Both the position numbers and the translations under genes were made by a program. Positions 1 through 64,000 of a DNA stretch of 64,000 nt are shown here, in pieces. The stretch is from contig JALEFZ010000035.1 of NCBI GenBank assembly GCA_022760475.1, forward strand, positions 62,001-126,000. The letters are read 5' to 3'. Under the pieces are notes generated by a model. That model saw only the letters and a program-made list of their open reading frames with translations, was not told where the DNA came from and made no database searches. The DNA is from Bacteroidia bacterium. Its GTDB lineage: Bacteria; Bacteroidota; Bacteroidia; J057. The first letter of the stretch is position 1; every line of letters starts with the position of its first letter.

Positions 1-910
1 CTGACTTGAGCTTTTCAAAGTTTCGGCCTTTGATGCAGAAATTTGGCTGAAGTGGTGGGTGGTAGTCGGTCAACCATTCGTTGTCCACTCCGCGCATCCT
101 TGAACCAAATTTCAAGGCATTCACATAAGTAAGGACATGATTAAGAACCCATTCACTCTGTGGCTTTTGCAGGATCAGGTAAGTCCAGACAGTTCTCCAA
201 AATTCATTTCGGCCAGGCTTGCTTATCTCCGAACTCACATCAGATACCTGAATCGCCCAAAATAACTGGTCGGTTCCTCCAAGGCCTTTGATTTCAGCCA
301 TGAATACAGCGTTATTGAAGTCTGATACCTCCCTGGTCTTCCCCAGGATAGAAAGCATTTTCCTGCTCAATGGATATGGAAGCCCAGGCAGATTTTTTAG
401 GTCATGCCCTTCTGCGATAAACACAAATCGTTCAATATCTTCCTTTTTCATGTACCATTGGAGGGTATTTTCAAAGAATGGGGGAACTTTATGCTTTTTG
501 ACAAAAAGATGCCTCATCAAATCCAATCGGATGGGAATCTTAGGGTCATTTTCATAGTTTCTCTTCCATTTTTTCATTGGTCGAATTGCCCTGCTTAAAA
601 ATGGTTCTAGTGTCTCGTACTCCTTATCCCCAATATCTGAAGGCCTTGAATCGCCAGAATTTCCCTTGAAAATTTTCAGGTCATACATTTTGCGTTCCAT
701 GGTTTCTTTGAGATTGTAAAGCCCAATAGAAGTCAAGAATCCAATATTTAGGATGTAAATCCTCTCGACGGGATCCATTAACCAAACTATCAAAGCCATG
801 GCCATACCCACAAATAAGGTGAAGCAAACGGCTGCATAAGCCAACAACCAGGCAAGGGTCCACACAAAACGGACAATCCTTTTGAAGGATTTTTTGAATT
901 GATTTCTCAT
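1..910 (-). CDS. PcfJ-like protein, 3' end beyond window
   Basis: Open reading frame on the minus strand that starts at the ATG ending at 910 and runs out of the window, so only about 303 N-terminal residues are visible. A hydrophobic segment at about residues 18-44 suggests a membrane anchor. The middle part (about residues 110-300) has the same block order as the next gene upstream: a PIRLDLMRHLFV / PFFENTLQWYM segment, a PGLPYPLSRKM segment and a KGRNFEKL segment. It is therefore a paralogue of the 939-2201 gene, which carries a recognisable C-terminal PcfJ domain; here that domain would lie outside the window. It starts 28 bp after the stop of that gene, so the two probably form one operon. 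The molecular function of PcfJ-type proteins, known from conjugative plasmids and phages, is not established. Confidence 0.7.
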   Translation of the reverse strand, partial: MRNQFKKSFKRIVRFVWTLAWLLAYAAVCFTLFVGMAMALIVWLMDPVERIYILNIGFLTSIGLYNLKETMERKMYDLKIFKGNSGDSRPSDIGDKEYETLEPFLSRAIRPMKKWKRNYENDPKIPIRLDLMRHLFVKKHKVPPFFENTLQWYMKKEDIERFVFIAEGHDLKNLPGLPYPLSRKMLSILGKTREVSDFNNAVFMAEIKGLGGTDQLFWAIQVSDVSSEISKPGRNEFWRTVWTYLILQKPQSEWVLNHVLTYVNALKFGSRMRGVDNEWLTDYHPPLQPNFCIKGRNFEKLKS

Positions 911-938
911 GATTGTTTAGGTATGCTGAATAAAATTT

Positions 939-2201
939 CTAGGGAAAATTCATGCAATTCGGAATACGCAACTTTTCAGTTGACGCCCATTTTCTTAAGA
1001 CTTCGAGTTCATCTTTCTTTGGATCTCGGTTGGCAAATCCTCTCACCTCCACCATTTCTAGATTCTTGGTCAGACATATGGTCAGAAGTCTTTTGGGTGG
1101 CTGTGCATGTCGAATCAAACGCATAGACCAAATGGAGCTCTCACCAAGTTCGCATGACCAAACATAACTTCCCACGCAGTGTCTCATTTCCGCGCCTTCC
1201 TCTTGAATTTGAGACTCGCTCAAAAGTGGTACAATTTTATACGCTGATTTCCATGACTGAGAAAGGCTAAAGTCCCCAACTCTATTGTAGATGTTGTTTT
1301 TAGGGAATGGGTTGTTGTTGCAGGAGTTTTCATTGTATAATCGAGCTTCCGCAAGGAATTTGTTATAATTTCGACCTTTGACTTCCAATCCTGGTTTAGG
1401 AGGAGGAAGCAAATCATAAGATCCATTCCTGTTTAGCAGTCTTTGTGGTCGGAATTTTACTTGCTCAATATACTTGAGGATCTCATTGACCTCACTAGTA
1501 TCGTTGACCTCCTGGTGAGCTAACCACAGAATCAATCTTTCAATGAAGGCCTCCTCCGAGGGGTTATGATTTAGCATATGTGGGGTACCAAAAAAACTCG
1601 ATGCCATCATGTTAGCAAGAAACTGGCTCCCTCCAAGACCCAAAACCTGGGCATGGCGAAGGTTGGCCAAAATCCCCAACTGCTCTTTCCCATCCATGAA
1701 AAAGGCTGCCATTTTCTTCGTAACAGGAAAGGGTAAACCCTCACATTTCCTAAGGTTTTTACCCTGGGCAAGGTGGAAAAACCAATTCATATATAAGGTA
1801 TTTTGCTCAGCAAAAGCCCTAAACATAAAAGAAGGCATCTGATAACGTACGAATAGGAACTTGAGTAAATCACCACAAAAATGTCCATGAGTATCCCCAA
1901 TATTTATCGCAACCTTTTTATAATCCTCCCATGGAAATTTCTTAAGGGAGTTGATAAATCTATTTTTATAGGTCAAAATTCTTTGCCCGAGCCCCTGAAT
2001 GAAATATGAGTTTGTGGCTAAGTAATCAGGGAAACCAATCTGGATATATTTTCGCGCCTTGAGGTAGCTTCTGCGGTGAAATTCTTTTTGTTCCTTCTGC
2101 TGCTTAAAACGAAACTTGGATTCACGAAGGAGGGTAATGAATTCTTTTCTTTCCTTCATTTCTTGCTCCCTCAAGGCAATTCTTTTTTGTCGATTTGCCA
2201 T
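939..2201 (-). CDS. PcfJ domain-containing protein
   Basis: 420-residue protein. The C-terminal third carries the PcfJ hallmarks: the EMRHCVGSY motif (His341-Cys342), a following SSIWSMR strand and the MVEVRGFANRDPK strand that resembles the usual 'QIRGxxN' block. The N-terminus is a very basic, charged helix (about residues 1-60, many KE/KR pairs) that may be a coiled coil. No signal peptide is seen, so it should be cytoplasmic. PcfJ was first named in the Enterococcus plasmid pCF10, but homologues occur widely in phages and chromosomes, and their role is unknown. Upstream partner of the truncated paralogue at 1-910 (28-bp gap). Start chosen as the first ATG; the sequence before it is AT-rich and shows no other in-frame start. 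Confidence 0.8.
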   Translation of the reverse strand: MANRQKRIALREQEMKERKEFITLLRESKFRFKQQKEQKEFHRRSYLKARKYIQIGFPDYLATNSYFIQGLGQRILTYKNRFINSLKKFPWEDYKKVAINIGDTHGHFCGDLLKFLFVRYQMPSFMFRAFAEQNTLYMNWFFHLAQGKNLRKCEGLPFPVTKKMAAFFMDGKEQLGILANLRHAQVLGLGGSQFLANMMASSFFGTPHMLNHNPSEEAFIERLILWLAHQEVNDTSEVNEILKYIEQVKFRPQRLLNRNGSYDLLPPPKPGLEVKGRNYNKFLAEARLYNENSCNNNPFPKNNIYNRVGDFSLSQSWKSAYKIVPLLSESQIQEEGAEMRHCVGSYVWSCELGESSIWSMRLIRHAQPPKRLLTICLTKNLEMVEVRGFANRDPKKDELEVLRKWASTEKLRIPNCMNFP

Positions 2202-2542
2202 GACGAAAAAATTAAAAAACTGAATTTGGGCTTAAACGGAATGTTTGTTAGCAAAAGACTAGCTTGTCTCCTTCGTGATCAAAACATAGCATGGCCAGAG
2301 GACATAGACCTACTGGCTCCAAATGGAGTTTTTCTAACATTTTTTCGCATAGAAAACGGAAGGATAAATGGTAATACAAAAAGCCTCTTCATGGGTATGA
2401 ACAGGCATTCAAAATCTTTCTCAATTATTAAAATTGAGATTCTTTGGTATGTTAAATAGGAAAATTCAGGGAGTGGTTTAAAATGAAGCTAATTAAACTT
2501 CGCAATCAATCAAAATCTGGTCATTTCCAGACTATTCCGATT
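2202..2542. other. Intergenic region upstream of the PcfJ operon, with one perfect hairpin
   Basis: No credible gene. The only clear structure is an 8-bp perfect hairpin at 2419-2439 (TCTCAATT, loop ATTAA, AATTGAGA). It has no T-run on either side, so it is more likely an operator-type inverted repeat for the minus-strand PcfJ operon than a terminator. No exact TAnnTTTG box was found. Confidence 0.35.
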
Positions 2543-2728
2543 TTAAAGAGCCTGACCAGGCTCTATGTTTCTGCTGAGGCGATCTATCGCAATTTTGGCG
2601 TCATGTACCCTTGCACCAGTCATCTCGATGTAGTGCTTAATGGCAGCAATCTTACCCTTGTATGTCAGCAGTTGCAAAATATCTCTCTCAACTTGAGGAG
2701 CGATCGGCTTGTATTGTACTCTTACCAT
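2543..2728 (-). CDS. Small protein resembling the ribosomal L7/L12 C-terminal helix pair
   Basis: 61 residues. The stretch GKIAAIKHYIEMTGARVHDA resembles the conserved part of the L7/L12 C-terminal domain (KIxxIKxYREATGxxLKEAKxxV), a small alpha/beta fold also found in stand-alone Bacteroidota proteins of unknown role. It lacks the L7/L12 N-terminal dimerisation region and hinge, so it is not the ribosomal stalk protein. No signal peptide. It is alone between the PcfJ operon and the 125-aa gene, all on the minus strand. The resemblance is by eye only. Confidence 0.5.
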   Translation of the reverse strand: MVRVQYKPIAPQVERDILQLLTYKGKIAAIKHYIEMTGARVHDAKIAIDRLSRNIEPGQAL

Positions 2729-2906
2729 GGGTGAACAAAATATGGGGGTTTATACAAGTGGAAACCTGATTTCTCATAATTTACCTCTCATAAAAATGAA
2801 TGAAATATTTTCCAGATCCGCCCAAAATCACTTAGGCAGTCAGGATTGGTAGCTAACAGGTCAAATACCTGTGACGGACGGCTAAGATGTTAAGCCAATG
2901 TTATGG

Positions 2907-3284
2907 CTAGAGAATTTGATCCTGTATTCTTTTGATCAACATAGTGGATATTCTTTTCTGAAATTCCCTTTTATGGACATAGAAAAAATCCAGTTCCTCC
3001 AAGGTCATCATAGCCAGGATTACCCCCAGGAATTGTGCCTTCAAGGCTTTATTTGTCTTTATGACATGATCGATCAGTTCGCTTGCTTTTTCCTTGCTCA
3101 TCTGATCCAGAGGCTGTTTGTGAGCGTTCATCCATTCTTTGAGCATGGATACCAGGACTACATTCTGGAACTTCAGAATGGGTCTCAATACCTCATTCTG
3201 AAAACCTTCCATTGATCCTGCTTGACTATTGTCCAACTTGAGTTCAGGCCTGATTTGCTGAAGTGCTTTTTTGCGATGATCCAT
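2907..3284 (-). CDS. Hypothetical helical protein downstream of the tRNA array
   Basis: 125 residues if started at the internal Met (MDHRKKAL) at 3284. The reading frame is open up to 3371, but that extension would run into the tRNA-Trp gene and has low-complexity composition, so the shorter start is preferred. The protein is predicted mostly helical, with charged N-terminal and amphipathic central segments and no signal peptide or membrane segment. I recognise no family. It is the first protein gene after the tRNA array in the direction of transcription (85 bp from tRNA-Trp) and could be co-transcribed with it. Confidence 0.55.
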   Translation of the reverse strand: MDHRKKALQQIRPELKLDNSQAGSMEGFQNEVLRPILKFQNVVLVSMLKEWMNAHKQPLDQMSKEKASELIDHVIKTNKALKAQFLGVILAMMTLEELDFFYVHKREFQKRISTMLIKRIQDQIL

Positions 3285-3368
3285 AGGAGGGTGAACCTTA
3301 AAAAATATAATTTGTTTCTCTCCACGTCCCCAACCACCCTGTCCCACATCCGGACGTAAAGAGCAAGG

Positions 3369-3440
3369 CACGGCAGGTAGGAATCGAACCTACTTATGCT
3401 GGTTTTGGAGACCAGAGCCTGACCATTAGGCTTCTGCCGT
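3369..3440 (-). tRNA. tRNA-Trp (CCA)
   Basis: 72 nt. Perfect 7-bp acceptor stem ACGGCAG/CTGCCGT, anticodon loop CTCCAAA in a 5-bp stem, canonical T-arm, and G73, the expected discriminator for bacterial tRNA-Trp. Last tRNA of the array in the direction of transcription. Confidence 0.95.
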
Positions 3441-3592
3441 GTATTTGGAGAGAATTTGAAAGTAAATTCTCTCCATGAGCTATCATTGGCGTTTTTCGCC
3501 ATCGGTGTCTTGCAAGTCTGTTTGCCATCATCAGGTTGATGATGAAGGTGAATACGTTTCTCATAGTTTTGGTAGTTAATATTTCACAAATG

Positions 3593-3668
3593 GGGTGAGC
3601 CGAAGGGATTCGAACCCTTACTTCCGGAACCACAATCCAGCGTGCTGCCCTTACACCACGGCCACCAT
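3593..3668 (-). tRNA. tRNA-His (GTG), acceptor stem irregular
   Basis: The anticodon arm (CTGGA, loop TTGTGGT, TCCGG) gives GTG, and the T-arm and 4-bp D-stem are normal. The acceptor does not close cleanly: 5' strand GGTGGCCG faces 3' strand CGGCTCACC, which pairs only if the U of the 3' strand is bulged out (GGTG-GCCG with CGGC-U-CACC). One nucleotide is therefore extra in the 3' strand or missing in the 5' strand. Ends are approximate. Confidence 0.8.
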
Positions 3669-3769
3669 ATTGGAGATAGACCTACTTTTTGAATGTTCTT
3701 GCTTATTGTTTTTCAGTAACAACCTATTCATTATCGTCTACCCCCTCTAAGAATGGAATTTATATCGGG

Positions 3770-3844
3770 TACCCGGAGTGGGATTCGAACCCACAGGAAA
3801 ACAGATTTTAAGTCTGTCGCGTCTGCCTATTTCGCCATCCGGGC
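3770..3844 (-). tRNA. tRNA-Leu (TAA), short variable arm
   Basis: 75 nt. Acceptor GCCCGGA/TCCGGGT, A73, Leu-type D-arm (GCAGACGC), anticodon loop CTTAAAA giving TAA, T-arm GTGGG/CCCAC. The variable region is only about six nucleotides (TTTCCT) with no helix, whereas bacterial tRNA-Leu normally has a long class II arm. Confidence 0.9.
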
Positions 3845-3849
3845 AAAGG

Positions 3850-3921
3850 TTGCGGGTACAGGAGTCGAACCTGTTTCTGGGGCTTATGAGACCCCCGAGA
3901 TAGCCATTTCTCTAACCCGCA
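3850..3921 (-). tRNA. tRNA with CAT anticodon (elongator Met or Ile2)
   Basis: 72 nt. Acceptor TGCGGGT/ACCCGCA with a paired U1-A72 and A73, anticodon loop CTCATAA. The 1-72 pair and the lack of three G-C pairs next to the loop (the last pair is T-G) argue against initiator tRNA. Sequence alone does not tell elongator Met from lysidine-modified Ile2; the array needs the latter to read AUA. Confidence 0.9.
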
Positions 3922-3927
3922 ATGTTG

Positions 3928-4000
3928 TGCACCAGGCAGGAATCGAACCCGCATCTTCTGGGTGGAAACCAGGTATCTTCAGCCATTGGACCACTGATGC
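3928..4000 (-). tRNA. tRNA-Gly (TCC)
   Basis: 73 nt. Acceptor GCATCAG/CTGGTGC (one G-T pair), anticodon loop TTTCCAC giving TCC, T-stem GCGGG/CCTGC. The outermost anticodon-stem pair is a C-A mismatch. A73 rather than the common U73. Confidence 0.9.
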
Positions 4001-4014
4001 ATATAATTAGGTGG

Positions 4015-4102
4015 CGGAAGCGATGGGACTCGAACCCACAAGTCCCTGTTAGGGGAGTCCCCGATTAGCAGTCGGGTGCCTTACCATTCGGCTCACACTT
4101 CC
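4015..4102 (-). tRNA. tRNA-Ser (GCT)
   Basis: 88 nt class II tRNA. Acceptor GGAAGTG/CGCTTCC, anticodon loop CTGCTAA in a CCCGA/TCGGG stem, long variable arm (about 20 nt), G73. It is preceded directly by a strong terminator (4103-4127), so it may begin a separate transcript with the Gly-to-Trp tRNAs. Confidence 0.95.
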
Positions 4103-4127
4103 AAAAAAGGGGCGGGAAGATCCCGCC
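4103..4127 (-). terminator. Intrinsic terminator inside the tRNA array
   Basis: On the minus strand a perfect 7-bp hairpin (GGCGGGA, loop TCT, TCCCGCC; bases 4111-4127) is followed by CC and six T (4108-4103). It ends transcription coming from tRNA-Arg(TCT) just before tRNA-Ser(GCT) and therefore also defines the 3' end of whatever the 4128-4311 spacer encodes. Confidence 0.8.
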
Positions 4128-4311
4128 GGGCTTTAGCGTGATTGGATTACCTCCTTTGTTTTTAGCCTTTTCCTTTGTCGTATTTTTAATCTTCACTCTG
4201 CTTTTCACCTTCGAAACAATACTTTCCCGAACTTTTGATCTCAGCCAGATAGACCAGTCGAAAGCCGTATGCTAACTGGCCTTCTTGCTAATTTTGAAAT
4301 GCTCAAGCATG
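4128..4311 (-). ncRNA. Unassigned structured spacer RNA between tRNA-Arg(TCT) and a terminator
   Basis: A 184-nt gap, long for this array, ending in a strong terminator. On the minus strand it begins with a short AT-rich stretch followed by a hairpin with a 7-bp stem (GGCCAGT with ACTGGTC, one G-T pair) and a loop of about 16 nt. No open frame has a convincing start. It may encode a small RNA co-transcribed with the tRNAs, or be a spacer only. Confidence 0.35.
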
Positions 4312-4384
4312 AGATCCCGGTAGGACTCGAACCCACACATATCTGGTTAGAACCCAGATGCTCTTCCAGTTGAGCTACGGGACC
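4312..4384 (-). tRNA. tRNA-Arg (TCT)
   Basis: 73 nt. Acceptor GGTCCCG/CGGGATC (one G-T), anticodon loop GTTCTAA in a TCTGG/CCAGA stem, T-stem GTGGG/CCTAC. The discriminator reads as U73, which is unusual for tRNA-Arg. Confidence 0.93.
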
Positions 4385-4390
4385 TGAATG

Positions 4391-4475
4391 CGGAAGGAGA
4401 GGGACTCGAACCCCCAAGTCCTTTCAGACATCACTGTTTTCAAGACAGGTGCAATAGCCATTCTGCCATCCTTCC
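4391..4475 (-). tRNA. tRNA-Ser (TGA)
   Basis: 85 nt class II tRNA. Acceptor GGAAGGA/TCCTTCC, anticodon loop CTTGAAA, long variable arm, G73. Reads the UCN box. Confidence 0.95.
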
Positions 4476-4480
4476 GTTTG

Positions 4481-4553
4481 CAATCCCGAGGAGAATCGAA
4501 CTCCTATCCCCACATGGAAAGTGTGGTGTCCTAAGCCATTAGACGACGGGATC
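4481..4553 (-). tRNA. tRNA-Glu (TTC)
   Basis: 73 nt. Acceptor GATCCCG/CGGGATT (terminal G-T), anticodon loop CTTTCCA in a CCACA/TGTGG stem, G73 as usual for Glu. First tRNA of the left half of the array, just beyond the serpin promoter region. Confidence 0.95.
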
Positions 4554-4614
4554 ATTTATTTTTTCAACAGCAGTTTTCATTTGGAATGCGTCTCCCCTAT
4601 GTTACTTTTAACCA

Positions 4615-5826
4615 ATGAAGACGATGAAACTCAAATTGCTTTTTCCAATTATCCTAATTTCAGGCCTCCTGTTTTCTTGTAGCCAGAATCCTCCCCTACC
4701 TGTTGGCAGTTTTGAGGATGTGAGTGAAGCCAACAATGATATGGGCTTCAGGATGTTAAAAAGACTTCAGGAACAGGAACCTGATAAAAACATTTTTATT
4801 TCGCCTTTCAGCATTACCTCAGCCCTTAGCATGACAGCCAATGGTGCCGAAGGAGCGACACAAACCGAGATGTACGAAGCCTTGGGACTATCCAAGCTCA
4901 CTGAGACCGAAGTCAACAGCCAATACAAAAACATTCTTACAGCACTGCTTCAGTCCTCTCAAGGATTAGATTTTAGCATTGCCAACGGAATCTTTTATCG
5001 AGATGGTTTTAACCCTAAAACGGACTTCCTGAATCAGGCCAATGATAATTTCGAAGGCAAAGTTGAAGGCCTCGACTTTGATGATCCATCTGCCAAAGTC
5101 CAAATCAATGAATGGGTTGAGAACCAAACTGAAGAGCGCATCAAGGATATGATCTCCAATATTTCTGCTGACGACATGATGTTCTTGATCAATACCATTT
5201 ACCTTAAAGGCCCATGGCTCAATGGTTTTCCTGAACGAAGTACCCGCAAGCAAATTTTCACCCTTAGTGATGGCAGCCAGGATTCCACAGATATGATGTG
5301 GCAGGATAGCCAATTTCCTTACTACCAAGGCTCAGACTTTGATGCAGCTTCTTTCTACCTGGGCAAAAATAAAGCTCGTTTTTCTGTCGACATTATCCTT
5401 CCTAAAGAAAGCAAAGGCCTTGAAGATGTTGTGAAGAATATTAGCTTGAGTTCTTATCAAAGTGCTATTGATGGAATGGACTCAAGCAGGATCATGGTTC
5501 AATTTCCCAAGTTGGAGCTTGACTATGAAGAACAACTGGGAGACGTCCTCAAGGAAATGGGCATAAAAAAAGCCTTTCAGGAACGAGAAGCAGACCTGAG
5601 CGGAATAGCTGAAGGGCAAAACCTGTTTATCTCAAGGGTAAAGCATAAAACTTTCCTAAAGGTAGACGAAACGGGCCTGGAAGCATCAGGAGCTACATCG
5701 GTAGGTGTCTCTGTAACCTCACTCCCACCCTCATTCTTCATGGATCACCCGTTTTTGATGATCATCCGCGACATCGAATCAGGCACCATTTTGTTCATGG
5801 GTAAAGTCGAAAATCCAAACGCCTAA
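4615..5826 (+). CDS. Serpin-family protease inhibitor, lipoprotein
   Basis: 403 residues. The N-terminus is a lipoprotein signal (hydrophobic stretch ending in LLFSC), so the mature protein should be lipid-anchored outside the inner membrane. Serpin hallmarks: FISPFSITSALSMTANGAEG near the N-terminus, NTIYLKGPW in the middle, and the C-terminal FFMDHPFLMIIRD block. Aligning the reactive loop with classical serpins (hinge VDETGLEASGATSV from residue 350) puts P1-P1' at Thr368-Ser369 followed by LPP; small hinge residues support an inhibitory serpin, although P14 is Leu rather than Thr/Ser. Small P1 residues suit elastase- or subtilisin-like targets (inference). It sits in the opposite orientation inside the tRNA array, ends in a hairpin terminator, and breaks the array in two. 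Bacterial serpins are sporadic and often thought to be acquired. Confidence 0.93.
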   Translation: MKTMKLKLLFPIILISGLLFSCSQNPPLPVGSFEDVSEANNDMGFRMLKRLQEQEPDKNIFISPFSITSALSMTANGAEGATQTEMYEALGLSKLTETEVNSQYKNILTALLQSSQGLDFSIANGIFYRDGFNPKTDFLNQANDNFEGKVEGLDFDDPSAKVQINEWVENQTEERIKDMISNISADDMMFLINTIYLKGPWLNGFPERSTRKQIFTLSDGSQDSTDMMWQDSQFPYYQGSDFDAASFYLGKNKARFSVDIILPKESKGLEDVVKNISLSSYQSAIDGMDSSRIMVQFPKLELDYEEQLGDVLKEMGIKKAFQEREADLSGIAEGQNLFISRVKHKTFLKVDETGLEASGATSVGVSVTSLPPSFFMDHPFLMIIRDIESGTILFMGKVENPNA

Positions 5827-5841
5827 ATGTTGGCAGAATAG

Positions 5842-5876
5842 GTAGAGACGTTCCGTACAACGTCTCTACACTTTTT
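5842..5876 (+). terminator. Terminator after the serpin gene
   Basis: An 11-bp perfect hairpin, GTAGAGACGTT (5842-5852) with AACGTCTCTAC (5859-5869), 6-nt loop, then a short T-run. The GTAGAGACG arm is a motif often repeated in Bacteroidota genomes. Confidence 0.7.
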
Positions 5877-5898
5877 CATCCTTTCGGCATCTCTCGGG

Positions 5899-5970
5899 AG
5901 ACCTTGGCAGGATTCGAACCTGCGACCGGCTGGTTCGTATCCAACTGCTCTTCCTCTAAGCTACAAGGCC
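5899..5970 (-). tRNA. tRNA-Arg (ACG)
   Basis: 72 nt. Acceptor GGCCTTG/CAAGGTC (one G-T), anticodon loop ATACGAA in a GTTGG/CCAGC stem, T-stem GCAGG/CCTGC. A34 would need TadA editing to inosine. Discriminator reads U73. Confidence 0.93.
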
Positions 5971-5987
5971 ATTCTTAAAAAATTGAG

Positions 5988-6057
5988 AGTCCGGAGTGGG
6001 AGTCGAACCCACCTGTAACAGTTTTGCAGGCTGATCGCACGCCATGTGCATCCGGAC
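5988..6057 (-). tRNA. tRNA-Cys (GCA)
   Basis: 70 nt. Acceptor GTCCGGA/TCCGGAC, U73 (Cys identity), D-stem GCAC/GTGC. The loop reads CTGCAAA, but the closing 31-39 pair is C-A and another stem pair is T-T, leaving a weak anticodon stem. Confidence 0.88.
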
Positions 6058-6095
6058 CAATGAGCCGGCCGTAGCCGACGTTCATAGTTGTGGAG

Positions 6096-6171
6096 TGGAC
6101 GAGGTGGGAATCGAACCCACCACAATTTGTTTGCAAGACAAATTCGCCAAAGCCTTGGGACATGCCCGCCC
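6096..6171 (-). tRNA. tRNA-Ala (TGC)
   Basis: 76 nt. Anticodon loop CTTGCAA in a strong 7-bp stem (AATTTGT/ACAAATT); acceptor GGGCGGG/CTCGTCC contains the G3-U70 pair that defines alanine identity; A73. Position 8 is C instead of the nearly universal U8, which normally makes a tertiary pair. Confidence 0.88.
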
Positions 6172-6175
6172 ATGG

Positions 6176-6248
6176 TATCCCCGACAGGGCTTGAACCTGT
6201 AACCCCCTGGTTAAAAGCCAGGTGCTCTGCCAATTGAGCTACGGAGAT
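6176..6248 (-). tRNA. tRNA-Lys (TTT)
   Basis: 73 nt. Acceptor ATCTCCG/CGGGGAT, anticodon loop CTTTTAA in a CCTGG/CCAGG stem, A73. Structurally normal. Confidence 0.95.
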
Positions 6249-6264
6249 AAGAACAATCAAAAAG

Positions 6265-6336
6265 CGACCCCGGTAGGATTCGAACCTACAACCACTTACT
6301 TAACAGGAAAGTGCTCTGCCATTGAGCTACAAGGTC
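6265..6336 (-). tRNA. tRNA-Asn (GTT)
   Basis: 72 nt. Acceptor GACCTTG/CGGGGTC (two G-T pairs), anticodon loop CTGTTAA, G73. One T-T mismatch in the anticodon stem (CTTTC/GTAAG). Confidence 0.92.
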
Positions 6337-6349
6337 AGGTCAACAAGAG

Positions 6350-6423
6350 TAGGAATGGCAGGATTCGAACCTGCAACCTTCTGGTTCTAAGCCAGACGCC
6401 TCTGCCAATTGGGCTACATTCCC
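6350..6423 (-). tRNA. tRNA-Leu (TAG), class I shape
   Basis: 74 nt. Acceptor GGGAATG/CATTCCT, A73, anticodon loop CTTAGAA in a TCTGG/CCAGA stem, T-stem GCAGG/CCTGC. The D-arm (GCCC...GGGC-like) and the 5-nt variable region are those of an ordinary class I tRNA, not of a class II tRNA-Leu. The anticodon reads CUN codons. Confidence 0.88.
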
Positions 6424-6441
6424 AAAATGGGGCTACTTGTA

Positions 6442-6492
6442 ACATCTGACTTTAAAGGAGTCGAACCTTCATAGCCACGAAGTATCAGATGT
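6442..6492 (-). ncRNA. 51-nt mini tRNA-like RNA (acceptor and T-arm only)
   Basis: On the minus strand an 8-bp perfect stem (ACATCTGA/TCAGATGT, 6485-6492 with 6442-6449) encloses about 35 nt. These hold a T-arm (GAAGG, loop TTCGACT, CCTTT) and a short CTTC/GAAG hairpin that competes with it. There is no D-arm and no anticodon arm. It lies in register between tRNA-Leu(TAG) and tRNA-Pro. It is either a deleted pseudo-tRNA or a minimal tRNA mimic. Confidence 0.55.
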
Positions 6493-6507
6493 CTACGGCA
6501 CCCGCTG

Positions 6508-6579
6508 TAAGGGTGACAGGAATCGAACCTGCGCCTTCTTGGTCCCAAACCAAGTGTCCAGCCATTGGACCACACCCTT
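6508..6579 (-). tRNA. tRNA-Pro (TGG)
   Basis: 72 nt. Perfect acceptor AAGGGTG/CACCCTT, anticodon loop TTTGGGA in a CTTGG/CCAAG stem, A73. Reads the CCN box. Confidence 0.93.
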
Positions 6580-6594
6580 ATATAATCTTTCTTG

Positions 6595-6676
6595 TGGGGA
6601 TGGTAGGATTCGAACCTACTCAGCCTGCGCAACGGATTTACAGTCCGCCCCAACTCTCCAACTTTGGCGCATCCCC
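6595..6676 (-). tRNA. tRNA-Tyr (GTA)
   Basis: 82 nt class II tRNA. Acceptor GGGGATG/CATCCCC, anticodon loop CTGTAAA in a GCGGA/TCCGT stem, long variable arm, A73. Confidence 0.94.
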
Positions 6677-6683
6677 AAATCTG

Positions 6684-6918
6684 TAGTCCCTACGGGATTC
6701 GAACCCGTACTCCCTAACGGGCCGACAGGCTCCAAGTGCGCTTCCCTACTAAGCTTCTTTAGAGAGGCTGTTCGGTGCTGTGGGATACTGGACTGTTCAT
6801 CCGATTTCTCCCTTCCGCGAATCCTACCCATTTGTTCGCTCAGATCAAACGGGATTTTCCTGTCTGTCCACGGCTGAGTGAACACTTACCGCAGCACTTC
6901 CTTTTATGCTAAGGGACC
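6684..6918 (-). ncRNA. 235-nt tRNA-like RNA with a large internal extension
   Basis: The two ends look like one tRNA: 5' GGTCCCT pairs with 3' AGGGACT (one G-T), followed by A73; the 5' end continues into a D-arm (GCAT...GTGC) and the 3' end is preceded by a normal T-arm (ACGGG, TTCGAAT, CCCGT). A GCGG/CCCGT helix could form the top of an anticodon stem. Between them lie about 160 extra nucleotides instead of a 7-nt loop, including a long-range 10-bp helix with one mismatch (GTTCACTCAG with CTGAGCGAAC). No G3-U70 pair and no tag-like reading frame, so not tmRNA; no group I intron core seen. It may be an interrupted tRNA or a tRNA-mimicking RNA related to the neighbouring Ro60 system. Confidence 0.55.
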
Positions 6919-6923
6919 TAAGG

Positions 6924-6998
6924 TAGGTTTGGCAGGAATCGAACCTGCGACCCTCTGTTTGTAAGACAGATGCTCTGAACCGACTGAGCTACAAACCC
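6924..6998 (-). tRNA. tRNA-Val (TAC)
   Basis: 75 nt. Acceptor GGGTTTG/CAAACCT, anticodon loop CTTACAA in a TCTGT/ACAGA stem, T-stem GCAGG/CCTGC, A73. Structurally normal. Confidence 0.95.
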
Positions 6999-7012
6999 AT
7001 GTGAAGACATGG

Positions 7013-7084
7013 TGAGTTTGGCAGGATTTGAACCTACGACCGTCTACGTATCAGGCAGATGCTCTACCGCTGAGCTACAAACTC
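7013..7084 (-). tRNA. tRNA-Ile (GAT)
   Basis: 72 nt. Acceptor GAGTTTG/CAAACTC, anticodon loop CTGATAC in a TCTGC/GTAGA stem, A73. Decodes AUU and AUC. Confidence 0.95.
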
Positions 7085-7109
7085 AAATAAAATTACTCAT
7101 AGACTGTTG

Positions 7110-7181
7110 TGGAACAGTGTGGATTCGAACCACCCCCTTCCGGGCTTCAACCGGACGCTCTGCCACCTAAGCTACAGTTCC
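7110..7181 (-). tRNA. tRNA-Phe (GAA)
   Basis: 72 nt. Anticodon loop TTGAAGC in a TCCGG/CCGGA stem, A73. There is one T-T mismatch in the acceptor (GGAACTG/CTGTTCC) and one G-A mismatch at the base of the T-stem. Confidence 0.9.
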
Positions 7182-7202
7182 AAAATAAATCAGGGTAAAA
7201 GC

Positions 7203-7300
7203 GAACTTCGACCGGGGAATCGCAATGGGGATTTGCACCCCTCCCCGATAGCAATGCCATCGAGGCCCTACCCCTTTATGAGAGCGAAGTAACGAAGTTC
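7203..7300 (-). ncRNA. 98-nt tRNA-like RNA without a usable anticodon
   Basis: A perfect 8-bp terminal stem (GAACTTCG/CGAAGTTC) encloses a D-arm-like hairpin (GCTC...GGGC), a hairpin in the anticodon position whose 7-nt loop GCATTGC lacks the universal U33, and a T-arm-like hairpin (GGGG, TGCAAAT, CCCC) extended by an outer GGGGA/TCCCC helix. The order of arms is that of a tRNA, but the linkers are too long and the anticodon loop is wrong. It contains one copy of the GTTACTTCG motif shared with the 7498-7571 and 7610-7731 RNAs. Confidence 0.45.
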
Positions 7301-7317
7301 TACGACACCTGAATTCG

Positions 7318-7389
7318 AGGCTCCGGAGGGATTTGAACCCTCACCAACTGATTACAAGTCAGTCGTTCTGCCGATTAAACTACAAAGCC
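7318..7389 (-). tRNA. tRNA-Thr (TGT)
   Basis: 72 nt. Acceptor GGCTTTG/CGGAGCC, anticodon loop CTTGTAA in an ACTGA/TCAGT stem, U73. Reads the ACN box. Confidence 0.94.
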
Positions 7390-7396
7390 TTCTAAG

Positions 7397-7467
7397 ATGC
7401 CCAACCAGGATTCGAACCTGGAGCCCCACAGCCAAAATGTGGTGTCCTGCCTTTAGACCATTGGGCA
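7397..7467 (-). tRNA. tRNA-Gln (TTG)
   Basis: 71 nt. Perfect acceptor TGCCCAA/TTGGGCA, anticodon loop TTTTGGC in a CCACA/TGTGG stem, T-stem CCAGG/CCTGG. U1-A72 as in many tRNA-Gln; the discriminator reads U rather than G. Confidence 0.92.
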
Positions 7468-7497
7468 GAATTGGCGGTAACTTGCGAAAAGAGTGTG

Positions 7498-7571
7498 GAA
7501 TATCGACGGGATTCGAACCCGCTACCATCTGATCCGGAATCAAATGCTCTAACCAAATGAGCTACGAAGTA
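7498..7571 (-). tRNA. tRNA-Arg (CCG)-like, acceptor stem broken
   Basis: D-arm (GCTC/GAGC), anticodon arm (TTTGA, loop TTCCGGA, TCAGA; anticodon CCG) and T-arm (GCGGG/CCCGT) are all tRNA-like, but the acceptor strands TACTTCG and CGATATT pair at only four of seven positions. It is either a decayed tRNA or one partner of the tRNA-like RNA family here. Both acceptor strands recur, joined by two bases, inside the RNA at 7610-7731. Confidence 0.65.
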
Positions 7572-7609
7572 ACCCTTTCCTAACGACACGCCTATCTGTA
7601 AATATCTTT

Positions 7610-7731
7610 GGGGCAACTACCGAGAAAAGACTATTGGCGCTCTACCACCTGAGCTACAGGGTCACCCCTGGCAGGACTCGAACCTGCGACCACCCGAATA
7701 TCGATCGAAGTAACTTTTCTCTACGGCACCC
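7610..7731 (-). ncRNA. Candidate Y RNA with circularly permuted tRNA domain
   Basis: On the minus strand the 5' and 3' ends pair by a perfect 8-bp helix (GAGAAAAG/CTTTTCTC, 7714-7721 with 7622-7629), extended outward by GG/CC and GGG/CCC pairs with bulges. Inside, in order, are a T-arm (GCAGG, TTCGAGT, CCTGC; 7671-7687), an acceptor-like 5-bp hairpin CAGGG/CCCTG closed by a GUGA tetraloop (7657-7670), and a D-arm (GCTC...GAGC; 7639-7654). A normal tRNA has the reverse order, so the RNA termini fall where the anticodon stem would be. From family knowledge, bacterial YrlA-type Y RNAs carry a tRNA-like module and are usually encoded next to the Ro60 gene, which is the case here. The bulged terminal helix would be the Ro60-binding stem (inference). 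Confidence 0.65.
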
Positions 7732-7744
7732 AAAATTTTTGATG

Positions 7745-7813
7745 AAACGCCAATGGGAGTTGAACCCATATCTACCTTCACAGGCCGCTTTTATTCCTTT
7801 AAGCTATGGCGTT
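7745..7813 (-). ncRNA. Anticodon-less tRNA-like RNA
   Basis: 69 nt. Perfect acceptor AACGCCA/TGGCGTT, 8-9 linker TA, D-stem GCTT/AAGC, T-arm ATGGG, TTCAACT, CCCAT. Where the 17-nt anticodon arm should be there is a 4-bp hairpin GCCT/AGGT capped by a GUGA tetraloop (7774-7785). It can fold as a tRNA but cannot decode a codon. The same GUGA loop closes the acceptor-like hairpin of the candidate Y RNA next to it. Confidence 0.65.
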
Positions 7814-7867
7814 TGTGCCCTTGAATCGTACGTCAAAGTGCTTTGCCTGAGGCAATCCCAGGCCGAA

Positions 7868-7972
7868 CATGACTGTTCAGCGTCATTTCATGACTTTTCT
7901 TTGTTGTGAAACATTAAGCTGAGCTTAAATGCTCCCTGGCTTCGTAATTGTCATGATGCCTGAACAGCATCT
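7868..7972 (-). ncRNA. Structured RNA candidate between tRNA-like RNA and tRNA-Asp
   Basis: A long-range helix of 8 bp (CTGTTCAG 7873-7880 with CTGAACAG 7960-7967) and, after an internal loop, 6 bp (CATGAC 7889-7894 with GTCATG 7950-7955) closes a loop holding a second hairpin (CATTAAGC...GCTTAAATG with one bulge). There is no tRNA T-arm and no open frame. A stem with an internal loop closing a large loop is the general plan of a Y RNA, and the location beside the Ro60 gene fits. The strand is assumed from its neighbours. Confidence 0.4.
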
Positions 7973-7998
7973 TCTGTCTGACCAGTATGGTCATCTTG

Positions 7999-8070
7999 CG
8001 ACCCAGACGGGAATCGAACCCGCTTCTACCACATAGACAGTGTGGCGTCCCGCCATGGGACCTCTGGGTC
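7999..8070 (-). tRNA. tRNA-Asp (GTC)
   Basis: 72 nt. Acceptor GACCCAG/CTGGGTC, anticodon loop CTGTCTA in a CCACA/TGTGG stem, T-stem GCGGG/CCCGT, G73 as expected for Asp. First tRNA downstream of the Ro60 gene, 69 bp after its stop codon; the gap holds a GTAGCG/CGCTAC hairpin. Confidence 0.95.
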
Positions 8071-8139
8071 AAGGTGTAGCGATATACGAGCTACCGCTAC
8101 AACACCCCTCAAGTATTTGATAAAGAACGATTTAAACCT

Positions 8140-9663
8140 TTATACTTCGATGTCTTCAATTTGGGCCAGGACTTTCTCCCTGCCCTCAAGTGATGATAGG
8201 ATGTCAAAAATTTTCTCTGACCATCCCCCAATCAGGAAGACATCTTTTCTTATCGATTTCAATGGAGCCTGCCCATATCCAGCCAAATCAAAAATGTAGA
8301 TCTTGGCATCAGGTGCGATCCTTTTGTATTTATTCCAATACATTTCAATCGTCTCATTGCTCCCGTAATTCGAGTTCCAGAGTTGGCAATCTGTGAAGAC
8401 AAAAACCTTGTCTACAATGATTCTCCTCTTGAATAACTCCCTGATAGCCAAGTAACCATTGGTAGAATGCCCTACTTTCACCCGCTTCATGGCTTCGACA
8501 TTGGCAAGGATTCCCTTGTTTCCCAAAGCGACCGTTTCATAAGTCTCTCCAAATAAGCCAGTGATCACATGCTTGCATTTGCTTTTTAGCAAACTCGCCA
8601 GGACAAGGCCTACTTCCATTAGCCTGATCTTTGATTTGCCTGAAATTGCCTGATCCATTGAACCCGACATATCCGCAGCAATCAAAATCCTGGTATCCAG
8701 CTCAAAACCCTTAAGGTTTTCAACTGAAGCAAGCATGGCTCCTTCAAGGGCATCCAGGAAATAGGCGCTATATCCTGATTTGTGGTCTCGAAGCTCCTTA
8801 TAGGCCGAATAGTACCTGAATGGCAATTGCTTGGATTTCTTCACGGCTGAAGGACTTGCCAAATACCTGGCTGCCTTCTCTACCGCCTCTCTCGAAACTC
8901 CATAATCCAACAGATTTCTGAGGTTTCTTAGCAATGCCATGTATGCAAGTTTCTCACTCAGGATCAACTCTTCCCACTTCTGACGAAAAGCTGCCTCCTT
9001 GGCCTTTTGGCTGGCAAATTTCTCCTGCCCTGCTTTTGATAGCTCAGTTTCCCATGTATAAGGCACTGAAAGGCTACCTGAAATGATTTTATCAAAGATC
9101 TCTTGTTGTTTTGCATCCTTTGCCTTTGGGTGAACCAGAAATAACGCATCTCTCAAGCTTACTTCTGCTGCCCTGTTATACTTTGCAAATTGATACTCAT
9201 CAAATCGGTTAAATGCCTCGGCTACTCCCTTCTGCAACTGCTTCGAAAGCCTTCCCAGCTTTTTGGCACCCGACCTTTTATTTGTTATCTGGTAGTAAGC
9301 CAGCAATTCAGTAATCTCATCAGGCCTCTTAATGACCCTCGATAATGCTTTCCTGACCAGGCTATCTCCATTGTGAACCTTCGCTAATTCCACCAGCAAT
9401 ACTACTGGAACTGTTCTGAGGTACATTTTTTCCCTTGCATACACTGCTAGCTTGGCTACGAAGCCAGGATCCTTATTCGCGATCTGTTCTACCAGCTCAA
9501 TGATCCTTTTTAACCTTTCATCTCCGCTTTCATAAAATGATTTTTGCAGGAGGGTCGACACTGTAGCAGTATATAGTTCCAACTTCGAGCTTAAGGTGTA
9601 TGCCAAAGCACCTTCATGATTATTCGTAACAGTTTGTCCCTTTTTCTTTAGATTAAATCTCAT
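8140..9663 (-). CDS. rsr: TROVE domain protein, bacterial Ro60 orthologue (Rsr)
   Basis: 507 residues, the normal size for bacterial Ro60. Residues 1 to about 345 form the TROVE domain, a ring of helical HEAT-like repeats that binds Y RNA on its outside and the single-stranded ends of misfolded RNAs in its hole; the diagnostic SFYESGDERL block is at about 42-51. Residues from about 325 form a vWA domain with the MIDAS motif DMSGSM (Asp331). No signal peptide, so cytoplasmic. In Deinococcus, Ro60 with Y RNA assists RNA maturation and, with PNPase, structured-RNA decay, mainly under stress. Here the gene lies at the head of the tRNA array on the same strand, 69 bp from tRNA-Asp, so gene and array could share a transcript. 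Several tRNA-like RNAs follow, one with Y-RNA architecture. Start at 9663 is the first Met and aligns with the family N-terminus. Confidence 0.93.
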   Translation of the reverse strand: MRFNLKKKGQTVTNNHEGALAYTLSSKLELYTATVSTLLQKSFYESGDERLKRIIELVEQIANKDPGFVAKLAVYAREKMYLRTVPVVLLVELAKVHNGDSLVRKALSRVIKRPDEITELLAYYQITNKRSGAKKLGRLSKQLQKGVAEAFNRFDEYQFAKYNRAAEVSLRDALFLVHPKAKDAKQQEIFDKIISGSLSVPYTWETELSKAGQEKFASQKAKEAAFRQKWEELILSEKLAYMALLRNLRNLLDYGVSREAVEKAARYLASPSAVKKSKQLPFRYYSAYKELRDHKSGYSAYFLDALEGAMLASVENLKGFELDTRILIAADMSGSMDQAISGKSKIRLMEVGLVLASLLKSKCKHVITGLFGETYETVALGNKGILANVEAMKRVKVGHSTNGYLAIRELFKRRIIVDKVFVFTDCQLWNSNYGSNETIEMYWNKYKRIAPDAKIYIFDLAGYGQAPLKSIRKDVFLIGGWSEKIFDILSSLEGREKVLAQIEDIEV

Positions 9664-9972
9664 GATTGTTTAACTTTTTTTTGATAAACCATGTACCTTC
9701 CCCATGCAATGCGATGAAATCGCCTGCCAAATTCCCGATCACCTGCCGAAAAGACGTAGCTCTCCCATGGCGATCTTCGATCGATTCAGATGTGCGAAAC
9801 CAGTTTACTATGCGGGTAACCAGACACCGCTGACCGGGACGCTCCAGAAAGAATTATATGTGGAATTTTGATTTAAGCGGCAGGAAGACCTAGGGATATA
9901 AGCCTATTGGTCAACTACTTACAATTCAATTGCCAGTAATCTGCGTTAAATCGAGACTTAATATACGAGGAC
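9664..9972 (-). other. Structured leader upstream of the Ro60 gene
   Basis: No protein gene. On the minus strand the region folds locally. One structure is a CCGGT/ACTGG helix around an inner GCGG/CCGC hairpin. A second is a helix GAA-G-ATCGCC with GGCGATTTC that leaves one bulged G; its arms lie about 50 nt apart. A bulged helix closing a loop would suit a Ro60-binding Y RNA, but no tRNA-like arm is visible and no exact TAnnTTTG promoter box was found. It could equally be a 5' untranslated leader. Confidence 0.35.
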
Positions 9973-9999
9973 AAAAAAACCCGAACTTTTTTGTTCGGG
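9973..9999 (-). terminator. Intrinsic terminator upstream of the Ro60 leader
   Basis: On the minus strand a perfect 7-bp hairpin CCCGAAC/GTTCGGG with a six-A loop (9980-9999) is followed by seven T (9979-9973). No protein gene ends here on that strand, so it must terminate a non-coding transcript from the right. Confidence 0.85.
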
Positions 10000-10166
10000 T
10001 GTGTGAGAATGAAAGGAAATTATTTATGTTTCCTATTCACACACCCATTGAAGTCCTCCACACTAAATCCGCCGAAAGCACAATCCACCATCGGGCGATA
10101 GTCGAGCTGATTTCTCTGAATCCAGGTATGTTTCGTTAATGATAACATTTTGTTTTGGACTTTTGG
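9980..10166 (-). ncRNA. Candidate ~190-nt small RNA with own promoter and terminator
   Basis: The minus strand carries an exact Bacteroidota -7 box, TATTTTTG (complement of 10173-10180), which would start transcription near 10166, and a strong terminator at 9999-9973. The interval has no credible protein frame. Just before the terminator is a long hairpin: GGTGTGTGA...TCTCACACACC with a small bulge, continuing into AGGAAA/TTTCCT (about 10003-10056). Length and layout would fit a 6S-like RNA, but I see no sequence signature that identifies the family. The -33 TTG element is not evident. Confidence 0.5.
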
Positions 10167-10172
10167 GTTGAA

Positions 10173-10180
10173 CAAAAATA
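10173..10180 (-). promoter_or_regulatory. TAnnTTTG-type -7 promoter box
   Basis: Exact match (TATTTTTG on the minus strand) to the Bacteroidota primary-sigma -7 consensus, placed to drive the small RNA that ends at 9973. No matching -33 TTG is seen at the usual distance. Confidence 0.4.
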
Positions 10181-10368
10181 AAAGGTTTGTCTTACTAATG
10201 ACAGTTAGGTTTACTGGATCAAATAGAAAAAGTTACGGGCGATTTAACTATTATCTTTATTTTTTTCACAAATCGGCCCATATGAACTGTATAGGCCTAT
10301 ATTTTTTTTATTTTTTTTTGAATTCGTAGGTAAAAACCGAATTTTGAAGGCAAATTAATTAGACTAAC

Positions 10369-11334
10369 ATGAATTACAGGGTAGGTCAAAGGGTAAGGTT
10401 GTTGCATGAGAGTGGTACGGGTATCATTACCAACCTTATCGACAAGCATACAGTCGAAGTAGATATGGGGGATGACTTTCCCATTGACGTGGCAGTGGAT
10501 GAGATCATTCCTATCGATAGTACCGAGACTGCCTATCTGGGAAAAGATGCAGAGCAAGACGAAAAAATCACAAAAAAGCTCAAGGATACGGTTCAGCAAC
10601 TTGGGACTTCCCTGCTTGATCTCAGCATGGTAGTTGTCAATGAAGATGAGCATCGTTACGCATTGATCATTGTGAATCCAGAACCGGTAGACATTCTTTT
10701 TACCTGTTATCTAAAGAGTGGAAAAAGATTTGAAGGAATTGCTGCTGGGACACTGCAATCCGGAGAGTTGTTTACCCTTATGCAAATTGATAAATCAGAG
10801 CTCAACAAGGTCAAAGCCATTTACTTCCAGGCCTTGCAGTTTCTTCCAGGCAAGGGCTTTCCTCATGCCCCTCTTCAGCGAGAGCTGTCATGGGATAAAA
10901 GCAAATTGCTCCAACCTGTAAAGTATTTCAAACTCCTGAAAAAAGACGGCTGGGCATTTTCAATTAGAGAAAATAAACAATTCAAGGATGTCAAAGCCAT
11001 AGAAAATACCGAGTTTGTGAAGATTCGCAAAGCTGATGAGGCCAAACCCAGGCCTGAAGGAGAGGTCGACCTACACATCGAGGAACTTGTCAAAAAACCA
11101 CATTTATTGAAACCATCAGAAATGTTGAAAATCCAGCTTGAGGAACTGAAAAAGCAACTGGATAAGGCGATTATGGAAAATTATGCCTCTTTGGTAGTAA
11201 TTCATGGGGTCGGGGAGGGGAAATTGAAAAAGGAAGTACATAAATTAGTAAAATCCATAAAAGCAGTAAAAGCCTTCGAGCAGGCGGATTTGAAAAAATA
11301 CGGCAACGGGGCTACCAAAATTACCTTCAATTAA
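10369..11334 (+). CDS. DUF2027 and Smr domain protein
   Basis: 321 residues, cytoplasmic. The N-terminal 60 residues (VGQRVRLLHESGTGIIT, VEVDMGDDFPIDV) and the following beta-rich part match the Bacteroidota DUF2027 arrangement. The C-terminal 90 residues are a Smr domain, with EVDLHIEELV at its start and VIHGVGEGKLKKEV as the HGxGxGxL motif. Smr domains are nicking-type nucleases found alone or fused to MutS2; they act on DNA or, in several bacteria, on RNA in stalled-ribosome rescue. It is divergent from the Ro60-side RNA genes and followed after 10 bp by a secreted-protein gene. Confidence 0.85.
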   Translation: MNYRVGQRVRLLHESGTGIITNLIDKHTVEVDMGDDFPIDVAVDEIIPIDSTETAYLGKDAEQDEKITKKLKDTVQQLGTSLLDLSMVVVNEDEHRYALIIVNPEPVDILFTCYLKSGKRFEGIAAGTLQSGELFTLMQIDKSELNKVKAIYFQALQFLPGKGFPHAPLQRELSWDKSKLLQPVKYFKLLKKDGWAFSIRENKQFKDVKAIENTEFVKIRKADEAKPRPEGEVDLHIEELVKKPHLLKPSEMLKIQLEELKKQLDKAIMENYASLVVIHGVGEGKLKKEVHKLVKSIKAVKAFEQADLKKYGNGATKITFN

Positions 11335-11344
11335 TACCAAAAAT

Positions 11345-12076
11345 ATGCTCAAAAAGAGTTTTAGCCTATTCTCTCTACTATTTTTATTTTTTCCTCTAAC
11401 CGCCCAGAACAATGACCTTGATAGCTTGGATATCGTAGGAATAGCCTATGTCAATTTTGACGATCCCAGCCAAAATAGGAAGATCACCATTGATAATCGC
11501 CTGGAAAACTGTTTCCAAATTACCAGGAACATCCACAGGTTGAACCTCGACATGCCCAAAAATCGATTTTTAGCCTTACAACGCGACAAAAACAGGCATA
11601 TTGTAGGCCTTTTGCCCCTGATAATCAAACAAATGCAACAAGGAAAGCTCATAGCCAGAGACGCCAAGGACAACAAAACGCCCTATACATATGAAGACCT
11701 CTTGACAGAAATGTTTTATGTAGAAGAAATGGAGCAGGAACTATATGCAGATACTGTCGATGCGAGTATATTGACCTGGGCAAATCTGGCGACCAGGATA
11801 GACCTGATTACATCAGAATGTTTTGACAAAAATAATTCAAGATGGCGCCGAATTACCCATTCTGTCAGGATCAATTACTGCGATCCCAAATATCCAAAAA
11901 GGGTTACCGCCATGATGATTTTTCCGTTAGAAGACATTGCCATACTTCTTAAGTCATTGAATTATAGGAATGGGCGAAATGCCCTGGATTTGCTTCTTGC
12001 CAATCAATATGTCAGTTTCCCTTTTGACCCCAAATTGGATGGCAAATATACCCTTACTAAGCCAAATAAAGATTAG
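11345..12076 (+). CDS. Hypothetical secreted protein, weakly GldN-like
   Basis: 243 residues with a Sec signal peptide (basic MLKKS start, hydrophobic stretch ending in LTAQ). The segment NRFLALQRDKNRHIVGLLPLI and the following 'GKLIARDAKDNKTPYTYEDLL' region recall the GldN/PorN repeat of the gliding/T9SS motor (a basic-aromatic residue run, a helix, then a short loop before a T-E/D-x-L helix), but similarity is weak and I do not assign it. No lipobox, so periplasmic. 10 bp after the Smr gene, so probably co-transcribed. Confidence 0.6.
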   Translation: MLKKSFSLFSLLFLFFPLTAQNNDLDSLDIVGIAYVNFDDPSQNRKITIDNRLENCFQITRNIHRLNLDMPKNRFLALQRDKNRHIVGLLPLIIKQMQQGKLIARDAKDNKTPYTYEDLLTEMFYVEEMEQELYADTVDASILTWANLATRIDLITSECFDKNNSRWRRITHSVRINYCDPKYPKRVTAMMIFPLEDIAILLKSLNYRNGRNALDLLLANQYVSFPFDPKLDGKYTLTKPNKD

Positions 12077-12183
12077 CTCAGCTAAATCAGATGATATTTT
12101 TCTTTAGCTGATGTAAAGCAATATAGAAATACGAATTTTTCATTAGGAGACAATTTACTTCCTTGTAGTAAATTCAAAAGCTC

Positions 12184-12780
12184 ATGATTTGCCGCTTACT
12201 GTTTTTGTTGCCCCTGACTTTTTTATTCTTGAATACAGGATTTTCCCAGTCCAAACCCACTGTTACAAAGGTGATTCAGGGTGTACCCTCTGACCTTAGT
12301 CTTGAAACCCTCTTGATTCCGAGGTACGACTTTTGGGACCCGGAAGACGCTCCCAAAGGAGCACCTCCAAGTGTGGTTGTTCGTTACAACCGCGAAGCCA
12401 AGAAAGCCAATACCACGATTGATGGCATTGCCCAGAAATATTATTCTACCAAATACAAAATGGCTGACATCAAGGAGGTTGAAGCCATGAAAGCCCAGGG
12501 ATACAAGTATTTCATGGACATGGTTTTGATGCCTAAGGGGATGAGGGAGGCTGAGCCCAGGGCCATGGTTCCGTCCTTCATTAAATTTGGAGAGACTTAC
12601 AAGATGTTCAATAACCGCTATACCCAGTTCAATTATTATTTCTACATAAGGGATCTTGAAACCAATGAGGCCTATGTTACAACTCGCTTGAAGGGGAATT
12701 TTGATGTCTACACTTCGATGAGGATATTTTTCAAGCAGGTAAGCAAGGATATGTTGGCGGGTGGGGCTTCACGGGATTGA
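12184..12780 (+). CDS. Hypothetical secreted protein
   Basis: 198 residues with a clear Sec signal peptide (about 21 residues, ending in GFSQ). The mature part begins with a Pro-rich stretch and has two tyrosine/phenylalanine-rich beta segments (YKMFNNRYTQFNYYFYIRD). I recognise no family. Plus strand, 107 bp after the preceding secreted-protein gene. Confidence 0.7.
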   Translation: MICRLLFLLPLTFLFLNTGFSQSKPTVTKVIQGVPSDLSLETLLIPRYDFWDPEDAPKGAPPSVVVRYNREAKKANTTIDGIAQKYYSTKYKMADIKEVEAMKAQGYKYFMDMVLMPKGMREAEPRAMVPSFIKFGETYKMFNNRYTQFNYYFYIRDLETNEAYVTTRLKGNFDVYTSMRIFFKQVSKDMLAGGASRD

Positions 12781-12982
12781 TGTGCGGCGATTTGAATGTT
12801 AGGTTTGATAGTTGCAAGTTGATTAGATCCTTCGTCATTCGTCTTTCCCTCTCATTCCTCTGGATGATGGCAAGGGTGTGAGCCAGGGTACCCATTGGCA
12901 CTTAGATACGAGGACAGCAAGTTAGCACAAGGATAGCATGTCACCTGAGCATGAAGCAAGGAGATTGCAAGTTTGTACTACC

Positions 12983-13996
12983 CTAGGAATCTCTTTTGTT
13001 AAATGATTGTGCGACCTCAACAATGCTAGCCGGCGAAATTCCCTCCAGGCAGTACATCCTGTCCCTAAAGCAGGGCTTCTTTCCGAATATCGAACAAGGC
13101 CTGCAGGCCAATTCATCGGTAGAAACCTGAACCATCAGCTCTGTATTGTCCTGCAAAATCGGTCCATAACCGCTATAATGATGGGTGGCTCCCCAAATGG
13201 AAATGACAGGAACATCCAGGTAACGGGCCAAATGCATATTGGAGGAATCCATGCTCAACATAAAAGCCAATTCCTGAATTTTGGCCATTTGTTCTTCAAG
13301 AGAATAGCCCTTAATGAATGAAGTCAGCTTTTCTGAACCAAATTTCTCCGACCAGCTTTCAGCCAAGGCTTCATCTTGCTTTCCGCCGCCGAAGAGGTAT
13401 ACCTCAAAGCCGTCTTTGAGTAATTTTTCGATCACCTCCTCCATCTTGTCAAAGGGATAAGTTTTGATATCGGTGGAAGCAGTCGGAGCAATTCCAATCT
13501 TTTTGGATGATGGGGCGCTGCCTTTGCGTCCGATGGACTGAATAGGAAACTTGAAACCTGCTTTGCCCCAAACATCCAGCATGGCTTGACTGATGGGTTT
13601 CAGCGGCTTGAGTTCTTTATTTTCTCTTCGGGTCAATGCCCTCCTACCCTTCCTGTCTTTTATCAAGGAAAAAAACGGTATTCCTCTTAACTTAAAGAAG
13701 AAGCCTAGAATTTTGGATCGAAGCACATTATGTACATCCAATACCCCATCCAGCCTCGTTTGCATCAAGGTTTCATTTACCAAACGGACCAAGCCCATTA
13801 GCCCTTTATGTCTTCCCTTCAAGTCTACATCAATGAAGGTAATTCGTTCCTCAGGCTTGAAAAATGGCCTGAAAGCTGGCTTGGTCAGTACATATAAGTG
13901 CAAATCAGGATCGCTCAAAAGCGCGGAGCGGGCCAACTGGGCAGCAATTACTACATCTCCCATAGCAGAAAAGCGGATCAGGAGATAATTTTTCAT
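12983..13996 (-). CDS. Glycosyltransferase family 9 protein
   Basis: 337 residues. GT9 (heptosyltransferase-like) features: N-terminal Rossmann start YLLIRFSAMGDVVIAAQLAR, central PTASTDIKTYP loop followed by an FEVYLFGGGKQD beta-alpha unit, and C-terminal MDSSNMHLARYLDVPVISIWG, which forms the sugar-nucleotide pocket in the family. It should transfer a sugar from a nucleotide donor to a surface glycan or lipid core at the inner membrane. The GTG/ATG overlap of 4 bp with the upstream DUF4254 gene (13993-13996) indicates translational coupling; this pair is typical of Bacteroidota. Confidence 0.9.
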   Translation of the reverse strand: MKNYLLIRFSAMGDVVIAAQLARSALLSDPDLHLYVLTKPAFRPFFKPEERITFIDVDLKGRHKGLMGLVRLVNETLMQTRLDGVLDVHNVLRSKILGFFFKLRGIPFFSLIKDRKGRRALTRRENKELKPLKPISQAMLDVWGKAGFKFPIQSIGRKGSAPSSKKIGIAPTASTDIKTYPFDKMEEVIEKLLKDGFEVYLFGGGKQDEALAESWSEKFGSEKLTSFIKGYSLEEQMAKIQELAFMLSMDSSNMHLARYLDVPVISIWGATHHYSGYGPILQDNTELMVQVSTDELACRPCSIFGKKPCFRDRMYCLEGISPASIVEVAQSFNKRDS

Positions 13997-14592
13997 GAAT
14001 GTTTTCGAAGGAAAGGGTTAAAATCGGGATCGTTGTACATCTTCATTTGCTTATAGGTCTTCACGATGCAATCTCCTTTTCGAATATTAGCGAATAGCTG
14101 GTCTATCGCAAGGCTGAGATCTATTTTTTGCTGGAGTAGAACAGACAAGCTGGAACTGGATTTATCCAGGATTCGAGAATCAGTAGCCTCCCCCACCCTT
14201 TTTTCCATATAGTAAATTTTGATGTTCAGGATCGAAAGACGATCAATCGCCCATGCAGGAGTCTCAGTGTTGATAAAGGCATTTTCCTTAGCTGTAATGC
14301 CTTGAAATTCCTGAAAGAATACCTCATCAATCTGTTCAACTGTGTCAGTTCTTTCCTGATTGCAGCGGTCGATTTCCCATTTGTAGGTGATGCCTTTGGC
14401 AGGGGGAGTATTCCTGTCTCTGACGATATCCTCCAACTGCCACTGACGGTTGTCGATCCAGTTTTTGGCGAAGAGCAATGAGTCAAGATTGCCTTCAGGA
14501 TAAGGATTGTTTATCGGGATGAAAATATCTCCCTTTTGGTGGTAGGCAGTGATTGATTCCTGAAAAATCGCATTTATTTGCTGACTCGTCAT
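13993..14592 (-). CDS. DUF4254 domain protein
   Basis: 199 residues, mainly helical, no signal peptide. The LEDIVRDRNTPPAKGITYKWEIDRCNQERTD region is characteristic of DUF4254 (split here: 'RDRNTPP' then 'KWEIDRCNQ'). These proteins are almost always encoded next to a GT9 glycosyltransferase, as here, and probably support it; the biochemical role is unknown. Its stop overlaps the GT9 start by 4 bp. Confidence 0.85.
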   Translation of the reverse strand: MTSQQINAIFQESITAYHQKGDIFIPINNPYPEGNLDSLLFAKNWIDNRQWQLEDIVRDRNTPPAKGITYKWEIDRCNQERTDTVEQIDEVFFQEFQGITAKENAFINTETPAWAIDRLSILNIKIYYMEKRVGEATDSRILDKSSSSLSVLLQQKIDLSLAIDQLFANIRKGDCIVKTYKQMKMYNDPDFNPFLRKHS

Positions 14593-14724
14593 TCGCTTCG
14601 CTTCGGTTCTTTGCTGGGCAAAGATAGGCTTTTTGAGGAAATCTGGGGCATGGTGAAATGCTAAACAAAAAAATGAGCCAATTCCATATGAAATTGACTC
14701 ATCTCTACTCTTTCAAATTATTCT

Positions 14725-17700
14725 TTAAGGCTGAATCTCAACCCTTTCTCCTGAGGAGTGGCTGGTGAATTCAGGCGCATACATACACTGGATCGTAGTG
14801 ATGCCGTTTGAAAAATCACCGGGCAGGTTTACACGAAGGGGATACTCAAAGACCCAGGTCCCTTCAGGCAAATAGCCGAAGAAGAAATTGGTTGCCGCAT
14901 CGCGGGTACTTTCATAGTAGCCCAAACCTCCTTGGTATTTGTAGCGTGAGATTACATTGATCGGTTCCAAACCTGCTGCCCTCATGTCCTTCATGTGGAC
15001 GTATTCCATGGCCTGATTGACCCTTAGTTCTATCCGTACCACAATTTTATCGCCTTGCTTCAATTCTGCTTCTTTGATAGGCTTTAAAACTGCACCTTTG
15101 GGAGTGATGACCTCCTTGTTCAATGTCTTACGAATGGAAAGTGGGGTCTCTGCAAAGGTGATTTTATCCAAATCCTCAAAGTATTGCCAAAAGACTCCAC
15201 CCCATGCAGGTGATTTGCCGGGCTTTTTAACCTGGATATTGCCCATTTTGGGTTCAATCTCACTTCCAGTCCAGCTTACCTGGTACTGACCTGTGCCTGC
15301 TTCGATCTTATCTATTTTTTCTGCTTCGACTTTGACATCTCCCAGCTTTACTTCTACCAATTGCTGGTCATCAAGCCATTCACTTCCTCCTTGGAGAAGG
15401 GCATTACAGGCAGCTACTGTCGCTCGGGTAGTCTCCCAATCGTTGGTCCGCTTGTTGATCAGCAACCAATACCTCATGTCATCTATGGCATCCTGATCGT
15501 CGGATATTTCCATGAAGGCTTCGATCAACAAGGCTTGCTTTTCAATCGGAGCTTCCCACCAGAACCAGCCGTTGTTGTCCTTCCAATACATCCCCTTATC
15601 GCTGGATTTTACGGCACTTTCGTCCAGGCCTCTGATCAGCTTTCTTGCAAGTTCCTTGTCTTCATTTCTCTGGAATACCAAGGCCAGCATTCCATTCATA
15701 TAGGTCGATTGCTTGTTCCAATAGGTTTTTGCCTGACCGTAGTAATAATTGTAGGCTTCGTCCTCGATATCCATCGGAAGCTTCGTGTAGAAAGACCTCA
15801 TGTACAGGTATTGGATTTGGCTGTAACCCAAGTGATTCGCCTCCATGTCTATCCCTTTGATCTTTTTCAACTTGCGGTAGTCGTCCAGAATCTCACGATC
15901 CAGGTATTGGACGGCCTTTTCCATCATGATGGAAATTTCGGGATTGCCTGACACGTCGCTGACCCCCAACTGGCGCAGGTGCCCCATCCCTGTGGCGATC
16001 AACTGCGTGATGTAACGAGATTCACCCATACCTGGGAACCAGGAGAATCCTCCAGTGCCATTCTGCCTCTCAGAAAGTATCTTCTTGGTTCTGCTGAACT
16101 CATCCGCCATGCGATTCAGGTCAAACAACAGTCCCAATCGCTTCTTCCTTTCACTTTCGTTTTTTGCCTGAAGTACCCAGGGAGTTTCTTCCAACAAGGC
16201 ATTCTTTAGTTCCTGGTTCTTCTCAAGATTTGATAAGAAACTCTCCTCGCTCCCAATGCTTTTCCACTGGTCAAACACCTGCTTGATCATCGGTTTGTCA
16301 TTGGCAAGATTCGTAGCCAGGGCATTGGCATAAAAGCGGCTGAAAACTTGCTCAGTACATTCATAAGGATACTCCATCAAATATGGGAGGGCTTGTACCG
16401 CATACCAAGCTGGGTTAGAGGTTACATCCAGGGTCAATTTGTGATGAGTCAAAGTAGCAGAAGAGCCACTGTTTTTCAACTTTACAAATTCAATCTTTTT
16501 CTTCTTTTCTTTGGACTTCATGGCAAAGGGAATGCTTTCAGTAACCAGCATTCTGTTTGTCAGAACCGGAATGATATTTTCTTGTCCATCTGTAAAGGCT
16601 GCTGTCCTTGCAAAGACTTGCACAGCAATGGCTTGTCTATCTTTTGGAACATTAATTTCCCAGGAGACCACTTCACTGCCCTTGGGTGGAATGCTGACCG
16701 AAATGGCTTCCATGTTATGGGCAAACTCCCCATCCACAGCCTTCATGTTGAAGGCATTGAAAAGTTTCAGCTCGGCAGTACCGACCTGCAGGCTATCGGT
16801 CATATTTATCACCTTCGCAGTCAGGGTCATCTTGTCTCCTTCTCGGAAGAACCTTGGGAGGTTCGGCACCACCATCAATTCCTTCTGGGTAACGGTTTCT
16901 CCAGTTATTTTACCGACCTTCAGGTCCTGGGTGTGAGCCAATCCAAGGAATTTCCACTTGGTCAGGGCTTCAGGTATGGTAAATTCAATGATAATTTCTC
17001 CCGCCTCATTGGTTCGGAGTTTGGGTAAGAAGAAGGCAGTTTCATTAAGATTTCTTCTAGGCGTAATGGGTTCTGAGTTCCCATCTTCCAATGGAAGATC
17101 CTCTGCTTTTTCATCATCCAAGGACAGGGCTTCATTCTTTTCTCTTAATTTCTCATCACTATACAGTCCTTTTTTGGGGGTAATTTTCCTGCGCTTAACG
17201 GAAGCTCTTGCCTGGACTTTATTAGATAAGGACATTTCCTCCATTGGAGCTGCTGCCATGCTAACCCCATCAGCCTCGGCATCCATATTCACCATGCCAC
17301 TCAGCATCCTTGGTTTCGCCAGATAAGAATTTCCAAAATAAAATCCATGAAAATTCAATCGGTCATATCTTTGGGAGTTTCCATACGCAGAACGGTTCCA
17401 GTTGTAGTCCAACTGCCCAGAGCGATCAGTACCAAAGCCTGTGCTTCGCTTGTAAATACTCCCATAGTAGGTCGGATAGAGATTCATGATCCAATTGTGT
17501 GCGGCAAACTCATCCAAGGAGGCATCATAGAGGGTAGCAACCATCTCCGAAGCCACAGCATCCGCCTTGGGACCCGAGATTTTCAATTTCCACTGCTCCT
17601 TTTGCCCTGGCTGTAAGGGAGACCTGAAGCTCATCCATTCCAACTTCAATTGCTTATTGGTCCAGGGTACTATAATGTTACCGGATTCATTGAAATATTC

Positions 17701-20700
17701 ATTTCTATAGACAAACCCGATCTGCCAACTGAGATTTCCCCTATGTTCTTCAGTAATGGGTACCTCAATTTGCGAACTTCCCTTTTTCAACTCAATCCAT
17801 TTTTCATCCAGAATCTCATTGGACTTCATCAATTGATAAAGTACCCAAATCTTTTTCTCTGTGGTTTTGAATTCAAGGATGGCAGTTTGCCCAGGTTCTA
17901 CCGAATTGGGATTGCTGCTCCATGAAATCAAGGTAGGTGTAGGCAGGACCTTCTCTTCAGGATCATAAAGGGTAAAGAAGGATTGTGCTTCCTCTTCTTC
18001 ATCCTTGGTGATGAAAACCACCTTATACTTCCCAGGACTTGCCTCTTTGAGGGAATCAATAGAAAAACTCTTCCCTTCAGCCGTTTCGAACTCCTGTTCA
18101 AGGATGGGATCACCTTCTGCCCAATTGTAAAATTCATTTTCATCCTTGTACAAATCATGAGGAAAGAGCTTTCTGAATTCCTTTTCAGAATAAACAAACT
18201 GATCCGGCTGATTCCATCTACGTTTCCTGAAAGTCTGTTCAGGCATTTCAAGTGGAATTATTTTAATGGTTCCTTTGGTAGGAACAAATTTTCCATTCAG
18301 GTTATTGGTAACAACCCCAATGGATTCAGGATCTTTTAGGCTGATGCTTTCACTTGCCTTTAGCTTGACCTCAAGGCTTTTTTCGCTGATCCTAACTCCA
18401 GCAGTTGCACTTCGGGTTTCCCCACTGATGTCCACCACGTCGACCACCACTTTATAATTATAAATAGGTTTTGCCCCTGGCTTTTTGGCAGACTTGCCTG
18501 GCTCAGCTATAAACTTCAGTGTGAATTTTCCTTTATCGTCAGTCTGGGCTGTGCCGTTTACAATTTCCTTTTCGGGCTCCACGGGCGTTCTTCTCCAATA
18601 GTACCAGTAGGGTAGCTCACGTGCCCTGATGACACGAAACTTCACTGTAGCATTCGAAATGGCAGCACCTGAATAGGCCTCGGCATTTCCGCTAAGCTCT
18701 ACCTCATCCCCAAATTTGTAGTTGCCTTCCACGGTATCCACCTTGACTTCGAAGGTAGGTCGCTTATAATCCTCCACCGAGATATACTGACTTCCATAAA
18801 GGGTCTGGATGGTCATTCGGCCATTCAATCCACCCGTGGGAGCAACAAAACTTCCATTGAGAGATCCATACTCATTGGTTTGAAGGTCCTGTTCGGATAT
18901 TTTTTGGCGATTGGCATCATAAAAAGTTACCCTTAGGGTTTGATTCTTGATGATGTAGGGCTTGGACTGATCAATTCTTCCCGTCAGAATAGCCTTGAAG
19001 TAGACCGTCTGACCGGGTCTGTAGATCGCCCTGTCTGTAAATATGTTGACTTGACGCCTTTCTTTGGTATTCTTGTTTCGGTTGTTGTAGTAATATATAT
19101 CCTGTCCTTCCGCTTTCCAGGACTCTTTGCCTTTTTTGAAAATGACATAGACCCGTTCACGCTCATACTTCCTCTTGATAACCAGGCCACCTTTATTATC
19201 AGTCTTGAGGGTTTCCGCCAATTTGGGTTCATTCCTACGGCTACCAAAATTTCCCCTTCTATCTAAATCAGCCCGGTACACTTGGGCAGTTACATTTTTC
19301 AAAGGCTCACCTGTACTCCTATCCAACAGGAAATAATGGTGTTCAAATTCGTGGAGATAGTATATATGAGACAGATCACTCACCCTATGTTCCAGATAAG
19401 CGATTGCATGATTTTTTATGCTAAATGCAGAATTATCTGATACGAGGACCAGGTATTCACCTCCAGCTAGTGCAGGAACAGCAATTTCGGCTTGATGGTC
19501 GAAGTGATCTTCAGATCCAGGAAGTTTGCTTGTCCAACTTTTCAGAACCCTTTGTTTTCTGAATAAGGTAGCCAGTTTTTCTTCCTTGCTGTACTGTAGC
19601 TGAGCAATGTCTTTTTTCAACTTTTCAGTAAGTGCTATCAGCCTGAAATAGGTCTTATTCAGATTTGTATAGTTGAGCAAAATCCTTGAAGCCTCCCCGG
19701 AGGTAACGTAATCTTCTCCAGTCAGAGACATTTCCTTCCTGAGGATGCCAATTTTTAGCACCTCCGCATTGATGGCGGCATTGGTTTTGGGATAATTCTT
19801 GATGATGTCCTCACAAAGGCTCAATGCTTTCACCTTTGAGCTTTGTCGCTCCTCCTCACTTGCATCAATTGCCGTATTATCCTTGAGTTTGTTATAAATC
19901 TCTGCGAGTGCCAGTTTGATGTCCCCTTCTACTGGATGCTTCAATGCAAGGCCAGTCAGGCCTTCAATGGCAGTTTTATAGCCGTTTTGATCATTGGTAT
20001 GATTCTTTACAAACTCAAGCCTTTTTAAGGTAACATCGTATAGGGCATAGAGATTTTCCTTTGTGTAATGGAAGGTAGTCAGGTCTTGATAGAGCTTAAT
20101 GATGTTAAATGTGGCATTTTGATCATCGGAGCTTTGAAAATTATACCTGATGAAATCTTGTACAGAAAGGTTGCCAGCACTTGCTTTCAGTTCAAAATCT
20201 TCCTTGGATTCAGGCATCAAGAGACCAGACTCATTGAAATAGCTAATGGCAGCCTGGGCTAGAATGTCGTAGAGGCTAGGACGATATTTTTCCGAACCCT
20301 CCTGCCTTACCAGAAGGACCTCATAATCCTCAACAGGAATATCCTTCAGGATCTCCTTTCGATCCAAAGCCCGAAAATGAAGGTCATTGATTGTCTTCAC
20401 AAAGGTTTTGAGATCCCATGTCTGAAAATCACCTGCCTTTTCGGTCAACTCAGTTCTCTGCATGATCCTCCACCTGTTGTTGGCGAGGTATTGGTAATAC
20501 ATCTGAGCCAGAAAGGAATTCAAAATGGCTTGTCGAATGGGGGAACCCTGATTGAGTTCTTGCTCCATTTGGACAATGATCAGAGAATCCGAGTTTTCTG
20601 TTACGGTCTGTTGGTATTTAAAGCCAAAAAGCAGGGCTTTGATGTATTGAGGATCGTTTCCTTCTTTCTCAGCAGCTTCAAGGATGTCTGCTACAGCTTC

Positions 20701-20868
20701 ATTGGCAGTTCTTAGCTGCCGGTCTTCCTGGAGTTTGTTTACCTCTTCCCAGGCTTTTTTGTAATTAAAAGCATCTTGCCCAAAAATTGACAGGGGCATA
20801 GTTAGTATTATAATTGAAATGAATAATGGTTTCAGCAATGTCTTGAAATCCATGGTTTGGGTTTTCAT
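14725..20868 (-). CDS. Alpha-2-macroglobulin family protein with thioester
   Basis: About 2047 residues from the Met at 20868; the frame is open 16 codons further but the shorter start places a Sec signal peptide (ending SIFGQ) at the N-terminus. The first 500 residues are helical and charged. A series of macroglobulin beta-domains follows, including the MG2-like IFTDRAIYRPGQTVYFKAI, and then a central A2M domain (TNEAGEIIIEFTIPEALTKWKF). The C-terminal half has a thioester domain with the YECTEQVF motif (CxEQ, Cys about residue 1504), so the covalent trap is intact. Bacterial A2Ms entrap attacking proteases in the periplasm. Many carry a lipobox and neighbour PbpC; neither is seen here. Roughly 400 residues longer than the enterobacterial type, as is usual in Bacteroidota. 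Confidence 0.92.
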   Translation of the reverse strand: MKTQTMDFKTLLKPLFISIIILTMPLSIFGQDAFNYKKAWEEVNKLQEDRQLRTANEAVADILEAAEKEGNDPQYIKALLFGFKYQQTVTENSDSLIIVQMEQELNQGSPIRQAILNSFLAQMYYQYLANNRWRIMQRTELTEKAGDFQTWDLKTFVKTINDLHFRALDRKEILKDIPVEDYEVLLVRQEGSEKYRPSLYDILAQAAISYFNESGLLMPESKEDFELKASAGNLSVQDFIRYNFQSSDDQNATFNIIKLYQDLTTFHYTKENLYALYDVTLKRLEFVKNHTNDQNGYKTAIEGLTGLALKHPVEGDIKLALAEIYNKLKDNTAIDASEEERQSSKVKALSLCEDIIKNYPKTNAAINAEVLKIGILRKEMSLTGEDYVTSGEASRILLNYTNLNKTYFRLIALTEKLKKDIAQLQYSKEEKLATLFRKQRVLKSWTSKLPGSEDHFDHQAEIAVPALAGGEYLVLVSDNSAFSIKNHAIAYLEHRVSDLSHIYYLHEFEHHYFLLDRSTGEPLKNVTAQVYRADLDRRGNFGSRRNEPKLAETLKTDNKGGLVIKRKYERERVYVIFKKGKESWKAEGQDIYYYNNRNKNTKERRQVNIFTDRAIYRPGQTVYFKAILTGRIDQSKPYIIKNQTLRVTFYDANRQKISEQDLQTNEYGSLNGSFVAPTGGLNGRMTIQTLYGSQYISVEDYKRPTFEVKVDTVEGNYKFGDEVELSGNAEAYSGAAISNATVKFRVIRARELPYWYYWRRTPVEPEKEIVNGTAQTDDKGKFTLKFIAEPGKSAKKPGAKPIYNYKVVVDVVDISGETRSATAGVRISEKSLEVKLKASESISLKDPESIGVVTNNLNGKFVPTKGTIKIIPLEMPEQTFRKRRWNQPDQFVYSEKEFRKLFPHDLYKDENEFYNWAEGDPILEQEFETAEGKSFSIDSLKEASPGKYKVVFITKDEEEEAQSFFTLYDPEEKVLPTPTLISWSSNPNSVEPGQTAILEFKTTEKKIWVLYQLMKSNEILDEKWIELKKGSSQIEVPITEEHRGNLSWQIGFVYRNEYFNESGNIIVPWTNKQLKLEWMSFRSPLQPGQKEQWKLKISGPKADAVASEMVATLYDASLDEFAAHNWIMNLYPTYYGSIYKRSTGFGTDRSGQLDYNWNRSAYGNSQRYDRLNFHGFYFGNSYLAKPRMLSGMVNMDAEADGVSMAAAPMEEMSLSNKVQARASVKRRKITPKKGLYSDEKLREKNEALSLDDEKAEDLPLEDGNSEPITPRRNLNETAFFLPKLRTNEAGEIIIEFTIPEALTKWKFLGLAHTQDLKVGKITGETVTQKELMVVPNLPRFFREGDKMTLTAKVINMTDSLQVGTAELKLFNAFNMKAVDGEFAHNMEAISVSIPPKGSEVVSWEINVPKDRQAIAVQVFARTAAFTDGQENIIPVLTNRMLVTESIPFAMKSKEKKKKIEFVKLKNSGSSATLTHHKLTLDVTSNPAWYAVQALPYLMEYPYECTEQVFSRFYANALATNLANDKPMIKQVFDQWKSIGSEESFLSNLEKNQELKNALLEETPWVLQAKNESERKKRLGLLFDLNRMADEFSRTKKILSERQNGTGGFSWFPGMGESRYITQLIATGMGHLRQLGVSDVSGNPEISIMMEKAVQYLDREILDDYRKLKKIKGIDMEANHLGYSQIQYLYMRSFYTKLPMDIEDEAYNYYYGQAKTYWNKQSTYMNGMLALVFQRNEDKELARKLIRGLDESAVKSSDKGMYWKDNNGWFWWEAPIEKQALLIEAFMEISDDQDAIDDMRYWLLINKRTNDWETTRATVAACNALLQGGSEWLDDQQLVEVKLGDVKVEAEKIDKIEAGTGQYQVSWTGSEIEPKMGNIQVKKPGKSPAWGGVFWQYFEDLDKITFAETPLSIRKTLNKEVITPKGAVLKPIKEAELKQGDKIVVRIELRVNQAMEYVHMKDMRAAGLEPINVISRYKYQGGLGYYESTRDAATNFFFGYLPEGTWVFEYPLRVNLPGDFSNGITTIQCMYAPEFTSHSSGERVEIQP

Positions 20869-21238
20869 ATAAGTGAAATTGGAACAATGCCTGATTTTTG
20901 AGTCTGGATTTTCCAAAAATCATTCAAGGATAAGGTACAAAATAAAATGTAGGTAAAAGTATATGTATATGAAAAATGAGTATTAACTGCCAAGCAGTGC
21001 TTAATTTAGAAGAGTCCAAGTGCTTCAGGTCTCTGCCCTTGCTTATATGAGTAAAAGTTTATTGCTTTTCCATAAGTACACGAAATATCATGGCTGTGGG
21101 TTTTCCTCCTGCATTTACCAAAAAAAATCCTGATATTCGATTCAACTAGGTATTTCACTTTTTTCAAATGTTCTGACAGGTAATTTGATGCCTCCTGAAT
21201 TTTGTCAAAGTCCATACCGATCCAAACACACAACACAA
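20869..21238. other. Divergent intergenic region
   Basis: AT-rich region between the divergent A2M gene and the 2-TM gene. It must hold both promoters, but I find no exact TAnnTTTG box, no hairpin terminator and no convincing small gene. Confidence 0.3.
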
Positions 21239-22204
21239 ATGAGTTCCGCTACCTATTCCTTTGAAAACAACAAAAACAGCTACAGAGATGAGACAAAAGC
21301 CCAGGAAGAATTAAAGGTCTTTATGGGCAGGCTAGGTCTTCCCAATGATGTCCCTGAAGACCTGAAGGAAGAACTGCTGAATTATGTAACTGATGTACAT
21401 CTCCGAATTGGATGGTACAACAAAAAACTTTCTCGGGAAAAAACACTTAGAAACCTCTACATTACCATTACTGTTGCCCTGCTTGGGATTCTTCCCCTAT
21501 TGATTTTTGGTATGAGTTCTACCGAAGTGACCGACAACTGGGTGGCTTTTTTGACGGCGGGCTTGTCAGGTTTAATTGGTGTACACAAGGGCTTTTCTTC
21601 CTGGCTTGAGCAGCGGAGGGTGATTTCTTCCTTTTGGAAAGCCATGGCAGACCTCAAAGAGGCTCTTTATGAGTTGGAAGACAACTTCAAAAAAGGCAAG
21701 GCTGGCGCCTGGGGAGCAAAAGAAATTGAAGACCTCCTGAAAAGCCTGAAACTAGGCAGCAAATTTGCCCAAAGGGTAGAAAGAAAAGAAAGGGATGAGT
21801 TTTTTAAGAACTATAAAACCCCAAAATTTGACCTGCTTAGTAGTTTGAGTTCTACGGGCAAAAAGGCGGAAGATGTTACAGAGTTATACCTAAATCCAAA
21901 TGCAAGGGCCGAAATCACTTCCCAGAATGCAGCCGCAAGAATGGCAGAAGAGCTAATGGAAGCACAAACTGAAGTCATTCAATTTGAATTTGAGGTCACA
22001 GAACTCCACAAGAAAGTAGAGGAAAAATCCAAGGAGCTTGAAAATGCACCTGAAGATGAGGTTACCGCCATCAAAGCCGGGCTAAAGGAACTTCAGGTCA
22101 AACTCGAAAGAGCAGAAGTAAACCTCATCTCAGCCAAGGGAAGGGTAAAAGCCCTGCTGTATGCCTTGGACATTGAAGAGCCTTCTGATTCTCCTTCGGG
22201 GTAA
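21239..22204 (+). CDS. Two-transmembrane coiled-coil protein (SLATT/DUF4231-like)
   Basis: 321 residues from the Met at 21239; the frame extends 18 codons further but that part is not protein-like. Two adjacent membrane helices (about residues 73-91 and 101-118) are followed by a basic-aromatic helix (LEQRRVISSFWKAMADLKEAL) and a long C-terminal coiled coil (about 230-310, rich in E/K/A). A 2-TM hairpin followed by an amphipathic helix is the plan of DUF4231/SLATT proteins, some of which are membrane effectors in defence systems; this assignment is by architecture only and no sensor gene lies next to it. It precedes the TonB receptor gene by 90 bp. Confidence 0.65.
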   Translation: MSSATYSFENNKNSYRDETKAQEELKVFMGRLGLPNDVPEDLKEELLNYVTDVHLRIGWYNKKLSREKTLRNLYITITVALLGILPLLIFGMSSTEVTDNWVAFLTAGLSGLIGVHKGFSSWLEQRRVISSFWKAMADLKEALYELEDNFKKGKAGAWGAKEIEDLLKSLKLGSKFAQRVERKERDEFFKNYKTPKFDLLSSLSSTGKKAEDVTELYLNPNARAEITSQNAAARMAEELMEAQTEVIQFEFEVTELHKKVEEKSKELENAPEDEVTAIKAGLKELQVKLERAEVNLISAKGRVKALLYALDIEEPSDSPSG

Positions 22205-22294
22205 AATCGATTTTTAAACTTGATTTGTTATTCTGATAATACACCAGAATAACCATTACTGCGTTTAGAGGTGAGGAGTTGGAAACACTATTAT

Positions 22295-24604
22295 ATGAAA
22301 AGACATTTTATTCTGCTTATCGGGATATTATCCTTTGCCAATATAAGTTGGGGGCAACTTGTGCTTCAAGGCTCCGTCTATGACAAACATACAGGCCTTC
22401 CCCTACATTCGGTAACAATCAGCATCAAAAACTCCAGCAGGAGCACAATTACCAACAAAGATGGTTTTTTCAAGATTGAAGATCTTGAGGAGGGCGTGTA
22501 TTATCTGGACTTTTACAAAGAAGGATACTACCCAGCTACGTCTGACTATGAGCTTCGCAAAAAAGAAGAAGAAAAAGGTAAAGAGAAAGTAGAAATTAAT
22601 GTTGTACAAATCTTTTCTGTTGGAATCAGCCTTAAGCGCAAGCAAACCGAGGTGGAAACAGCACATGTTTTTGCCTCCCAGCTTGTAGATCGCAAACCCA
22701 TCCATACGCCACACTCTGTCTCTGTCTATGAATCATGGAGAAGTAAGGATGAAATCCTGCTTCATATGCCTGAGGGACTGGACCGAATTGTAGGTCTAAG
22801 CAACCTTGAATACTTCCACGGAGGAAACAATATACTTTTGCGAGGCTTGGGTGGCAGTCGCCTACCTATATTCCTCGATGGGCTCGAGTTAACCAGGGCC
22901 ACAAGTCCACTGGACTATAACCTGGCATTGATGACGGTAGATCCTCTCGCGATCGACCGAACTGAAGTCCTCCGGGGAACTGGAAGCGTCCAGCAAGGCA
23001 GTGATGCGACCTCAGGCAGCATCGTCATGTCAAGCAAGAAGGCAGTCCTGTCTCAATCAGGCTGGCAAGTACATGGTGAACTCATAGCCAGGGGAGGAAT
23101 TGGGCTGAATGGCAGCAGTGGCATGAACCCCATCTATGATGCCGGTATGAGGGGAGAGATCCTTGTAAGTGGCCCCAAGATAGGCCTTCGTGCAGGTGCT
23201 TCAGGCTATGGCGACCGCAACTTCATCGGTCCAAATTTTAGGCTGGACTCCAGTGGCTACCGCAGAGACTTCCAGGACCTGGATCTTAAATTTGCCCTTG
23301 GAGAAAAACAGGAAATTCAACTCTCTCATCATAGGGGAAGCGTAGAAAATGTCAATCAGCAGTTACCTGAATCCATGGGACAATTGGTAGATGGAGAATT
23401 GGAAAAGCTGGAACGTCAATCTTCAAAAGCGACCTTTATCGCCTATGAGCCTGATACCTATCTGGACAAAGTTGAAATTTCCCTAGGTGTACAGCAGTGG
23501 CATGAAAAGCAGAATTACAAAGGTCCCAACGGTATCTGGAATTACCAGGATCGATTGACCATGTTTTCAGGAGATATATCTGTTACCAGCCAACCCATTC
23601 CCTATTGGCAGGTCGTCTCAGGGGTAAGCTTTACCCAGCAGCAAAACCAGGACATTGAATCCAGCTACCAAAGTTTTGGAAATGGCACGGAACAAATCAG
23701 AGGTAGAATCCCTGACAATGCAATTGCAGGAGACTTTTCTTTATTTACAGCACATACCCTGGACGTTCTGAAACTTCGACTAAGTTTTGGAGGAAGGGCA
23801 CACGCGTATCGAAGAGATTTCCTGGATCAGGAAAGGACTCCGGTAGTATTGGTAGGGAATATTTCGGGCATGTACCCCTTACATCCCAACTATAAACTTT
23901 ATTTCTCTTCACAAACTGGTTATAAAGCGCCTAATCTTTATGATTTTGCCTATCAGGGTCCAATAGATTTCGGATTTGCGACGCCAGCTGACAGCCTCAA
24001 TCCTGAACGAACCTTCAGTTCGGAGGTGGGCTTAAAGGCCTCCACCACCCGATTCAACGGAAGTGTCGCATTGTACCGTACACAGATTTCAGACTACCTG
24101 GATTGGCGTCAGGCTCGCTTCGAAGGGAGTCAGACATTCCAGGGTTTACCTGTTTACAGCATTCAGCCTACCGGGCAGGCATATATCCAGGGCATTGAGG
24201 CAGAATTAGAAGTCAAGTTTTCAACTTCTATGGTGGTCTTTGGAAACATTGCCTATACCTATGGAAAAAATATAAGCCAGACACAGGCCTTGCCAATGGT
24301 GCCTCCCTTGAATGGACGCCTTGGTTTGAGGTATCAAAACCGCAGGGGAATCTGGAGTAGGCTAGAGTGGCGATATGCAGACAGGCAAGATCGGGTGGGA
24401 TTTACAGACCTCCCCAATCCAAGGATCAACAATGCCGGAACCCCCGCCTGGAATGTCATTGATTTTCATGTGGGATGGAGGCACTCCCTGGGCTACGCAA
24501 ACCTTGGGATCAAAAACCTGCTTAACAGCAACTATACCGTCCATGGTTCTGGCCTCCCAGGCATGGGTAGGTTGATTTTGATAAGTGTCCAGTTGGGCTT
24601 TTGA
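22295..24604 (+). CDS. TonB-dependent outer-membrane receptor
   Basis: About 769 residues from the Met at 22295 (MKRHFILL), which gives a Sec signal ending in SWGQ. Residues 20-100 form a carboxypeptidase-regulatory-like beta-sandwich (LVLQGSVYDKHTGLPL), typical of Bacteroidota receptors. The plug domain follows (NILLRGLGGSRLPIFLDG, VDPLAIDRTEVLRGTGSVQQGS), then a 22-strand barrel whose last part (NLGIKNLLNSNYTVHGSGLP) and final aromatic residue (LGF) are as expected. Substrate unknown; no SusD partner is adjacent, which favours iron-complex, cobalamin or other small-ligand uptake over glycan uptake. Confidence 0.92.
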   Translation: MKRHFILLIGILSFANISWGQLVLQGSVYDKHTGLPLHSVTISIKNSSRSTITNKDGFFKIEDLEEGVYYLDFYKEGYYPATSDYELRKKEEEKGKEKVEINVVQIFSVGISLKRKQTEVETAHVFASQLVDRKPIHTPHSVSVYESWRSKDEILLHMPEGLDRIVGLSNLEYFHGGNNILLRGLGGSRLPIFLDGLELTRATSPLDYNLALMTVDPLAIDRTEVLRGTGSVQQGSDATSGSIVMSSKKAVLSQSGWQVHGELIARGGIGLNGSSGMNPIYDAGMRGEILVSGPKIGLRAGASGYGDRNFIGPNFRLDSSGYRRDFQDLDLKFALGEKQEIQLSHHRGSVENVNQQLPESMGQLVDGELEKLERQSSKATFIAYEPDTYLDKVEISLGVQQWHEKQNYKGPNGIWNYQDRLTMFSGDISVTSQPIPYWQVVSGVSFTQQQNQDIESSYQSFGNGTEQIRGRIPDNAIAGDFSLFTAHTLDVLKLRLSFGGRAHAYRRDFLDQERTPVVLVGNISGMYPLHPNYKLYFSSQTGYKAPNLYDFAYQGPIDFGFATPADSLNPERTFSSEVGLKASTTRFNGSVALYRTQISDYLDWRQARFEGSQTFQGLPVYSIQPTGQAYIQGIEAELEVKFSTSMVVFGNIAYTYGKNISQTQALPMVPPLNGRLGLRYQNRRGIWSRLEWRYADRQDRVGFTDLPNPRINNAGTPAWNVIDFHVGWRHSLGYANLGIKNLLNSNYTVHGSGLPGMGRLILISVQLGF

Positions 24605-24830
24605 TCAGTACAATTCAAGCGCCTGTTTTCTCTCCCAATTGAAAGTAAAGCGAGGCTAATTCTCCAACATTACAGTATTTCCTTACATGAGAGAAATAGC
24701 CAAAAATCTCTGCAATGGGACAAATTATGCAGAAAATATCAAGAAAAAATTCGCTTTAGGTAATGGAAAATATTATTTATCCACATTCTTTTTGTTGTCA
24801 TAACAGCCTTTGAAATGCCATGCTGCCCGA

Positions 24831-24940
24831 ATTTGCCAGCTTGGAATGGAAGTTGAAACATAAATGGCAAATAACCTGCAGCACGCACAGCAATCAGGGT
24901 TTGGGGTATTAGCTGGGCAAAAAGCTGCAGGTTTTTTATT
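24831..24940 (+). ncRNA. Two-hairpin RNA element ending in a terminator
   Basis: In the 484-bp gap between the TonB receptor and TPR genes, two perfect hairpins follow each other without spacer. The first is ATTTGCCA/TGGCAAAT (24831-24838 with 24865-24872). The second is AACCTGCAGC/GCTGCAGGTT (24873-24882 with 24924-24933), whose 41-nt loop holds a CAGC/GCTG pairing and a G-rich stretch; it ends in TTTTATTT. This looks like a small RNA or a leader with terminator on the plus strand, 150 bp before the TPR gene. No known riboswitch signature recognised. The rest of the 24605-25088 gap shows nothing. Confidence 0.5.
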
Positions 24941-25088
24941 TCTCTTCCAGCTAAAATACTTCAAAAAGCCTCATTGAAAGCCAAATTCCTTAAGTTTACC
25001 CACAATTAGGCCATTGGCAACTAATTGACATTTATTTTTAACATGCCTTATATTCATTTGGTATAGACTGGAGGAATACTCAAAAATT

Positions 25089-26126
25089 ATGAAACAACTG
25101 ACTATCGTTTTTTTGATCCTTATCTCCGGGATCGAATTAATGGGGCAACCGGAAAACGAGGGCAAAAGTGTATCAATCCTGGACCGTTATCAGGCTGATC
25201 AACTTTACCGCGAGGGGATGGACCTGTACAACAACAACAAGTTGGGACAGGCAAAACAAAAATTTATTTCCGTTCAAAAACTAAACCCTTTACATCCGGA
25301 AGTTTACGAACTGCTGGGAGAAATCTATTATCTGGATGGTTCTTATAATGAGGCTTACAGATATTTTGAAAAGGCATCCATTCTAAAACCCAATTCTGCC
25401 AAGCTTCTCAACGACATGGGTGTGGCTGCGGCAGAAAACAGTGCTTACCTCCTGGCCATTGAGCATTTTGAAGAAGCGATTGAAATTGACCCTGACTACA
25501 AGGATGCTGTTAACAACCTCAACGAGGCGCGCAAAAGACAGGGAGCATTGGCCAACAACAATGACCTGAGCCTTGATATTGAAGATGACAATGATGGCAA
25601 AAGCAGGCCCGATGAGTCCAAGTTTAAAAACGCCAACTCTCCGGAAGAAGATGTAGATGTAGTTGAGAAAAAAGGAGGCAAAGGGCCTAAGGTCATTTCA
25701 AGAAGAAATCCTGGTCAGGAATATGACTACTCAGGTTCCAGGTTGAAGACAGGAAAAGCCACAGACTCCTATATTGATGTGGTTGCCGTAAAAATCACTG
25801 CAAGCCGTACCATAGTCACGTTCAAGATCACCAATCCTATCCGCCAGAGATTTGAGTATAAACTGGCCCCTCCAGGAAGCAAGGATGCCTGGGTGATCGT
25901 GGACAGCAAAGGCTTGAGGTCCTATAGGTTGGAAGGATTCCTGAGCTTACCAGAAGTTGCCAGAGACAGGCCGATTGCTATGGGATATGGATCGGAATAC
26001 ATCACAGCTTACTTTCAAAGACTATCTACCGATGTCTTCCAATTCAATATACTCGAAGGAGAAGACCCCATCCCTGGGGCCTGGAATTTTTACATGCTTA
26101 CCCTTTCCAATATTGAAGATGAATAA
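25089..26126 (+). CDS. Secreted TPR-repeat protein
   Basis: 345 residues. Sec signal (ends ELMGQ), then about three tetratricopeptide repeats in residues 38-150 (YREGMDLYNNNKLGQAKQKF, VYELLGEIYYLDGSYNEAYR, AIEHFEEAIEIDPDYKDAVN). A charged linker follows, and a C-terminal beta-domain of about 110 residues begins YIDVVAVKITASRTIVTFKI. The C-terminal domain is shared with the next gene, so the two are a paralogous pair formed by duplication. Likely periplasmic scaffold; function not recognised. Confidence 0.8.
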   Translation: MKQLTIVFLILISGIELMGQPENEGKSVSILDRYQADQLYREGMDLYNNNKLGQAKQKFISVQKLNPLHPEVYELLGEIYYLDGSYNEAYRYFEKASILKPNSAKLLNDMGVAAAENSAYLLAIEHFEEAIEIDPDYKDAVNNLNEARKRQGALANNNDLSLDIEDDNDGKSRPDESKFKNANSPEEDVDVVEKKGGKGPKVISRRNPGQEYDYSGSRLKTGKATDSYIDVVAVKITASRTIVTFKITNPIRQRFEYKLAPPGSKDAWVIVDSKGLRSYRLEGFLSLPEVARDRPIAMGYGSEYITAYFQRLSTDVFQFNILEGEDPIPGAWNFYMLTLSNIEDE

Positions 26127-26150
26127 ATCCATTCCAGCAAAATCGAAATC

Positions 26151-27251
26151 ATGACCTTAAGACCTATATATATCGGAGCATTGATGCTAATGCTCTCCAG
26201 CCTTGCTCACATATCACTGGGGCAATCAAGGGCAATTCAAGCCCTAAATAAAGGAAGGGCTGCCCTTGAAGCTGGTGATTACTCTACAGCAGAGCAGGAA
26301 CTGGAGTATTGTAAGCGTCTCAACCCAACCACCCCTTATGTGTATGCTTTCCTTGCCAAAGCATACTACTACCAAAGTGAGCTTGACAGGGCCATTTACG
26401 CTTATAACAAATCCCTGGAAACTGATTATCAAGAAAGGGCAAACGGCATGGTAGAATTGGTATACCAAAATTCAGTCTCTCTCAAACTTGAGGAACAGCA
26501 AGCCCTCAATCCAGCAGTCATGTACTACCAAAAAGGTAGGCTACATCACCTCAAAGGCAATGACAGGATGGCCAGCAGAGACATGGAAAAATCCTTGACC
26601 ATCAATCCGTATTTTGAAGATGCCAAGCTGTATCTGGATCATATCAGGAGTGGCCAAGGTCCGCTTTTGATTGAGGCACCTATTACTTCTCAAGACATTT
26701 CAAATACCAATGCCAAAGGAGAAAGAAGACCCATATCAGTATTAGAGGAGGATGGCGATGAAACAGATTTCAGAGAGATCAGAAAGGCAAGAAATATCTA
26801 TTACAGGGTGGAAAAAGCTCGCGGCAGGACTGAAAAGAAGTTTCTTGAGAAGCAGGGTGAACGCAAATTTAAACAGGGAAAAACCCTTCCAGAACCCAAG
26901 ATCGGATACAAGACCCAAAATTATATTGACATTGAAAGCATCATATTTACATCCAACCAAACCATTGTCAATTTTGTCATAGAGAATCCCTCTGATGATT
27001 CAGCTTACGTCCTTCGTCTTGACCAGGATCTGCTGATCACAGAACGCAAAGGTGGCAGGGCGAAGTCCTATTCTATGGCTAGAATAAGAGATTTCAAAAG
27101 AAATGGTACTGTTCTTAAGGCCGGAGGCAAACTAAGATTTTCCGTTACCTTCCCTGATATTCCAACTACCATTAACTATATCAACATCATTGAAGGGAGC
27201 CGAAGCGACGGAAAAGAGTGGAATTTCTATGATATCCAACTTTTCGAGTAG
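26151..27251 (+). CDS. Secreted TPR-repeat protein, paralogue of the preceding gene
   Basis: 366 residues. Sec signal (ends ISLGQ), TPR units in residues 28-160 (AALEAGDYSTAEQELEYCKR, YVYAFLAKAYYYQSELDRAI), then a linker and the same C-terminal beta-domain as the neighbour (YIDIESIIFTSNQTIVNFVI ... EWNFYDIQLFE against AWNFYMLTLSN). 24 bp after the first copy; the two are surely one operon and may form a heteromer. Confidence 0.8.
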   Translation: MTLRPIYIGALMLMLSSLAHISLGQSRAIQALNKGRAALEAGDYSTAEQELEYCKRLNPTTPYVYAFLAKAYYYQSELDRAIYAYNKSLETDYQERANGMVELVYQNSVSLKLEEQQALNPAVMYYQKGRLHHLKGNDRMASRDMEKSLTINPYFEDAKLYLDHIRSGQGPLLIEAPITSQDISNTNAKGERRPISVLEEDGDETDFREIRKARNIYYRVEKARGRTEKKFLEKQGERKFKQGKTLPEPKIGYKTQNYIDIESIIFTSNQTIVNFVIENPSDDSAYVLRLDQDLLITERKGGRAKSYSMARIRDFKRNGTVLKAGGKLRFSVTFPDIPTTINYINIIEGSRSDGKEWNFYDIQLFE

Positions 27252-27379
27252 CGAATGTATTGAATATACTCCATGTCATGCTTAAATTTAGGCGTGATAC
27301 CTGTGACGGTAGTGGTAATAATTCGTCTTAAGCATGTTTAGCCACTACGTTTATTTATCATTGAGAAAATAATAGTCTC

Positions 27380-28096
27380 ATGTTTGATACCCAGGTACAC
27401 CATACACCTAATAATAGCATGCAAGAGGAGAAAGGGATAATTATAGGCAATAACAGTGTTCACGGGCAGGAATTTGTCCAATTGGCCTTGAAGGACTACC
27501 AGCAGGTACTGGTTGCCAGCGGAGATGAAATGCTCAGGTCTTCCCATATTGAAACAAGCAGAATAGGTAAAATAGAGCAGGATCTTGGTTCTGATGACAT
27601 GGCCATAAATGTGATTGAGGAGTTAGAGTTTTTTGAGGAGATGGGTTCAGATGCACCTTTGACACTGGTCGTCAACCTGGTCGAATTCAACGAGCATGAT
27701 CCCTGGGAAGAAGGTACTCCTGCCAATCCCTCTATAAATATTTCTCAATTGATGGAGCTGAATGAGTTTTTTGCTCATAAAATGCTCAAGCAGGGACAGG
27801 GTGAGATCCTGAATGTGATCAGCAAACCTGAAAAATGCCCTGAATTCATTACGGAGATGTTTCATCAAACCCGCGCACTTCTGATGGAAGTTGCCGATGA
27901 GTTGAACCAAAGTCTTACTGAGAGGGGTGTAAATATACATACCTTGAGTTACTCCCCCCAGTCTTTTGCCTTACAAAGCAGCAGCCTACCTGCAAAGGTA
28001 GCTCATGACATGGCTCCCAAATCCTGTTCTGCCAGGGACATAGCTGATTATGGATACCAGGTCCTGAGGGCCAGGAGGGGTACTTCAGGAGGTTAA
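27380..28096 (+). CDS. Degenerate short-chain dehydrogenase-like protein
   Basis: 238 residues, no signal peptide. The order of segments follows a Rossmann SDR: a beta strand and turn GIIIGNNSVHGQEFVQLAL in place of the TGxxxGxG motif, a second strand VLVASGDEM, TLVVNLVEF in place of LVNNAG, and ILNVIS in place of IVNVSS. The catalytic YxxxK is not evident. It may be a cofactor-binding or non-enzymatic member. The match is weak; it may also be unrelated. Confidence 0.5.
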   Translation: MFDTQVHHTPNNSMQEEKGIIIGNNSVHGQEFVQLALKDYQQVLVASGDEMLRSSHIETSRIGKIEQDLGSDDMAINVIEELEFFEEMGSDAPLTLVVNLVEFNEHDPWEEGTPANPSINISQLMELNEFFAHKMLKQGQGEILNVISKPEKCPEFITEMFHQTRALLMEVADELNQSLTERGVNIHTLSYSPQSFALQSSSLPAKVAHDMAPKSCSARDIADYGYQVLRARRGTSGG

Positions 28097-28185
28097 ATAT
28101 TTCATAGATGCTTGAGTTGGACTCATAAATTCTTTTACTTTAGATGTAACTATCATCATTTGTAAAAGCATTTGCTAACCAGCCC

Positions 28186-29436
28186 ATGGACTCCACCCAA
28201 TCCCTACCCCAAAAGATTCGCCGTTATCACAAACAGGATTCGATATTATATGGAGTCTCGCGCCTATTCGAGCGGGCCGGATTCTATGGTGTCAGGTCTA
28301 TCGTAATAATTTACTTGATAGATTTCCTCAATGTGGATGCCATGGAGGGTTATAAACTATATGGGTGGTTTACTGGATCTCTAATCTTTTCTCAATTGAT
28401 CGGAGGAATACTGGGCGACCTTGCCATTGGAAACAAAAACAGCATCCTGGCAGGAGGCATCATCCAGGCCTTGGGAGCATTCGCCTTTTGCATCCCCGAT
28501 ATCATGGCTGTCTATGCGGGTTTGTTCCTGATTTCTCTGGGTTCAGGACTGTCTACACCCAACTTGTTGGCCAACTTTGGGAAGACTTACCTTGATCATG
28601 AAAAAATCATGGATTCCGGCTTTAACTTATTTTACTTCATGATCAATGTAGGTTCCTTCATGGGAGTAATGGCAATTGGTTATTTTGGGGGGTTAAAAGA
28701 GTGGAACACGGGCTTTATACTTTCCGGGTTGATTTGTTTACTTTCCCTGGTTCCTATTTTGCTCATTGAAAGCAAAGATGAAGCCCCAGCTACTCAAAAT
28801 CCAGGACTTTCCTATGAAAGGAAGGCATTTAGCTTCTTAGCCGCCATATTTATAATCGGTATATTTTGGACTGTTTATGAAATGTCAGGTCGAAAGTTCT
28901 ATGAGCTTCAAATAGATTTTGGAACCAAAGAAACTTTAGGCATTCCTGGATCCCTCTGGAGCTCTATGAATAGCTATTTTGGACTACTCTTCGGAATTCT
29001 GGCTATCATTCTGTGGAATTATATCCAAATGAACAGATGGCTCCAAATGGGAATTGGATTTATTATTGGAGCAATTGCCTATGGCTTATTTACTGTTATG
29101 TTTCAGGAGTTATCTGATGTGGTAGGGCTTTTCTTTTTTATACTGGCCCTAATTGGCCTATCAGAAATTCTGGTAGCCCCCATTTACTTGTCGGTCATTA
29201 CCATACATGCCAATCCCAAATATCTTGCGATATTAATGGCAGTATCTTTTATCCCTATCAGGGCATTTACTTATATCATATCCACGCTAATCCCTGCCAT
29301 CTTTTACTCTGAAAGTGGATTAGGTAATTCAGAGGAATTTAATCTTATAGGAATTGCATTGATGGCTTTATGTGGAATCGGAATGCTCGTATTTTATTTC
29401 CTGGATAGCTCTAGGCAGAGAGGTAGCCTGGCCTAA
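28186..29436 (+). CDS. POT/PTR-family transporter (MFS)
   Basis: 416 residues, about 12 membrane helices. The first helix contains FERAGFYGVRSIVIIYL, close to the ExxERFxYYG signature of proton-coupled oligopeptide transporters, and the SGFNLFYFMINVGSFMG block corresponds to the PTR2 signature. It is shorter than most POT proteins (usually 460-500 with 14 helices in bacteria), so the two extra central helices may be missing. Substrates of the family are di- and tripeptides. Convergent with gpsA (1-bp gap). Confidence 0.75.
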   Translation: MDSTQSLPQKIRRYHKQDSILYGVSRLFERAGFYGVRSIVIIYLIDFLNVDAMEGYKLYGWFTGSLIFSQLIGGILGDLAIGNKNSILAGGIIQALGAFAFCIPDIMAVYAGLFLISLGSGLSTPNLLANFGKTYLDHEKIMDSGFNLFYFMINVGSFMGVMAIGYFGGLKEWNTGFILSGLICLLSLVPILLIESKDEAPATQNPGLSYERKAFSFLAAIFIIGIFWTVYEMSGRKFYELQIDFGTKETLGIPGSLWSSMNSYFGLLFGILAIILWNYIQMNRWLQMGIGFIIGAIAYGLFTVMFQELSDVVGLFFFILALIGLSEILVAPIYLSVITIHANPKYLAILMAVSFIPIRAFTYIISTLIPAIFYSESGLGNSEEFNLIGIALMALCGIGMLVFYFLDSSRQRGSLA

Positions 29437-29437
29437 T

Positions 29438-30493
29438 TCAAATCAATTCACCATCCTCGCTATATGAAAATTCCATGAGGAGCCTTATCCCCTTTTGGAT
29501 TTCATAGTTCTGAAACAGGATCTTATATAGAGCCAATGTAATGGGTGCAGGAATTCGATAGTTATTTGCCAAAGCCCTTACTATCGCTACGGTTTTTACC
29601 CCTTCTGCAGTCTCATCCATGTTTTCGATCACTTCTGAGGGAGGAAGGCCTTTGCTTATTCGGTAACCCAGGGTATAATTTCGGGAGTCCGGGCTTGAGC
29701 AGGTAGCGATGAGATCACCTATCCCAGCAAGCCCCAGGAAGGCATTTACTTCAGCTCCCAGGGGCTTGGCAATTTTCACCATCTCTGCGAGGCCTCGGGT
29801 AATGAGCATCGCCTTGGTGTTAAAGCCATACCCTAGCCCATCCAGGATTCCTGAACCGATTGCCATGATGTTTTTCAATACCCCTGCCAGTTCTATTCCG
29901 ATCAGGTCATGGTTGGCATGTACCCTGAAGACATTGGATCTCAAGGCCTGTTGGCCTTCGGTGATGACTTCATCAAAAGGACTTGCCACAACTGTGGCAG
30001 CAGGCTGACCATCAGCGATCTCCGCAGCGAGGTTTGGCCCTGCCACACAACCTACCCGCAATACAGAGGTCTCCTGCGTTATCAGTTCGCTCATGGTCAG
30101 CACTTGATCTCTACGGAGTTTCTCTAAATTTTCAAGGCTCTGTCCTTCACGAAAAGTTATTTCCAGCCCTTTTGTTGCATGGAGCATCTTATGATAAGGC
30201 CTTAGGTAAGGTGCAAATACCCTTAGCATAGACCTGAAAGACTGGGATGGAACGACCGGGAAGATCAATTCACATTCACCTGAGAGGTACTCAGGATCAT
30301 TGACTACCTCTACGGAAGGATCAAGTGCCCAGGATTTATATGTACGCTCTGCCTGCAATCTACTAGCCTCTTCAGGCCTCCTTGCATACAGGATTACATC
30401 GCGATTTTTGGCGAGTAGGTTGGCGAATACAGTTCCAAAACTTCCTGCCCCAATAACTCCTACACGTTCTCTAGATGAGGGATTCGAGCTCAT
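29438..30493 (-). CDS. gpsA: Glycerol-3-phosphate dehydrogenase [NAD(P)+]
   Basis: 351 residues. The N-terminal Rossmann start VGVIGAGSFGTVFANLLAKN, MLHATKGLE in the middle, ELAGVLKNIMAIGSGILDGL with the catalytic Lys, and RNYTLGYRISKG are all GpsA hallmarks. It reduces dihydroxyacetone phosphate to sn-glycerol 3-phosphate for phospholipid synthesis. Its start overlaps the end of the upstream acyltransferase gene by 23 bp, so the enzymes that make and acylate glycerol phosphate are translated together. Confidence 0.95.
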   Translation of the reverse strand: MSSNPSSRERVGVIGAGSFGTVFANLLAKNRDVILYARRPEEASRLQAERTYKSWALDPSVEVVNDPEYLSGECELIFPVVPSQSFRSMLRVFAPYLRPYHKMLHATKGLEITFREGQSLENLEKLRRDQVLTMSELITQETSVLRVGCVAGPNLAAEIADGQPAATVVASPFDEVITEGQQALRSNVFRVHANHDLIGIELAGVLKNIMAIGSGILDGLGYGFNTKAMLITRGLAEMVKIAKPLGAEVNAFLGLAGIGDLIATCSSPDSRNYTLGYRISKGLPPSEVIENMDETAEGVKTVAIVRALANNYRIPAPITLALYKILFQNYEIQKGIRLLMEFSYSEDGELI

Positions 30494-32177
30494 AGCCTAC
30501 AAGACGGTTGTGATAGTAATACAAGAGATTCATGTTGTCCGAAACCAGCTGCTTTTCGCCCTGTTTTTTAAGCGGACGTTTGTCATGGTAAAGCCCAAGG
30601 TTCTTTACTCCATGTTCGACTATGGCAGCCGGTTCATTTCTTAGGTGTGAAGGAAGGTTCACACGGCCTTCATTGTTCATTTCCCTCAACTTATCCAATA
30701 CCCTGCTGAGCACTTCAAGGTACTCATCCAACTCAATGGTTCTATAATCTGAAGGAAGTCTTAGCAAGGAATATAGGTTCAGATCACTTCGACGCTTTTT
30801 TAACATTTGAAATGCCACAAAAGCCACCAAATGGCTCGAAAAGACATAATTTTCTACATGGTAACGCTCCACCAACTTGTCAGCCAAAAGCTTGGTATAT
30901 TGTTTATCGCGCTGGTGATCTTCAGTATATTCTCCTTTGGACTTGAAGTAGTCCTGGATTTCAATTTTTCTACCTTCTGCATCATAACTTTCCCCCTCCT
31001 CATTTACAAAATTCCCAAATACATCCATCGGTCTTCCATAGGAAAGGTAGATATCAGAACTTTTGGAGAAGGTGGTCCAGACAAATTGCAGGAATTTGAT
31101 GATGTCGCTGGAATCTCTGTCCATGACATAATATTGCTCCTGCCCCGTTTTGCCCAGGTACTGCTTGATCAATGTTTTGGCTTCAAAGACAAAGTGGTAG
31201 CTCATGACAAGGGGCACCACGAAGATCTTTTCACTCTGTGCCCTTGGGTCCTCCACGAAGTTTCGCCTTTGCGATTCAATGACAGTGCTCAGGAGGCCAT
31301 GCTTGAGATCTTTCTCGATCTCTCCTGAGCGGGAACGCGTTCCTCCAGGGAAAAATATATGATTTACCCCTTCGATGGCAGCCAGCGTAGCATAAGAATC
31401 CAGGGTTGATCTGTAAATGGGGTTTCTCTTTCTACGGTCAACGGTATATGCTCCCAGGCTGGTCATGAACCTAGCCAGGATCTTATTGTTGTAGAGGTTG
31501 AGTCCTGCTCCATAGGTAAAGGCAGGAAGCCCCAAGGCATTCAGGCTCCAACCCACCAGGATAGAATCAAGGTTACTCAAGTGGGTAGGTACCACAACTA
31601 CAGTTCCTTTACGTGAAAGGCTGCGTAGCTGCTCAATTTCCCCCATCATATGTATGCGTTCCTGGATTTGTCGCTTATGGTTGATAAATGACCTGATGCT
31701 TTTGGCAACAGAGGCATTCAGCAAAGTTGAGAAGAAAAAGGGCAGGAATCGACGGGCAAATTTGTAGGTTCCAGGTTTGAAGGTAGAGACAATTTCGAGT
31801 GCATATCTCCTGACAATTCGTTTTAAGAGCTTATCGACCATTTTTGTATACTCCTCCTCATTGTCATCCAGTTGATCCAGACTAATGAGGTCTTTCTTCA
31901 CATTTTTCCAGAACTTTCGCTCATCTTTGGGATCTACTTTCCAGGGATTTTCATTCATCCTGATCCGCTCCCGGTACATGGTCTTCTCAATGAGTTGCTC
32001 AACGGTATTGCCTTGCCTTTCGGCAAATTGGGTTACAGCCTTGAGGGTATCTTCTATGACCTCATTTAAGAACTTCTCTTTTTTTCGAAATAACCTGGCT
32101 ATTGGCCAATTAAATATATTAGGAATGATAGGTTCATAAAGTATGCCTTCAGTAATGTAATGTTGGACAGATTCCAT
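30471..32177 (-). CDS. PlsB-like glycerol-phosphate acyltransferase
   Basis: 568 residues, no signal peptide. Acyltransferase motifs: block I HLSNLD (HX4D), block II near AYTVDRRKRNPIYRS, block III FFPGGTRSRSGEI (FPEGxRSRxG-like) and block IV VPLVMSYHFVFEA. Length and layout resemble bacterial PlsB/1-acylglycerol-phosphate acyltransferases, with an N-terminal helical extension of about 170 residues. Expected to act at the inner membrane on glycerol 3-phosphate. Overlaps gpsA by 23 bp, which supports a role in the first acylation step. Confidence 0.85.
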   Translation of the reverse strand: MESVQHYITEGILYEPIIPNIFNWPIARLFRKKEKFLNEVIEDTLKAVTQFAERQGNTVEQLIEKTMYRERIRMNENPWKVDPKDERKFWKNVKKDLISLDQLDDNEEEYTKMVDKLLKRIVRRYALEIVSTFKPGTYKFARRFLPFFFSTLLNASVAKSIRSFINHKRQIQERIHMMGEIEQLRSLSRKGTVVVVPTHLSNLDSILVGWSLNALGLPAFTYGAGLNLYNNKILARFMTSLGAYTVDRRKRNPIYRSTLDSYATLAAIEGVNHIFFPGGTRSRSGEIEKDLKHGLLSTVIESQRRNFVEDPRAQSEKIFVVPLVMSYHFVFEAKTLIKQYLGKTGQEQYYVMDRDSSDIIKFLQFVWTTFSKSSDIYLSYGRPMDVFGNFVNEEGESYDAEGRKIEIQDYFKSKGEYTEDHQRDKQYTKLLADKLVERYHVENYVFSSHLVAFVAFQMLKKRRSDLNLYSLLRLPSDYRTIELDEYLEVLSRVLDKLREMNNEGRVNLPSHLRNEPAAIVEHGVKNLGLYHDKRPLKKQGEKQLVSDNMNLLYYYHNRLVGYELESLI

Positions 32178-32277
32178 AAATTATACGTCAAGAGTAGGTG
32201 CAAGACGGTGAATTTGATATAACAAGTTAAGGCAAATTCTCAAATTGTAAGGGATATCGAAATAATTTATCGGGAAA

Positions 32278-32898
32278 ATGGATATAAAATCTGCATGGGA
32301 AAAAGGTGCTGTCAAATGGCAGATATCAGCTCTTGATTCCAAAGAGTGTTATTCCTATTTGTATAAAAAATATTCTGAACCTCATAGAGCCTACCATAAC
32401 CTGCATCACATTAACGATTTGTTGAAGCTGTTCGAAAGGGATGAGCTTCAGTTAAAGCAAGCCAGGTTGGTAGAAATGGCCATCTGGTTTCACGATGTAA
32501 TTTACGATCCCAAGAGCAAGAAAAATGAACTAAAAAGTGCCCAGAGCTTTGAGAAATATGCAATAAAATGGGGAATAGAGAATGAAGAGACAAGGCTCAT
32601 TTTCGAGTACATCCTTGCCACACAGACACATCACAACCTATCCTATGGAAGTGATCTGGATTGGTTTCTGGATGCAGACCTTGCAATTTTAGGAGCTGAC
32701 CAAGACAGATACCAGAGATATTGCCAGGAAATCAGAAAAGAATACAAGATCTATCCTGACTTTCTTTACAAGCCAGGAAGGAAAAAGGTCTTGATTCATA
32801 TGCTAGCCAAGGACAGGATATACCAGACTGAATCCTTCTACAAAGATTTAGAGGCAAAAGCCAGAATGAATCTAGCGTGGGAATTGAGACGGTATTAG
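32278..32898 (+). CDS. HD-domain phosphohydrolase
   Basis: 206 residues. HD motifs for two metals are visible: HNLHHINDLL (first His), MAIWFHDVIYDP (the HD pair), and DADLAILG (the last Asp). The family comprises predicted metal-dependent phosphohydrolases of unknown substrate, common and stand-alone in Bacteroidota. Convergent with the caspase-family gene, 10 bp apart. Confidence 0.85.
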   Translation: MDIKSAWEKGAVKWQISALDSKECYSYLYKKYSEPHRAYHNLHHINDLLKLFERDELQLKQARLVEMAIWFHDVIYDPKSKKNELKSAQSFEKYAIKWGIENEETRLIFEYILATQTHHNLSYGSDLDWFLDADLAILGADQDRYQRYCQEIRKEYKIYPDFLYKPGRKKVLIHMLAKDRIYQTESFYKDLEAKARMNLAWELRRY

Positions 32899-32908
32899 GA
32901 TCTTTGAA

Positions 32909-34903
32909 CTACCCATTTCTCTCAATCCTGAAACTTAGCTCATTGCTGTTCCAGTCATCAAAACTGTTGCTGTCCCTGTTGCTAAATACCAATCCCCTAT
33001 GTGTAGATGCAGTGCTTCGAGGAACTTCCATTCGCTCGATGGGAGACATATTGAGTAAGGTCGGGTTCATCTCTCTCGTAGAAAAAATCACCTTCAAATA
33101 ATTGTCCACATGTGTCAACCCCAGTTGAAATAAATTATCGGGCATGGTAGCGGTAGCCCTTTGCCCATCGACTGCCCATGCAACATCCCCAGGCTCCATC
33201 CAAAGGCCATTTACATTCAACAGACCTGCCTGAACCTGAAAACCCGCATCAAAATAGGCCAGTACGCAAAAGAGTTTTTTACCAGAAACATTGGTCAGCC
33301 GAATTTTAAACTGATTTTTCTGGCCTGCCATGGCATTGTGGTGGAATACAAAACCTTCGTAGGTGGATGGAATGGCTTGATCGGTATTGGGATCTATGAG
33401 TTCAATTTTCACAGATTCTGAAGACAAATGTGATCCTGCATTGCTCAGGTTCTTTACCCGTTCCCACTGAGCAATGTGTGCAAGTTGAGCAAGGCTTTGC
33501 CTGATGCCCACTTCATCATCCCTATCAATCGGTGTAGCCAAGGGCAAATCATAGGGATCAGAGGATCTGCTCAGGATAAATTTGCCGCCAGTCTGATTCA
33601 ATTGATATTGGGCATCGCCTTCTTCCTCTACAAACTCCAGAAATGTCTTGAATTTGTTGTTTTCCGCATAGGCTTCCTTGATCTTTTCTTTGGTGGAATC
33701 ATTGGTATTGATAAACACATAAAGGGGTTCGACAGGAATATCAAGGATTTGTGCCTTGTAAACTTTTCCTTCTTCCAGGCTAAGGTTGCCCTCCAGGTCA
33801 AATTTACTTTTCCCGGAAAGAACAGTTGTTACAATCCCTACTCCCAAGGCATTGAGGTTATCCAACATCTCTGATTCTGTGGCATTCTCAGGATAAATGG
33901 AAAGGCGGGTGGTCTGTCCGGCAAAATTGGGAGGTACAATGCCGTGAATTGACCCTCCGTCAATTGTCCAGCCTTCACCAGATTCGTATTGGACCGAAAA
34001 ATAATTGCTTGTAAGGGTGGTAAGCCCATCCAGAAATTCAAGGTTTATATCTTCGGGTATAGCCGCATCCAATTCTGGATTTTGTTCGTAAGTCCTTTGG
34101 GTTACCAGGCTACGAACCCTTCGCATGAGGTCATTGTAGCTGAGGCGGCCCACTGTACTTTCAAGAACTTCAATCAGGGAATAGGTAAATACCCCTCTTG
34201 GTTGCCCATCAAGGTAGGTTTCCTTCGCCAATTGGAAGGAACGCGCAGCAGAAAGTGCCACATGGCGGGGGTTGGGGATGATCAGTTCATCTGGGTCTGT
34301 ATCCAGGCCGAGGGCCCTCTCCGTCTGAAAATTGCGTGGGAGAATGTATGACTGAGGCATCCTGACCCTTGGACTCACATTGTCCGAAAGTTTGGGGGTA
34401 CCTTCTACAAGCCTGGCTTTGGTATATGAATTGGTGGACCTGGTGGCAGAGCCTGAATTACATGCATCTATGATGGTAAGGATATGTGGATTATTTTGAG
34501 CGACAATATCGATCAAGGTCGCCAATTCTTTATCGGCGAGGTCCATCCCATCGGGTAACCTGCTGTCATAGCAAACCAGGGTTTCATTTTTTTGATCAGA
34601 CTCAATCTCCCAGAAAACCTCATGAGCGTGCTCCTGAGAGCCATGCCCACTGTAATAAAACAGGGCTACGTCATCCTCTCCGGCCTGTCCAAGGTGGGCT
34701 TCAAATTTCTCGACAATGTTGAAGCGGGTGGCTTCCTGGTTGGTCAGACTTAGGGGAAAGAATTCTATTCCTTTCTTAAAGCTATACCTTCTGAGGTATT
34801 CCAGCATGGCATTCATGTCATTGACGCAGCCATCTAGGGCAGGAATAGGCGGCTGGTATTTGTCAATGCCTACCAGTAGGGCATAAATTTTTCGGTTGCT
34901 CAT
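32909..34903 (-). CDS. Caspase-family (metacaspase-like) protease
   Basis: 664 residues, no signal peptide. Residues 1 to about 250 are a peptidase C14 domain: KIYALLVGIDKY, FYYSGHGSQ with catalytic His87, and ILTIIDACNSGSATR with catalytic Cys148. The remaining 400 residues are beta-rich. They include a segment with a carbohydrate- or ligand-binding look (FVFHHNAMAGQKNQFKIRLT, FQVQAGLLNVNGLWMEPGD), an arrangement known from prokaryotic caspases with C-terminal sensor or effector modules. No TIR, nucleosidase or NTPase partner is adjacent. Confidence 0.9.
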   Translation of the reverse strand: MSNRKIYALLVGIDKYQPPIPALDGCVNDMNAMLEYLRRYSFKKGIEFFPLSLTNQEATRFNIVEKFEAHLGQAGEDDVALFYYSGHGSQEHAHEVFWEIESDQKNETLVCYDSRLPDGMDLADKELATLIDIVAQNNPHILTIIDACNSGSATRSTNSYTKARLVEGTPKLSDNVSPRVRMPQSYILPRNFQTERALGLDTDPDELIIPNPRHVALSAARSFQLAKETYLDGQPRGVFTYSLIEVLESTVGRLSYNDLMRRVRSLVTQRTYEQNPELDAAIPEDINLEFLDGLTTLTSNYFSVQYESGEGWTIDGGSIHGIVPPNFAGQTTRLSIYPENATESEMLDNLNALGVGIVTTVLSGKSKFDLEGNLSLEEGKVYKAQILDIPVEPLYVFINTNDSTKEKIKEAYAENNKFKTFLEFVEEEGDAQYQLNQTGGKFILSRSSDPYDLPLATPIDRDDEVGIRQSLAQLAHIAQWERVKNLSNAGSHLSSESVKIELIDPNTDQAIPSTYEGFVFHHNAMAGQKNQFKIRLTNVSGKKLFCVLAYFDAGFQVQAGLLNVNGLWMEPGDVAWAVDGQRATATMPDNLFQLGLTHVDNYLKVIFSTREMNPTLLNMSPIERMEVPRSTASTHRGLVFSNRDSNSFDDWNSNELSFRIERNG

Positions 34904-34989
34904 GTATAGCGGCTTGGAAAAAGATCAGGTATTTGAATTAAATAAAAAGCATGATGGATTACAACCATTAGCTGAATCCACAAAAGAGT

Positions 34990-35022
34990 AAACCCTGCAA
35001 GACTTTATGTCCAGCAGGGTTT
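34990..35022 (-). terminator. Hairpin after the DUF4163-like lipoprotein gene
   Basis: 9-bp perfect stem AAACCCTGC/GCAGGGTTT (34990-34998 with 35014-35022), 15-nt loop, just downstream of the lipoprotein gene on the minus strand. The T-run is weak (TTTACTCTTTT). Confidence 0.55.
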
Positions 35023-35045
35023 CTAAACTAATACTTCCTTCAATT

Positions 35046-35609
35046 CTAGTTCATGCTGATTTCAGCTAATTTGGGAGCACCGTTGTTCAGGTTAGTCTGA
35101 GAGAGAATTTTACCTTCATGGGTATCAAAGGTATAGAGTGATCTGTTGCTATTGATTTTTCCATCATTGTTTTTCTGGAAAGAGGATAGTTCCAATTTGA
35201 TCAAGTTATTGTTTCTGAACATTACCTGACCAAAAACTGCTACTTCAGATAGTGCGTCCTTCTCTGAGGAGCTGTAATTTTCAAGGGCTACATCTGCCAG
35301 TTCCTCAATGCTTTTTCCACTGGTAACAGATACCCTTGCCGCCTTGGCCAATTCAGAAACAACGTAGTCCTTAATCTCCGCATTGATGCTTGCACGTACC
35401 TTCTCATTTCCAAAAATTGCCTCAGGGTAATTCAATTTTACGACTGCACACTTTTCCTTGGTGGCATTGCAATCGAAGTTGCCTTTTTCCCACTGGTGTG
35501 ATCCGAATTGTACAAAAGAAGCAATGCTGTTTCCCTTTTCTCCTGAAGAGGAACAAGCAAAAAGGGAGCTGGCAAGAAGAATGGATAAAATAATTTTAAA
35601 GGTCTTCAT
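35046..35609 (-). CDS. Lipoprotein, possibly DUF4163/RsiV-like
   Basis: 187 residues from the Met at 35609 (the frame is open 13 codons further upstream without protein character). Lipoprotein signal with SSLFACSSS (lipobox Cys about residue 20). The sequence KLNYPEAIF...KVRASINAEIKDYVVSEL resembles the first helix-strand unit of the DUF4163/RsiV-type fold. Probably an outer- or inner-membrane lipoprotein facing the periplasm. Identification tentative. Confidence 0.7.
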   Translation of the reverse strand: MKTFKIILSILLASSLFACSSSGEKGNSIASFVQFGSHQWEKGNFDCNATKEKCAVVKLNYPEAIFGNEKVRASINAEIKDYVVSELAKAARVSVTSGKSIEELADVALENYSSSEKDALSEVAVFGQVMFRNNNLIKLELSSFQKNNDGKINSNRSLYTFDTHEGKILSQTNLNNGAPKLAEISMN

Positions 35610-35938
35610 AATAAGATAAAGGGTTTTATTTAGATGCAAAAACCACATACACCAAATGAAATAAAATTCATTTATTGAATTATTATTACAATTAAAATTC
35701 TCTCACTTAATGCAGTTGGAATGCGGAAATTAAAGGTCTTTGATTCCTGCCTTTACCAACTGCCCCATGTATAATTTTAAGTCAATTTTTTACTGATTTC
35801 GAAGCCTTCGCTTCCAGCTCTGAGTATAAAAACAGTTATTTTAAAATTTTAAATATTATTTCTAATGTATAATTTATACTATACACAAAAAGAGTATCTC
35901 AGATCGAATTGAGGCTACAGGATCAGCAAGCGGAACAA

Positions 35939-38900
35939 ATGTCCAAAATACTCATAATCAAGCATTACAACTCCCTCACCAAGAAAAATGGCAGGGAGTG
36001 GAGTGCTTTTGGTATTCGCTTTGCTTTCATGCTGCTCATCTTTATCTTCGGTTCATTTGGGCTAAGGGCACAGGTAGGCGAGGATGATATTTTTAAGCAG
36101 CGAGCTGGTCAGGAGTTAGAGGATGTTGAAAATGGTGAGAATACTGAAGGGGAAATCAAGGGCGACACCCAAAATGAAGATGTTGGAACTCTGGTATTAA
36201 ATGCTGCTTTTGTAAAAGTCGCAGACCCATTGGCTCCGGGTGCCATGTTTTTTAATGTACTAAAGATCGATAATACAACAGACCAAAAGCAGGTCTTCAA
36301 AGTAAATTTTGAACATAATCCCCGTTGTAACCTGATTATCCAGGGAGGGGACAAGGGAACGATAGAGTTGGCTCCAGGTGCCAGCAAGTATATGCCTGTC
36401 AGGCTATCCTTTCCTACGGATGCCCTTGGCGGAGTTAATTATCCCTTGACGGCCAAAGTATTAGCCGATTCGGATGGGAAGCGAATAGCTCCCCTTGTCA
36501 AGGCAGACATTTCCTTTGAGCAAGTTTGCAAGTGGTTATTTACCACCCCTGAATCTAAGATGTTTGTCTCAAGTTCGGATCAGAAATTCGTAGAGATCCC
36601 ATTTAAAATCAAAAACTCCGGTAATTGCCCAGAGAAGACCCAGGTTACCATAAGCCTTGGGGCAGACCTCGAATCTCCCATGGCAAGGTTGGGAAAAATC
36701 AAGCTGGAAATACCTGTTACTCCTTCCAAGGACACTACCTTCACCATTGATGTGCGTCCTAAAAAAGGAAGTTCTGGAGGTGAAGGCAGCAAATTGATTG
36801 CCACTGCGGTGAGTCCCTTTGATACGGTGGCGCAGGAATTGGGGGTTTCATTTGAGGTCGTGGACGATGAATTCATCAATGAACTCAAGGAGGAGGAGGC
36901 TCCGCTAATTCTTTCTTTCAACCAGAGTGGGTTCAATGAAGAAGGCCAAAGTAACATTGCGGTTGCTGGTAAGATCCTCTTGACCGGTGACCGGGACATC
37001 AGCTATCGTTATGAAACAGGCGGTCAACTACTTGGTCCCAATCCTATAGATGCCAAGGACCTCCTGTGGAACAAAGCCCGGATGATGGCAACCTATTCCA
37101 CCAATGCATATCGGTTTTCGCTTGGTGATGTTTCCGGGGGAAGGGGCATCAGTGTAAGTGGGCGAGGTGTAAAATTAGCCAAGGGCTTTGGCAAAGAAGG
37201 AGAGCAGCAGCATCGTGTTGGGGTCACGCTTGTCAAGGGAGTAGGCTCACCAAGCCTGGGACTGGCAGCAGAGGTATCCTCAAAATTTAGTAAGACCTTT
37301 TCTGCCTTCGGGGGATTTACCTACAACAGGGACAAGGTGAATATGCTTGCTACTACTGCACCTACTGCAGGCTTTGACCTTGGAATTGGACAGAATGCAC
37401 GGCTATCTGCTTCAGGAATTTTTACCACTCAGGCAGAAATGGGACGGGCTACAGACAACAAATCAGGGGTAGGATTCAATGCAGAATATGGGTATAGCAA
37501 GGACAGGTTGAAGTTTAAGGCTAAAAGTTCCTACGGCAGCAAGGACCTGGCAAATGGAGATGCAGGGACATTCAAACTCAATGCGAGGGCTGATTATGAT
37601 CTAGGAAAAATGGGTAGGTTAGGGGTTTCTTATAACAACATCCGAACACTAATTGAAGATGAGAATCCCGATGGAAGCTCATATGCGGTAGGAAATAAAT
37701 CTAATGAGGTCATCAAGGCTGCTTATAATGTCAATGTAGGGAAGATTTCTTTGGGAGCTGGGGTTACCAATCGAACCAATAAGCAAAAATATTCCCTCCT
37801 GGGAGGCGGACAATTTTACCAGGGGTCCAGGACCTATCAACTGGGTGCGGGGACCAAACTAAAGATGAACAACAGCCCCGAAAAGTACATTGCACCTTCT
37901 GTGGTGGCAGGTATGACCCAATTGACTCGTCACAACACAACGGGTGATGTCTACCATCCCAAATATTATTTCCTACGCGCTGGTCTAAAGGGTCAATACA
38001 AAAGTTTTGCTTTCAATGCTTTATATGATTATGGTTTGAAACAGGGGATCAACGATGTCTTCTTTTATGAAGGCGAGGGCAGCATCTACCAACAGCGGGC
38101 AAGTGTAGCGGCGAGTCATAGATATGAGAGTGCGGACGAACGTTTCACGATGGGCAGTGAAATGACCTTCGATTATGACATCAATGAGCAGGTAGCTCAG
38201 ATGAAATTGGCGACCAGGGCTGAGTACGCCTTCAAGAGCGGATGGTCCCTGAGTGTGGGGGCAGGATCTAAGTTGAAAGACCTTTTCAAGAAAAAGGAAT
38301 CCAGCGGCCAACCGTTTTCCATAGCTGATATGATTTCGGTAAATGCAGGAGCGAAGAAGGTATTTGACTTTGACCAGCCCAGGCTCAAGTACTACAACTT
38401 GAGGCTGCATTTTTTCAAGGATGCCAATGGGAACAAAAAATGGGAACATGGAGAAGAAGGCATTGCGAATATTCTGGTGAAGGTGGAGCGGACCAAGGAG
38501 CCTGTCATGACCAAACATGGTCCTTTGATGGTGAAATTCAAGCCACCCAACATCATGTCGGACAAAAAAGGCTTGGTAGAGGTCGCCAAAGCTCCTCATG
38601 GCAGTTATTTGATTCACCTGGAGGAGCTGTTTCGCATGACGGACTATGCCAACCTTAATAGCTTCCATTTGGAGGTATTCCTGAACATGAATAAAACCAT
38701 CCTTGTCCCCTACTCAAAAAGTGTTACCATCGAGGGGAAAATCAAGATTACAAGGGATAAATTTTCGAGGTTGCATGGAATTTCACCTGCCAATATCCGT
38801 GTTACGGTCATAGACCAGAATGGCGACAAGCACTACGCATTAACCAATGCCACGGGTACATATATGATCACCGTTCCTTATTCGGAGACCTATACCGTGA

Positions 38901-39037
38901 AGATGAAAAACGTATTGGGGAGCAAGTTTGAGTTGATCGGAGAGGAACAGGAGATCAAGTCGGAGGATGAGAAAAGCCGTTACGCTGTAGGCTTCCATTT
39001 CAAGGAAAAAGGCCGTGGGATCAACTTCGGGAACTAG
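35939..39037 (+). CDS. Usher-like outer-membrane beta-barrel protein
   Basis: 1032 residues from the Met at 35939, which is followed by a long signal region (hydrophobic FAFMLLIFIFGSFGLRAQ). Residues about 60-320 are Ig-like beta-domains. The middle 450 residues alternate polar/hydrophobic in barrel fashion and contain YRFSLGDVSGGRGISVSGRG, which resembles the GDxxxxxGxxFRGxxL region of fimbrial ushers. The C-terminal 200 residues hold SdrD-B/CNA-B-like beta-domains (LRLHFFKDANGNKKWEHGE; VTVIDQNGDKHYALTNATG). A PapD-like chaperone (40695-41501) and pilin-like subunits (41881-42477, 50482-51084) lie nearby, supporting an assembly platform for a surface fibre. No plug domain was recognised. Confidence 0.65.
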   Translation: MSKILIIKHYNSLTKKNGREWSAFGIRFAFMLLIFIFGSFGLRAQVGEDDIFKQRAGQELEDVENGENTEGEIKGDTQNEDVGTLVLNAAFVKVADPLAPGAMFFNVLKIDNTTDQKQVFKVNFEHNPRCNLIIQGGDKGTIELAPGASKYMPVRLSFPTDALGGVNYPLTAKVLADSDGKRIAPLVKADISFEQVCKWLFTTPESKMFVSSSDQKFVEIPFKIKNSGNCPEKTQVTISLGADLESPMARLGKIKLEIPVTPSKDTTFTIDVRPKKGSSGGEGSKLIATAVSPFDTVAQELGVSFEVVDDEFINELKEEEAPLILSFNQSGFNEEGQSNIAVAGKILLTGDRDISYRYETGGQLLGPNPIDAKDLLWNKARMMATYSTNAYRFSLGDVSGGRGISVSGRGVKLAKGFGKEGEQQHRVGVTLVKGVGSPSLGLAAEVSSKFSKTFSAFGGFTYNRDKVNMLATTAPTAGFDLGIGQNARLSASGIFTTQAEMGRATDNKSGVGFNAEYGYSKDRLKFKAKSSYGSKDLANGDAGTFKLNARADYDLGKMGRLGVSYNNIRTLIEDENPDGSSYAVGNKSNEVIKAAYNVNVGKISLGAGVTNRTNKQKYSLLGGGQFYQGSRTYQLGAGTKLKMNNSPEKYIAPSVVAGMTQLTRHNTTGDVYHPKYYFLRAGLKGQYKSFAFNALYDYGLKQGINDVFFYEGEGSIYQQRASVAASHRYESADERFTMGSEMTFDYDINEQVAQMKLATRAEYAFKSGWSLSVGAGSKLKDLFKKKESSGQPFSIADMISVNAGAKKVFDFDQPRLKYYNLRLHFFKDANGNKKWEHGEEGIANILVKVERTKEPVMTKHGPLMVKFKPPNIMSDKKGLVEVAKAPHGSYLIHLEELFRMTDYANLNSFHLEVFLNMNKTILVPYSKSVTIEGKIKITRDKFSRLHGISPANIRVTVIDQNGDKHYALTNATGTYMITVPYSETYTVKMKNVLGSKFELIGEEQEIKSEDEKSRYAVGFHFKEKGRGINFGN

Positions 39038-39232
39038 GGTGTAAGATCATATGGCCAGCTTAGGGTCTTATAAGGCAGTCTTTGAAAAGATAAGGAAGCC
39101 ATCAAGCTCGGGATACAAACCTCATTGAGAGTCTATAGAAACATATTATTGGTTCTGTAAAGGCAATTCTGAATGATTCTCCAGAATTAGAGGCTCAGCA
39201 TTTTGGAAAAGGTCCCCGCCTTAAAATGCAAC

Positions 39233-39262
39233 ACCCTGTCAGGGTTTAAACCCTGACAGGGT
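39233..39262. repeat. 30-bp perfect palindrome
   Basis: ACCCTGTCAGGGTTT followed by its exact reverse complement, with no spacer, in the gap between the convergent usher-like and YwqK genes. Such palindromes recur between genes in Bacteroidota and may serve as bidirectional terminators; no long T-run follows here. The rest of 39038-39292 shows nothing. Confidence 0.85.
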
Positions 39263-39292
39263 GGTATCACTACCAATTGAAAATGTCAGCAG

Positions 39293-40525
39293 TTACTGGG
39301 CAACTCCATTTATAAACTCATTCTTCTCGACCACATTCCCTTCCTCATCGTAGGTAATGAAAGTCCCATGCTGCTTGCCCTTCTCATAGGTTCCCTCTTG
39401 CTGAAGTTTTCCAGACTGGAAGTACAGTTTCCATTTTCCATGGGGCTGGTCGTTCAAATAAGAACCCTCTTTTTTGATTGAACCATCTTCATAATAAAAT
39501 GTCCAATCCCCTTGGGCATCTCCATTGTCGTAGTCGCCTACCTGCTTTAACTGGCCATTGGGGTGGTAAACTTTCCAGCTTCCCTGGAACCGCTTTTCCT
39601 TGTTATATGCCCCTTCCAGGTAGACGGTGCTGTCCGGAAAGAAGGTTTTCCAGATTCCTGACCTAATCCCCTGATCATAGGCTCCGCTCAACTTTACATT
39701 TCCATCCTTGTCATATTCTGTCCAAGTACTATCGAGGATTCCGTTTTTATAATAGCAGGTGAGGCTTATTTCTCCATTGGGATAAAAACCAAGGTATTGC
39801 CCCTCCAAACGGCCATTTTCGTAAAAACACAACTTATGGCGTGCCCCATCCTCGTAGTCTTTGTAGTAGCCGATAAAATAGCCTTCATACCTATTCCCTT
39901 TGAGGGTAGCTCTCTCCTTGATGTGTCCATTGGGATAATACTTCTCCACTGGACCATCTATCTTTCCTGCCTTATAATAAATCTTTTGAAGCAACTTGCC
40001 GTCTTCGTGATAATCCAGGACTTCACCATCTAAAAATCCCTTGTCATAATAGGCGATTTCCTTGATGGTCCCATTAGGATAAAACATTTTCACTTCACCA
40101 TGTACTTCGTCAAAAAGAAAACTTCCTTCCTCTTTCACAGCCCCATTGGTAGAATAATAAGTCTTGAATGAACCCACCTTTTTGCCATTGATGAAATTCA
40201 TTTCTTGCTTGAGCATGCCATTGTCAAAGTGAATTTTCCAATGTCCTGACAAGGCCCCATCGCTGTAAAAACCACTCTGCCACAACCTGCCATTTCTGTA
40301 AAACAATTTGTACTCACCATGGCGCAACTTGCCTTTCGAACTTGACCTTACCAGATAAACCTCCTTCAAATCTTCAGCTTCATCATCATACCAGGTCTGC
40401 ACTTCCTCCTGGGCCTTTGCATTCTCGGTGACATAGAGTCCGGTATTGGCAAATAACATGTCCTGGCCTTGCACCCACGGACATATGACAAGGAAAAATA
40501 TGGATAATGAGGTGGTGAATTTCAT
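39293..40525 (-). CDS. Secreted YwqK/MORN-repeat protein
   Basis: 410 residues from the Met at 40525, which starts a Sec signal (ending WVQGQ). The rest is about 13 repeats of about 24 residues with the pattern G-x-W/F-K-x-Y/F-x-x-x-G-x-L/I-K-x-E/x-G (for example GHWKIHFDNGMLKQEMNF and GSFKTYYSTNGAVKEEGSF). This is the YwqK-type relative of MORN repeats, common in Bacteroidota envelope proteins; 'antitoxin' in database names is not evidence for a toxin-antitoxin role here. Minus strand between the usher-like and chaperone genes. Confidence 0.85.
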   Translation of the reverse strand: MKFTTSLSIFFLVICPWVQGQDMLFANTGLYVTENAKAQEEVQTWYDDEAEDLKEVYLVRSSSKGKLRHGEYKLFYRNGRLWQSGFYSDGALSGHWKIHFDNGMLKQEMNFINGKKVGSFKTYYSTNGAVKEEGSFLFDEVHGEVKMFYPNGTIKEIAYYDKGFLDGEVLDYHEDGKLLQKIYYKAGKIDGPVEKYYPNGHIKERATLKGNRYEGYFIGYYKDYEDGARHKLCFYENGRLEGQYLGFYPNGEISLTCYYKNGILDSTWTEYDKDGNVKLSGAYDQGIRSGIWKTFFPDSTVYLEGAYNKEKRFQGSWKVYHPNGQLKQVGDYDNGDAQGDWTFYYEDGSIKKEGSYLNDQPHGKWKLYFQSGKLQQEGTYEKGKQHGTFITYDEEGNVVEKNEFINGVAQ

Positions 40526-40631
40526 AGCGTTTTTGAAAAAGGCGTCTTCTGCTTTGTTAATTGTTATTATTCTTATCACAAAATACGAAATCAAACTATT
40601 TCAATAAATTAATAATTTTACTCAAAATAAC

Positions 40632-40664
40632 ATCCCCCCAAAACTCTTCCGAGATTGGGGGGAT
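40632..40664 (-). terminator. Terminator after the chaperone gene
   Basis: 10-bp perfect hairpin ATCCCCCCAA/TTGGGGGGAT (40632-40641 with 40655-40664), 13-nt loop, 30 bp after the stop of the minus-strand chaperone gene, followed by a T-rich stretch. Confidence 0.7.
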
Positions 40665-40694
40665 TATTTTAGTGATTGTCAGGTGACATCTAGC

Positions 40695-41501
40695 TTATTT
40701 TACTTCAACCTGAATCTGCGCACCTTCCATGGGGTAATTTGGTCCGTAGTCAAGGATGGCTGCGACCAGGTAAGAACCTTTAGCCAGGCCTTTTGGAAGA
40801 GCAAGCTCTCCTTTGCGGATACCTTCTGGAAGAATTCTGAAAGTAACGGGATCCAGCTTGGTTTCCTCAGCAGTCTGAAGGTTAGAAATTACCATGTACA
40901 TGTTGCAATCAAGGATCTTCTCACCAGTATTTTTGGTAACTACAGAGAAACGACGGTTTCCTTCCTCATCAGTTCCGTCTTCTTTGAACTCCGTTAGTTT
41001 CGCAGAAGCATTGTCATTAGAACGTGGAGATTGAGTTACGAATACACCGATAGACTGGCTTACTTCAATACCCATGGCCAGGTCCTTGTCAGCCTGAGGG
41101 GCTTCCTGCTCTTTCTGTAGGGTAACGTATGCGATAGACCACTTGGTTTCTGATTGACCAGCTGGTACGTTAAGCGTAACAGTTACGTCGGCAGATCCAT
41201 TGGCTTCAAGCTCTACCAATGCAGGGGTAAAAGATACCCAGTCAGAACAAGAATTTGGATTGGAACCTTTTTCCTGACGAATAAGGTTACCTTTTTCATC
41301 AAGAGACCAGTCGGAAGCAGACAAAGTGTAGATTGCCGGCTTGTTAGTAGTGTTACGAACGGTTACAGTCTGAGCCTGGTTAGCTCCTGGCTCCAAAGAG
41401 AAGTCAAGACGTACAGGAGAAATCTCAAGACCCTGAGCGAAAAGGCCAGTAGAGACCAGAAGGATTACTGCAAGAAATGTTAGTGATTGAAAGATTCTCA
41501 T
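40695..41501 (-). CDS. PapD-like periplasmic chaperone
   Basis: 268 residues from the Met at 41501 (MRIFQSL), giving a Sec signal that ends LFAQG. Two Ig-like halves: GLEISPVRLDFSLEPGANQAQTVTVRNT (the typical first two strands of pilus chaperones and MSP-like proteins), DWVSFTPALVELEANGSADVTVTLNVP, then a second domain with RFSVVTKNTGEKILDCNMY. Canonical chaperones bind subunits through an Arg-Lys pair in the cleft, which I cannot confirm here. Divergent from the pilin-like gene at 41881 with a shared 380-bp promoter region, close to the usher-like gene. Confidence 0.75.
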   Translation of the reverse strand: MRIFQSLTFLAVILLVSTGLFAQGLEISPVRLDFSLEPGANQAQTVTVRNTTNKPAIYTLSASDWSLDEKGNLIRQEKGSNPNSCSDWVSFTPALVELEANGSADVTVTLNVPAGQSETKWSIAYVTLQKEQEAPQADKDLAMGIEVSQSIGVFVTQSPRSNDNASAKLTEFKEDGTDEEGNRRFSVVTKNTGEKILDCNMYMVISNLQTAEETKLDPVTFRILPEGIRKGELALPKGLAKGSYLVAAILDYGPNYPMEGAQIQVEVK

Positions 41502-41880
41502 AAGAATATTAGACAATTGAAACATACTAATTCATTAATTATCAACTGGTGTAAAATTTGATAATTGAATTAATAAAATCAACCATTTGTTCAATAATCG
41601 AAATTTTTGTCTAATTAATCTTATTCCACACAGGAAAATGAAGCAAACAAAATGGCTCTAACAGGAAGCTGAAAATAAACTTTAAAATTCCATAAAATAT
41701 TAAGTCTCTTATAATCAAACACTTGTATTATCTTCTTGTGTGAATGGAATGCATTTTAATCACCATAGCTTACACTGTAAGTTTGAACGATCGTTGAGGT
41801 ATGAATAAAAATTACAATCATATAATTTTACGATTGTATAAATTATTCTATAATCTCACAATCACTAATTTTAAAGCTCT
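41502..41880. promoter_or_regulatory. AT-rich divergent promoter region of the chaperone and pilin-like genes
   Basis: Very AT-rich, no gene. It contains an inverted repeat TACAATC...GATTGTA (41813-41819 with 41832-41838, 12-bp spacer), followed by a related CACAATCAC, about 45 bp before the pilin start. This could be an operator. No exact TAnnTTTG box. Confidence 0.35.
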
Positions 41881-42477
41881 ATGCGAGTTACTAAGTTTTT
41901 CTTTACTACCATTGCACTATTCTTGATTGGAGGCTTCGCCATGGCTCAGTCATCTGACGAAATCCAGATTTCTGCTGCTTTCAGCTCTTCAATCGACCTT
42001 ACAGTAACTGAAGGAGATAACATCAGCTTTACTGTAGCTACTCTTGACGACTACACCAATGGCCTTGCTGATCCTACTGCTTACAATTCAAAGTTTGTTG
42101 TTAACTCTTCCGTAGACTTTAAGGTTGATTTGACTTCTACTCCATTTGATGATGGAAACGGAAACATCCTTAATGCCAACAACTTTGGGTACACCATCGC
42201 TGATGCAGGTACACACGCTGTAGGAACTAACCACCTATTAATGGGAGCTGCTGCTAGCCCTTCTGCTTACGCTTTGTTGGGTAACAATACTGAGATCGTA
42301 ACTGCTTCTGCTGACGGAAACGCAGGAGATGCTACTCAGAACGCTTACACACTGAAGTTTGAGCTAGGAACTGCTGCAGTGCGTGCGGTAAGCGGTCTTC
42401 CTCGTCTACTTGACCAGAACATCGCTCCTGCAACTTATGCATCTACAGTAACTCTTACTGCCAGCGCCATGCCTTAA
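41881..42477 (+). CDS. Pilin-like secreted subunit (copy 1)
   Basis: 198 residues: Sec signal ending AMAQ, then a beta-rich, low-charge, Asn/Thr/Ala-rich domain with no cysteine. The last strand, YASTVTLTASAMP, alternates hydrophobic residues like the C-terminal donor-strand-complemented strand of chaperone-usher pilins and of spore-coat U-type subunits. About half of the residues match the paralogue at 50482-51084, including SSDEIxIxAAFSS and LPRLLDQNI. Strong terminator behind it and favourable codons suggest high expression. Divergent from a PapD-like chaperone. Confidence 0.75.
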   Translation: MRVTKFFFTTIALFLIGGFAMAQSSDEIQISAAFSSSIDLTVTEGDNISFTVATLDDYTNGLADPTAYNSKFVVNSSVDFKVDLTSTPFDDGNGNILNANNFGYTIADAGTHAVGTNHLLMGAAASPSAYALLGNNTEIVTASADGNAGDATQNAYTLKFELGTAAVRAVSGLPRLLDQNIAPATYASTVTLTASAMP

Positions 42478-42515
42478 TTTGGCCATGGAATAATTAGGTC
42501 ATAATTAGATACAGA

Positions 42516-42547
42516 AGGTCATCCGAATCGGATGGCCTTTTTTTATG
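42516..42547 (+). terminator. Strong terminator after pilin-like gene
   Basis: 10-bp hairpin AGGTCATCCG/CGGATGGCCT (one G-T), loop AAT, followed by seven T. 38 bp after the stop codon. Confidence 0.9.
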
Positions 42548-42733
42548 AGTGTTGGCATTGGATCTAGAAGATGAAAGAACCTCCTTTTTCTTAATATCAC
42601 TGAGAAATACCAGCTTTTTTTATTATCCCATCCATTTTCCCCTCCTCATTGATCAAGCGTGTAGCATTCCTTATTCTCGTGCCCATCCCTGGCTCTCTTC
42701 ATGGCGTATATCAGAACATAAAACACATGAACT

Positions 42734-43312
42734 ATGAAAAATCTCAACTATCTAATTGTTTTTTCACTTGTACTATTCAGCAGTACACTTCACGCACAAT
42801 CTCTGTTCAAGCTAGGGCCTACCTTTATGGCTGCCTATTCTGACATGCACGCCACAGTTTCTCCTGCTGCTGGAATAGAAGTCTCCTACGAAGTAGGTAT
42901 TCATGAAAAGTTCAGTGCCAACTTTGCCATCATGGGAATGTATGGACACAACAGGCTAGAGGAAGACAAGATTCCTTATGTCCAGCATGATTACCATTTG
43001 GGAGGTCAGATAGAGGTCAGGTACCATTTCAAAGAAAGATATAAGGGGAATTATGTAGGGATTGGCATGGACCAAAGGCTTCTTACTGCCGTCAACTTCT
43101 TTCCACCTATCCCCAATGAAGAAGATGCAGGAACCCTTGAAGATTGGGAAACCAGTGTGGGCGTCTCTTATGGAGCCTACTTTGAAACAAAAAAAGGAAA
43201 ACGCCTGAACCCCTATGTATACGCAGGGGTTGATCCAAGGGCATTTGGAGGGAATACCATCAATGAATATCCCGCCTTCCTACGATTTGGCTTGAATTAT
43301 GGGCTGAATTAA
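42734..43312 (+). CDS. Outer-membrane beta-barrel protein
   Basis: 192 residues. Sec signal (ends LHAQ), then alternating beta strands with aromatic girdle residues (FSANFAIMGMYGHN, YHLGGQIEVRYHF, GVSYGAYFETKK, YAGVDPRAFGG) and a terminal FLRFGLNYGLN. Consistent with a small 8-stranded porin-family barrel of the Bacteroidota type. No substrate can be suggested. Downstream of the pilin-like gene but behind its terminator. A GGATGG hairpin (43360-43376) follows the gene. Confidence 0.75.
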   Translation: MKNLNYLIVFSLVLFSSTLHAQSLFKLGPTFMAAYSDMHATVSPAAGIEVSYEVGIHEKFSANFAIMGMYGHNRLEEDKIPYVQHDYHLGGQIEVRYHFKERYKGNYVGIGMDQRLLTAVNFFPPIPNEEDAGTLEDWETSVGVSYGAYFETKKGKRLNPYVYAGVDPRAFGGNTINEYPAFLRFGLNYGLN

Positions 43313-43527
43313 ATACGAAATCTTAGAATTTGTTAGAAAAGCCACAATTATAAAAATAACCATCCTTTGAGGATGGAAATGTAGAGACTGAATGGGGATT
43401 TAGTTGGCTTGAAAGCTGGACTGCTGTAAAGAAAAATGGATACCCGTAGCAATTCGTTTTCGCCTTGCAGAATGGCTCTAAAAGAACATTATCGAATACA
43501 AATTAGTCGCAATCTTTGCCGGTATTC

Positions 43528-44186
43528 ATGGACAACTATTTCCACCTTTCAGAGCAAGACAAGTTGCTCTTTCAAGATCAGGATCAGCTTATTCACGAGC
43601 CTTATGACTACAATTCCCAAGATCAGCCTCTAACCATTCCCTAGAAAGTATGGAGCTTTAATATGAACTCTCCCGATATAGAGCCATTCTTCTATGATTG
43701 GGCTGGGGAGGTGAATAGAACTTTTGCTCTTCGACACCAATTTGATCGAACTGGTTTACAGGCATCGGAATTCCTTTTGCATACCCCTTCATTGGAGATC
43801 ACCAAACAAGCCTATGGTCTTCTGATGAACTATTAGGATGAGAAAAAGATCAACCTGGTTGAACAGTTTTACATGATGACCCTGACGGCCAAAATAACAT
43901 TTCAAGCCTCTCGTGCATTGTTACTGGAACATCACTTAGCGTTTTGGTTGATGTCAAAACGATTGTTGCTACGGCCGTCCTGGTTCCGGCAACTTCAGGG
44001 GTAATCGTGGCTCACAATCATCCTTCGGAAGATGTGGATCCAAGCCATGGAGACATCAAGCTTACAGAGAACATCTTTAAGGTACTAGACTCTATGAGTG
44101 TTCATCTTCTAGATCACATTGTTTTATCCCAGGAGGGGTACTACTCCATGGCTGACCAAGGTCGGATGAATTTTGAGCTAAGGTAG
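43528..44186 (+). pseudogene. radC (JAB/MPN domain) pseudogene of a mobile element
   Basis: Reading from 43528 the frame has stops at 43642 and 43834 and then shifts near 43887. Joined across these, the text contains FALRHQFDRTG...ITKQAYGLLMNY-x-DEKKINLVEQFYMMTL, then SCIVTGTSLSVLVDVKTIVA, VIVAHNHPSEDVDPS and LLDHIVLSQEGYYSMADQG. This is the order of the mobile-element type RadC protein, with the HxH...S...D metalloprotease motif. RadC homologues of this sort are typical cargo of Bacteroidota conjugative elements. At least two nonsense changes and one frameshift, so non-functional. Confidence 0.8.
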
Positions 44187-44192
44187 GGACCG

Positions 44193-44321
44193 CTAAGAAG
44201 CGACCCCTTTGGCTACAATGACAATGACTGCAATTCCCAGGCATACAGCCAGAATAGTGGCAGCATCTCCAGAGGCTTGAACAGAAAGCCCTTCGTAATT
44301 CAAGTGAAGTTGATTATTCAT
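44193..44321 (-). CDS. 42-aa single-span membrane peptide
   Basis: Short frame below usual annotation cut-off: 42 residues with a polar N-terminus (MNNQLHLNYEGLSVQ) and one hydrophobic segment (ATILAVCLGIAVIVIVA) ending in KGVAS. It starts 12 bp after the stop of the LRAT gene on the same strand, which supports co-translation. Could be a small membrane-active partner of that gene; no function can be named. Confidence 0.55.
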   Translation of the reverse strand: MNNQLHLNYEGLSVQASGDAATILAVCLGIAVIVIVAKGVAS

Positions 44322-44333
44322 CTGATTAATTGT

Positions 44334-44807
44334 TTAAGTGTATTCTTCATCTTCTTCATCTCTTTGGCTAATAGCAGCACCTATACCGAAAATTGCAGCT
44401 AATAAGAAAGAGCCTACAGCGATTTGAGTTTGATGGCTATATTTTCTACCTCTTTGAACATCATTGGCATAGTGTTCACAGTTATTGGTCAGAAGATTAT
44501 ATCCCCTTTCTCCAATTTTGCTTTTGGCCCTCCAAACAGCATTTCGTCTTTCATATTCCGTCCCTTCAAAATACCTTATTCGGCTAACTTCGAAGAAAGG
44601 AAGCATTTCATTTAATTCTCGATGGGATAACTTTTTCACCCCGCTTCGCATATTGGCTACGAAGACATGGCTACCAAATTCTACCCCAAGATAGATTACA
44701 TAGTGATCTAAGAGTCTAAATCCGATTTTCTCCACAACGATCACATCCGCAGGACGAAGTCCTTTCAAATAAATAAACTGATTTAGAGTCATAATTTTAA
44801 TTTTCAC
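44334..44807 (-). CDS. LRAT-family (NlpC/P60-like) membrane protein
   Basis: 157 residues. LRAT hallmarks: DHYVIYLG with the catalytic His35, a second His47 in GSHVFV, and NNCEHYANDV with the nucleophilic Cys110. The C-terminus has one membrane helix (about 127-146) and an acidic tail. LRAT proteins transfer acyl groups or hydrolyse lipids or amides; bacterial ones are found in phages and genomic islands, sometimes as toxins. It belongs to an apparent three-gene set on the minus strand: RteC-like gene, LRAT gene, 42-aa membrane peptide. Confidence 0.8.
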   Translation of the reverse strand: MKIKIMTLNQFIYLKGLRPADVIVVEKIGFRLLDHYVIYLGVEFGSHVFVANMRSGVKKLSHRELNEMLPFFEVSRIRYFEGTEYERRNAVWRAKSKIGERGYNLLTNNCEHYANDVQRGRKYSHQTQIAVGSFLLAAIFGIGAAISQRDEEDEEYT

Positions 44808-44864
44808 TCAAGGTCGTATTGATAAATCTTTGATGTGAAGGTGGAGATGAGAATAATTCCAGAA

Positions 44865-45815
44865 TTATTCTTTTGACCGTCTCTCAGCAAGTGCAATAAT
44901 TCGCTTAACTGTCTCAAAAACAGGATACTTCTTTCCTTTTTGGGACTTGATCTCGGTAAGGGTTTTTGCAGGACTTTTTTTCGAAAAAAGTTCAGAATAA
45001 TTCTTGATGTTATTTTCTAAGGGCTTCCAAACACCTTTGCCTTTGTTGGCTTTGATGAGTTTTGCTTCTTTTAATAGATGAATGAGGATTACCAATTCCA
45101 CTGCATCTCCCTGCCAGATTACAGGAGAGTCAGGGATAGAGACTTCTTTAGAGGGAATTGCTTTGACCAAGGCTTTTTTCTTGGGAATCCAGTCATGATC
45201 TTCCTTCAATATCTCAGCTAATTTTTCTAGGTGTTCAGGTTCTCCTATCCAAATGAGATATGAGTTATTTTTTGGGCTTTGTTTAGCCCTAGTAGGCTGA
45301 GGGGGAATGTTATCCTGTAAAGGAGTAAGTTCCAGGGCCTTTAAAAGTCCATCAATATCTAAAACTTCCATGAAAGCCTTTATTCTCCCATTCCGTTCTT
45401 GTTTGATGCGTTTAAATCGGCTGGCAAGATTCAAAAGTGTCTCTTTCCCCTTAATTGGATCTTCCTGGAGCATGGCCTTTCCACGAGCAAGAATGACAAT
45501 TCGGATAATTTCTTTAGAGACAGCCATTTGTCTTCTTAGATCAGCATTATCATCAATGTTGACCATATCCAAGTCAACGTGAAGGATTATATCTTGCGAG
45601 AAGCTAGTTAGGTCTTCTGTAGTAAATTCTGCTGGGTTAAGATGATAGCGGTCTGCCTGTTCAATCATATACCGAAGCAACTTTAATGTTGCTTCTGGAC
45701 CTGGAATATTCTGAATATATCTCTTTAGATAGTTTCTTGTCCCGCTATGTTCGGTTTCCGGAAGGAGCTTTCTACAAAACTCCTCGAATGTCTCTTCTAC
45801 ACTTTTCGATTTCAT
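44865..45815 (-). CDS. RteC-like protein
   Basis: 316 residues, no signal peptide. The last 110 residues (VIWQGDAVELVILIHLLKEA, then KNYSELFSKKS, and a final KRIIALAERR helix) resemble the C-terminal domain of RteC, the excision regulator of Bacteroides conjugative transposons. The N-terminal 200 residues are helical and not recognised. Such RteC-like genes commonly mark integrated mobile elements. 57 bp upstream of the LRAT gene. Confidence 0.65.
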   Translation of the reverse strand: MKSKSVEETFEEFCRKLLPETEHSGTRNYLKRYIQNIPGPEATLKLLRYMIEQADRYHLNPAEFTTEDLTSFSQDIILHVDLDMVNIDDNADLRRQMAVSKEIIRIVILARGKAMLQEDPIKGKETLLNLASRFKRIKQERNGRIKAFMEVLDIDGLLKALELTPLQDNIPPQPTRAKQSPKNNSYLIWIGEPEHLEKLAEILKEDHDWIPKKKALVKAIPSKEVSIPDSPVIWQGDAVELVILIHLLKEAKLIKANKGKGVWKPLENNIKNYSELFSKKSPAKTLTEIKSQKGKKYPVFETVKRIIALAERRSKE

Positions 45816-46106
45816 GACACATAATGACCGTTAACATACCTAGCTAGGCATGATGCTTCTTATCTGCTTTTTTTATGGGTTTATGATCCTTTAGGGTGCG
45901 CACTAAAATTAATAAAGTTTGTTTCTATAGCAAAATGGCTTGTTGAATATTCTTTATCCATCCCATTCATAAAAAGGAAACATAACCTCTAGGGGGTATT
46001 TTTTTTAAATAAAAAATCAAAATATTGTCATTTAAGTAATATTGTTGTCAATTGCTATAAGCCATCTATTCTTCATCATTTGAAATAGATTTTTCACATC
46101 CAAACC

Positions 46107-48002
46107 ATGAAACTAACCCAATTAAAATTAAAAAATTACCGCTGCTACCGAGACGAAACCATTTTTGTTATTGATGACTTAACATGCATTATTGGAAAAA
46201 ATGATATAGGTAAATCAACAATTATTGAAGCTTTAGATGCTTTTTTTAATGATAAAATTGATAGTGGCGATCTTTCTGTAGACTCCATAGGTAGCGATAT
46301 CGAGATCTCCTGTTTTTTTGAAGAGATCCCTAATCAAGTTATCCTGGATACTGCAGTCCCTACTTCCCCAGAGGCTGAAGGGATTCTTAACTTAGCTGGC
46401 CAGCTAGAAATTAGGAGAGTTTTTACGGTAGGGAGATCTATAAGGAAATCGATTTTTATTCATGGCAATTATCCAGACGATGCGAGAATAGCTAACCTAC
46501 TTAGTTTAAAAAATGCACCTTTAAAAGCTAAAGCAGAGGAATTGGGAGTAGATCTCACGAATATAAATCGTTCAAAAAATCCTCCAATCAGACAAAAAAT
46601 TCGAGATTCAATTGGAGGGACTAGATCTCTAAAGCTCATAAAAGTAGATGGTAACCTGAACACAGATGATAACCTGAAAGCGATTTGGTCATCTATCAAT
46701 AAAATGCTCCCTGTATTTTCACTTTTTAAAGTTGATAAGACGTTGGATGACAAAGATGCAGATGTACAGGATCCAATGAAAGCAGCTATAGATGAATCCC
46801 TAGCAATCCCAGAAATCCAAAATCTTCTTCAGCAAATTGAGGATAAAGTAAGAGAAAAGTCTACAGAGATTGCAGACCGAATCATAGAAAAATTGAAGGA
46901 ATTTGACGAAAGCCTAGCTGAACGTTTAAAATCAGACTTTGCTAAAAATCCGGCTTGGAAGAAGGTATTTGATCTAACTTTATTAAATGAGAACAACATC
47001 CCATTAAATAAGCGTGGTAGTGGTATAAGGCGCCTTGTGCTTTTGAGTTTTTTTCAAGCACAGGCTGAGAAGAGAAGGTTAGATAAGAGGTCCCCTTCTA
47101 TAATTTATGCAATCGAAGAGCCTGAGACTTCTCAGCATCCAAATCATCAGTTAATTATTATTGACGCACTAATTCGTTTGAGCGAGCAGTCAAATACGCA
47201 GGTATTGTTTACATCTCATAGTGCAAATCTTGTTAGAGAAATACCAATTAAATCTCTTCGATTTGTATCGTCGGATGATGAAAGTAATGTTTCCATTGAA
47301 TATGGTGAGGATCTAAATAGTGGAGCAACAAATGAAGAGACTGTACAGAAAATAATAGATGCTCTGGGGATATTACCTAATCCTGCTGACAGGGTGAAGG
47401 TATTACTTTATGTTGAAGGAAATAATGATGTACAGGCGCTAATTCGATATAGTAAAATCATGCACGCACATGATAACACAATTCTGAACTTAGCAGATAC
47501 TGAACTAGTAGGGTATGTGATTACCGGAGGCTCTTCTTTGAGACATTATATTGATAATGGCTATTTGAGGGGACTAGGCAAAGCTGAGGTTCATTTGTAT
47601 GACAATGATAAGCCAGAGTATAGAGCTACAATCCAGCAAATAGAAGCTGATCCAGATCAACGAAAAAGGGGATTTAATACAACTAAGATAGAGTTAGAGA
47701 ATTATCTTCATCACGATGCAATTATAGAGTGCTACAGAGACGATGGAGTAAATGACCTAACCTTAGGAGAAATCCAGGATGAGATGGATGTTCCCGAATT
47801 CGTTGCAAAAGCTCTACATGAGAATTCTGGTGGAAACTGGGACGATTTAGAGCCAGAAAAGCAAAAAGCAAAGTCAGATAAAAAGAAAAAAGCTTTAAAC
47901 TCACGGGCAGTAGATAAGATGACCGTTGAGCGGTTACGTATTCGTAATGGATATGACGATTTAAAGACTTGGTTTGATATGATTAATAGCTTTTGCCAGT
48001 AA
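46107..48002 (+). CDS. OLD-family ATP-dependent nuclease
   Basis: 631 residues. N-terminal ABC-type ATPase: Walker A GKNDIGKST (residues 30-38), signature/Walker B region with IYAIEEPETSQHPNHQ and the switch FTSHSANLV. C-terminal TOPRIM domain: YVEGNNDVQAL (Glu437) and LYDNDKPEY (Asp499 and Asp501). This layout is that of OLD nucleases, the family of P2 Old and Gabija GajA, which cut DNA in phage or recombination-related defence. No GajB-type helicase or other partner is adjacent, so it may act alone. The gene is clearly more AT-rich than its surroundings, has a 290-bp AT-rich upstream region without other genes, and lies among mobile-element remnants, all of which point to transfer. Confidence 0.9.
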   Translation: MKLTQLKLKNYRCYRDETIFVIDDLTCIIGKNDIGKSTIIEALDAFFNDKIDSGDLSVDSIGSDIEISCFFEEIPNQVILDTAVPTSPEAEGILNLAGQLEIRRVFTVGRSIRKSIFIHGNYPDDARIANLLSLKNAPLKAKAEELGVDLTNINRSKNPPIRQKIRDSIGGTRSLKLIKVDGNLNTDDNLKAIWSSINKMLPVFSLFKVDKTLDDKDADVQDPMKAAIDESLAIPEIQNLLQQIEDKVREKSTEIADRIIEKLKEFDESLAERLKSDFAKNPAWKKVFDLTLLNENNIPLNKRGSGIRRLVLLSFFQAQAEKRRLDKRSPSIIYAIEEPETSQHPNHQLIIIDALIRLSEQSNTQVLFTSHSANLVREIPIKSLRFVSSDDESNVSIEYGEDLNSGATNEETVQKIIDALGILPNPADRVKVLLYVEGNNDVQALIRYSKIMHAHDNTILNLADTELVGYVITGGSSLRHYIDNGYLRGLGKAEVHLYDNDKPEYRATIQQIEADPDQRKRGFNTTKIELENYLHHDAIIECYRDDGVNDLTLGEIQDEMDVPEFVAKALHENSGGNWDDLEPEKQKAKSDKKKKALNSRAVDKMTVERLRIRNGYDDLKTWFDMINSFCQ

Positions 48003-48007
48003 TCACC

Positions 48008-48220
48008 TTAGCTTTTTTTTGATGCTAATATTTCAGCTTTACGATAGTCTTTGCCTACACCGAATTTTCTTTTCACCAGCACGACTAAGTTCTGTCGTAC
48101 ATTAGTTTCTAGGTCTTTTTCTCCTGCGGTGGTCTGCAATTTGATTTCCTGACCTTGGATCTTTTTTCGCTTGCCTATCAACGACGGAATTTCCCCTCCT
48201 TCGGATTCCTCTCGAAACAA
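48008..48220 (-). CDS. Short charged ORF of doubtful status
   Basis: 70 residues, very basic (LVVLVKRKFGVGKDYRKAE), convergent with the OLD gene and 5 bp from it. No family recognised. Position between decayed genes suggests a remnant of a mobile-element gene rather than an intact one. Confidence 0.3.
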   Translation of the reverse strand: MFREESEGGEIPSLIGKRKKIQGQEIKLQTTAGEKDLETNVRQNLVVLVKRKFGVGKDYRKAEILASKKS

Positions 48221-48290
48221 ATTCCTATGACATGCGCTCCTGAAAGCTCCTGGCGGTTGGCGTCATCAACGACAACCACAGGAGAATACA

Positions 48291-48809
48291 ATGACCAATA
48301 TTTACTTTGCACAGCCTTACAACATTGATGCGGTTGGATTTTACTTCAAAGACTATGAAGATTAACTCAGCCAAAGTGAAACTCTGACAGATCGTTTTGG
48401 CCAGCCAGTAGAAGAGTTAGAGATTCAATTTATTGATGGAGATCTCCTTCTTGCTCATCTTTTCAAGGCATTGGGTATTTCCCAGGGGCCAAGCCTAAAG
48501 ACCTGGTTTGATGAATTCGAAGATCTGGATTATTGGGAACTCTTAGCTGCCCTCTATCTTGCTCAGGATTTGTCCTATACGATCAAGGATATTCTGGATT
48601 TCCATTTGGACAATGTGTTTTTCTTTGAAGGATCAGCTGAGGACTATGCCCGTGAAGAGATTGACTCTAGTGGGCTTTTAGATGCTTTACCTCAATATCT
48701 TCAATATTACTTCGATTATAAATCCTATTCCCGGGACCTGGTATTGAGTGGAGACATTTCTGAATGGCAAGACTCAGTAGGGAATTGCTATATCGTGAGG
48801 GAGGCCTAA
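48291..48809 (+). pseudogene. ArdA-like antirestriction gene with one stop codon
   Basis: From the ATG at 48291 the frame reads MTNIYFAQPYNIDAVGFYF..., meets a single TAA at 48363-48365 (codon 25) and continues in the same frame to 48809. Total length would be 172 residues, normal for ArdA. The C-terminal half has the ArdA features: an acidic helix followed by LQYYFDYKSYSRDLVLSGDI and a final NCYIVREA. ArdA mimics DNA and inhibits type I restriction; it travels on plasmids and conjugative transposons. Only one defect is visible, so inactivation seems recent. Confidence 0.75.
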
Positions 48810-49151
48810 CTGGCTCATTTGAAGCAAATGGCTCGGCAAACGGAAATTGACCTGTATTACCTCGACAAAACCGACCTTAATCTCAATCTAAACGTTCTCT
48901 ACGCTTGGCAGTGTAAAAATACCACTGCTATACTACCAGCACAAAGAGGACTAGGTAGAACGATCATTGGCATTTTCTCTCCCATCAAGCAGGATCTGAA
49001 GGCCACGATCTTCGAAGGGGCGGTAAACGCCGACTGCATCATCGCTGTCATTGACCAATTCGCTCAGCAGGTCAAACGAAAAACCCCCATCTTACATAAT
49101 CGGGCAACCATCCATACCGCAAAAAAATCATGGGGCAATCCAATCGTTTGA
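48810..49151 (+). pseudogene. IS630-family transposase fragment
   Basis: The frame contains DLYYLDKTDLNLNLN (IS630 DExGF-like region), YAWQCKNTTAILPAQRG, TIIGIFSPIKQDLKATIFEG and ILHNRATIHTAKK, which corresponds to the DNAxxHxxK block but with the catalytic Asp replaced by His. N- and C-terminal parts of the transposase are missing, and no terminal inverted repeats are seen. Remnant. Confidence 0.65.
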
Positions 49152-49197
49152 AAAAAAGGGGCGGATCAAATCCGCCCCTTCCTTATTTGCCCTCTGC

Positions 49198-50448
49198 TTA
49201 CCTTCGGGCATTATCTACCGGCTCGTATGTCTTTCTGACCTCTCGGGTCAATAATTTTCTTTTCGGCCCAATGAGGGAGAACACATAAGCACCCTTCTGA
49301 AGATTATACTTATCCTTGAATGTGAACAGGTTACTCCCCTTCTTGACCTTTACGCTGTGCTCCTCCAGGACTTGTCCCTGACCATCATAAATGGTAATCT
49401 GAGCTTCTGTCTCGTGGCTTGAAGTATATTCAGCCACAAAAAACTCATTGAATGGGTTTGGACTGATATCCTTGATTTCCAATCCTTTGTCATGTAAGTC
49501 GTAAGCCAGAGTTACGGGTTCTGTATATATGAATGTGCCGTCTCTGTTTACCTGCTTAAGCCTGTAATAGGCCATATCTTCCAAAGGATGTGGATCAGAA
49601 AAACTGTACCCAAGCTGGAAGCTGGTTTTTCCGCTTCCTCCCAACTTCCCAAGGGTATTGTAATTCCTCAAATCAGGTGAACGCTGCACCTGAAACAATT
49701 TGTTATTTTTTTCCTTTTTAGACGCCCACTCCACCAGTACCAGCGATCCACCTTTGAGTCCCGCCTTGAAATAAGCATATTCTACCCTTGGATCAGCATC
49801 CAACTCTTCGAGTGGGCCTAGCTTGATGAATTCTTCATCATTGTTGTGATTGTTAAGCTCGGTCTGAAGCCAGTTCTGGCTGTAGAGCTTATTTTTCAAG
49901 ACCTTATTGGGCTTCCCCCCATCAATGAAATGCCCTTTCATGCGAAATTGCTCAGGCTCTTTCTCGGCTGGCCCAAGGGATTTTTGACTTCCATAATAAA
50001 TAAAGCAATATGACTTTTTGTTGGGAAATAGTGAGTCCTGATTTACCCATGCTATAAGCTCTCCCTTCTTTGGATCGTAGGAAACAAGCCTTTGGATGAG
50101 GAGGCTTGCCCCATCTTCTCCCGTAAACCTGATGTCATGGCCACGAGGATGCAAGACCTTTCCTCCTTCGTCCACATGCTTTAGATCCTCCTGGATCATG
50201 TGGATTTTCACCGGGAAGTCAAGCAATGCTTCTTCTCCAGAGACCATTTCATTGTCAATCATGACTAGTTGTCTCCAATTGAATTGATCCAGGCGGCCTT
50301 TGTCTCCGCCCTTATAGGTATTGGTGAGGAATATGCCACAGACTGCCATGATCCCAACCGCAAAGGGCTTCCACGTCAGCTTTTTCAGCTTCATAGATGG
50401 CCTCTGACCCATTCCGGTGTGAGGCCTATTTTCGTTTTGATCTTTCAT
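49198..50448 (-). CDS. DUF2341 secreted protein with T9SS sorting domain
   Basis: 416 residues. N-terminal membrane/signal segment (FAVGIMAVCGIFLTNTY) preceded by a basic stretch. A DUF2341-like region follows (FNWRQLVMIDNEMVSGEEALLDFPVKI; YCFIYYGS), then a beta-domain (LVLVEWASKKEKNNKLFQVQRS, YYRLKQVNRDGTFIY) that is common ahead of T9SS tails, and a C-terminal type A sorting domain (IKDISPNPFNEFFVAEY ... GAYV). The protein should be exported by the type IX system and attached at the cell surface. Located beside pilin-like copy 2, downstream of it on the same strand. Confidence 0.85.
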   Translation of the reverse strand: MKDQNENRPHTGMGQRPSMKLKKLTWKPFAVGIMAVCGIFLTNTYKGGDKGRLDQFNWRQLVMIDNEMVSGEEALLDFPVKIHMIQEDLKHVDEGGKVLHPRGHDIRFTGEDGASLLIQRLVSYDPKKGELIAWVNQDSLFPNKKSYCFIYYGSQKSLGPAEKEPEQFRMKGHFIDGGKPNKVLKNKLYSQNWLQTELNNHNNDEEFIKLGPLEELDADPRVEYAYFKAGLKGGSLVLVEWASKKEKNNKLFQVQRSPDLRNYNTLGKLGGSGKTSFQLGYSFSDPHPLEDMAYYRLKQVNRDGTFIYTEPVTLAYDLHDKGLEIKDISPNPFNEFFVAEYTSSHETEAQITIYDGQGQVLEEHSVKVKKGSNLFTFKDKYNLQKGAYVFSLIGPKRKLLTREVRKTYEPVDNARR

Positions 50449-50481
50449 GATGATTCATTGATGGCGTAGAATTATAAAAAA

Positions 50482-51084
50482 TCAGGGCATGGCACTGGCT
50501 GTCAGTGTAACTGTACCTACATAGGAAGCAGGCGAAATATTTTGATCCAGAAGTCTTGGCAGGCCACTCAAAGCCCTTACTCCCGGAGTACCTAATTCAA
50601 ACTGAAGTTTGTAGCGGTTTTGCAGATTGCTTCCGGCATTTCCGTCCCCAGTTGGTGTAACGATCTCTGTATTAGCTCCTAATAATGCCAGGTTTGAAGG
50701 ACTATTCGTAGCACCTAGTAAAAGATGATTCACATTTACCAAATGTTCCCCCTCATCCGAAATGCGGTATCCGAAGTTATTGGCATCCAGAAAATTGCCA
50801 TTTCCATCACCAAAGGTTGTGGCAACAAGGTCTACCTTGAAGTTCTGGCTGGAGGAAACCTCAAATATTGAGAAATAGTTGTACGGGCTTGACATTCCAC
50901 CCGTGTAGTCTCCAATGCTCTTAACAGAGAAATTGATGTTCGCTCCCTCCGTAACATTCAGGTTGATATAGGAACTGAAGGCTGCATTGATGGTGATCTC
51001 GTCAGAACTTTGAGCGAATCCCAACTTGGTAAAAATAGAGAGCCCCAGAAAACAAAGGATAGAAACTTGTATTTTTAAAGACAT
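50482..51084 (-). CDS. Pilin-like secreted subunit (copy 2)
   Basis: 200 residues from the Met at 51084 (MSLKIQV), with a Sec signal ending GFAQ. Paralogue of the 41881-42477 gene over its whole length: SSDEITINAAFSS, DGNGNFLDANNFGYRI, NTEIV and the C-terminal LPRLLDQNI...TVTLTASAMP. Together with the chaperone and usher-like genes it suggests a fibre with at least two related subunits. 33 bp upstream of the DUF2341/T9SS gene. Confidence 0.75.
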   Translation of the reverse strand: MSLKIQVSILCFLGLSIFTKLGFAQSSDEITINAAFSSYINLNVTEGANINFSVKSIGDYTGGMSSPYNYFSIFEVSSSQNFKVDLVATTFGDGNGNFLDANNFGYRISDEGEHLVNVNHLLLGATNSPSNLALLGANTEIVTPTGDGNAGSNLQNRYKLQFELGTPGVRALSGLPRLLDQNISPASYVGTVTLTASAMP

Positions 51085-51186
51085 AGTATATAACAAAATA
51101 AAAACATTACACTTTACAAAATTAAATGATTGTATCTCTACAAAAAACCTCGTCTATTTGAATACCTTACTTCCCTTCAGATTTAT

Positions 51187-51230
51187 AAAATCCCCAAAAC
51201 GAAATCCGAAGAATACATTTTGGGGATTTT
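51187..51230 (-). terminator. Terminator after the 1857-aa surface protein gene
   Basis: 13-bp perfect hairpin AAAATCCCCAAAA/TTTTGGGGATTTT (51187-51199 with 51218-51230), 18-nt loop. On the minus strand it is 12 bp behind the stop of the large gene and runs into a T-rich tract; symmetrical enough to work in both directions. Confidence 0.8.
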
Positions 51231-51241
51231 TGGTATCCTCA

Positions 51242-54200
51242 TTATTTGACAATAAATCTACCGATATAGATGTAGTCATAAATGTCTTGAGCCTTGATGA
51301 TATAGGTTCCAGGTCTTAGATCTTTTTTAGCAAAAGTAACCTGAGGCTCTCCCACTTCATTCCACCTCATGACCTCTACACCTGTACTTGTGAGTACCTG
51401 TACATTTTTTAGAGGAATAGGAAGAATCTGGCCAAACCTGTCTGCTACCATGATGGTCGACACATCTTCTACAGGATTCGGATAGGCTACTGCCTTCATA
51501 AAGAAATCATCTTCCATTGTCAGGCGATCCGTAATCACATTGACTGTGGTATTGGTAAAGATGTGTTCGTTGAAGTCAAATTGAATGGCTCCTTGATTCT
51601 TGATGGTATCACCATGCACCAGGCTTTCTTTGGGTGAAATCGTAAATGTTACAAAGCCCTGGCTACCCTCCTCATCCGAAGCACTATCCGGAAGGAAAAT
51701 GTTGTCAAATCGGAAGATCGCAATGCCGTCTTCACTGACCGATACAGAACCATCATGGCTCATAGGCCCTGGGACGAAGGTACTGAGATCCAAGAACTTG
51801 GAAAGGGTATCATAGATTACCACACGGGAGGCAAAGAAATTACCGACGTTTTGGAATCGGATCTTGTACAAAAGTGTATCTGACACACGGATGTACCCCC
51901 CCTTACCTGCACCTTTTGGCCAAACCTGCTTGTCATTCGGGTCAAAAGATCCTACAATCTCATCGAAAGAGGTATAGCTATTGTTCAGGGTATCACATTC
52001 ATTGCTAACCGGACTGATACTCGCCCTTACCTGGACGATTTTGCCAAGCTCAGACATGGCATCGACGGAGTCGGTCAGTGTAATGGTCTGCACCTGTAAT
52101 GGCTCAATATCGCTCAAGTCCCACTCCATGATAAAATTGGTATCTACCTTTGTCCTGAAGTCCCAAGGGGGCGTACTTCTTACAGGGACCAGGTTTTCAT
52201 TCATCAAAATGGTAAGCTTAAAATCAGAGGCTGCACCTCCACCATTATTACCTACCTGGATGATATAGTCATTTTCAAAACCTCTTCTAAGATCATTGGT
52301 GGCAATGCTTACAGAAAGCTCAGGATTTTCACAATTGGCACGGTTGGCGAAATCAAAGCCCTGATACCTCCGCTCACCAAAGCCATCGTTACAGGGGGTG
52401 CCCTGTATGCTGATCGAGCAGTCCGTACTTGCCTTGTCTGTCAAAGCTGCATTGTAAGTCTCAATTCCGTTTTGATCACAAATGTCAATGTAGCCAGAAA
52501 TTACAGCTCCACCGTTCAGGTTTGTTTCGTTCGAAACTTGGATGCTCAATCCGGAAGTATTTGGCCCATTCAAATCTCCATTGACAGTAAGGTCCCTGGT
52601 ATTGATCAGGGCTCCCGGCGCAAAGGTATTCTGGATATCGCTTGTTCCATTGAAAGAAATTCTTTCAGTTACATTCAGGTAACCCTCATGATGAAAAGTT
52701 CCATTCTGATTGAAATTACCCTGAACTTCAAGGCTACAGTAGTTTCTGAAAATACCATTCCCATTGTTATTAAACCCACCTGAGATAGTTATGCTGCCAT
52801 AGTTTTCAAGCTCGGCATTGTTATTCAGGTTGGTCTGAAGAATGATTTCACCACTATTCAATACTGTAGCTCCGCTGTTGATATTCATACTGGACAAGGA
52901 CAATCTCCCATGATTTTCAATCCTCCCCTGGACATTGAGCCCTCCAGTGATGCTGAGGTTCTGAGGAAGTAGGGCGTAATTGATAAAGGCGGCATTTGAG
53001 TTGTTGATGTTGATGTTGTTGACATTCAATTGGCCAGTTTCACTCAAAACCACCAGGATGGGATTATTTCCGTTCAGATTCAGGTTTTGGACACTAAGGG
53101 TTCCACAAATCACCAATACACCGCCATTGATATTGAGGTTCCCAGAATAGGTGTTTCCTTCTTCTATACAGAATTGCTCCCCTGCTTCAAGCGTTTCATT
53201 TTGGTTTCCAGAAATGCTTTTTGTACATCCCCAACTACAATCCTCAATCAAACTGCTTTTCTCATAAACTGCAGCCGCGACTCCCCCACCTTCGGTAATT
53301 TCCACCTCATATCCTTCATTTTCTTCTGGGCAAAGCTGCGTCCATGCCGAATTGGAGATCTGAGAGATGGTATATGTTCCTTCTTGCAAATGGGTGGTAT
53401 ACAATCCATTGCTGTCCGTGATGGCAACAATTTCACCCGGATTGATCAGGACTTTTTGGTTGGGAATGCCAATATCCCCCTGTGTCAATGAGCATGAGCT
53501 GTCAGCATCCAGGAAAATCCTGCCTGTCAGCTCGATCCCTTTATCCTCCACGATCTCATAAAATTGATTGGGGTTTACATTTGACTCGAACTGGGTAAAG
53601 CCGGAAGGCCACCTTACTTCAATGGTATCAATGGAAGTGGCATCCCCAAGACCAAAGTGAGCAATCAGGCTATTCTGGGCACTGGCTCCTCCGCCACTCT
53701 GCCCTTCGATCTGCCTCAACTGAGTTACCACTTCCCCATTGATGGTTGCTTTTACTCGTATTTGGGCACCAATGGCTGTCCGGTTTGAAACCGTTCCGAC
53801 AAGACGAATCTGAATCCAGTTATTTTCATTGCCATTATTTAGGTAAAACTGATTGGGATTGTCCACATGGTTCGCTACCATGAGGTCAAGGTCTCCATCA
53901 TTATCTATGTCAGCATGAGCAGCTCCAAGGGAGAAAGTTCCTTCTCTGGTTACAGGCTCTACAAAATCCGTCGTGAAAGAGCCATCTCCATTGTTGATGT
54001 ACAGTTTCCGACTTTCCTGCTGACCATTGGTAACATACAGATCCAGGTCTCCATCATTGTCAAAGTCTCCCCAACTGCTTCCCTGAGACCTGTCTTTGTC
54101 ATTGACAAGTGCCCCTTCAAGGACTCGTGTAAAGCTACCGTCTCCATTGTTTTGATATAGGAAGTTCTGTTGGCGATCCGAATTACACACATATAGGTCA

Positions 54201-56815
54201 AAATCCCCATCATTGTCGTAATCCCCCCAACTTGAACCTACAGAATTGCCACCATCATTGACAAGATCTCCTGTGGTTAACCTCACGAAGGTTCCCCTTC
54301 CGTTGTTTCTATAAAGGAAGTTGTCCTCCCCATTGCCATTGGGGGCAAAGAGGTCCATATCGCCATCATTGTCAAAATCGCACCAGGTGCCCCCGATGGT
54401 CGCTCCAGGTTCTGGAAGGAGGTTTTCCCTTCGCCTGAATGTCCCATCCCCTTCATTGTGAAACAAAATATTGGGCCTATTGGCAAGGAAATCAGATACA
54501 AAAATATCCAGGAAGCCATCCTTGTCATAATCCACCCAGGCAGCATTGTAATTGTGCCCATTGTAACGGTAAATATCTTCTTCTTCCAATTCTTCAAAAT
54601 TCCCTCCACCACGGTTGATGTATAAGCGCCCAGGATCTCCAATACCTGTTACAAATAAATCCAGATCACCGTCATTGTCTGCATCGCCCCATGTACCTCC
54701 TACGGATGTTCCCAAGGTATTGCTTACCGCACCTGTGTCAATCAGGGTAAAGGTTCTATCTCCATTATTGACATATAGAAGGTCTCCATCTTCAGAATTA
54801 TAGCCCCCCATGAATACATCCTGGAAACCATCCCCATTAAAATCTCCGAAGGACAGCCCAAGGTTGGAGTACAAGCTGGTCGTCAGGTCGCTCCCATTGT
54901 TGATTCTAAAGAAAATTTTGGGTGAATAATTTTCAGTAGAAATGGTCAATCCATTAGAGGTAGAAGCCTGTTGAAAAATGGAATCTACTTCGCCTGATAT
55001 GATGGTTTCTACTGTAATGATGGTTTGATCGAGTATAGGATCTCCATTATTCTTTTGGCCATTGATGATGATTTTGGTTTCTGTAAAATATTCTTTTTCA
55101 GGATCCAGGTCAGGAACAGAATCAAAAGCGATAATGGTTTCTCCATTTTCCTGAGGGATGACCTCTCCTTCAATTTCAATCTCCTCATCCCTGTCTTTGA
55201 AGGTACTTTCTACCACTTCTGCTCCATCTCCAATGATTACTTCTACCCGGGTATTCTTGAGGGTATCTCCTGTAAGAGAAATGTCTCCCATTACTTCCAC
55301 AGAGTCTCCAGGACTGGATTCTTCCTGGGATACATTTCCGGTAACTTTGAAATCCTGGGTCTGTGAAGTCCCAAAATAAGCCATCCAATTGTCGTTAAAG
55401 TTGGAGGCAAATACCGAAATGGGTTTATCGGAAGTGATGATCAAGTAGGGCCGCTCCGGACCTGAATTGGGATTTCCATTTCCATTGTAGATAGATCTCC
55501 ATTCACCAAGATCCAGGTAACAATCCACATAGCTCCCTGCAACCACGGTATAGGTTCGGTTTATTTTTTGTCCATCGGTAAAGGCATCCTTCACTGTAAC
55601 CTTGGCTGTATCCCTTGAAAACAAATAGGCATGCGATCCATAGGTATAGGTATCATTGGTTCCTGGTATTTTGACATTGTTTTCGGCTCCGGGTGGTGGC
55701 ATGTAGACCAGAAAGGCCTTACCCGCGGTGGTGCCATCCCTGGACGATACCATCGAAGAGACATCTGAAGTCCCTGGACGCCCGGTTTCCAGCCAATTCG
55801 CCTCAAATACAGAAACAGTTTTGCCTTCTGAGCACCTAAGCCTAAACACGCCATTGTGGTTTCCACTGTATGAAATCCATTCTACCCCTTTCAACTCATC
55901 TACTGTCCATGAGTCCAATCCAATCCAATCACCATTGACAAACTTTTCTAGCACTACCTCATTGGAGTCATTCCATGAAACAATTCTCACTTCCTGTTCC
56001 CTTCTTGCCTGTACAGGTATCGAGAAATAAAACAGCTCGCCTGAGGAAGAACCATTTGCTGAAGGCACGAAACCGCCGCCATCCCTGGAATTCCCATAAA
56101 GGGCACCGTACATAACCGTTACGGGTTTGTTGGTTTCGATTAGGTAAGTCCCTCCTGATTGCATGATGTTTCGACCATCAGTATGGTGGTATATGAGGTC
56201 TTCCCCTATGTTGATCATTCGCTGAACCAGCAAATTTCCATTGGAGATGTCTACCTCTGTATAACCCGTGGTCGTAGTGGTAGTCGTATGAATCTCCTGT
56301 ATAGATACGGTCGTGGAATCCGAATAGGCCATCACATTGAGGTCTCTTGGAGACCAGGTGGTGGTGGGTGCATATACAATGAACTTTGTTCCAAGTGAAG
56401 ATTTATTGGTAGCAGGAACCCAGTCGTGCTGCCAATCCGAATTGGTGGATTGAGAGGCAAAGGAAAGTTTGCTGGTCTTGACCACAAAGAAATCTCCATC
56501 CTGTTTGGAAGATCCCCGAGCTTGCCCTCTGGCAGGTGCATCGTCATTGACTGCGCCATCTTTTATATACAGGATATAGGATTGCCCGGCCATGAGCATT
56601 CCGCTGACAGAATCATCCGTATCACCGTCCGCCCCATCATCAATGATCTCGAACTCGGTACTGTCATAGATCGCAGTTACTACGAGCACAACATGTCTGT
56701 TGACTGCGTCATTGTTGGCGGGACAAAATATCTCGAAATAAGTGGACGCTTCACCTGTGGCAAAGGCAGCAGCAGCATAAAAGCAAAGAATAAGTAGAAT
56801 AAGGAGTTTTTTCAT
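51242..56815 (-). CDS. Giant T9SS surface protein with FG-GAP repeats
   Basis: 1857 residues. Sec signal (ends AAFAT). Residues about 20-480 resemble the IgGFc-binding-type N-domain of Bacteroidota surface proteins (FEIFCPANNDA..., several SSGELFYFSIPV-like strands). A linker is followed by about seven FG-GAP/VCBS repeats at about 650-1010 (WGDADNDGDLDLFVTG, SWGDFDNDGDLDLYVTNG), each with a DxDxDG-type calcium loop. Next come an ASPIC/UnbV domain (AIGAQIRVKATINGEVV ... VRWPSG), an SdrD-B-like domain, an Asn-rich beta-helix-like stretch (about 1230-1400, repeated NLNINGG/NNNINNSN) and a DUF11-like domain. The tail is a T9SS sorting domain (AVAYPNPVEDVSTIMV ... GTYIIKAQ). Likely adhesin or matrix protein. 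Confidence 0.9.
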   Translation of the reverse strand: MKKLLILLILCFYAAAAFATGEASTYFEIFCPANNDAVNRHVVLVVTAIYDSTEFEIIDDGADGDTDDSVSGMLMAGQSYILYIKDGAVNDDAPARGQARGSSKQDGDFFVVKTSKLSFASQSTNSDWQHDWVPATNKSSLGTKFIVYAPTTTWSPRDLNVMAYSDSTTVSIQEIHTTTTTTTGYTEVDISNGNLLVQRMINIGEDLIYHHTDGRNIMQSGGTYLIETNKPVTVMYGALYGNSRDGGGFVPSANGSSSGELFYFSIPVQARREQEVRIVSWNDSNEVVLEKFVNGDWIGLDSWTVDELKGVEWISYSGNHNGVFRLRCSEGKTVSVFEANWLETGRPGTSDVSSMVSSRDGTTAGKAFLVYMPPPGAENNVKIPGTNDTYTYGSHAYLFSRDTAKVTVKDAFTDGQKINRTYTVVAGSYVDCYLDLGEWRSIYNGNGNPNSGPERPYLIITSDKPISVFASNFNDNWMAYFGTSQTQDFKVTGNVSQEESSPGDSVEVMGDISLTGDTLKNTRVEVIIGDGAEVVESTFKDRDEEIEIEGEVIPQENGETIIAFDSVPDLDPEKEYFTETKIIINGQKNNGDPILDQTIITVETIISGEVDSIFQQASTSNGLTISTENYSPKIFFRINNGSDLTTSLYSNLGLSFGDFNGDGFQDVFMGGYNSEDGDLLYVNNGDRTFTLIDTGAVSNTLGTSVGGTWGDADNDGDLDLFVTGIGDPGRLYINRGGGNFEELEEEDIYRYNGHNYNAAWVDYDKDGFLDIFVSDFLANRPNILFHNEGDGTFRRRENLLPEPGATIGGTWCDFDNDGDMDLFAPNGNGEDNFLYRNNGRGTFVRLTTGDLVNDGGNSVGSSWGDYDNDGDFDLYVCNSDRQQNFLYQNNGDGSFTRVLEGALVNDKDRSQGSSWGDFDNDGDLDLYVTNGQQESRKLYINNGDGSFTTDFVEPVTREGTFSLGAAHADIDNDGDLDLMVANHVDNPNQFYLNNGNENNWIQIRLVGTVSNRTAIGAQIRVKATINGEVVTQLRQIEGQSGGGASAQNSLIAHFGLGDATSIDTIEVRWPSGFTQFESNVNPNQFYEIVEDKGIELTGRIFLDADSSCSLTQGDIGIPNQKVLINPGEIVAITDSNGLYTTHLQEGTYTISQISNSAWTQLCPEENEGYEVEITEGGGVAAAVYEKSSLIEDCSWGCTKSISGNQNETLEAGEQFCIEEGNTYSGNLNINGGVLVICGTLSVQNLNLNGNNPILVVLSETGQLNVNNININNSNAAFINYALLPQNLSITGGLNVQGRIENHGRLSLSSMNINSGATVLNSGEIILQTNLNNNAELENYGSITISGGFNNNGNGIFRNYCSLEVQGNFNQNGTFHHEGYLNVTERISFNGTSDIQNTFAPGALINTRDLTVNGDLNGPNTSGLSIQVSNETNLNGGAVISGYIDICDQNGIETYNAALTDKASTDCSISIQGTPCNDGFGERRYQGFDFANRANCENPELSVSIATNDLRRGFENDYIIQVGNNGGGAASDFKLTILMNENLVPVRSTPPWDFRTKVDTNFIMEWDLSDIEPLQVQTITLTDSVDAMSELGKIVQVRASISPVSNECDTLNNSYTSFDEIVGSFDPNDKQVWPKGAGKGGYIRVSDTLLYKIRFQNVGNFFASRVVIYDTLSKFLDLSTFVPGPMSHDGSVSVSEDGIAIFRFDNIFLPDSASDEEGSQGFVTFTISPKESLVHGDTIKNQGAIQFDFNEHIFTNTTVNVITDRLTMEDDFFMKAVAYPNPVEDVSTIMVADRFGQILPIPLKNVQVLTSTGVEVMRWNEVGEPQVTFAKKDLRPGTYIIKAQDIYDYIYIGRFIVK

Positions 56816-57116
56816 CGTGAATGAGCTATCAAGGGATTTCCCGGGTTCGTTTGATGGGTCATCGATGCTAAACTAAGTAGCCCACACTTACTTTCATTTT
56901 TGTTTTTTACATAAATTTAACATTACAAATACCAATACATATTTCATTAATTATTATTCTCAATATCATATTTTTCAATATCCTGAATGTAAAGATCAGA
57001 AGGGAATTGATTCAATTAAGTTCACTTTTAGAAATAGTTTTATAGCGGGATAAAACCAGCCTTGTCAATTTTATTTATTGGCTGGAAATCCCCTACTTCA
57101 ACACATTTTTGTTAGC
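56816..57116. other. Divergent AT-rich promoter region
   Basis: About 300 bp between the giant T9SS gene (minus) and the 224-aa T9SS gene (plus). AT-rich, no hairpin of note, no exact TAnnTTTG box; nothing else seen. Confidence 0.3.
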
Positions 57117-57791
57117 ATGAGTAAGCGATTGATTTATTTGATATCCATTTCCTTGTTTTGCTTATCCTCATTTGGGTCGGGATTTTCTTCCCATATCGGA
57201 AAGCAGTCTCCGTTAGAGATCCAGGAAAAAATTGTCCATTTTGGAAAGATCTCAGCCGAAAAAAGAGGCAATCAGATAGTCCTGATCAAATGGACGACGC
57301 AAAAAGAGGAAGAATCTTTCAAGTTTGTCATTGAAAAAAGTGAGGACAAAAAATCCTATGTCCCAATTGGCGAAGTTGGGGCCAATCGCAACAGTGAAAT
57401 TGAAATCAGCTATAGTTTTAGCGACCTGAGTCCTTTTGAAGGGCAATCATACTACCGAATTAAGGTATTCGATGTTGCTGGTGAATTTGAATACTCCATG
57501 GAGTTAATAGTAGTATTTGATCCTTCAAATAAAGGCCTGCAATTGCTTCAGGCCTTTCCGAATCCTTTCAGCGATACCGTAAAAATCCAATACAGCCTTC
57601 CAGAGGAAGGCGAGGTGAAATACCAATTTTACTCTGAGACAGGCCAGGAGATCTGCAGTGGCAAGCACCCATCCCAAAAGGGCAGCAATACCTTTATCCT
57701 GGTTCAGGATAGCCTTCCAAGTGGGCGCTATGTCCTGGGTTTGATGGGAAAGGATAAGGTCTTGAAGGCTGTGGAACTGTTGAAAAAGTAA
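57117..57791 (+). CDS. Secreted protein with T9SS type A sorting domain
   Basis: 224 residues from the Met at 57117 (MSKRLIYL), giving a Sec signal ending SFGSG. A short beta-domain (GNQIVLIKWTTQKEEESFKF, YVPIGEVGANRNSE, QSYYRIKVFD) of the fibronectin-like sort that precedes T9SS tails, then the sorting domain itself (LLQAFPNPFSDTVKIQYSLP ... GRYVLGL). Nearly nothing but these two modules, so the mature passenger is only about 100 residues. Confidence 0.85.
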   Translation: MSKRLIYLISISLFCLSSFGSGFSSHIGKQSPLEIQEKIVHFGKISAEKRGNQIVLIKWTTQKEEESFKFVIEKSEDKKSYVPIGEVGANRNSEIEISYSFSDLSPFEGQSYYRIKVFDVAGEFEYSMELIVVFDPSNKGLQLLQAFPNPFSDTVKIQYSLPEEGEVKYQFYSETGQEICSGKHPSQKGSNTFILVQDSLPSGRYVLGLMGKDKVLKAVELLKK

Positions 57792-57845
57792 AATAATGGG
57801 CTGATCGCTCATTTAAATAGTATGAATTAATCCCTTCCTAAATTA

Positions 57846-57885
57846 TATAAAGGAAGCGGCCCCATACAGTGCTGCTTCCTTTATA
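57846..57885. terminator. Bidirectional terminator
   Basis: 12-bp perfect inverted repeat TATAAAGGAAGC/GCTTCCTTTATA (57846-57857 with 57874-57885), 16-nt loop, between two convergent genes. Confidence 0.8.
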
Positions 57886-57909
57886 GTCTAGCGTTGGTTA
57901 AAATGATAA

Positions 57910-58503
57910 TTATCCCATTTGGATGATCTTGTTGACACGTGCATTCAGCCTTGCACTCTGCGTAGCAGAAGTCGCAATGTAAACCATTCTCCAGACGATG
58001 AAGTATGCACCATCAGGTTTGTAATTAAACTCTCCGATCTGGCTCAAAGGAGTTTGGAAAGATTTCCTGTCTCCGGCACGGTTGTACTGGATTAAGGGAG
58101 CATCATGATCACCTGTTTCTGTAAATTCGTACAGGTAGTATTGCAATACAAGGTCAGCACTCGGATCGTCCAACCTTTCAGCCAATTGGATCGTCGCTGG
58201 TTGGCCGCCCCCATAAGGAGACTCCGTATATTTTACAGTAATACTCCTTAGGGTTTTCTCTCCATCAGGATATTCTGAGCTGGGCTCGTAAGTAAACAAG
58301 GAACAATTGTTGATTTGATTATTCAGGGACATCTGTTTGATCTCCTGCATGATGCGATCGACTGTGATAGCACTCGCTGGAACACTTGGGTCAATCGTTA
58401 CCGTTACGGGTCCAGTTACAGATTTACCGATGCTGAATTCTGGTGGGGTTGTCAATGGACTACCAAAATAGTTACCTACTACTCTAAATTGAAAAGTTGC
58501 CAT
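57910..58503 (-). CDS. Hypothetical protein
   Basis: 197 residues, no signal peptide or membrane segment. Beta-rich start (ATFQFRVVGNYFGSPLTTP), an Ala/Val-Asp helix (AITVDRIMQEIKQMSLNNQI) and a C-terminal strand pair (GAYFIVWRMVYIATSATQS). Unrelated to its neighbours by sequence. I recognise no family. Confidence 0.7.
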   Translation of the reverse strand: MATFQFRVVGNYFGSPLTTPPEFSIGKSVTGPVTVTIDPSVPASAITVDRIMQEIKQMSLNNQINNCSLFTYEPSSEYPDGEKTLRSITVKYTESPYGGGQPATIQLAERLDDPSADLVLQYYLYEFTETGDHDAPLIQYNRAGDRKSFQTPLSQIGEFNYKPDGAYFIVWRMVYIATSATQSARLNARVNKIIQMG

Positions 58504-58891
58504 TTGAATTGGGTATTAATTGTTAATCTTTCTGAATTTCTACATTCATATAAATACAGTTTCATATAATTTTTTAGACCTATAATTTCCTATTTACGTT
58601 TCTATATTTATTTGAGCTATAGGCAAACGCAATCAGGCGGAATTAAATTCCGGTCTCAAGCCAAGTATAGGCATACCCTGGCCTCATTCAGAAAATGAAA
58701 AATGTATTAATATGAGCTATACAGGAAGGTGAGCTTATTGAAAGGCTATTTAGGAATACTTCTTGAAAAATAAAAGTTTCTTGAAATAAAATTTATCAAA
58801 TAACACATTCTTCATAATTAATATATTCTTACATTTTAAATATAAATACTGAGAATCAGCTAGCTAGACAAGAACTATGAATGTTATATAC
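58504..58891. other. AT-rich gap
   Basis: About 390 bp of AT-rich sequence upstream of the minus-strand hypothetical gene. No credible ORF and no exact promoter box; nothing further seen. Confidence 0.3.
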
Positions 58892-58920
58892 AAATAAAAA
58901 GCCCATCGCAAGCGATGAGC
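58892..58920 (-). terminator. Terminator after the barrel protein gene
   Basis: On the minus strand an 8-bp hairpin GCTCATCG/CGATGGGC (one T-G), loop CTTG (58901-58920), followed by TTTTTATTT. 27 bp behind the stop codon of the 58947 gene. Confidence 0.8.
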
Positions 58921-58946
58921 CAAATCTCACAATTATATATTCTGCA

Positions 58947-59408
58947 TCAGTTGAGGGGCACCCTTAGTGTAAGGGCTCCGCTGTTTCCTGAAAAATTCCA
59001 ATCTTGAAGGATTTCAACCATGGGTTTGAGGTCCACAGAAAAAATCAAATTCTGATAGGGAAAGTGATACTCCAATCCCACAATACCGTCCAGTCCAATC
59101 ACTTGATAAGTTGGTCTCTCTGGGTTGAAAAGTCTATTCACACCTGCGTGGCCACCAGCTCCTATGAAGAAGTAGGTATTGGATCTCCCAATTTCAAACT
59201 GGGCTTTTACCAATCCCACTGCGCGAACACCTCCTCTTCTATACATCAAAATGCCTTCAAGAGCTGCTTGATCATTGCACATGTATTTCACACTAAGTCC
59301 TGCACCTGAACCCAACCTAAATCCAACATTTGTATCACCCTGCTGGGCAAAGGAAACATTTGTAAGAAGTAGGGTGCTCAATGCAAAGAAAAGAATGTGA
59401 AATTTCAT
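58947..59408 (-). CDS. Small outer-membrane beta-barrel protein
   Basis: 153 residues from the Met at 59408 (MKFHILFF), with a Sec signal ending SFAQ. The rest is a row of amphipathic strands (VGFRLGSGAGLSVKYM, TYFFIGAGGHAGVN, GIVGLEYHFPYQNLIFSVDLKP, ALTLRVPLN). Resembles 8-stranded barrel proteins that are abundant in Bacteroidota. Function unknown. Confidence 0.75.
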   Translation of the reverse strand: MKFHILFFALSTLLLTNVSFAQQGDTNVGFRLGSGAGLSVKYMCNDQAALEGILMYRRGGVRAVGLVKAQFEIGRSNTYFFIGAGGHAGVNRLFNPERPTYQVIGLDGIVGLEYHFPYQNLIFSVDLKPMVEILQDWNFSGNSGALTLRVPLN

Positions 59409-59950
59409 GTTTATTTGATTAACTCCTGTTAAAAGCGATTTTGTTTTTATTTTCAAACTTTACATTACAAAAATAACACATACACTTGACTATCTGGCTT
59501 AACATTGCCTTAATGGAGTAAATCTGCGTTTAAGTGGAGAATCTTACGTATAAAATGAAATTGAGAAGGAAGGATAGGCTATGTTTTGGCCATTTTAAGC
59601 AGAAAAACAGGATTCATCGAAAACATTCTTTCATCTACAGGCCCATGAAGTTTCTCATCTTAAGCCGCTGATCCAACACCCATCCACATTCATTTTAAGT
59701 ACCTCTTACATTCAAATCATTCATCAAAACAAAGCCTGCAAGTTTATTTTTTAGGGAGGAAAGATAAAACGGAGATATTTCGAATTAATTGTATTGACAA
59801 TCAGGTCTTAAGGACGTGAGGCGGTTTCATGACCTTATTAGAATAGGGAAAACTGTCCATGTATTGACGTAAATCCTCCATTCTAAATCCTGTCTCAGCC
59901 CTACATCTTTGTAATGTCAACAATGACGAAAACAATTAAAGACAAAAATT
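59409..59950. other. Gap upstream of the AhpD-like operon
   Basis: About 540 bp without a credible gene. It should hold the promoters of the minus-strand barrel gene and of the plus-strand AhpD-like operon. A near-match CATCTTTG to the -7 box lies about 35 bp before the AhpD-like start; otherwise nothing seen. Confidence 0.3.
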
Positions 59951-60490
59951 ATGAGTCGTTTAACCGCATTAAACCCTGATACCGCTACCGGTAAATCAAA
60001 AGAACTTTTTGACGGTATTCAGTCAAAATTGGGAATGGTACCTAATATGATGCGTACCATTGGAAATTCTCCTGCAGCACTTGAAGGTTACCTAGGCCTA
60101 AGCGGTGCCCTTTCTAACGGAAGCCTTGGAGGCAAACTTGGAGAGCTACTTGCTTTGACCATCGCTGAAGAAAACTCTTGTGATTACTGCCTTTCGGCTC
60201 ACGCCTTTATTGGAGAGAAAATGCTCAGAATAGATCAGACTACCATTCAGGCTGCCAGACAAGCCAGAAATGAAGATGAAAAAATCGAAGCAGCCCTAAC
60301 ATTTGCCCAGACATTGATCCAAAAAAACGGAAGGGTAAACAATGATGATGTTCAGGCAGTGAAAGATGCAGGATACACCGAAGGTGAGATTGGCGAGATT
60401 GTCGCCCATGTAGCATTGAACGTGTTCACAAATTACTTTAATAATACCGCAAATACAGAGATTGATTTCCCTGTTCTCCAAACTGCATAA
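59951..60490 (+). CDS. AhpD-like carboxymuconolactone decarboxylase-family protein
   Basis: 179 residues, cytoplasmic. The alkylhydroperoxidase core motif is intact: ENSCDYCLSAH gives Cys77, Cys80 and His84, the CxxC redox pair and proton relay of AhpD. Together with the family's usual length (about 180) this points to a thiol peroxidase or related redox protein rather than a true carboxymuconolactone decarboxylase. First gene of a run with YHS and DUF1348 genes, so perhaps part of an oxidative or electrophile stress operon. Confidence 0.9.
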   Translation: MSRLTALNPDTATGKSKELFDGIQSKLGMVPNMMRTIGNSPAALEGYLGLSGALSNGSLGGKLGELLALTIAEENSCDYCLSAHAFIGEKMLRIDQTTIQAARQARNEDEKIEAALTFAQTLIQKNGRVNNDDVQAVKDAGYTEGEIGEIVAHVALNVFTNYFNNTANTEIDFPVLQTA

Positions 60491-60500
60491 ACAGAATACA

Positions 60501-60962
60501 ATGAAATATATCAAAATACTGTTATTGGCCAGCCTTGTTTTTGCAACTGGCCTGCTCCAAGCCCAAGTGGCTCCAGTAGATGACAATGGCTTGGCCATTG
60601 GTGGATATGATGTAGTAGCCTACTTCAGTGGTGAGGCAAAACAGGGTTCTGAAGCCTTTACAAGCAAATATAAAGGAGCGACATATCAGTTCTCTTCAAA
60701 GGCCAATCTGGAGACCTTTGAAAAGTCTCCCAAACAATATCTGCCTCAATTTGATGGCTATTGTGCCTGGGGGGTTGCAGAAAAGGGCGCCAAATTCCCT
60801 ATCAATCCTGAGACTTTTGATATCGTAGATGGCAAACTATACCTATTCTTCAATGGAGATTTTCAAGGAGAGCCATACAATACCATGCTTCCCTGGAATG
60901 CAGAAACAACAAAGTTGAAGGATGCAGCTCACGAAAAATGGGCAAAAGTCAAGAAGATCTAA
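60501..60962 (+). CDS. Secreted YHS-domain protein
   Basis: 153 residues from the Met at 60501; the frame opens 13 codons earlier, inside the preceding gene. Sec signal ending LLQAQ. The YHS core is clear: GLAIGGYDVVAYF, ATYQFSSKANLETFEKSPKQYLPQFDGYCAWGV. YHS domains are small metal-associated modules, often fused to or beside copper/oxidase proteins. 10 bp after the AhpD-like gene. Confidence 0.88.
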   Translation: MKYIKILLLASLVFATGLLQAQVAPVDDNGLAIGGYDVVAYFSGEAKQGSEAFTSKYKGATYQFSSKANLETFEKSPKQYLPQFDGYCAWGVAEKGAKFPINPETFDIVDGKLYLFFNGDFQGEPYNTMLPWNAETTKLKDAAHEKWAKVKKI

Positions 60963-61031
60963 ATTCTACGGAATAGACCAGACAGTGTGTAAGCAAACCC
61001 ACTGTCTGGTTTTATTTTAAGTCATCACAAC

Positions 61032-61442
61032 ATGGACAAAAAATATCCTCTACCTCCATTCACTGAAGAAACAGCCCGCCAAAAGGTACAAATGGCTGAA
61101 GATGCCTGGAACAGCAAAGATCCTGTCAAGGTTTCCATGGCTTACTCAGTAGACACAGAATGGAGAAACAGAACAGAATTCATCAATGGCAGGGAGGAGG
61201 TCCAGGCTTTCCTAAGTAAAAAATGGGCCAGTGAACTGGATTATAAGCTAAAAAAAGAACTCTGGATTTATGGTGGAAACCGGATTGCTGTGCGGTTTGA
61301 ATATGAATTCAGGAATGCAGAAAATCAATGGTTTAGGGCATATGGCAATGAAATGTGGGAATTTGATGAAAGTGGCTTGATGAAGAAACGATATGCCAGC
61401 ATCAATGATTTAGCTATTTTAGAATCAGACCGAAAGTTATAA
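61032..61442 (+). CDS. DUF1348 (NTF2-like) protein
   Basis: 136 residues. [43 protein letters not shown] and [21 protein letters not shown] match the nuclear-transport-factor-2-like DUF1348 family over its full length. Cone-shaped fold with a central pocket; substrate unknown, but family members occur in stress operons. 4 bp before the MOSC gene. Confidence 0.9.
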
Positions 61443-61446
61443 GCAA

Positions 61447-62256
61447 ATGAGCCAAGCCTACATTTCCAAAATCAGGATTTACCCAATCAAATCTTTGGAC
61501 CCTGTTGAGGTAGAAAATGCCACAGCAGGGATTCGTTCGTTGAAGAACGACCGAAGGTTTGCCATAGTGGACCAACAATCTCGCTATGTTAACGGCAAAC
61601 GAACAGGTCATGTCAATCAACTGGAGGCCTCCTATGAGTTGGAGAAGGGCGTGGTCAACTTGTCAAAGAGAAATTCAGAAGTTATTGATTCTTTTGAGTT
61701 GAGGGAGGGCAATCAGGAATTGAATAAGTACTTGAGCGATTTTTTCGGCCTTCCTGTGCGCCTGCTTGAAAATGGCCAGGGCGAATTCATGGATATACCC
61801 GGGGCAAGCAGCATAACTATTGTAAGTGAAGCATCCTTGCTTTCTCTTCATAAAGCATTTCCGTCGAAATCACTGGAAGACTTGCGTCTCAGGTTTCGGA
61901 CAAACATAGAACTTTCCGGTCTTGAGCCCTTCGAAGAGGAAAAGCTCTTTGATGCTCCGGGAAAAGGCGTTCAATTTCGTCTTGGAGATGTGCGCATGAT
62001 CGGCATCAGCCCCAGAGCCAGGTGCAATGTCCCTCCAAGGAACCCACTAAGTGGTGAGTTGGAAAAAGATTTTGTAAGAAAAATGATGGACAGCCGGGAC
62101 GAAAGCTTACCAGCAGATAGCAAACTGCCCCTACATGGGAGGAATACTTATTACCTCACTGTCAACTCTTACTTACCTGCAACAGAAATGGACAAAACCA
62201 TCAGAATAGGAGACAAACTTGAATTGTCGGAGGTAATGGATCTGCAAAAACTTTAG
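61447..62256 (+). CDS. MOSC-domain protein
   Basis: 269 residues. N-terminal MOSC_N beta-barrel (ISKIRIYPIKSLDPVEVENA, RSLKNDRRFAIVD) and C-terminal MOSC domain (LRLRFRTNIELSGLEPFEEE; GISPRARCNVPPRNPLSGE with the conserved Cys). The family, which includes the mARC and YcbX N-hydroxylated-compound reductases and the MOCOS C-terminus, binds molybdenum cofactor through this Cys. No ferredoxin domain is fused as in YcbX, so an external electron donor would be needed. Coupled to the DUF1348 gene (4-bp gap). Confidence 0.9.
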   Translation: MSQAYISKIRIYPIKSLDPVEVENATAGIRSLKNDRRFAIVDQQSRYVNGKRTGHVNQLEASYELEKGVVNLSKRNSEVIDSFELREGNQELNKYLSDFFGLPVRLLENGQGEFMDIPGASSITIVSEASLLSLHKAFPSKSLEDLRLRFRTNIELSGLEPFEEEKLFDAPGKGVQFRLGDVRMIGISPRARCNVPPRNPLSGELEKDFVRKMMDSRDESLPADSKLPLHGRNTYYLTVNSYLPATEMDKTIRIGDKLELSEVMDLQKL

Positions 62257-62359
62257 TAAATGTCTTGTAATAGGTAAAATCGTTTGCCTTCATTCATGAA
62301 TTTGGGGTTCCAGGATATTGGAACCCTTTTGCTTGCTAACCATTGAATTAGTTAACAAA

Positions 62360-63250
62360 ATGACAGATAGCCATACATATAGTTTGATCAACCATCAAAC
62401 TCGGGAGCTTGCCTTCAACATTCAGGAGTTTGACGACTTATCTCACTTTGATAAGGTTCAAAGGCTGAATTACTATTCTCTGATCTGGATATATGAAGGA
62501 GAAGGGGAAGCTGTAGTTGGCTTTAATAGCTATGACTACCAAGCCAATCACCTCTTTTCCTTTACTCCATACCAACCGTTTTTATTCAATTCCAACAAGC
62601 CAAGTAAGGGAATCAGCATCCACTTCCATTCAGACTTTTTTTGCATTCACAAGCATGATCATGAGGTCTCTTGTAATGGGGTTTTGTTTAATAATATTTA
62701 TGATTCTCCCTTTGTAAAGATTGATGACAATTCGATCTCTTCCTTTCAAATGATTCTACAAGGCATCAAGCAGGATTTGGAAAACAATCCCATGGCAGTC
62801 AGCGAATCGATTTTGTCCTACCTGAAACTGTTCTTGATTCATGCTGCTCGGTTGAGAGATATGCAACGCTCACAAGGGGGAGATAGCAAGGTAGAAGAAG
62901 CCTTCGTTCCCCAAAAGTTAAGAGACCTCATCGAATCAGATTTTCGAAGCAAACATTCTCCCAAAGACTATGCAGATTCTCTGCACCTTACCCCCAAAGC
63001 CCTTGGGAAGATTTCAAAAAAATACTTCAATAAAACCCTGACAACCCTAATTGCAGAAAGGGTTATAGTGGAAGCCAAGCGTGAACTTTACCTCACCAAT
63101 AAGACAGTTAAGGAAATAGCTTTCGAATTGGGCTATGAGGATGAGTTTTACTTTAGCCGTTTTTTCAAGAAAAACACTTCGATTACCCCAAGCGAATTTC
63201 GCCAGACAGTAGGTTTTGGTAAGGCTGAAGAGATGGGAAGTAAAAACTAG
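62360..63250 (+). CDS. AraC-family transcriptional regulator
   Basis: 296 residues from the Met at 62360; the frame extends 14 codons upstream without protein character. N-terminal cupin-like sensor domain (LNYYSLIWIYEGEGEAVVGF, NHLFSFTPYQPFLFNS). C-terminal double helix-turn-helix: KDYADSLHLTPKALGKISKK, then ERVIVEAKRELYLTNKTVKEI, and AFELGYEDEFYFSRFFKKN, the AraC signature. Likely controls the preceding AhpD-to-MOSC genes or the CoA-transferase genes that follow; ligand unknown. Confidence 0.92.
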   Translation: MTDSHTYSLINHQTRELAFNIQEFDDLSHFDKVQRLNYYSLIWIYEGEGEAVVGFNSYDYQANHLFSFTPYQPFLFNSNKPSKGISIHFHSDFFCIHKHDHEVSCNGVLFNNIYDSPFVKIDDNSISSFQMILQGIKQDLENNPMAVSESILSYLKLFLIHAARLRDMQRSQGGDSKVEEAFVPQKLRDLIESDFRSKHSPKDYADSLHLTPKALGKISKKYFNKTLTTLIAERVIVEAKRELYLTNKTVKEIAFELGYEDEFYFSRFFKKNTSITPSEFRQTVGFGKAEEMGSKN

Positions 63251-63405
63251 CCCCCTAGCGATCTGAGATCTCCTTGAACATCATTTAGTTACACCTATAC
63301 CTCAAGCAGCAAATATTCCGACAGGATATTAGATGGATTTGGGCCTGTCTATTTCTATTTTAGTTTAAATAAAACGATACCTGGATTTTGGATAAGCATT
63401 AGGTA

Positions 63406-64000
63406 ATGAAGAATGTTCCTCAGATTACAGCAGCAGAAGCAGCAGCACTGGTAAAAGATGGAGATAGGCTCCTAGGAGGAGGTTTTGGAATGACGGGAAA
63501 CCCGGTTCACCTGCTTCATGCCCTTGCAGAAACCTCTACAAAGGACCTTACATTCATCGGCAACAATGTAGGTGAAGTTGGCCTTGGAGGGGGTCGCTTA
63601 CTTGCCAATGGCCAGCTAAGAAAGATGATTGGTTCTTTTTTCACTTCTAATCCTCAGGCAGTCAAGGCTGCGCAGGAAGGCAAGGTGGAGTATGAGCTTT
63701 TGCCACAGGGAACCCTCGCCGAAGCCATTCGGGCAGGCGGATCGGGAATAGGGGGCTTTTACACCCCGACTTCTTACGGGACTCCCATTGCGGAAGGAAA
63801 GGAAACAAGAATTATTGACGGCAAGCCCTATGTCTTTGAAAAGGCTATCAAGGCCAATGTAGCCTTTATCAGGGCATGGAAAGCAGATACAGCAGGGAAC
63901 CTATGCTATCGAATGACTGAACAAAATTTCAATACCGCCATGGCCATGGCCGCCGACCTTGTCATAGCTGAGGTCGAACATATTGTTCCCGTAGGTGAGA
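63406..64000 (+). CDS. scoA: Succinyl-CoA:3-ketoacid CoA-transferase subunit A, 3' end beyond window
   Basis: The ATG at 63406 opens a frame running past the window end; 198 residues visible of an expected 230 or so. [44 protein letters not shown] and [16 protein letters not shown] match the alpha subunit over its whole visible length. With the beta subunit, expected next, it moves CoA from succinyl-CoA to acetoacetate in ketone-body and branched-chain or aromatic catabolism. No frameshift seen. 155 bp after the AraC gene. Confidence 0.93.

What the first reader, a model, noticed from the sequence alone, without database searches (positions are those of the whole stretch)
6684..6918. 235-nt RNA with tRNA ends and a large insert at the anticodon position
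The 5' GGTCCCT + D-arm and the 3' T-arm + AGGGACT + A73 fit one tRNA body, yet about 160 nt replace the anticodon loop and fold into further helices. It is not tmRNA (no G3-U70, no tag frame) and shows no group I intron core. It may be a new class of extended tRNA-like RNA belonging with the Ro60 locus, or a tRNA interrupted by an unknown element.
Basis: partly seen in the sequence, partly recalled or inferred. Interest (0 to 1): 0.7.

Follow-up and report, generated by a model that had tools for sequence, protein, structure and literature searches.

The report
Conserved tRNA-shaped noncoding RNA family
A 235-nt RNA gene whose ends look like a transfer RNA belongs to a conserved, structured RNA family that the RNA catalogue we searched does not contain, and it sits in bacterial RNA-repair and tRNA gene clusters and in tRNA-rich phages.

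Summary
Window 6684-6918 (minus) is a complete tRNA body carrying a large extra domain, one unit of a tRNA array downstream of Ro60, 3 and 7 nt from its neighbours. It matches no Rfam family.

It belongs to an unlisted RNA family: 32 bacterial members (74.8-219 bits; non-members 34.5 or less) and 9 divergent ones in viral contigs (one weak). A 44-pair structure is kept in 96.7% of cells; 36 of 44 pairs show double changes (0 of 500 shuffles). The insert is not in the anticodon loop: a hairpin takes the anticodon arm's place, then follows a domain with an invariant loop-E-like core.

Context: Ro60/Y-RNA loci and, where Ro60 is absent, tRNA arrays with RtcB, PrfH or slipin.

Best mechanism (inferred): released like a tRNA, then a tRNA-shaped scaffold or competitor in RNA-damage response. 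By the tests run it is not YrlA, tmRNA, an ordinary tRNA or a group I intron.

The parts
6684..6918 (-). whole RNA gene, 235 nt, tRNA-chassis RNA
   Evidence: R1 covariance model 151.7 bits, full length
6912..6918 (-). acceptor stem, 5' strand GGTCCCT
   Evidence: 7 of 7 pairs change on both sides in 32 members
6684..6691 (-). acceptor stem 3' strand AGGGACT (6685-6691) and A73 (6684)
6894..6909 (-). D-arm GCAT-AAAAGGAA-GTGC with GG in the loop
   Evidence: GG in the D-loop of 31 of 32 members; stem 95.5% of cells paired
6868..6894 (-). hairpin in the anticodon-arm position; loop variable in length and sequence
   Evidence: 6 of 6 pairs with change on both sides, 99.5% paired
6859..6864 (-). 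helix H3, 5' strand, closes the inserted domain
   Evidence: 5 of 6 pairs with change on both sides, 99.0% paired
6724..6729 (-). helix H3, 3' strand
6827..6853 (-). hairpin H4 inside the domain
   Evidence: 7 of 9 pairs with change on both sides, 92.7% paired
6782..6812 (-). extra hairpin particular to this member, in an internal loop of the long arm
   Evidence: gap in the other rows of the alignment; fold under consensus constraint
6740..6778 (-). conserved arm GCACC-GAA...AGTA-GG-GAA-GC, loop-E-like core
   Evidence: GCACYGAA in 32 of 32 and AGTA in 30 of 32 members; loop-E assignment inferred from sequence
6712..6721 (-). variable-arm hairpin CCC-GTTA-GGG
   Evidence: 3 of 3 pairs with change on both sides
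6692..6708 (-). T-arm ACGGG-TTCGAAT-CCCGT
   Evidence: 4 of 5 pairs with change on both sides
8140..9663 (-). Ro60 (TROVE) protein gene upstream on the same strand
   Evidence: Pfam TROVE E 1.4e-32, vWA_Ro60 E 5.7e-8
3367..8070 (-). array of 23 ARAGORN tRNAs in which the RNA is one unit
   Evidence: gaps to tRNA-Val 3 nt and tRNA-Tyr 7 nt

Best explanation
The feature is a structured noncoding RNA of a family not in Rfam: a complete tRNA body carrying an inserted three-way-junction domain with a conserved loop-E-like core. SHOWN: the family, its secondary structure by covariation, its place as a unit in tRNA arrays, its linkage to RNA-repair and tRNA-handling genes, and its presence in tRNA-bearing viral contigs. 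INFERRED: it is cut out of the array transcript by the tRNA enzymes (RNase P, RNase Z), receives CCA and stays as a stable RNA; its tRNA elbow lets tRNA-handling proteins hold it, while the loop-E arm docks a partner, so that it works as a tRNA-shaped scaffold or competitor in the response to tRNA and ribosome damage. It is probably neither translated nor spliced.
For: Family: 32 bacterial members at 74.8-219.1 bits, all full length, against at most 34.5 bits for non-members. Structure: 96.7% of cells paired (shuffles 75.0), 36 of 44 pairs with change on both sides (shuffles 23.8), covariation 0.644 against 0.230 (0 of 500), slid versions at most 0.126. Invariant core: GCACYGAA 32 of 32, AGTA 30 of 32; tRNA elbow: GG in the D-loop 31 of 32, TTCRA T-loop 31 of 32. 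tRNA-unit position: gaps to the nearest tRNA of 3 and 7 nt here, 4 and 15, 5, 5, 6 nt in viral contigs, 3 nt in L214. No shared reading frame in 28 members (by eye). Context in the 32 bacterial loci within 10 kb: Ro60 18, RtcB 15, PrfH 6, SPFH/slipin 15, Rnl2-like ligase 4, WYL regulator 19; RtcB, PrfH and Rnl2 queries named by NCBIfam (the RtcB query only below its curated cut-offs). Ro60 on the same strand in 18 of 18 of these loci. A Y-RNA motif starts 17-59 nt after the RNA in 7 of 22 loci. Co-occurrence in 396 genomes: RNA 7, TROVE 19, both 5, P = 2.9e-6.
Against: No expression, processing or binding data exist here; the mechanism is inference. Ro60 is absent from G227 and from 10 of 11 carriers (G247 among them) in the Flavobacteriaceae sample. 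Three carriers with Ro60 elsewhere in the genome have the RNA away from it (L148-L150). In 6 loci a terminator-like hairpin lies between Ro60 and the RNA (by eye), so co-transcription is not shown. Neighbour-gene counts have no random-locus control, and WYL and SPFH genes are common. Folding the 5 viral members alone did not return the inner helices. The window's consensus fold is 10.6 kcal/mol above its computed minimum.
Confidence: 0.45

Rival explanations
1. Decoy: the RNA soaks up or inhibits nucleases that cut tRNA anticodon loops (phage, toxin or stress nucleases), lacking a normal anticodon itself.
For: tRNA body with an anticodon-position hairpin whose loop varies; found in viral and bacterial tRNA arrays. 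A competitive-inhibitor role was proposed for the YrlA tRNA-like domain (PMC7790460, passages read).
Against: A decoy would not need the invariant loop-E-like core and the long arm, which are among the best conserved parts.
Confidence: 0.2
2. A second kind of Y RNA: the inserted domain binds Ro60 directly and the tRNA body is its effector end, a non-permuted counterpart of YrlA.
For: Same strand as Ro60 in 18 of 18 bacterial loci that hold it; first unit after Ro60 and directly before Y RNAs in several.
Against: Most Flavobacteriaceae-sample carriers have no Ro60; no Rfam YrlA match and no Y motif in the RNA; separate Y RNAs are present beside it.
Confidence: 0.15
3. A tRNA gene interrupted by an unknown intron-like element that is spliced out.
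For: Both tRNA ends are intact.
Against: No conserved anticodon in any arm; body and insert occur together in every member (all 32 bacterial matches cover model 1-192); no Rfam intron match; H3 covaries freely, unlike one anticodon stem.
Confidence: 0.05
4. A tmRNA relative that enters the ribosome but carries no tag.
For: Same overall plan: tRNA end plus a large domain closed by a helix in the anticodon-stem position; PrfH, a release-factor homologue, is a neighbour in 6 of 32 loci.
Against: No Rfam tmRNA match in the interval; G3-U70 in 1 of 28 members; no shared frame. An ordinary tmRNA is called separately in one viral contig, L122.
Confidence: 0.1

Closest known systems
YrlA / bacterial Y RNA (Rfam RF02553)
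   Same: noncoding, tRNA-like module, encoded next to Ro60, often the neighbouring gene
   Different: YrlA here has the T-arm before the D-arm (permuted) between Y-stem strands; this RNA has normal tRNA order with ends at the acceptor stem, a loop-E-like arm, no Y motif, and occurs without Ro60
tmRNA (Rfam RF00023)
   Same: tRNA acceptor and T-arm with a large inserted domain
   Different: no G3-U70 rule, no tag frame, no model match, different core
ROOL and GOLLD RNAs
   Same: structured RNAs of phages and prophages near tRNA islands (PMC12286853, passages read)
   Different: much larger (GOLLD often over 800 nt per that paper; ROOL size recalled), no Rfam match here, no tRNA chassis described in the passages read
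RtcB/PrfH and rsr-yrlBA-rtcBA RNA-repair operons
   Same: same kinds of neighbouring genes in many member loci
   Different: the paper read (PMC7790460, passages only) names Y RNAs as the operon's noncoding RNAs; no RNA of this kind was in the passages seen

Membership tests
YrlA (RF02553) | match to the family model | tested here: not met
   no RF02553 match within 6684-6918 at E up to 5, while 7636-7694 matches at 44.6 bits
YrlA (RF02553) | permuted tRNA-like module (T-arm before D-arm) between Y-stem strands (recalled, and seen at 7590-7740) | tested here: not met
   D-arm precedes T-arm, acceptor stem closes the ends
YrlA (RF02553) | Y-RNA sequence motif TGYCGTAG...ACTTCG seen in these loci (its role in Ro60 binding is inferred) | tested here: not met
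   window motif hits at 7728, 7307 and 6500 only
YrlA (RF02553) | binding to Ro60 | not testable with these tools
   needs biochemistry
tmRNA (RF00023) | match to the family model or ARAGORN tmRNA call | tested here: not met
tmRNA (RF00023) | G3-U70 alanine identity pair | tested here: not met
   T3-A70 in the window; G-U in 1 of 28 members
tmRNA (RF00023) | tag-peptide reading frame | tested here: not met
   no frame shared by 28 members (by eye)
tmRNA (RF00023) | pseudoknots | not tested
   pseudoknots were not modelled
tRNA (RF00005) | model match above cut-off with an anticodon arm | tested here: not met
   partial 19.2 bits against 29; no ARAGORN call
tRNA (RF00005) | acceptor stem, D-arm with GG, T-arm with TTCRA | tested here: met
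Group I intron | match to the Rfam family | tested here: not met
   no match in the interval at gathering or E up to 5
ROOL / GOLLD | match to the Rfam families | tested here: not met
   no match for the window, L067 or the viral member L124
Loop E / bulged-G motif | GAA opposite AGUA next to a C-G helix (recalled signature) | tested here: met
   GCACYGAA 32 of 32 and AGTA 30 of 32 bacterial members; three-dimensional form not testable

The most novel reading that the evidence does not exclude
A new class of noncoding RNA built on a tRNA chassis, shared by bacterial RNA-repair islands and tRNA-rich phages, that serves as the RNA part of a damage-response particle: the tRNA body is bound by tRNA-handling enzymes (RtcB, PrfH-linked rescue, Ro60) while the loop-E arm recruits or guides a dedicated partner, giving either side an advantage when tRNAs or ribosomes are cut.
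Probability: 0.35. Interest if true: 0.85.

Novelty: categorically new. Interest (0 to 1): 0.74.

Why it matters
It adds an RNA family, with a covariation-supported structure, to loci where Y RNAs are the noncoding partners named in the papers read. It links Ro60/Y RNA systems, RtcB-PrfH repair, bacterial tRNA arrays and viral tRNA islands through one RNA, and makes a testable question of why such islands exist: the RNA can be deleted, pulled down and sequenced. The novelty is at the level of RNA family and architecture; the general idea of tRNA mimicry is known.

Tried and rejected
Single-sequence folding was inconclusive. A nucleotide search within the family (13 genomes) found only the window itself with significance, and the R1 model found no further member there (next best 34.5 bits). 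blastn with one Flavobacterium member against plasmids and annotated phages: no match. Promoter motif TAnnTTTG upstream of 22 members: 0 exact hits. Core model R2 undercounts: it missed the window's own genome because of the extra hairpin (3 of 395 genomes; that sample overlaps the class sample). An alternative pairing in the viral members was not kept in bacteria, judged by eye. Of 7 viral pattern matches, L127 was rejected (no tRNA ends, no model match); L129-L132 were rejected; of 71 further stretches, 3 were kept. L214 scores only 33.2 bits, within the range of tRNAs, and was kept on its core motif and tRNA ends, so it is the weakest member. R1 matches at L065, L037, L096 and L099 were judged not to be members, for lack of the core.

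Considered and rejected: tmRNA, group I intron, two independent tRNAs, YrlA membership, protein-coding insert.

Full report
What is there. The window lies in an unnamed 6.86-Mb genome. Ro60 (8140-9663, minus; TROVE E 1.4e-32) is followed on the same strand by 23 ARAGORN tRNAs (3367-8070). One unit of that array, 6684-6918, is called neither tRNA nor tmRNA. It begins GGTCCCT, has a D-arm with GG in the loop, and ends in a normal T-arm, AGGGACT and A73. The gaps to tRNA-Val and tRNA-Tyr are 3 and 7 nt.

It is a conserved family. A scan of selected loci for distant acceptor/T-arm partners turned up two Chryseobacterium RNAs with nearly the same D-arm. A profile of these two then found the window (E 6e-10) and nine further Ro60-linked loci among the fetched records. 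A covariance model (R1) separated 12 members (110 bits or more) from tRNAs (33.6 bits or less) in 82 sources. Further members came from a sample of 396 genomes of the class (7 carriers), from 48 Ro60-bearing genomes (11 carriers, core model R2) and from 298 genomes of the family of G247 (11 carriers). In all, 32 bacterial members match R1 over its whole length with 74.8-219.1 bits.

Structure. On the 32-row alignment fitted to R1, 96.7% of cells form standard pairs (shuffles 75.0), 36 of 44 pairs show changes on both sides (23.8), and the covariation score is 0.644 (0.230; 0 of 500 shuffles reach it; slid controls 0.126 or less). That alignment was fitted to the structure and leans towards it; the MAFFT alignment of 11 gives the same picture (27 of 44 pairs, 0.570 against 0.215), though the structure was partly drawn from it. 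The plan is: acceptor, D-arm, a hairpin in the anticodon-arm place, helix H3 enclosing hairpin H4 and a long arm with GCACYGAA (32 of 32) and AGTA (30 of 32), a variable-arm hairpin, the T-arm. GAA facing AGTA beside a C-G helix is the sequence signature of a loop E (bulged-G) motif; that name is my inference from recalled knowledge. A further short helix in the arm shows an A-U to G-C exchange in 9 of 23 rows.

Phages. A core pattern scanned over IMG/VR gave 7 stretches; six carry the RNA at 48-73 bits. A second pattern found no new member. A third gave 77 stretches, 71 of them new and scanned with R1; three more were kept: L163, L159 and, weakly, L214. Eight of the nine stretches hold tRNAs; L123 holds none in the 2.4 kb held. 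Neighbouring genes include anaerobic ribonucleotide reductase, a tRNA-His guanylyltransferase and a protein matching a Sak4-like family. L126 encodes a 572-aa Ro60-like protein (vWA_Ro60 and TROVE matches below cut-off).

Neighbourhood. Within 10 kb of the 32 bacterial members: Ro60 in 18, RtcB in 15 (three of these only 27-29% identical to the query), SPFH/slipin in 15, WYL regulator in 19, PrfH in 6, Rnl2-like ligase in 4, RNase H-like protein in 5. Every one of the 32 has at least one of these. Ro60 is on the RNA's strand in 18 of 18. Of 41 loci in all, 24 have three or more same-strand tRNAs. No random-locus control was run. The count for Ro60 is inflated, because 11 of the 32 were found beside Ro60. 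Less biased numbers: in 396 class genomes the RNA is in 7, TROVE in 19, both in 5 (P = 2.9e-6, hypergeometric, not corrected for phylogeny); of 48 genomes chosen for having Ro60, 11 carry the core, 8 of them within 10 kb of a Ro60 gene and 3 not; in the 298-genome family sample only 1 of 11 carriers has TROVE. In those Ro60-less genomes the RNA lies in or near tRNA arrays with slipin and, often, RtcB and PrfH. So the constant theme is tRNA supply and RNA repair; Ro60 is one version of it.

Y RNAs. Bacteroidota Ro60 loci carry rows of Y RNAs marked by TGYCGTAG...ACTTCG. Around 22 members the relaxed motif occurs 84 times on the RNA's strand and 3 times on the other, and never in the five of these loci without Ro60. 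In 7 of 22 it starts 17-59 nt after the RNA. The RNA itself lacks the strict motif.

How it probably works. Shown: family, structure, array position, linkage. Inferred: release by RNase P and RNase Z, CCA addition, recognition of the tRNA elbow, docking of a partner on the loop-E arm, a scaffold or competitor role in RNA-damage response. Published work supports the setting, not the RNA: the Salmonella rsr-yrlBA-rtcBA operon responds to damaged tRNAs and its authors suggest that the YrlA tRNA-like domain may inhibit a nuclease (PMC7790460, passages read); some jumbo phages carry a TROVE protein described as working with a tRNA-like partner in cells (PMC7824862, passages read); ROOL and GOLLD are other RNAs near tRNA islands (PMC12286853, passages read).

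Literature. Ten searches of the open PMC library listed no paper that, by title and start of abstract, appeared to describe this RNA; most subscription papers and all preprints are outside that library, so a published description cannot be excluded.

Limits. No transcript data. Structure counts ignore relatedness. The viral members alone did not yield the inner helices. In six loci a terminator-like hairpin separates Ro60 and the RNA (L083, L064, L118, L119, L061, L088, by eye).

Noticed in passing
window 7728, 7307, 6500 (minus) and loci L015-L094: Rows of one to six Y-RNA-like genes with the motif TGYCGTAG...ACTTCG accompany Ro60 in most Bacteroidota loci; in the window only 7636-7694 gives a clear, still sub-threshold, Rfam YrlA match.
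   Followed up: partly
L015-L094: tRNA arrays of up to 28 tRNAs lie within 10 kb of Ro60 in many Bacteroidota genomes.
   Followed up: partly
window 5988-6058 (minus): Unit read as tRNA-Sec below cut-off by Rfam (31.1 bits) and missed by ARAGORN; by eye a tRNA-Cys (GCA) with an unusual D-arm.
   Followed up: no
window 7497-7589 (minus): The ARAGORN tRNA-Arg(ccg) overlaps a relaxed Y-RNA motif (offset -905), so it may be a Y RNA rather than a tRNA.
   Followed up: no
window 7745-7813 (minus): tRNA by Rfam (45.4 bits) but not by ARAGORN, with a poor anticodon stem by eye.
   Followed up: no
window 4615-5826 (plus) and 939-2201 (minus): A serpin gene on the opposite strand inside the tRNA array, and a PcfJ-like gene beyond its end.
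   Followed up: no
L151 10405-11961 (minus): A Ro60 that is 44% identical to the window's, with the RNA downstream, in the Xanthocytophaga genome that holds another Ro60 (L037).
   Followed up: partly
L126 60-1778: Viral contig with a 572-aa Ro60-like protein, a tRNA array and the RNA.
   Followed up: partly
L083, L064, L118, L119 just after the RNA: A GTTCTTT string stands between the RNA and the following Y RNA in these loci; meaning unknown.
   Followed up: no
L234 and L240: These members carry long extra sequence in the anticodon-position hairpin (233 and 262 nt in all).
   Followed up: no

What the first reader, a model, noticed from the sequence alone, without database searches (positions are those of the whole stretch)
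7610..9663. Ro60 (TROVE) gene coupled to a tRNA array and a candidate permuted tRNA-mimic Y RNA
The gene at 8140-9663 is a clear Ro60 orthologue, and it heads the tRNA array on the same strand. At 7610-7731 an RNA folds as closing stem, T-arm, GUGA-capped acceptor-like hairpin, D-arm, closing stem. This is a tRNA cut at the anticodon and closed at the acceptor. Known from the family: bacterial Y RNAs are encoded near Ro60 and contain a tRNA-like module. What appears new is the direct linkage of Ro60 and its Y RNA with a complete tRNA set, suggesting that Ro60 here handles tRNA maturation, storage or decay.
Basis: partly seen in the sequence, partly recalled or inferred. Interest (0 to 1): 0.9.

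Follow-up and report, generated by a model that had tools for sequence, protein, structure and literature searches.

The report
Ro60 RNA-repair locus carrying spare tRNAs
Next to a bacterial Ro60 gene lie at least four different small Ro60-type RNAs, a complete second set of transfer RNAs and, just outside the window, an RNA ligase gene, which looks like one locus for repairing and replacing damaged transfer RNAs.

Summary
8140-9663(-) is a Ro60 (TROVE + vWA) gene, the only one in the genome, and it heads a same-strand array of about 24 tRNAs. 7606-7736(-) is a permuted tRNA in a Ro60-type stem. The RNA itself is a known kind, YrlA-like (sub-threshold RF02553).

More was found. The array holds four Y-like RNAs with four different inserts, one miscalled tRNA-Arg(CCG). 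It is a redundant set for all 20 amino acids. An RtcB ligase gene lies 2.4 kb beyond the window edge on the same strand. In related loci Y motifs (456 copies) never lie opposite Ro60, and nearby RtcB is same-strand in 39 of 39. Array-HNH-GNAT-RtcB recurs in a related genus, and the same HNH family accompanies plasmid tRNA arrays. In Anabaena such an array is silent and induced with rtcB under translational stress.

Best reading: an RNA repair-and-replacement island. In other species some Y RNAs carry up to 33 nt identical to 23S rRNA, apparently undescribed. No expression or binding data exist.

The parts
8140..9663 (-). Ro60/Rsr gene (TROVE + vWA, 507 aa), head of the array
   Evidence: Pfam PF05731, PF25045; PDB 9l5y/9kop/2nvo; only TROVE gene in genome
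7606..7736 (-). Ya: Y RNA with circularly permuted tRNA insert (T-arm, acceptor hairpin with GUGA loop, D-arm)
   Evidence: RF02553 core match; exact 5' motif; covariation over 52 sequences
7472..7594 (-). Yd: Y-like RNA whose insert is D-arm, anticodon arm, T-arm in normal order, acceptor replaced by the Ro60-type stem (8 bp GGAAAGGG/CUCUUUUC); miscalled tRNA-Arg(CCG) 7497-7571
   Evidence: 5' motif with 3 mismatches; homologue L035:13824 with a different anticodon (GAG); stem 4/300 shuffles as good
7187..7315 (-). Yb: Y RNA of the GGGG-(arm)-T-arm-CCCC class, the class whose member L074:13773-13909 aligns full length to the Deinococcus Y RNA model
   Evidence: exact 5' motif; stem 0/300 shuffles; class alignment and covariation; RF01053 only sub-threshold and only for the relative, not for Yb itself
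6428..6506 (-). Yc: short Y RNA with a T-arm-like hairpin insert only
   Evidence: exact 5' motif; stem 9/300 shuffles, weakest of the four
3367..8070 (-). tRNA array: redundant set for all 20 amino acids, interspersed with Ya-Yd
   Evidence: genome has about 33 further tRNAs elsewhere; roughly 60-77% identity to host tRNAs of the same anticodon
5988..6058 (-). tRNA-Cys (GCA) with degenerate D-arm, missed by ARAGORN
   Evidence: RF00005 31.1 bits over cut-off; read in sequence
7745..7813 (-). tRNA-like gene without a regular anticodon stem
   Evidence: RF00005 45.4 bits, not called by ARAGORN
939..2201 (-). PcfJ-like protein, one of the same-strand genes between array and rtcB; membership in the island uncertain
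   Evidence: PF14284; not conserved beside Ro60 in relatives

Best explanation
The locus is a Bacteroidota version of the Ro60-Y RNA-RtcB RNA-repair operon into which a spare, complete tRNA set has been built. When tRNAs are cut or otherwise damaged (anticodon nucleases, phage, antibiotics, oxidative stress), the island is induced: RtcB re-joins broken tRNAs, Ro60 bound to its Y RNAs collects or gates damaged and misfolded RNA (in known systems towards a nuclease such as PNPase), and the array supplies replacement tRNAs for all 20 amino acids. The Y RNAs share one Ro60-binding stem and act as adaptors, each with a different insert: a tRNA opened at the anticodon (Ya), a tRNA with the acceptor replaced (Yd), a T-arm hairpin (Yc) and a Deinococcus-Y-type fold (Yb). 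Shown: genes, strands, order, conserved motif, covariation, redundancy, conservation of Ro60/Y/RtcB linkage. Inferred: that the RNAs are made and bind Ro60, co-transcription, induction by tRNA damage, division of labour.
For: Y RNAs: exact motif GTGYCGTAGA-N5-GNTACTTCG three times in the array, none in 100 shuffles; covariation. Motif beside Ro60 in 78/80 relatives and 21/28 unselected phylum loci; 456 copies counting the viral loci, none on the opposite strand; 1 in 20 control windows. RtcB at C86:58202-59608(-), 2.4-3.8 kb left of the window, same strand. RtcB within about 10 kb of Ro60 in 20/80 relatives, 17/28 phylum loci and 2/19 viral loci, always same strand (39/39), mostly with the Y cluster, and in some loci the tRNAs, in between. 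Array-HNH-GNAT-RtcB order shared with L035 (HNH 62%, GNAT 39%, RtcB 66%). Redundant tRNA set. Same genus pair: G009 with Ro60 and array 61 tRNAs, G008 without Ro60 39. HNH homologues sit in or beside 20/28/21-tRNA arrays on Nostoc, Mycobacterium and Tolypothrix plasmids. Anabaena's 26-gene spare tRNA operon is silent and de-repressed with rtcB, an HNH gene and GNAT genes (PMC10272220). Salmonella rsr-yrlBA-rtcBA is induced by tRNA fragments (PMC7790460).
Against: No expression, binding or phenotype data. RtcB is about 5.8 kb beyond the array here, behind a 154-aa ORF, two PcfJ-like genes, HNH, GNAT and a sulfotransferase; a serpin gene on the other strand interrupts the array. In the unselected sample few Ro60-RtcB loci hold tRNAs, so the spare set is optional. 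12 of 23 array/host pairs have identical anticodon loops, so the array is not broadly altered against anticodon nucleases. Some array tRNAs are degenerate (Cys, Ala, 7745-7813). No RtcR-type regulator was sought. The Ro60-binding role of the stem is inferred from conservation, not tested.
Confidence: 0.58

Rival explanations
1. Hitch-hiking array: a mobile spare tRNA array (plasmid/phage type, accompanied by HNH) inserted into an ordinary Ro60-Y-RtcB locus; no functional coupling between Ro60 and the tRNAs.
For: HNH of the locus belongs to a family found in plasmid tRNA arrays; the array is optional among Ro60 loci; phage and plasmid tRNA arrays are common.
Against: Y RNAs and tRNAs are interleaved in L018, L058, L061, L085 and the window; tRNAs near Ro60 keep its strand (194/200); Ro60 lies in or beside tRNA arrays also in phages (Atuin; viral loci).
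Confidence: 0.2
2. Chaperone of array transcripts: Ro60 and Y RNAs help fold, process or quality-control the array's own, partly degenerate tRNA precursors; RtcB linkage is secondary.
For: Direct adjacency, interleaving and shared strand; several array tRNAs score poorly; Ro60 binds misfolded small RNAs (established for the family).
Against: Most Ro60-Y loci have no tRNAs nearby, so this cannot be the general function; in the unselected sample RtcB linkage (17/28) is commoner than tRNA linkage (3/28).
Confidence: 0.1
3. Decoy: the Y RNAs' tRNA- and rRNA-like inserts act as baits that occupy RNA-modifying enzymes or nucleases rather than as adaptors for Ro60's cargo handling.
For: Insert diversity, including tRNAs opened at different points and a 23S-like insert in relatives; YrlA is a substrate of tRNA modification enzymes (PMC8394870) and has been proposed as a competitive inhibitor of an anticodon nuclease (PMC7790460).
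Against: Y RNA levels would have to rival tRNA levels; the conserved Ro60-type stem in every copy points to function in the RNP.
Confidence: 0.1

Closest known systems
YrlA, Y RNA-like (RF02553), enterobacterial and other bacterial Y RNAs
   Same: Ya has the same insert: T-arm, acceptor-like hairpin, D-arm inside a Ro60 stem
   Different: Ro60-binding stem consensus differs (model matches only positions 24-84; below gathering score); several Y RNAs of different design per locus
Deinococcus radiodurans Y RNA (RF01053)
   Same: A relative of Yb's class aligns full length, including GGUUACUUC and the T-arm
   Different: Sub-threshold (19.4 bits, gathering 80); Yb itself gives no match
rsr-yrlBA-rtcBA RNA repair operon (Salmonella; PMC7790460)
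   Same: Ro60, Y RNAs and RtcB on one strand in that order
   Different: Here a complete tRNA set lies between Ro60 and RtcB and RtcB is several genes away; RtcA and RtcR not seen among the genes scanned
Anabaena sp. PCC 7120 trn operon (PMC10272220)
   Same: Redundant, about 26-tRNA array; regulon includes rtcB, HNH and GNAT genes; the window genome's HNH has homologues in related plasmid arrays
   Different: No Ro60 or Y RNA mentioned; rtcB is elsewhere in that genome
Phage tRNA arrays with Ro60, e.g. Arthrobacter phage Atuin (OK040794)
   Same: Ro60 gene inside a same-strand tRNA array
   Different: Phage genome; Y RNAs there not analysed; no RtcB annotated within the 17.5 kb viewed

Membership tests
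Ro60/Rsr protein family | TROVE domain plus vWA domain | tested here: met
   PF05731 E=1.4e-32; PF25045 E=5.7e-8 over cut-off
Ro60/Rsr protein family | Binds Y RNA and misfolded RNA | not testable with these tools
   needs binding assay
Rsr equivalog NF041674 (narrow NCBIfam family) | Curated cut-off of 900 bits | tested here: not met
   50.8 bits: a Ro60 homologue, not a member of this narrow family
YrlA (RF02553) | T-arm, acceptor-like hairpin, D-arm module | tested here: met
   Ya core 44.6 bits, E=1.3e-7; covariation
YrlA (RF02553) | Rfam gathering score 69 | tested here: not met
   44.6 bits; the outer stem of the model is not matched. Filed as YrlA-like, not as a curated member
Bacterial Y RNA (general) | Encoded beside Ro60, closed by a long two-part stem with an internal loop | tested here: met
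Bacterial Y RNA (general) | Bound by Ro60 in the cell | not testable with these tools
   needs pull-down
Deinococcus Y RNA (RF01053), for Yb | Match to RF01053 | tested here: inconclusive
   class member L074 19.4 bits, E=0.19; Yb none
RNA repair operon (Ro60-Y-RtcB) | RtcB ligase linked to Ro60 on the same strand | tested here: met
   39/39 same strand in relatives
RNA repair operon (Ro60-Y-RtcB) | Co-transcription and induction by tRNA fragments | not testable with these tools
   needs expression data
trn-type spare tRNA operon | Redundant same-strand tRNA set beside the housekeeping set | tested here: met
trn-type spare tRNA operon | Silent until translational stress | not testable with these tools
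   needs expression data

The most novel reading that the evidence does not exclude
Ro60 loci of Bacteroidota encode a kit of interchangeable Y RNAs: one Ro60-binding stem carrying tRNAs opened at different points (anticodon, D-loop, acceptor) and, in several species, a 23S rRNA mimic, so that one Ro60 protein is aimed at tRNA and ribosome damage alike. The permuted tRNA modules may have arisen from junctions of neighbouring tRNAs in such arrays (T-half of one, D-half of the next). Together with spare tRNAs and RtcB this would be a full repair, discard and replace system.
Probability: 0.35. Interest if true: 0.88.

Novelty: new variant of a known kind. Interest (0 to 1): 0.72.

Why it matters
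What bacterial Ro60 and its Y RNAs do outside Deinococcus is largely open. A locus that joins Ro60, several Y RNAs, a full spare tRNA set and RtcB points to tRNA damage and makes the idea testable in culturable relatives (for example Flavobacterium, Spirosoma, Niastella, Pontibacter). It links three fields that have been treated apart: Ro60/Y RNA, RNA repair operons, and silent tRNA arrays of plasmids and phages. Y RNAs with a 23S-like insert would give a molecular handle on the reported role of Rsr in 23S rRNA maturation.

Tried and rejected
MFE significance of the single RNA (z=-1.0) is not evidence by itself. My first motif spacing (N6) missed the three exact copies and found only Yd; the same wrong spacing was used in the genome-wide pattern search, which therefore says nothing. 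Host 23S could not be compared because no LSU rRNA was found in the assembly; Chryseobacterium 23S was used instead. A resemblance of Yb's class to riboswitches was considered: only a weak FMN hit for Yb (18.3 bits, E=0.022), while the Deinococcus Y RNA model aligns a relative full length; rejected as chance. Anticodon-loop resistance of the array tRNAs: not supported. A defence-system reading (PADLOC): no hits for Ro60, only marginal ones elsewhere. PcfJ-like genes are not conserved beside Ro60. HNH homologues on Rhizobium and Persicobacter plasmids have no array, so HNH is not exclusive to arrays. The apparent enrichment of arrays beside Ro60 in the 80 nearest relatives (17 with five or more tRNAs) is partly a sampling effect: only 1 of 28 in the phylum sample. 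No paper joining Ro60 and tRNA arrays, or describing rRNA-like Y RNAs, was found, but the key Ro60 review and the bacterial Y RNA survey are not in the library, so novelty is not proven.

Full report
WHAT WAS CHECKED. The gene at 8140-9663(-) encodes 507 aa with TROVE and Ro60-type vWA domains, related to solved TROVE proteins and to D. radiodurans Rsr, and is the genome's only TROVE gene. It is followed on the same strand by 23 ARAGORN tRNAs from 8070 down to 3367; Rfam adds a tRNA-like element at 7745-7813 and a Cys tRNA at 5988-6057. The genome has about 33 other tRNA genes; array tRNAs share roughly 60-77% identity with the host tRNA of the same anticodon and cover all 20 amino acids with a lean set in which U34 is the commonest wobble base. 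The array is thus a second, redundant set.

THE Y RNA. Its tRNA module is opened at the anticodon and its 3' and 5' acceptor strands are fused directly, giving CAGGG-GUGA-CCCUG. Rfam's YrlA model matches the module (44.6 bits) but not the outer stem, and stays below the gathering score. In 80 Ro60 loci from other genomes and 20 from viral contigs I found the same design in many species. Fifty-two such RNAs, chosen by sequence motifs and not by pairing and aligned without structure, support the helices: 97.0% of cells paired, 24 of 28 pairs with changes on both sides, covariation 0.650 against 0.193 in shuffles and at most 0.157 when slid; RNAalifold predicts the same fold.

FOUR Y-LIKE RNAs, FOUR DESIGNS. 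The 5' motif GTGYCGTAGA-N5-GNTACTTCG occurs exactly three times in the 64 kb, all in the array, with none in 100 shuffles, and once degenerate. Each is followed by a complementary strand (shuffles as good: Ya 1/300, Yb 0/300, Yc 9/300, Yd 4/300). Yd deserves notice: ARAGORN calls it tRNA-Arg(CCG), but by eye its acceptor hardly pairs, it is enclosed by an 8-bp Ro60-type stem, and its homologue in L035 (alignment score 86, best of 200 shuffles 47) has another anticodon. It is better read as a Y RNA with a tRNA in normal order whose acceptor was replaced. Yb belongs to a class of which L074:13773-13909 aligns over its whole length, including GGUUACUUC, to the Deinococcus Y RNA, though below threshold; Yb itself does not match.

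NEIGHBOURHOOD. The Y motif lies beside Ro60 in 78 of 80 relatives and 21 of 28 TROVE loci from an evenly drawn sample of 395 genomes of the phylum. Of 456 motif copies (viral loci included) none is on the strand opposite Ro60; 20 control windows hold one. RtcB lies within about 10 kb in 20/80, 17/28 and 2/19 loci, on the Ro60 strand in all 39, usually with the Y cluster between. In the window's own genome rtcB is at C86:58202-59608(-), just outside the window. tRNAs near Ro60 also keep its strand (194/200; 16/18) but are an optional feature: 3 of 28 unselected loci have three or more. Where present they can be interleaved with Y RNAs (L018, L058, L061, L085). In the family of the window, tRNA-Asp is the first tRNA after Ro60 in three genera, and within one genus the species with Ro60 has 61 tRNAs and the one without has 39.

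LINK TO SPARE tRNA OPERONS. Between array and rtcB lie two PcfJ-like genes, HNH, GNAT and a sulfotransferase. L035 keeps array-HNH-GNAT-(macrodomain-like ORF, by eye)-RtcB. The HNH family occurs in or beside arrays of 20, 28 and 21 tRNAs on Nostoc PCC 7524, Mycobacterium intracellulare and Tolypothrix plasmids, though not on two other plasmids. In Anabaena PCC 7120 a 26-gene tRNA operon is silent and induced under translational stress; its repressor TrcR also represses rtcB (77-fold up without TrcR), an HNH gene (all8564) and GNAT genes (PMC10272220). In Salmonella rsr-yrlBA-rtcBA responds to tRNA fragments (PMC7790460). These two independent precedents make the repair-and-replace reading the most economical one.

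WIDER FINDING. Across loci the Ro60 stem carries many inserts (rough counts by pattern): T-then-D permuted tRNA 146, T-hairpin and other T-containing types about 50, the GGGG..CCCC class 29, short hairpins 37, and 13 with a 23S-like stretch. By eye several further copies (e.g. L028:12101) are tRNAs opened in the D-loop; the pattern caught one (L061:5803). The 23S-like copies match Chryseobacterium 23S at the AACUAUAACGGUCCUAAGGUAGCG region, up to 33 of 33 nt (L052, E=1.8e-14), recur in 14 loci, keep the Y stem, and the one searched matches nothing in Rfam. D. radiodurans Rsr has been linked to 23S maturation (Chen 2007, cited in PMC8394870). None lies in the window.

VERDICT. Observation confirmed; the RNA is a new member of the YrlA-like kind, the locus a new variant of the Ro60-Y-RtcB repair operon. 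The Ro60 and Y RNA assignments are secure by sequence; the repair-and-replace function is inference at about 0.58.

Noticed in passing
L052:13605-13832 and L011, L023, L030, L032, L033, L037, L044, L063, L067, L072, L079, L081, L086: Y RNAs whose insert contains up to 33 nt identical to 23S rRNA around AACUAUAACGGUCCUAAGGUAGCG; about 225 nt, conserved Ro60 stem, no Rfam match for the one searched.
   Followed up: partly
L028:12101, L028:11956, L012:11806, L058:12157, L061:5803, L082:11582: Y RNAs that look like tRNAs opened in the D-loop (D 3' half, anticodon arm, T-arm, acceptor, D 5' half).
   Followed up: partly
6222-6295, 6313-6378, 6938-7058: The YrlA model weakly matches junctions between neighbouring tRNAs (26-32 bits), suggesting how permuted modules could arise in an array.
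   Followed up: no
4615-5826: A serpin gene (PF00079, E=9e-109) on the opposite strand sits in the middle of the tRNA array.
   Followed up: no
8070-8110: Stable hairpin (z=-2.6) just after Ro60 with a motif-like GGTGTTGTAGC; could be a short degenerate Y RNA or a terminator-like element.
   Followed up: no
7814-7997: Unassigned 184-nt gap in the array; its 7814-7930 part folds better than shuffles (z=-2.4).
   Followed up: no
6692-6755: Partial tRNA-like remnant (19 bits, below threshold) between tRNA-Val and tRNA-Tyr.
   Followed up: no
L191:14543-15040: HNH gene whose homologues lie in or beside 20-28 tRNA arrays on Nostoc, Tolypothrix and Mycobacterium plasmids: a possible marker gene of spare tRNA arrays.
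   Followed up: partly
14725-20916: 2063-aa secreted protein that looks, by eye, like a bacterial alpha-2-macroglobulin; together with the serpin a second putative protease inhibitor nearby.
   Followed up: no
L140 (phage Atuin OK040794): Annotated Ro-like gene embedded in a same-strand array of more than 20 tRNAs.
   Followed up: partly

Follow-up and report, generated by a model that had tools for sequence, protein, structure and literature searches.

The analysed window, a stretch of 64,000 nucleotides from a Bacteroidia genome (100% complete, 0.42% contaminated, 96 contigs), carries on its minus strand the gene for a Ro60/Rsr orthologue of 507 aa (8140..9663; Pfam TROVE 1.4e-32, vWA_Ro60 5.7e-8). 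A tRNA array lies on the same strand, with the Ro60 gene on its 5' side (3367..8070; ARAGORN, Rfam). It comprises 23 tRNAs called by ARAGORN and a tRNA-Cys(GCA) at 5988..6057, which ARAGORN missed and which scored 31.1 bits against the Rfam tRNA model in the genome search. Reading from ro60 towards its 3' side, tRNA-Asp is followed by a 184-nt gap, by the anticodon-less tRNA-like element described here (7745..7813, minus strand) and then by Y RNAs and tRNAs down to 3367. The element is a member of a Ro60-linked RNA cluster, as a TROVE/Ro60 gene adjoins it on the same strand, together with Y RNAs.

The array covers all 20 amino acids and the fetched stretches of the genome hold 33 more tRNAs outside it; therefore, it looks accessory. 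Since its tRNAs are well kept, it does not appear to be in general decay: among 21 canonical array tRNAs, U33 is found in all 21, a 7-pair acceptor in 20 and a 5-pair T-stem in 20 (a count that leaves out five low-scoring predictions, namely the element, the Arg embedded in a Y RNA, 6769, 6552 and Cys, as well as the tRNA-His at 3591). Additional features were observed in and around the array. A serpin gene sits inside it on the opposite strand (4615-5826, plus; Pfam 8.9e-109). Small proteins of 61-62 aa resembling the L7/L12 C-terminal domain are encoded beside the array in the window (2543-2728, minus) and inside the array of locus L026 (L026:17437-17625), with Pfam E-values of 0.07 and 0.0004, respectively, that fall under the cut-off. 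The gap between tRNA-Asp and the element (7814-7997, minus) contains many inverted repeats, and by eye its motif TTGACGTA is shared with L026 at the same place. Further, a segment at 6685-6921 (minus) combines tRNA-like acceptor and T-arm ends with a long structured insert at the site of the anticodon arm; it had no Rfam match at E <= 1, and L069 has a block like it near 11640-11760, on the 5' side of a Y RNA. Sections of PMC7790460, PMC8394870 and PMC12282133 describe Y RNAs in the vicinity of rsr and within RNA-repair operons. The titles and abstract openings found on Ro60 and tRNA arrays did not describe the association in Bacteroidota, which we do not thereby claim to be unpublished, and the main text of PMC5966550 does not mention TROVE, Ro60 or rtcB.

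The element had been noticed in a sequence-only reading, whose coordinates proved right, with the minus strand as the coding strand. It begins with the 5' acceptor strand AACGCCA (7813-7807), U8-A9 (7806-7805), a D-arm (GCUU at 7804-7801, loop AAAGGAAUAA at 7800-7791 including G18G19, and AAGC at 7790-7787) and G26 (7786). A GNRA-capped mini-hairpin, GCCU-GUGA-AGGU (7774..7785), replaces the 17-nt anticodon arm. It is followed by the variable nucleotides AGAU (7773-7770), a T-arm (AUGGG at 7769-7765, loop UUCAACU at 7764-7758, CCCAU at 7757-7753), the 3' acceptor strand UGGCGUU (7752-7746) and the discriminator U (7745). The next nucleotide is C (7744), as it is after the discriminator in 21/21 canonical array tRNAs. 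The perfect acceptor, D- and T-stems of that reading were borne out (7/7, 4/4 and 5/5 pairs; 16/16 Watson-Crick), and so was, from both sequence and fold, the 4-bp arm with its GUGA loop, which has three Watson-Crick pairs and an outermost G.U pair under a 4-nt GNRA loop.

The Rfam tRNA model (RF00005) matched the element with 45.4 bits (gathering threshold 29, E = 1.9e-6), which ranks it 23rd of the 24 tRNA matches in the window, and ARAGORN left it uncalled in the window scan. On the minus strand, the minimum-energy structure and the centroid structure both form this cloverleaf. The fold energy (z = -1.74; 8 of 200 shuffles equally stable) is weak on its own, so the case that the element is not a chance fold rests on the Rfam score. 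By inspection, the contacts of a tRNA elbow are possible (A15-U48, U8-A14, G18G19, G53-C61 and U54-A58). Taken together, Rfam score, fold and inspection place the acceptor, D- and T-arms and the elbow nucleotides of a decoding tRNA in the element, while its 5-bp anticodon stem, 7-nt loop, U33 and anticodon are all absent. G3-U70 and a long variable arm are identity elements that do not depend on the anticodon; neither these nor any other anticodon-free identity element was seen in the element by eye. Since the anticodon loop is missing, the element almost certainly does not decode, and we discarded a decoding function on this ground. A reading of the letters CUGUGAA as a His anticodon loop was likewise discarded: by inspection the stem would be unpaired, and the array already has a tRNA-His at 3591-3666.

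Four Y RNAs, all with the Y motif, are part of the array on the minus strand. Y RNA (a) (7606..7735; Rfam YrlA, covariation) consists of a circularly permuted tRNA module, with the order T-arm, closed acceptor hairpin, D-arm, enclosed by a Y stem of the Ro60 type, and a 9-nt spacer (7736..7744) separates its stem from the discriminator of the element. The Rfam YrlA family (RF02553) matched it at 7636-7694 with 44.6 bits (E = 1.4e-7), below the gathering threshold of 69. Y RNA (d) (7473..7592; Y motif before the D-arm, fold) has a Y stem with a non-permuted tRNA module. Y RNA (b) (7190..7312; Y motif, fold z = -2.75) lies directly 3' of tRNA-Thr, and the short Y RNA (c) (6429..6504; Y motif, fold) directly 3' of tRNA-Pro. 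The "tRNA-Arg(CCG)" that ARAGORN and Rfam report at 7497-7571 appears to be the core of Y RNA (d), and the tRNA-Val(tac) at 3398 of L004 looks likewise like the core of a non-permuted Y RNA.

The permuted fold was examined in an alignment of Y RNA (a) with 29 sequences from Ro60 loci (30 taken of 47 one-per-locus permuted candidates, 64 candidates overall). In 28 of 32 pairs both sides had changed, and the share of paired cells, 97.6%, exceeds the 73.8% of shuffles and the 42-49% reached with a slid partner. The second topology is non-permuted: a Y stem stands where a tRNA has its acceptor stem and encloses the D-arm, anticodon arm and T-arm; we chose six examples by inspection from 18 rows (window 7473-7592, L004, L006, L009, L026 and L073). 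Motif scans detected Y elements in 77 of 81 sources and gave 284 hits, with the outer stem paired in 190 of them; a looser pattern gave 402 hits in 101 sources. Both patterns are regular expressions that miss and over-call, and their hits are not curated genes. One later locus sample overlaps in part with the 80 loci sampled earlier, and the counts include L020, several tRNAs of which carry palindromic inserts by eye.

Two further observations concern the inner modules of Y RNAs. In many permuted Y RNAs (alignment A1, columns 33-52), strings of real anticodon loops stand just after TACTTCG, for example CTGTTAA (tRNA-Asn), CTTTTAA (Lys) and CTGTCAC (Asp); judged by sequence, these strings could make permuted Y RNAs baits for anticodon nucleases. 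In 12 of 101 sources, Y RNAs contain no tRNA and have a universally conserved 23S rRNA segment, AACGGTCCTAAGGTAGC, as inner module (L002:14864, L014:13052, L021:12388, L024:13043, L028:13585, L035:14562, L043:13644, L054:13453, L058:14368, L063:13707, L072:4953 and L077:13629). By inspection, all copies lie just 3' of a Y 5' stem. The L014 copy has 96.7% identity to E. coli 23S rRNA over 30 nt, and no Rfam family matched the 23S-segment Y RNA at E <= 1. To judge from its sequence, this is an rRNA-mimicking Y RNA. The cluster of Ro60, tRNAs and Y RNAs that includes it is more surprising than the single element.

The element stands apart from these RNAs. Motif scans found no Y stem motif (GTGYCGTA...TACTTCG, TTRCC) around 7745-7813, YrlA (RF02553) did not match it at E <= 1, and an enclosing Y stem was rejected because none was found.

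We searched for relatives of the element. DNA searches returned only its own copy among 60 relatives, where the genus is represented by one genome, that of the window itself, and no match among plasmids. The nearest array, that of L026 from the same family, has other tRNAs and no such element after tRNA-Asp. A pattern with short D-to-T spacing matched in at least 122 of 395 genomes of the phylum, and no second free-standing anticodon-less case was found among the matches listed. These included 14 tRNA-like rows fetched for inspection (L113-L126): in ten (L114-L123) the match spans the junction from one permuted tRNA unit to the next in a larger conserved RNA with tandem units, L124 is a tRNA interrupted by NN, and L125 and L126 look like chance. 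Candidates that had stood out at first look (L043, L058, L065, L077 and L020:14327) were rejected as such junctions too. As no homologue of the element was found, selection on it is not proven. The larger RNA, with at least two tandem permuted units, was observed in L114-L123, in L043, L058, L065 and L077, about 3-4 kb 5' of ro60, and at L020:14300-14600. It has the order T-arm, closed acceptor, D-arm, linker, T-arm, closed acceptor, D-arm, anticodon-like arm, and in L043, L065 and L077 Rfam recognised only single tRNA pieces of it.

Tetraloop-capped arms resembling that of the element occur in other Ro60-linked RNAs. Four of the six non-permuted Y RNAs have a 7-nt anticodon loop containing U33, and in the other two the place of this loop is taken by a tetraloop: UUCG on 5 pairs in L009 and GAAA on a long stem in L073. 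A third case comes from L186, a 183-kb viral contig (IMG/VR) with a Ro60 relative and a same-strand tRNA array that begins 5' of ro60. Just 3' of this ro60 lies a Y-like RNA whose module bears GUAA on 6 pairs; Rfam scores the module as tRNA with 44 bits and ARAGORN reports it as "tRNA-???". The region L186:4467-12500 also holds ORFs that by eye resemble an RtcB RNA ligase and a metallo-beta-lactamase fold, along with Y-like RNAs, and the Y-motif pattern itself had no match in viral contigs. Across the Y hits, 21 distinct hairpins with a 4-nt loop lie just 5' of the T-arm, and seven of them are capped by GNRA (6) or UNCG (1), compared with 10 of 199 (about 5%) in shuffled controls. As many of the scanned hairpins are chance finds, this excess is an enrichment and not proof for each hairpin. 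The enrichment suggests a tendency among Ro60-linked tRNA modules to swap the anticodon loop for a stable tetraloop when decoding is unneeded, and the element would be a free-standing instance of it. The parallels in L009, L073 and L186 all lie inside Y RNAs, and none of them is free-standing with a 7-bp acceptor. By eye, tRNA-Pro-like array members at L009:11964-12036 and L049:12299-12371, the latter just 5' of a Y RNA, have C at position 33, and because of this they are probably poor decoders.

The position of the element was compared with the spacing of Y RNAs behind tRNAs. In arrays of at least 4 tRNAs in Ro60 loci of Bacteroidota, 18 of 36 Y RNAs (the element not among the 18) begin no more than 15 nt from the 3' end of a tRNA, compared with a mean of 2.1 and a maximum of 9 in 2000 trials of random placement. 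Two further tRNA-Y pairs were found in L174, from a later sample. The other half of the array Y RNAs have no tRNA directly in front. The element occupies the tRNA slot before Y RNA (a), 9 nt from its stem; counted to the Y motif the distance is 16 nt, longer than the usual 5-9 nt.

Of the known systems, the mascRNA and menRNA of MALAT1 and MEN-beta share with the element a tRNA-like acceptor, T-arm and elbow and the lack of a conserved anticodon loop. According to the sections of PMC11693755 drawn on here, mascRNA is recognised by RNase P and RNase Z through its elbow, a step for which the anticodon loop is unneeded, and processing by these enzymes sets the end of another RNA, as we propose for the element. 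The mascRNA/menRNA are mammalian, have a reduced D-arm and a longer anticodon-equivalent stem and free an upstream RNA, whereas the D-arm of the element is complete and its neighbour is a downstream Y RNA; the mascRNA-menRNA family (RF01684) did not match the element at E <= 1. YrlA (RF02553) is similar in being Ro60-linked and in having D-, T- and acceptor arms without decoding, but it is permuted and built on a Y stem, while the element follows the order of a tRNA, its acceptor ends are open and it lacks a Y stem. The "tRNA-Other" of Bacillus cereus is also a tRNA-like RNA outside translation; in contrast to the element, it has a Trp anticodon and belongs to a longer Fur-regulated RNA, as described in part of PMC3399842. 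Accessory arrays such as the Anabaena trn operon and the Mycobacterium units, redundant and with ~26 tRNAs, resemble that of the window. The portions consulted report, for the array tRNAs of mycobacteria, an anticodon domain with structural differences (PMC12803027) and, for the trn operon, a response to translational stress and a repressor, TrcR, common with rtcB (PMC10272220); these portions name no Ro60, Y RNAs or anticodon-less member, unlike the window.

Our preferred reading, which we hold tentatively, takes the element as a tRNA-like RNA of the Ro60-Y RNA-tRNA cluster that does not decode, is kept for its elbow and acceptor and probably serves as punctuation that frees a Y RNA. The RNA cluster would be co-transcribed from ro60 onward, and RNase P and RNase Z would recognise the acceptor-T-D elbow of the element and cleave it on either side. 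Cleavage on the 3' side would then give Y RNA (a) a 5' end 9 nt ahead of its stem. Without a decoding job, the anticodon arm may have been trimmed down to a GNRA tetraloop, the smallest cap that is stable. The element would thus act as punctuation in the way that tRNAs may for other array Y RNAs and mascRNA does for MALAT1, and once released it may also act as a small tRNA mimic. We infer this job in Y RNA end-processing from the slot before Y RNA (a) and the mascRNA precedent, and recognition by the enzymes that process tRNA ends is the use we find most plausible for the element. That punctuation is its main role is a guess we favour without much assurance; selection seems to us slightly more likely than not to maintain its present form. 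The intact fold, the redundant and well-kept array, the tRNA-Y spacing and the recurrent tetraloop caps support the preferred reading. The lack of a homologue, the longer spacer, the Y RNAs without a preceding tRNA, the confinement of the parallels to Y RNAs and the sufficiency of one deletion count against it.

Such a deletion would make the element a recent pseudogene, an accessory array tRNA that lost ~5 nt at once (31-39 -> GUGA), with stems that have yet to decay and a GNRA loop that arose by luck. This is a serious possibility, although we rate it as rather doubtful. A single event would account for everything, the tRNA is redundant in the genome, none of the relatives, phylum matches listed or plasmids searched shares the form, and a GNRA or UNCG cap in about 5% of the shuffled controls makes luck possible. 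The sequence-only reading had argued that random decay would break the stems as well. This argument fails, because one recent loop deletion of ~5 nt gives the same sequence with all stems intact, and the stems therefore point to either selection or youth. Its proposal of a tRNA shape kept without decoding remains likely as far as it fits the element, the Ro60 gene, the Y RNAs and the recurrent caps, but intact stems are insufficient proof of selection. Against a pseudogene, no parent is in sight: the element reaches at most 60% identity to any core tRNA, on which ground we rejected a recent copy of one, and 59% to the array tRNAs, whereas identities between the remaining array tRNAs and the closest core tRNA range from 66 to 79%. 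In addition, all 16 core pairs are intact, the remaining array is well kept, and a similar arm recurs in Ro60-linked RNAs.

Alternatively, an element without an anticodon loop would resist anticodon nucleases. Its place 3' of ro60 and the enrichment of GNRA/UNCG caps in Y modules are consistent with this, as is the precedent of YrlA, which sections of PMC7790460 and PMC8394870 describe as modified by DusA and TruB via its D and T loops, with a tRNA-like domain proposed to inhibit an anticodon nuclease. We regard this explanation as unlikely, as the element has no Y stem motif and the relatives, phylum matches listed and plasmids provided no second free-standing example. As the element lacks the Y stem motif of its neighbours, Y RNA (a) on its 3' side would be the better candidate if Ro60 handles this stretch. 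An assembly or base-calling artefact that dropped some bases from an otherwise normal anticodon loop would fit the occurrence in only one genome among the 60 relatives searched, but is very improbable given the quality of the genome and the unlikelihood that a gap of several bases yields a paired stem with a GNRA cap.

Returning to the preferred reading, decoding-free, tetraloop-capped tRNA shapes may form a class encoded by the Ro60 clusters of Bacteroidota and of one or more phage contigs, located within Y RNAs (L009, L073 and L186) or, like the element, free-standing, with the elbow as a processing or docking module; we put this forward as a speculative proposal, which we think rather less likely to hold than to fail. 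If true, the element would be a free-standing bacterial tRNA in which a GNRA hairpin has been swapped in for the anticodon arm, and a bacterium would use the tRNA fold purely for processing or docking, inside a Ro60 cluster. The bacterial function of Ro60 is still poorly understood. If real, the finding makes it testable that Ro60-linked tRNA arrays and Y RNAs are one system, in which tRNA maturation enzymes would excise Y RNAs and the Y RNAs would display the surfaces of tRNA and, in some species, of 23S rRNA.
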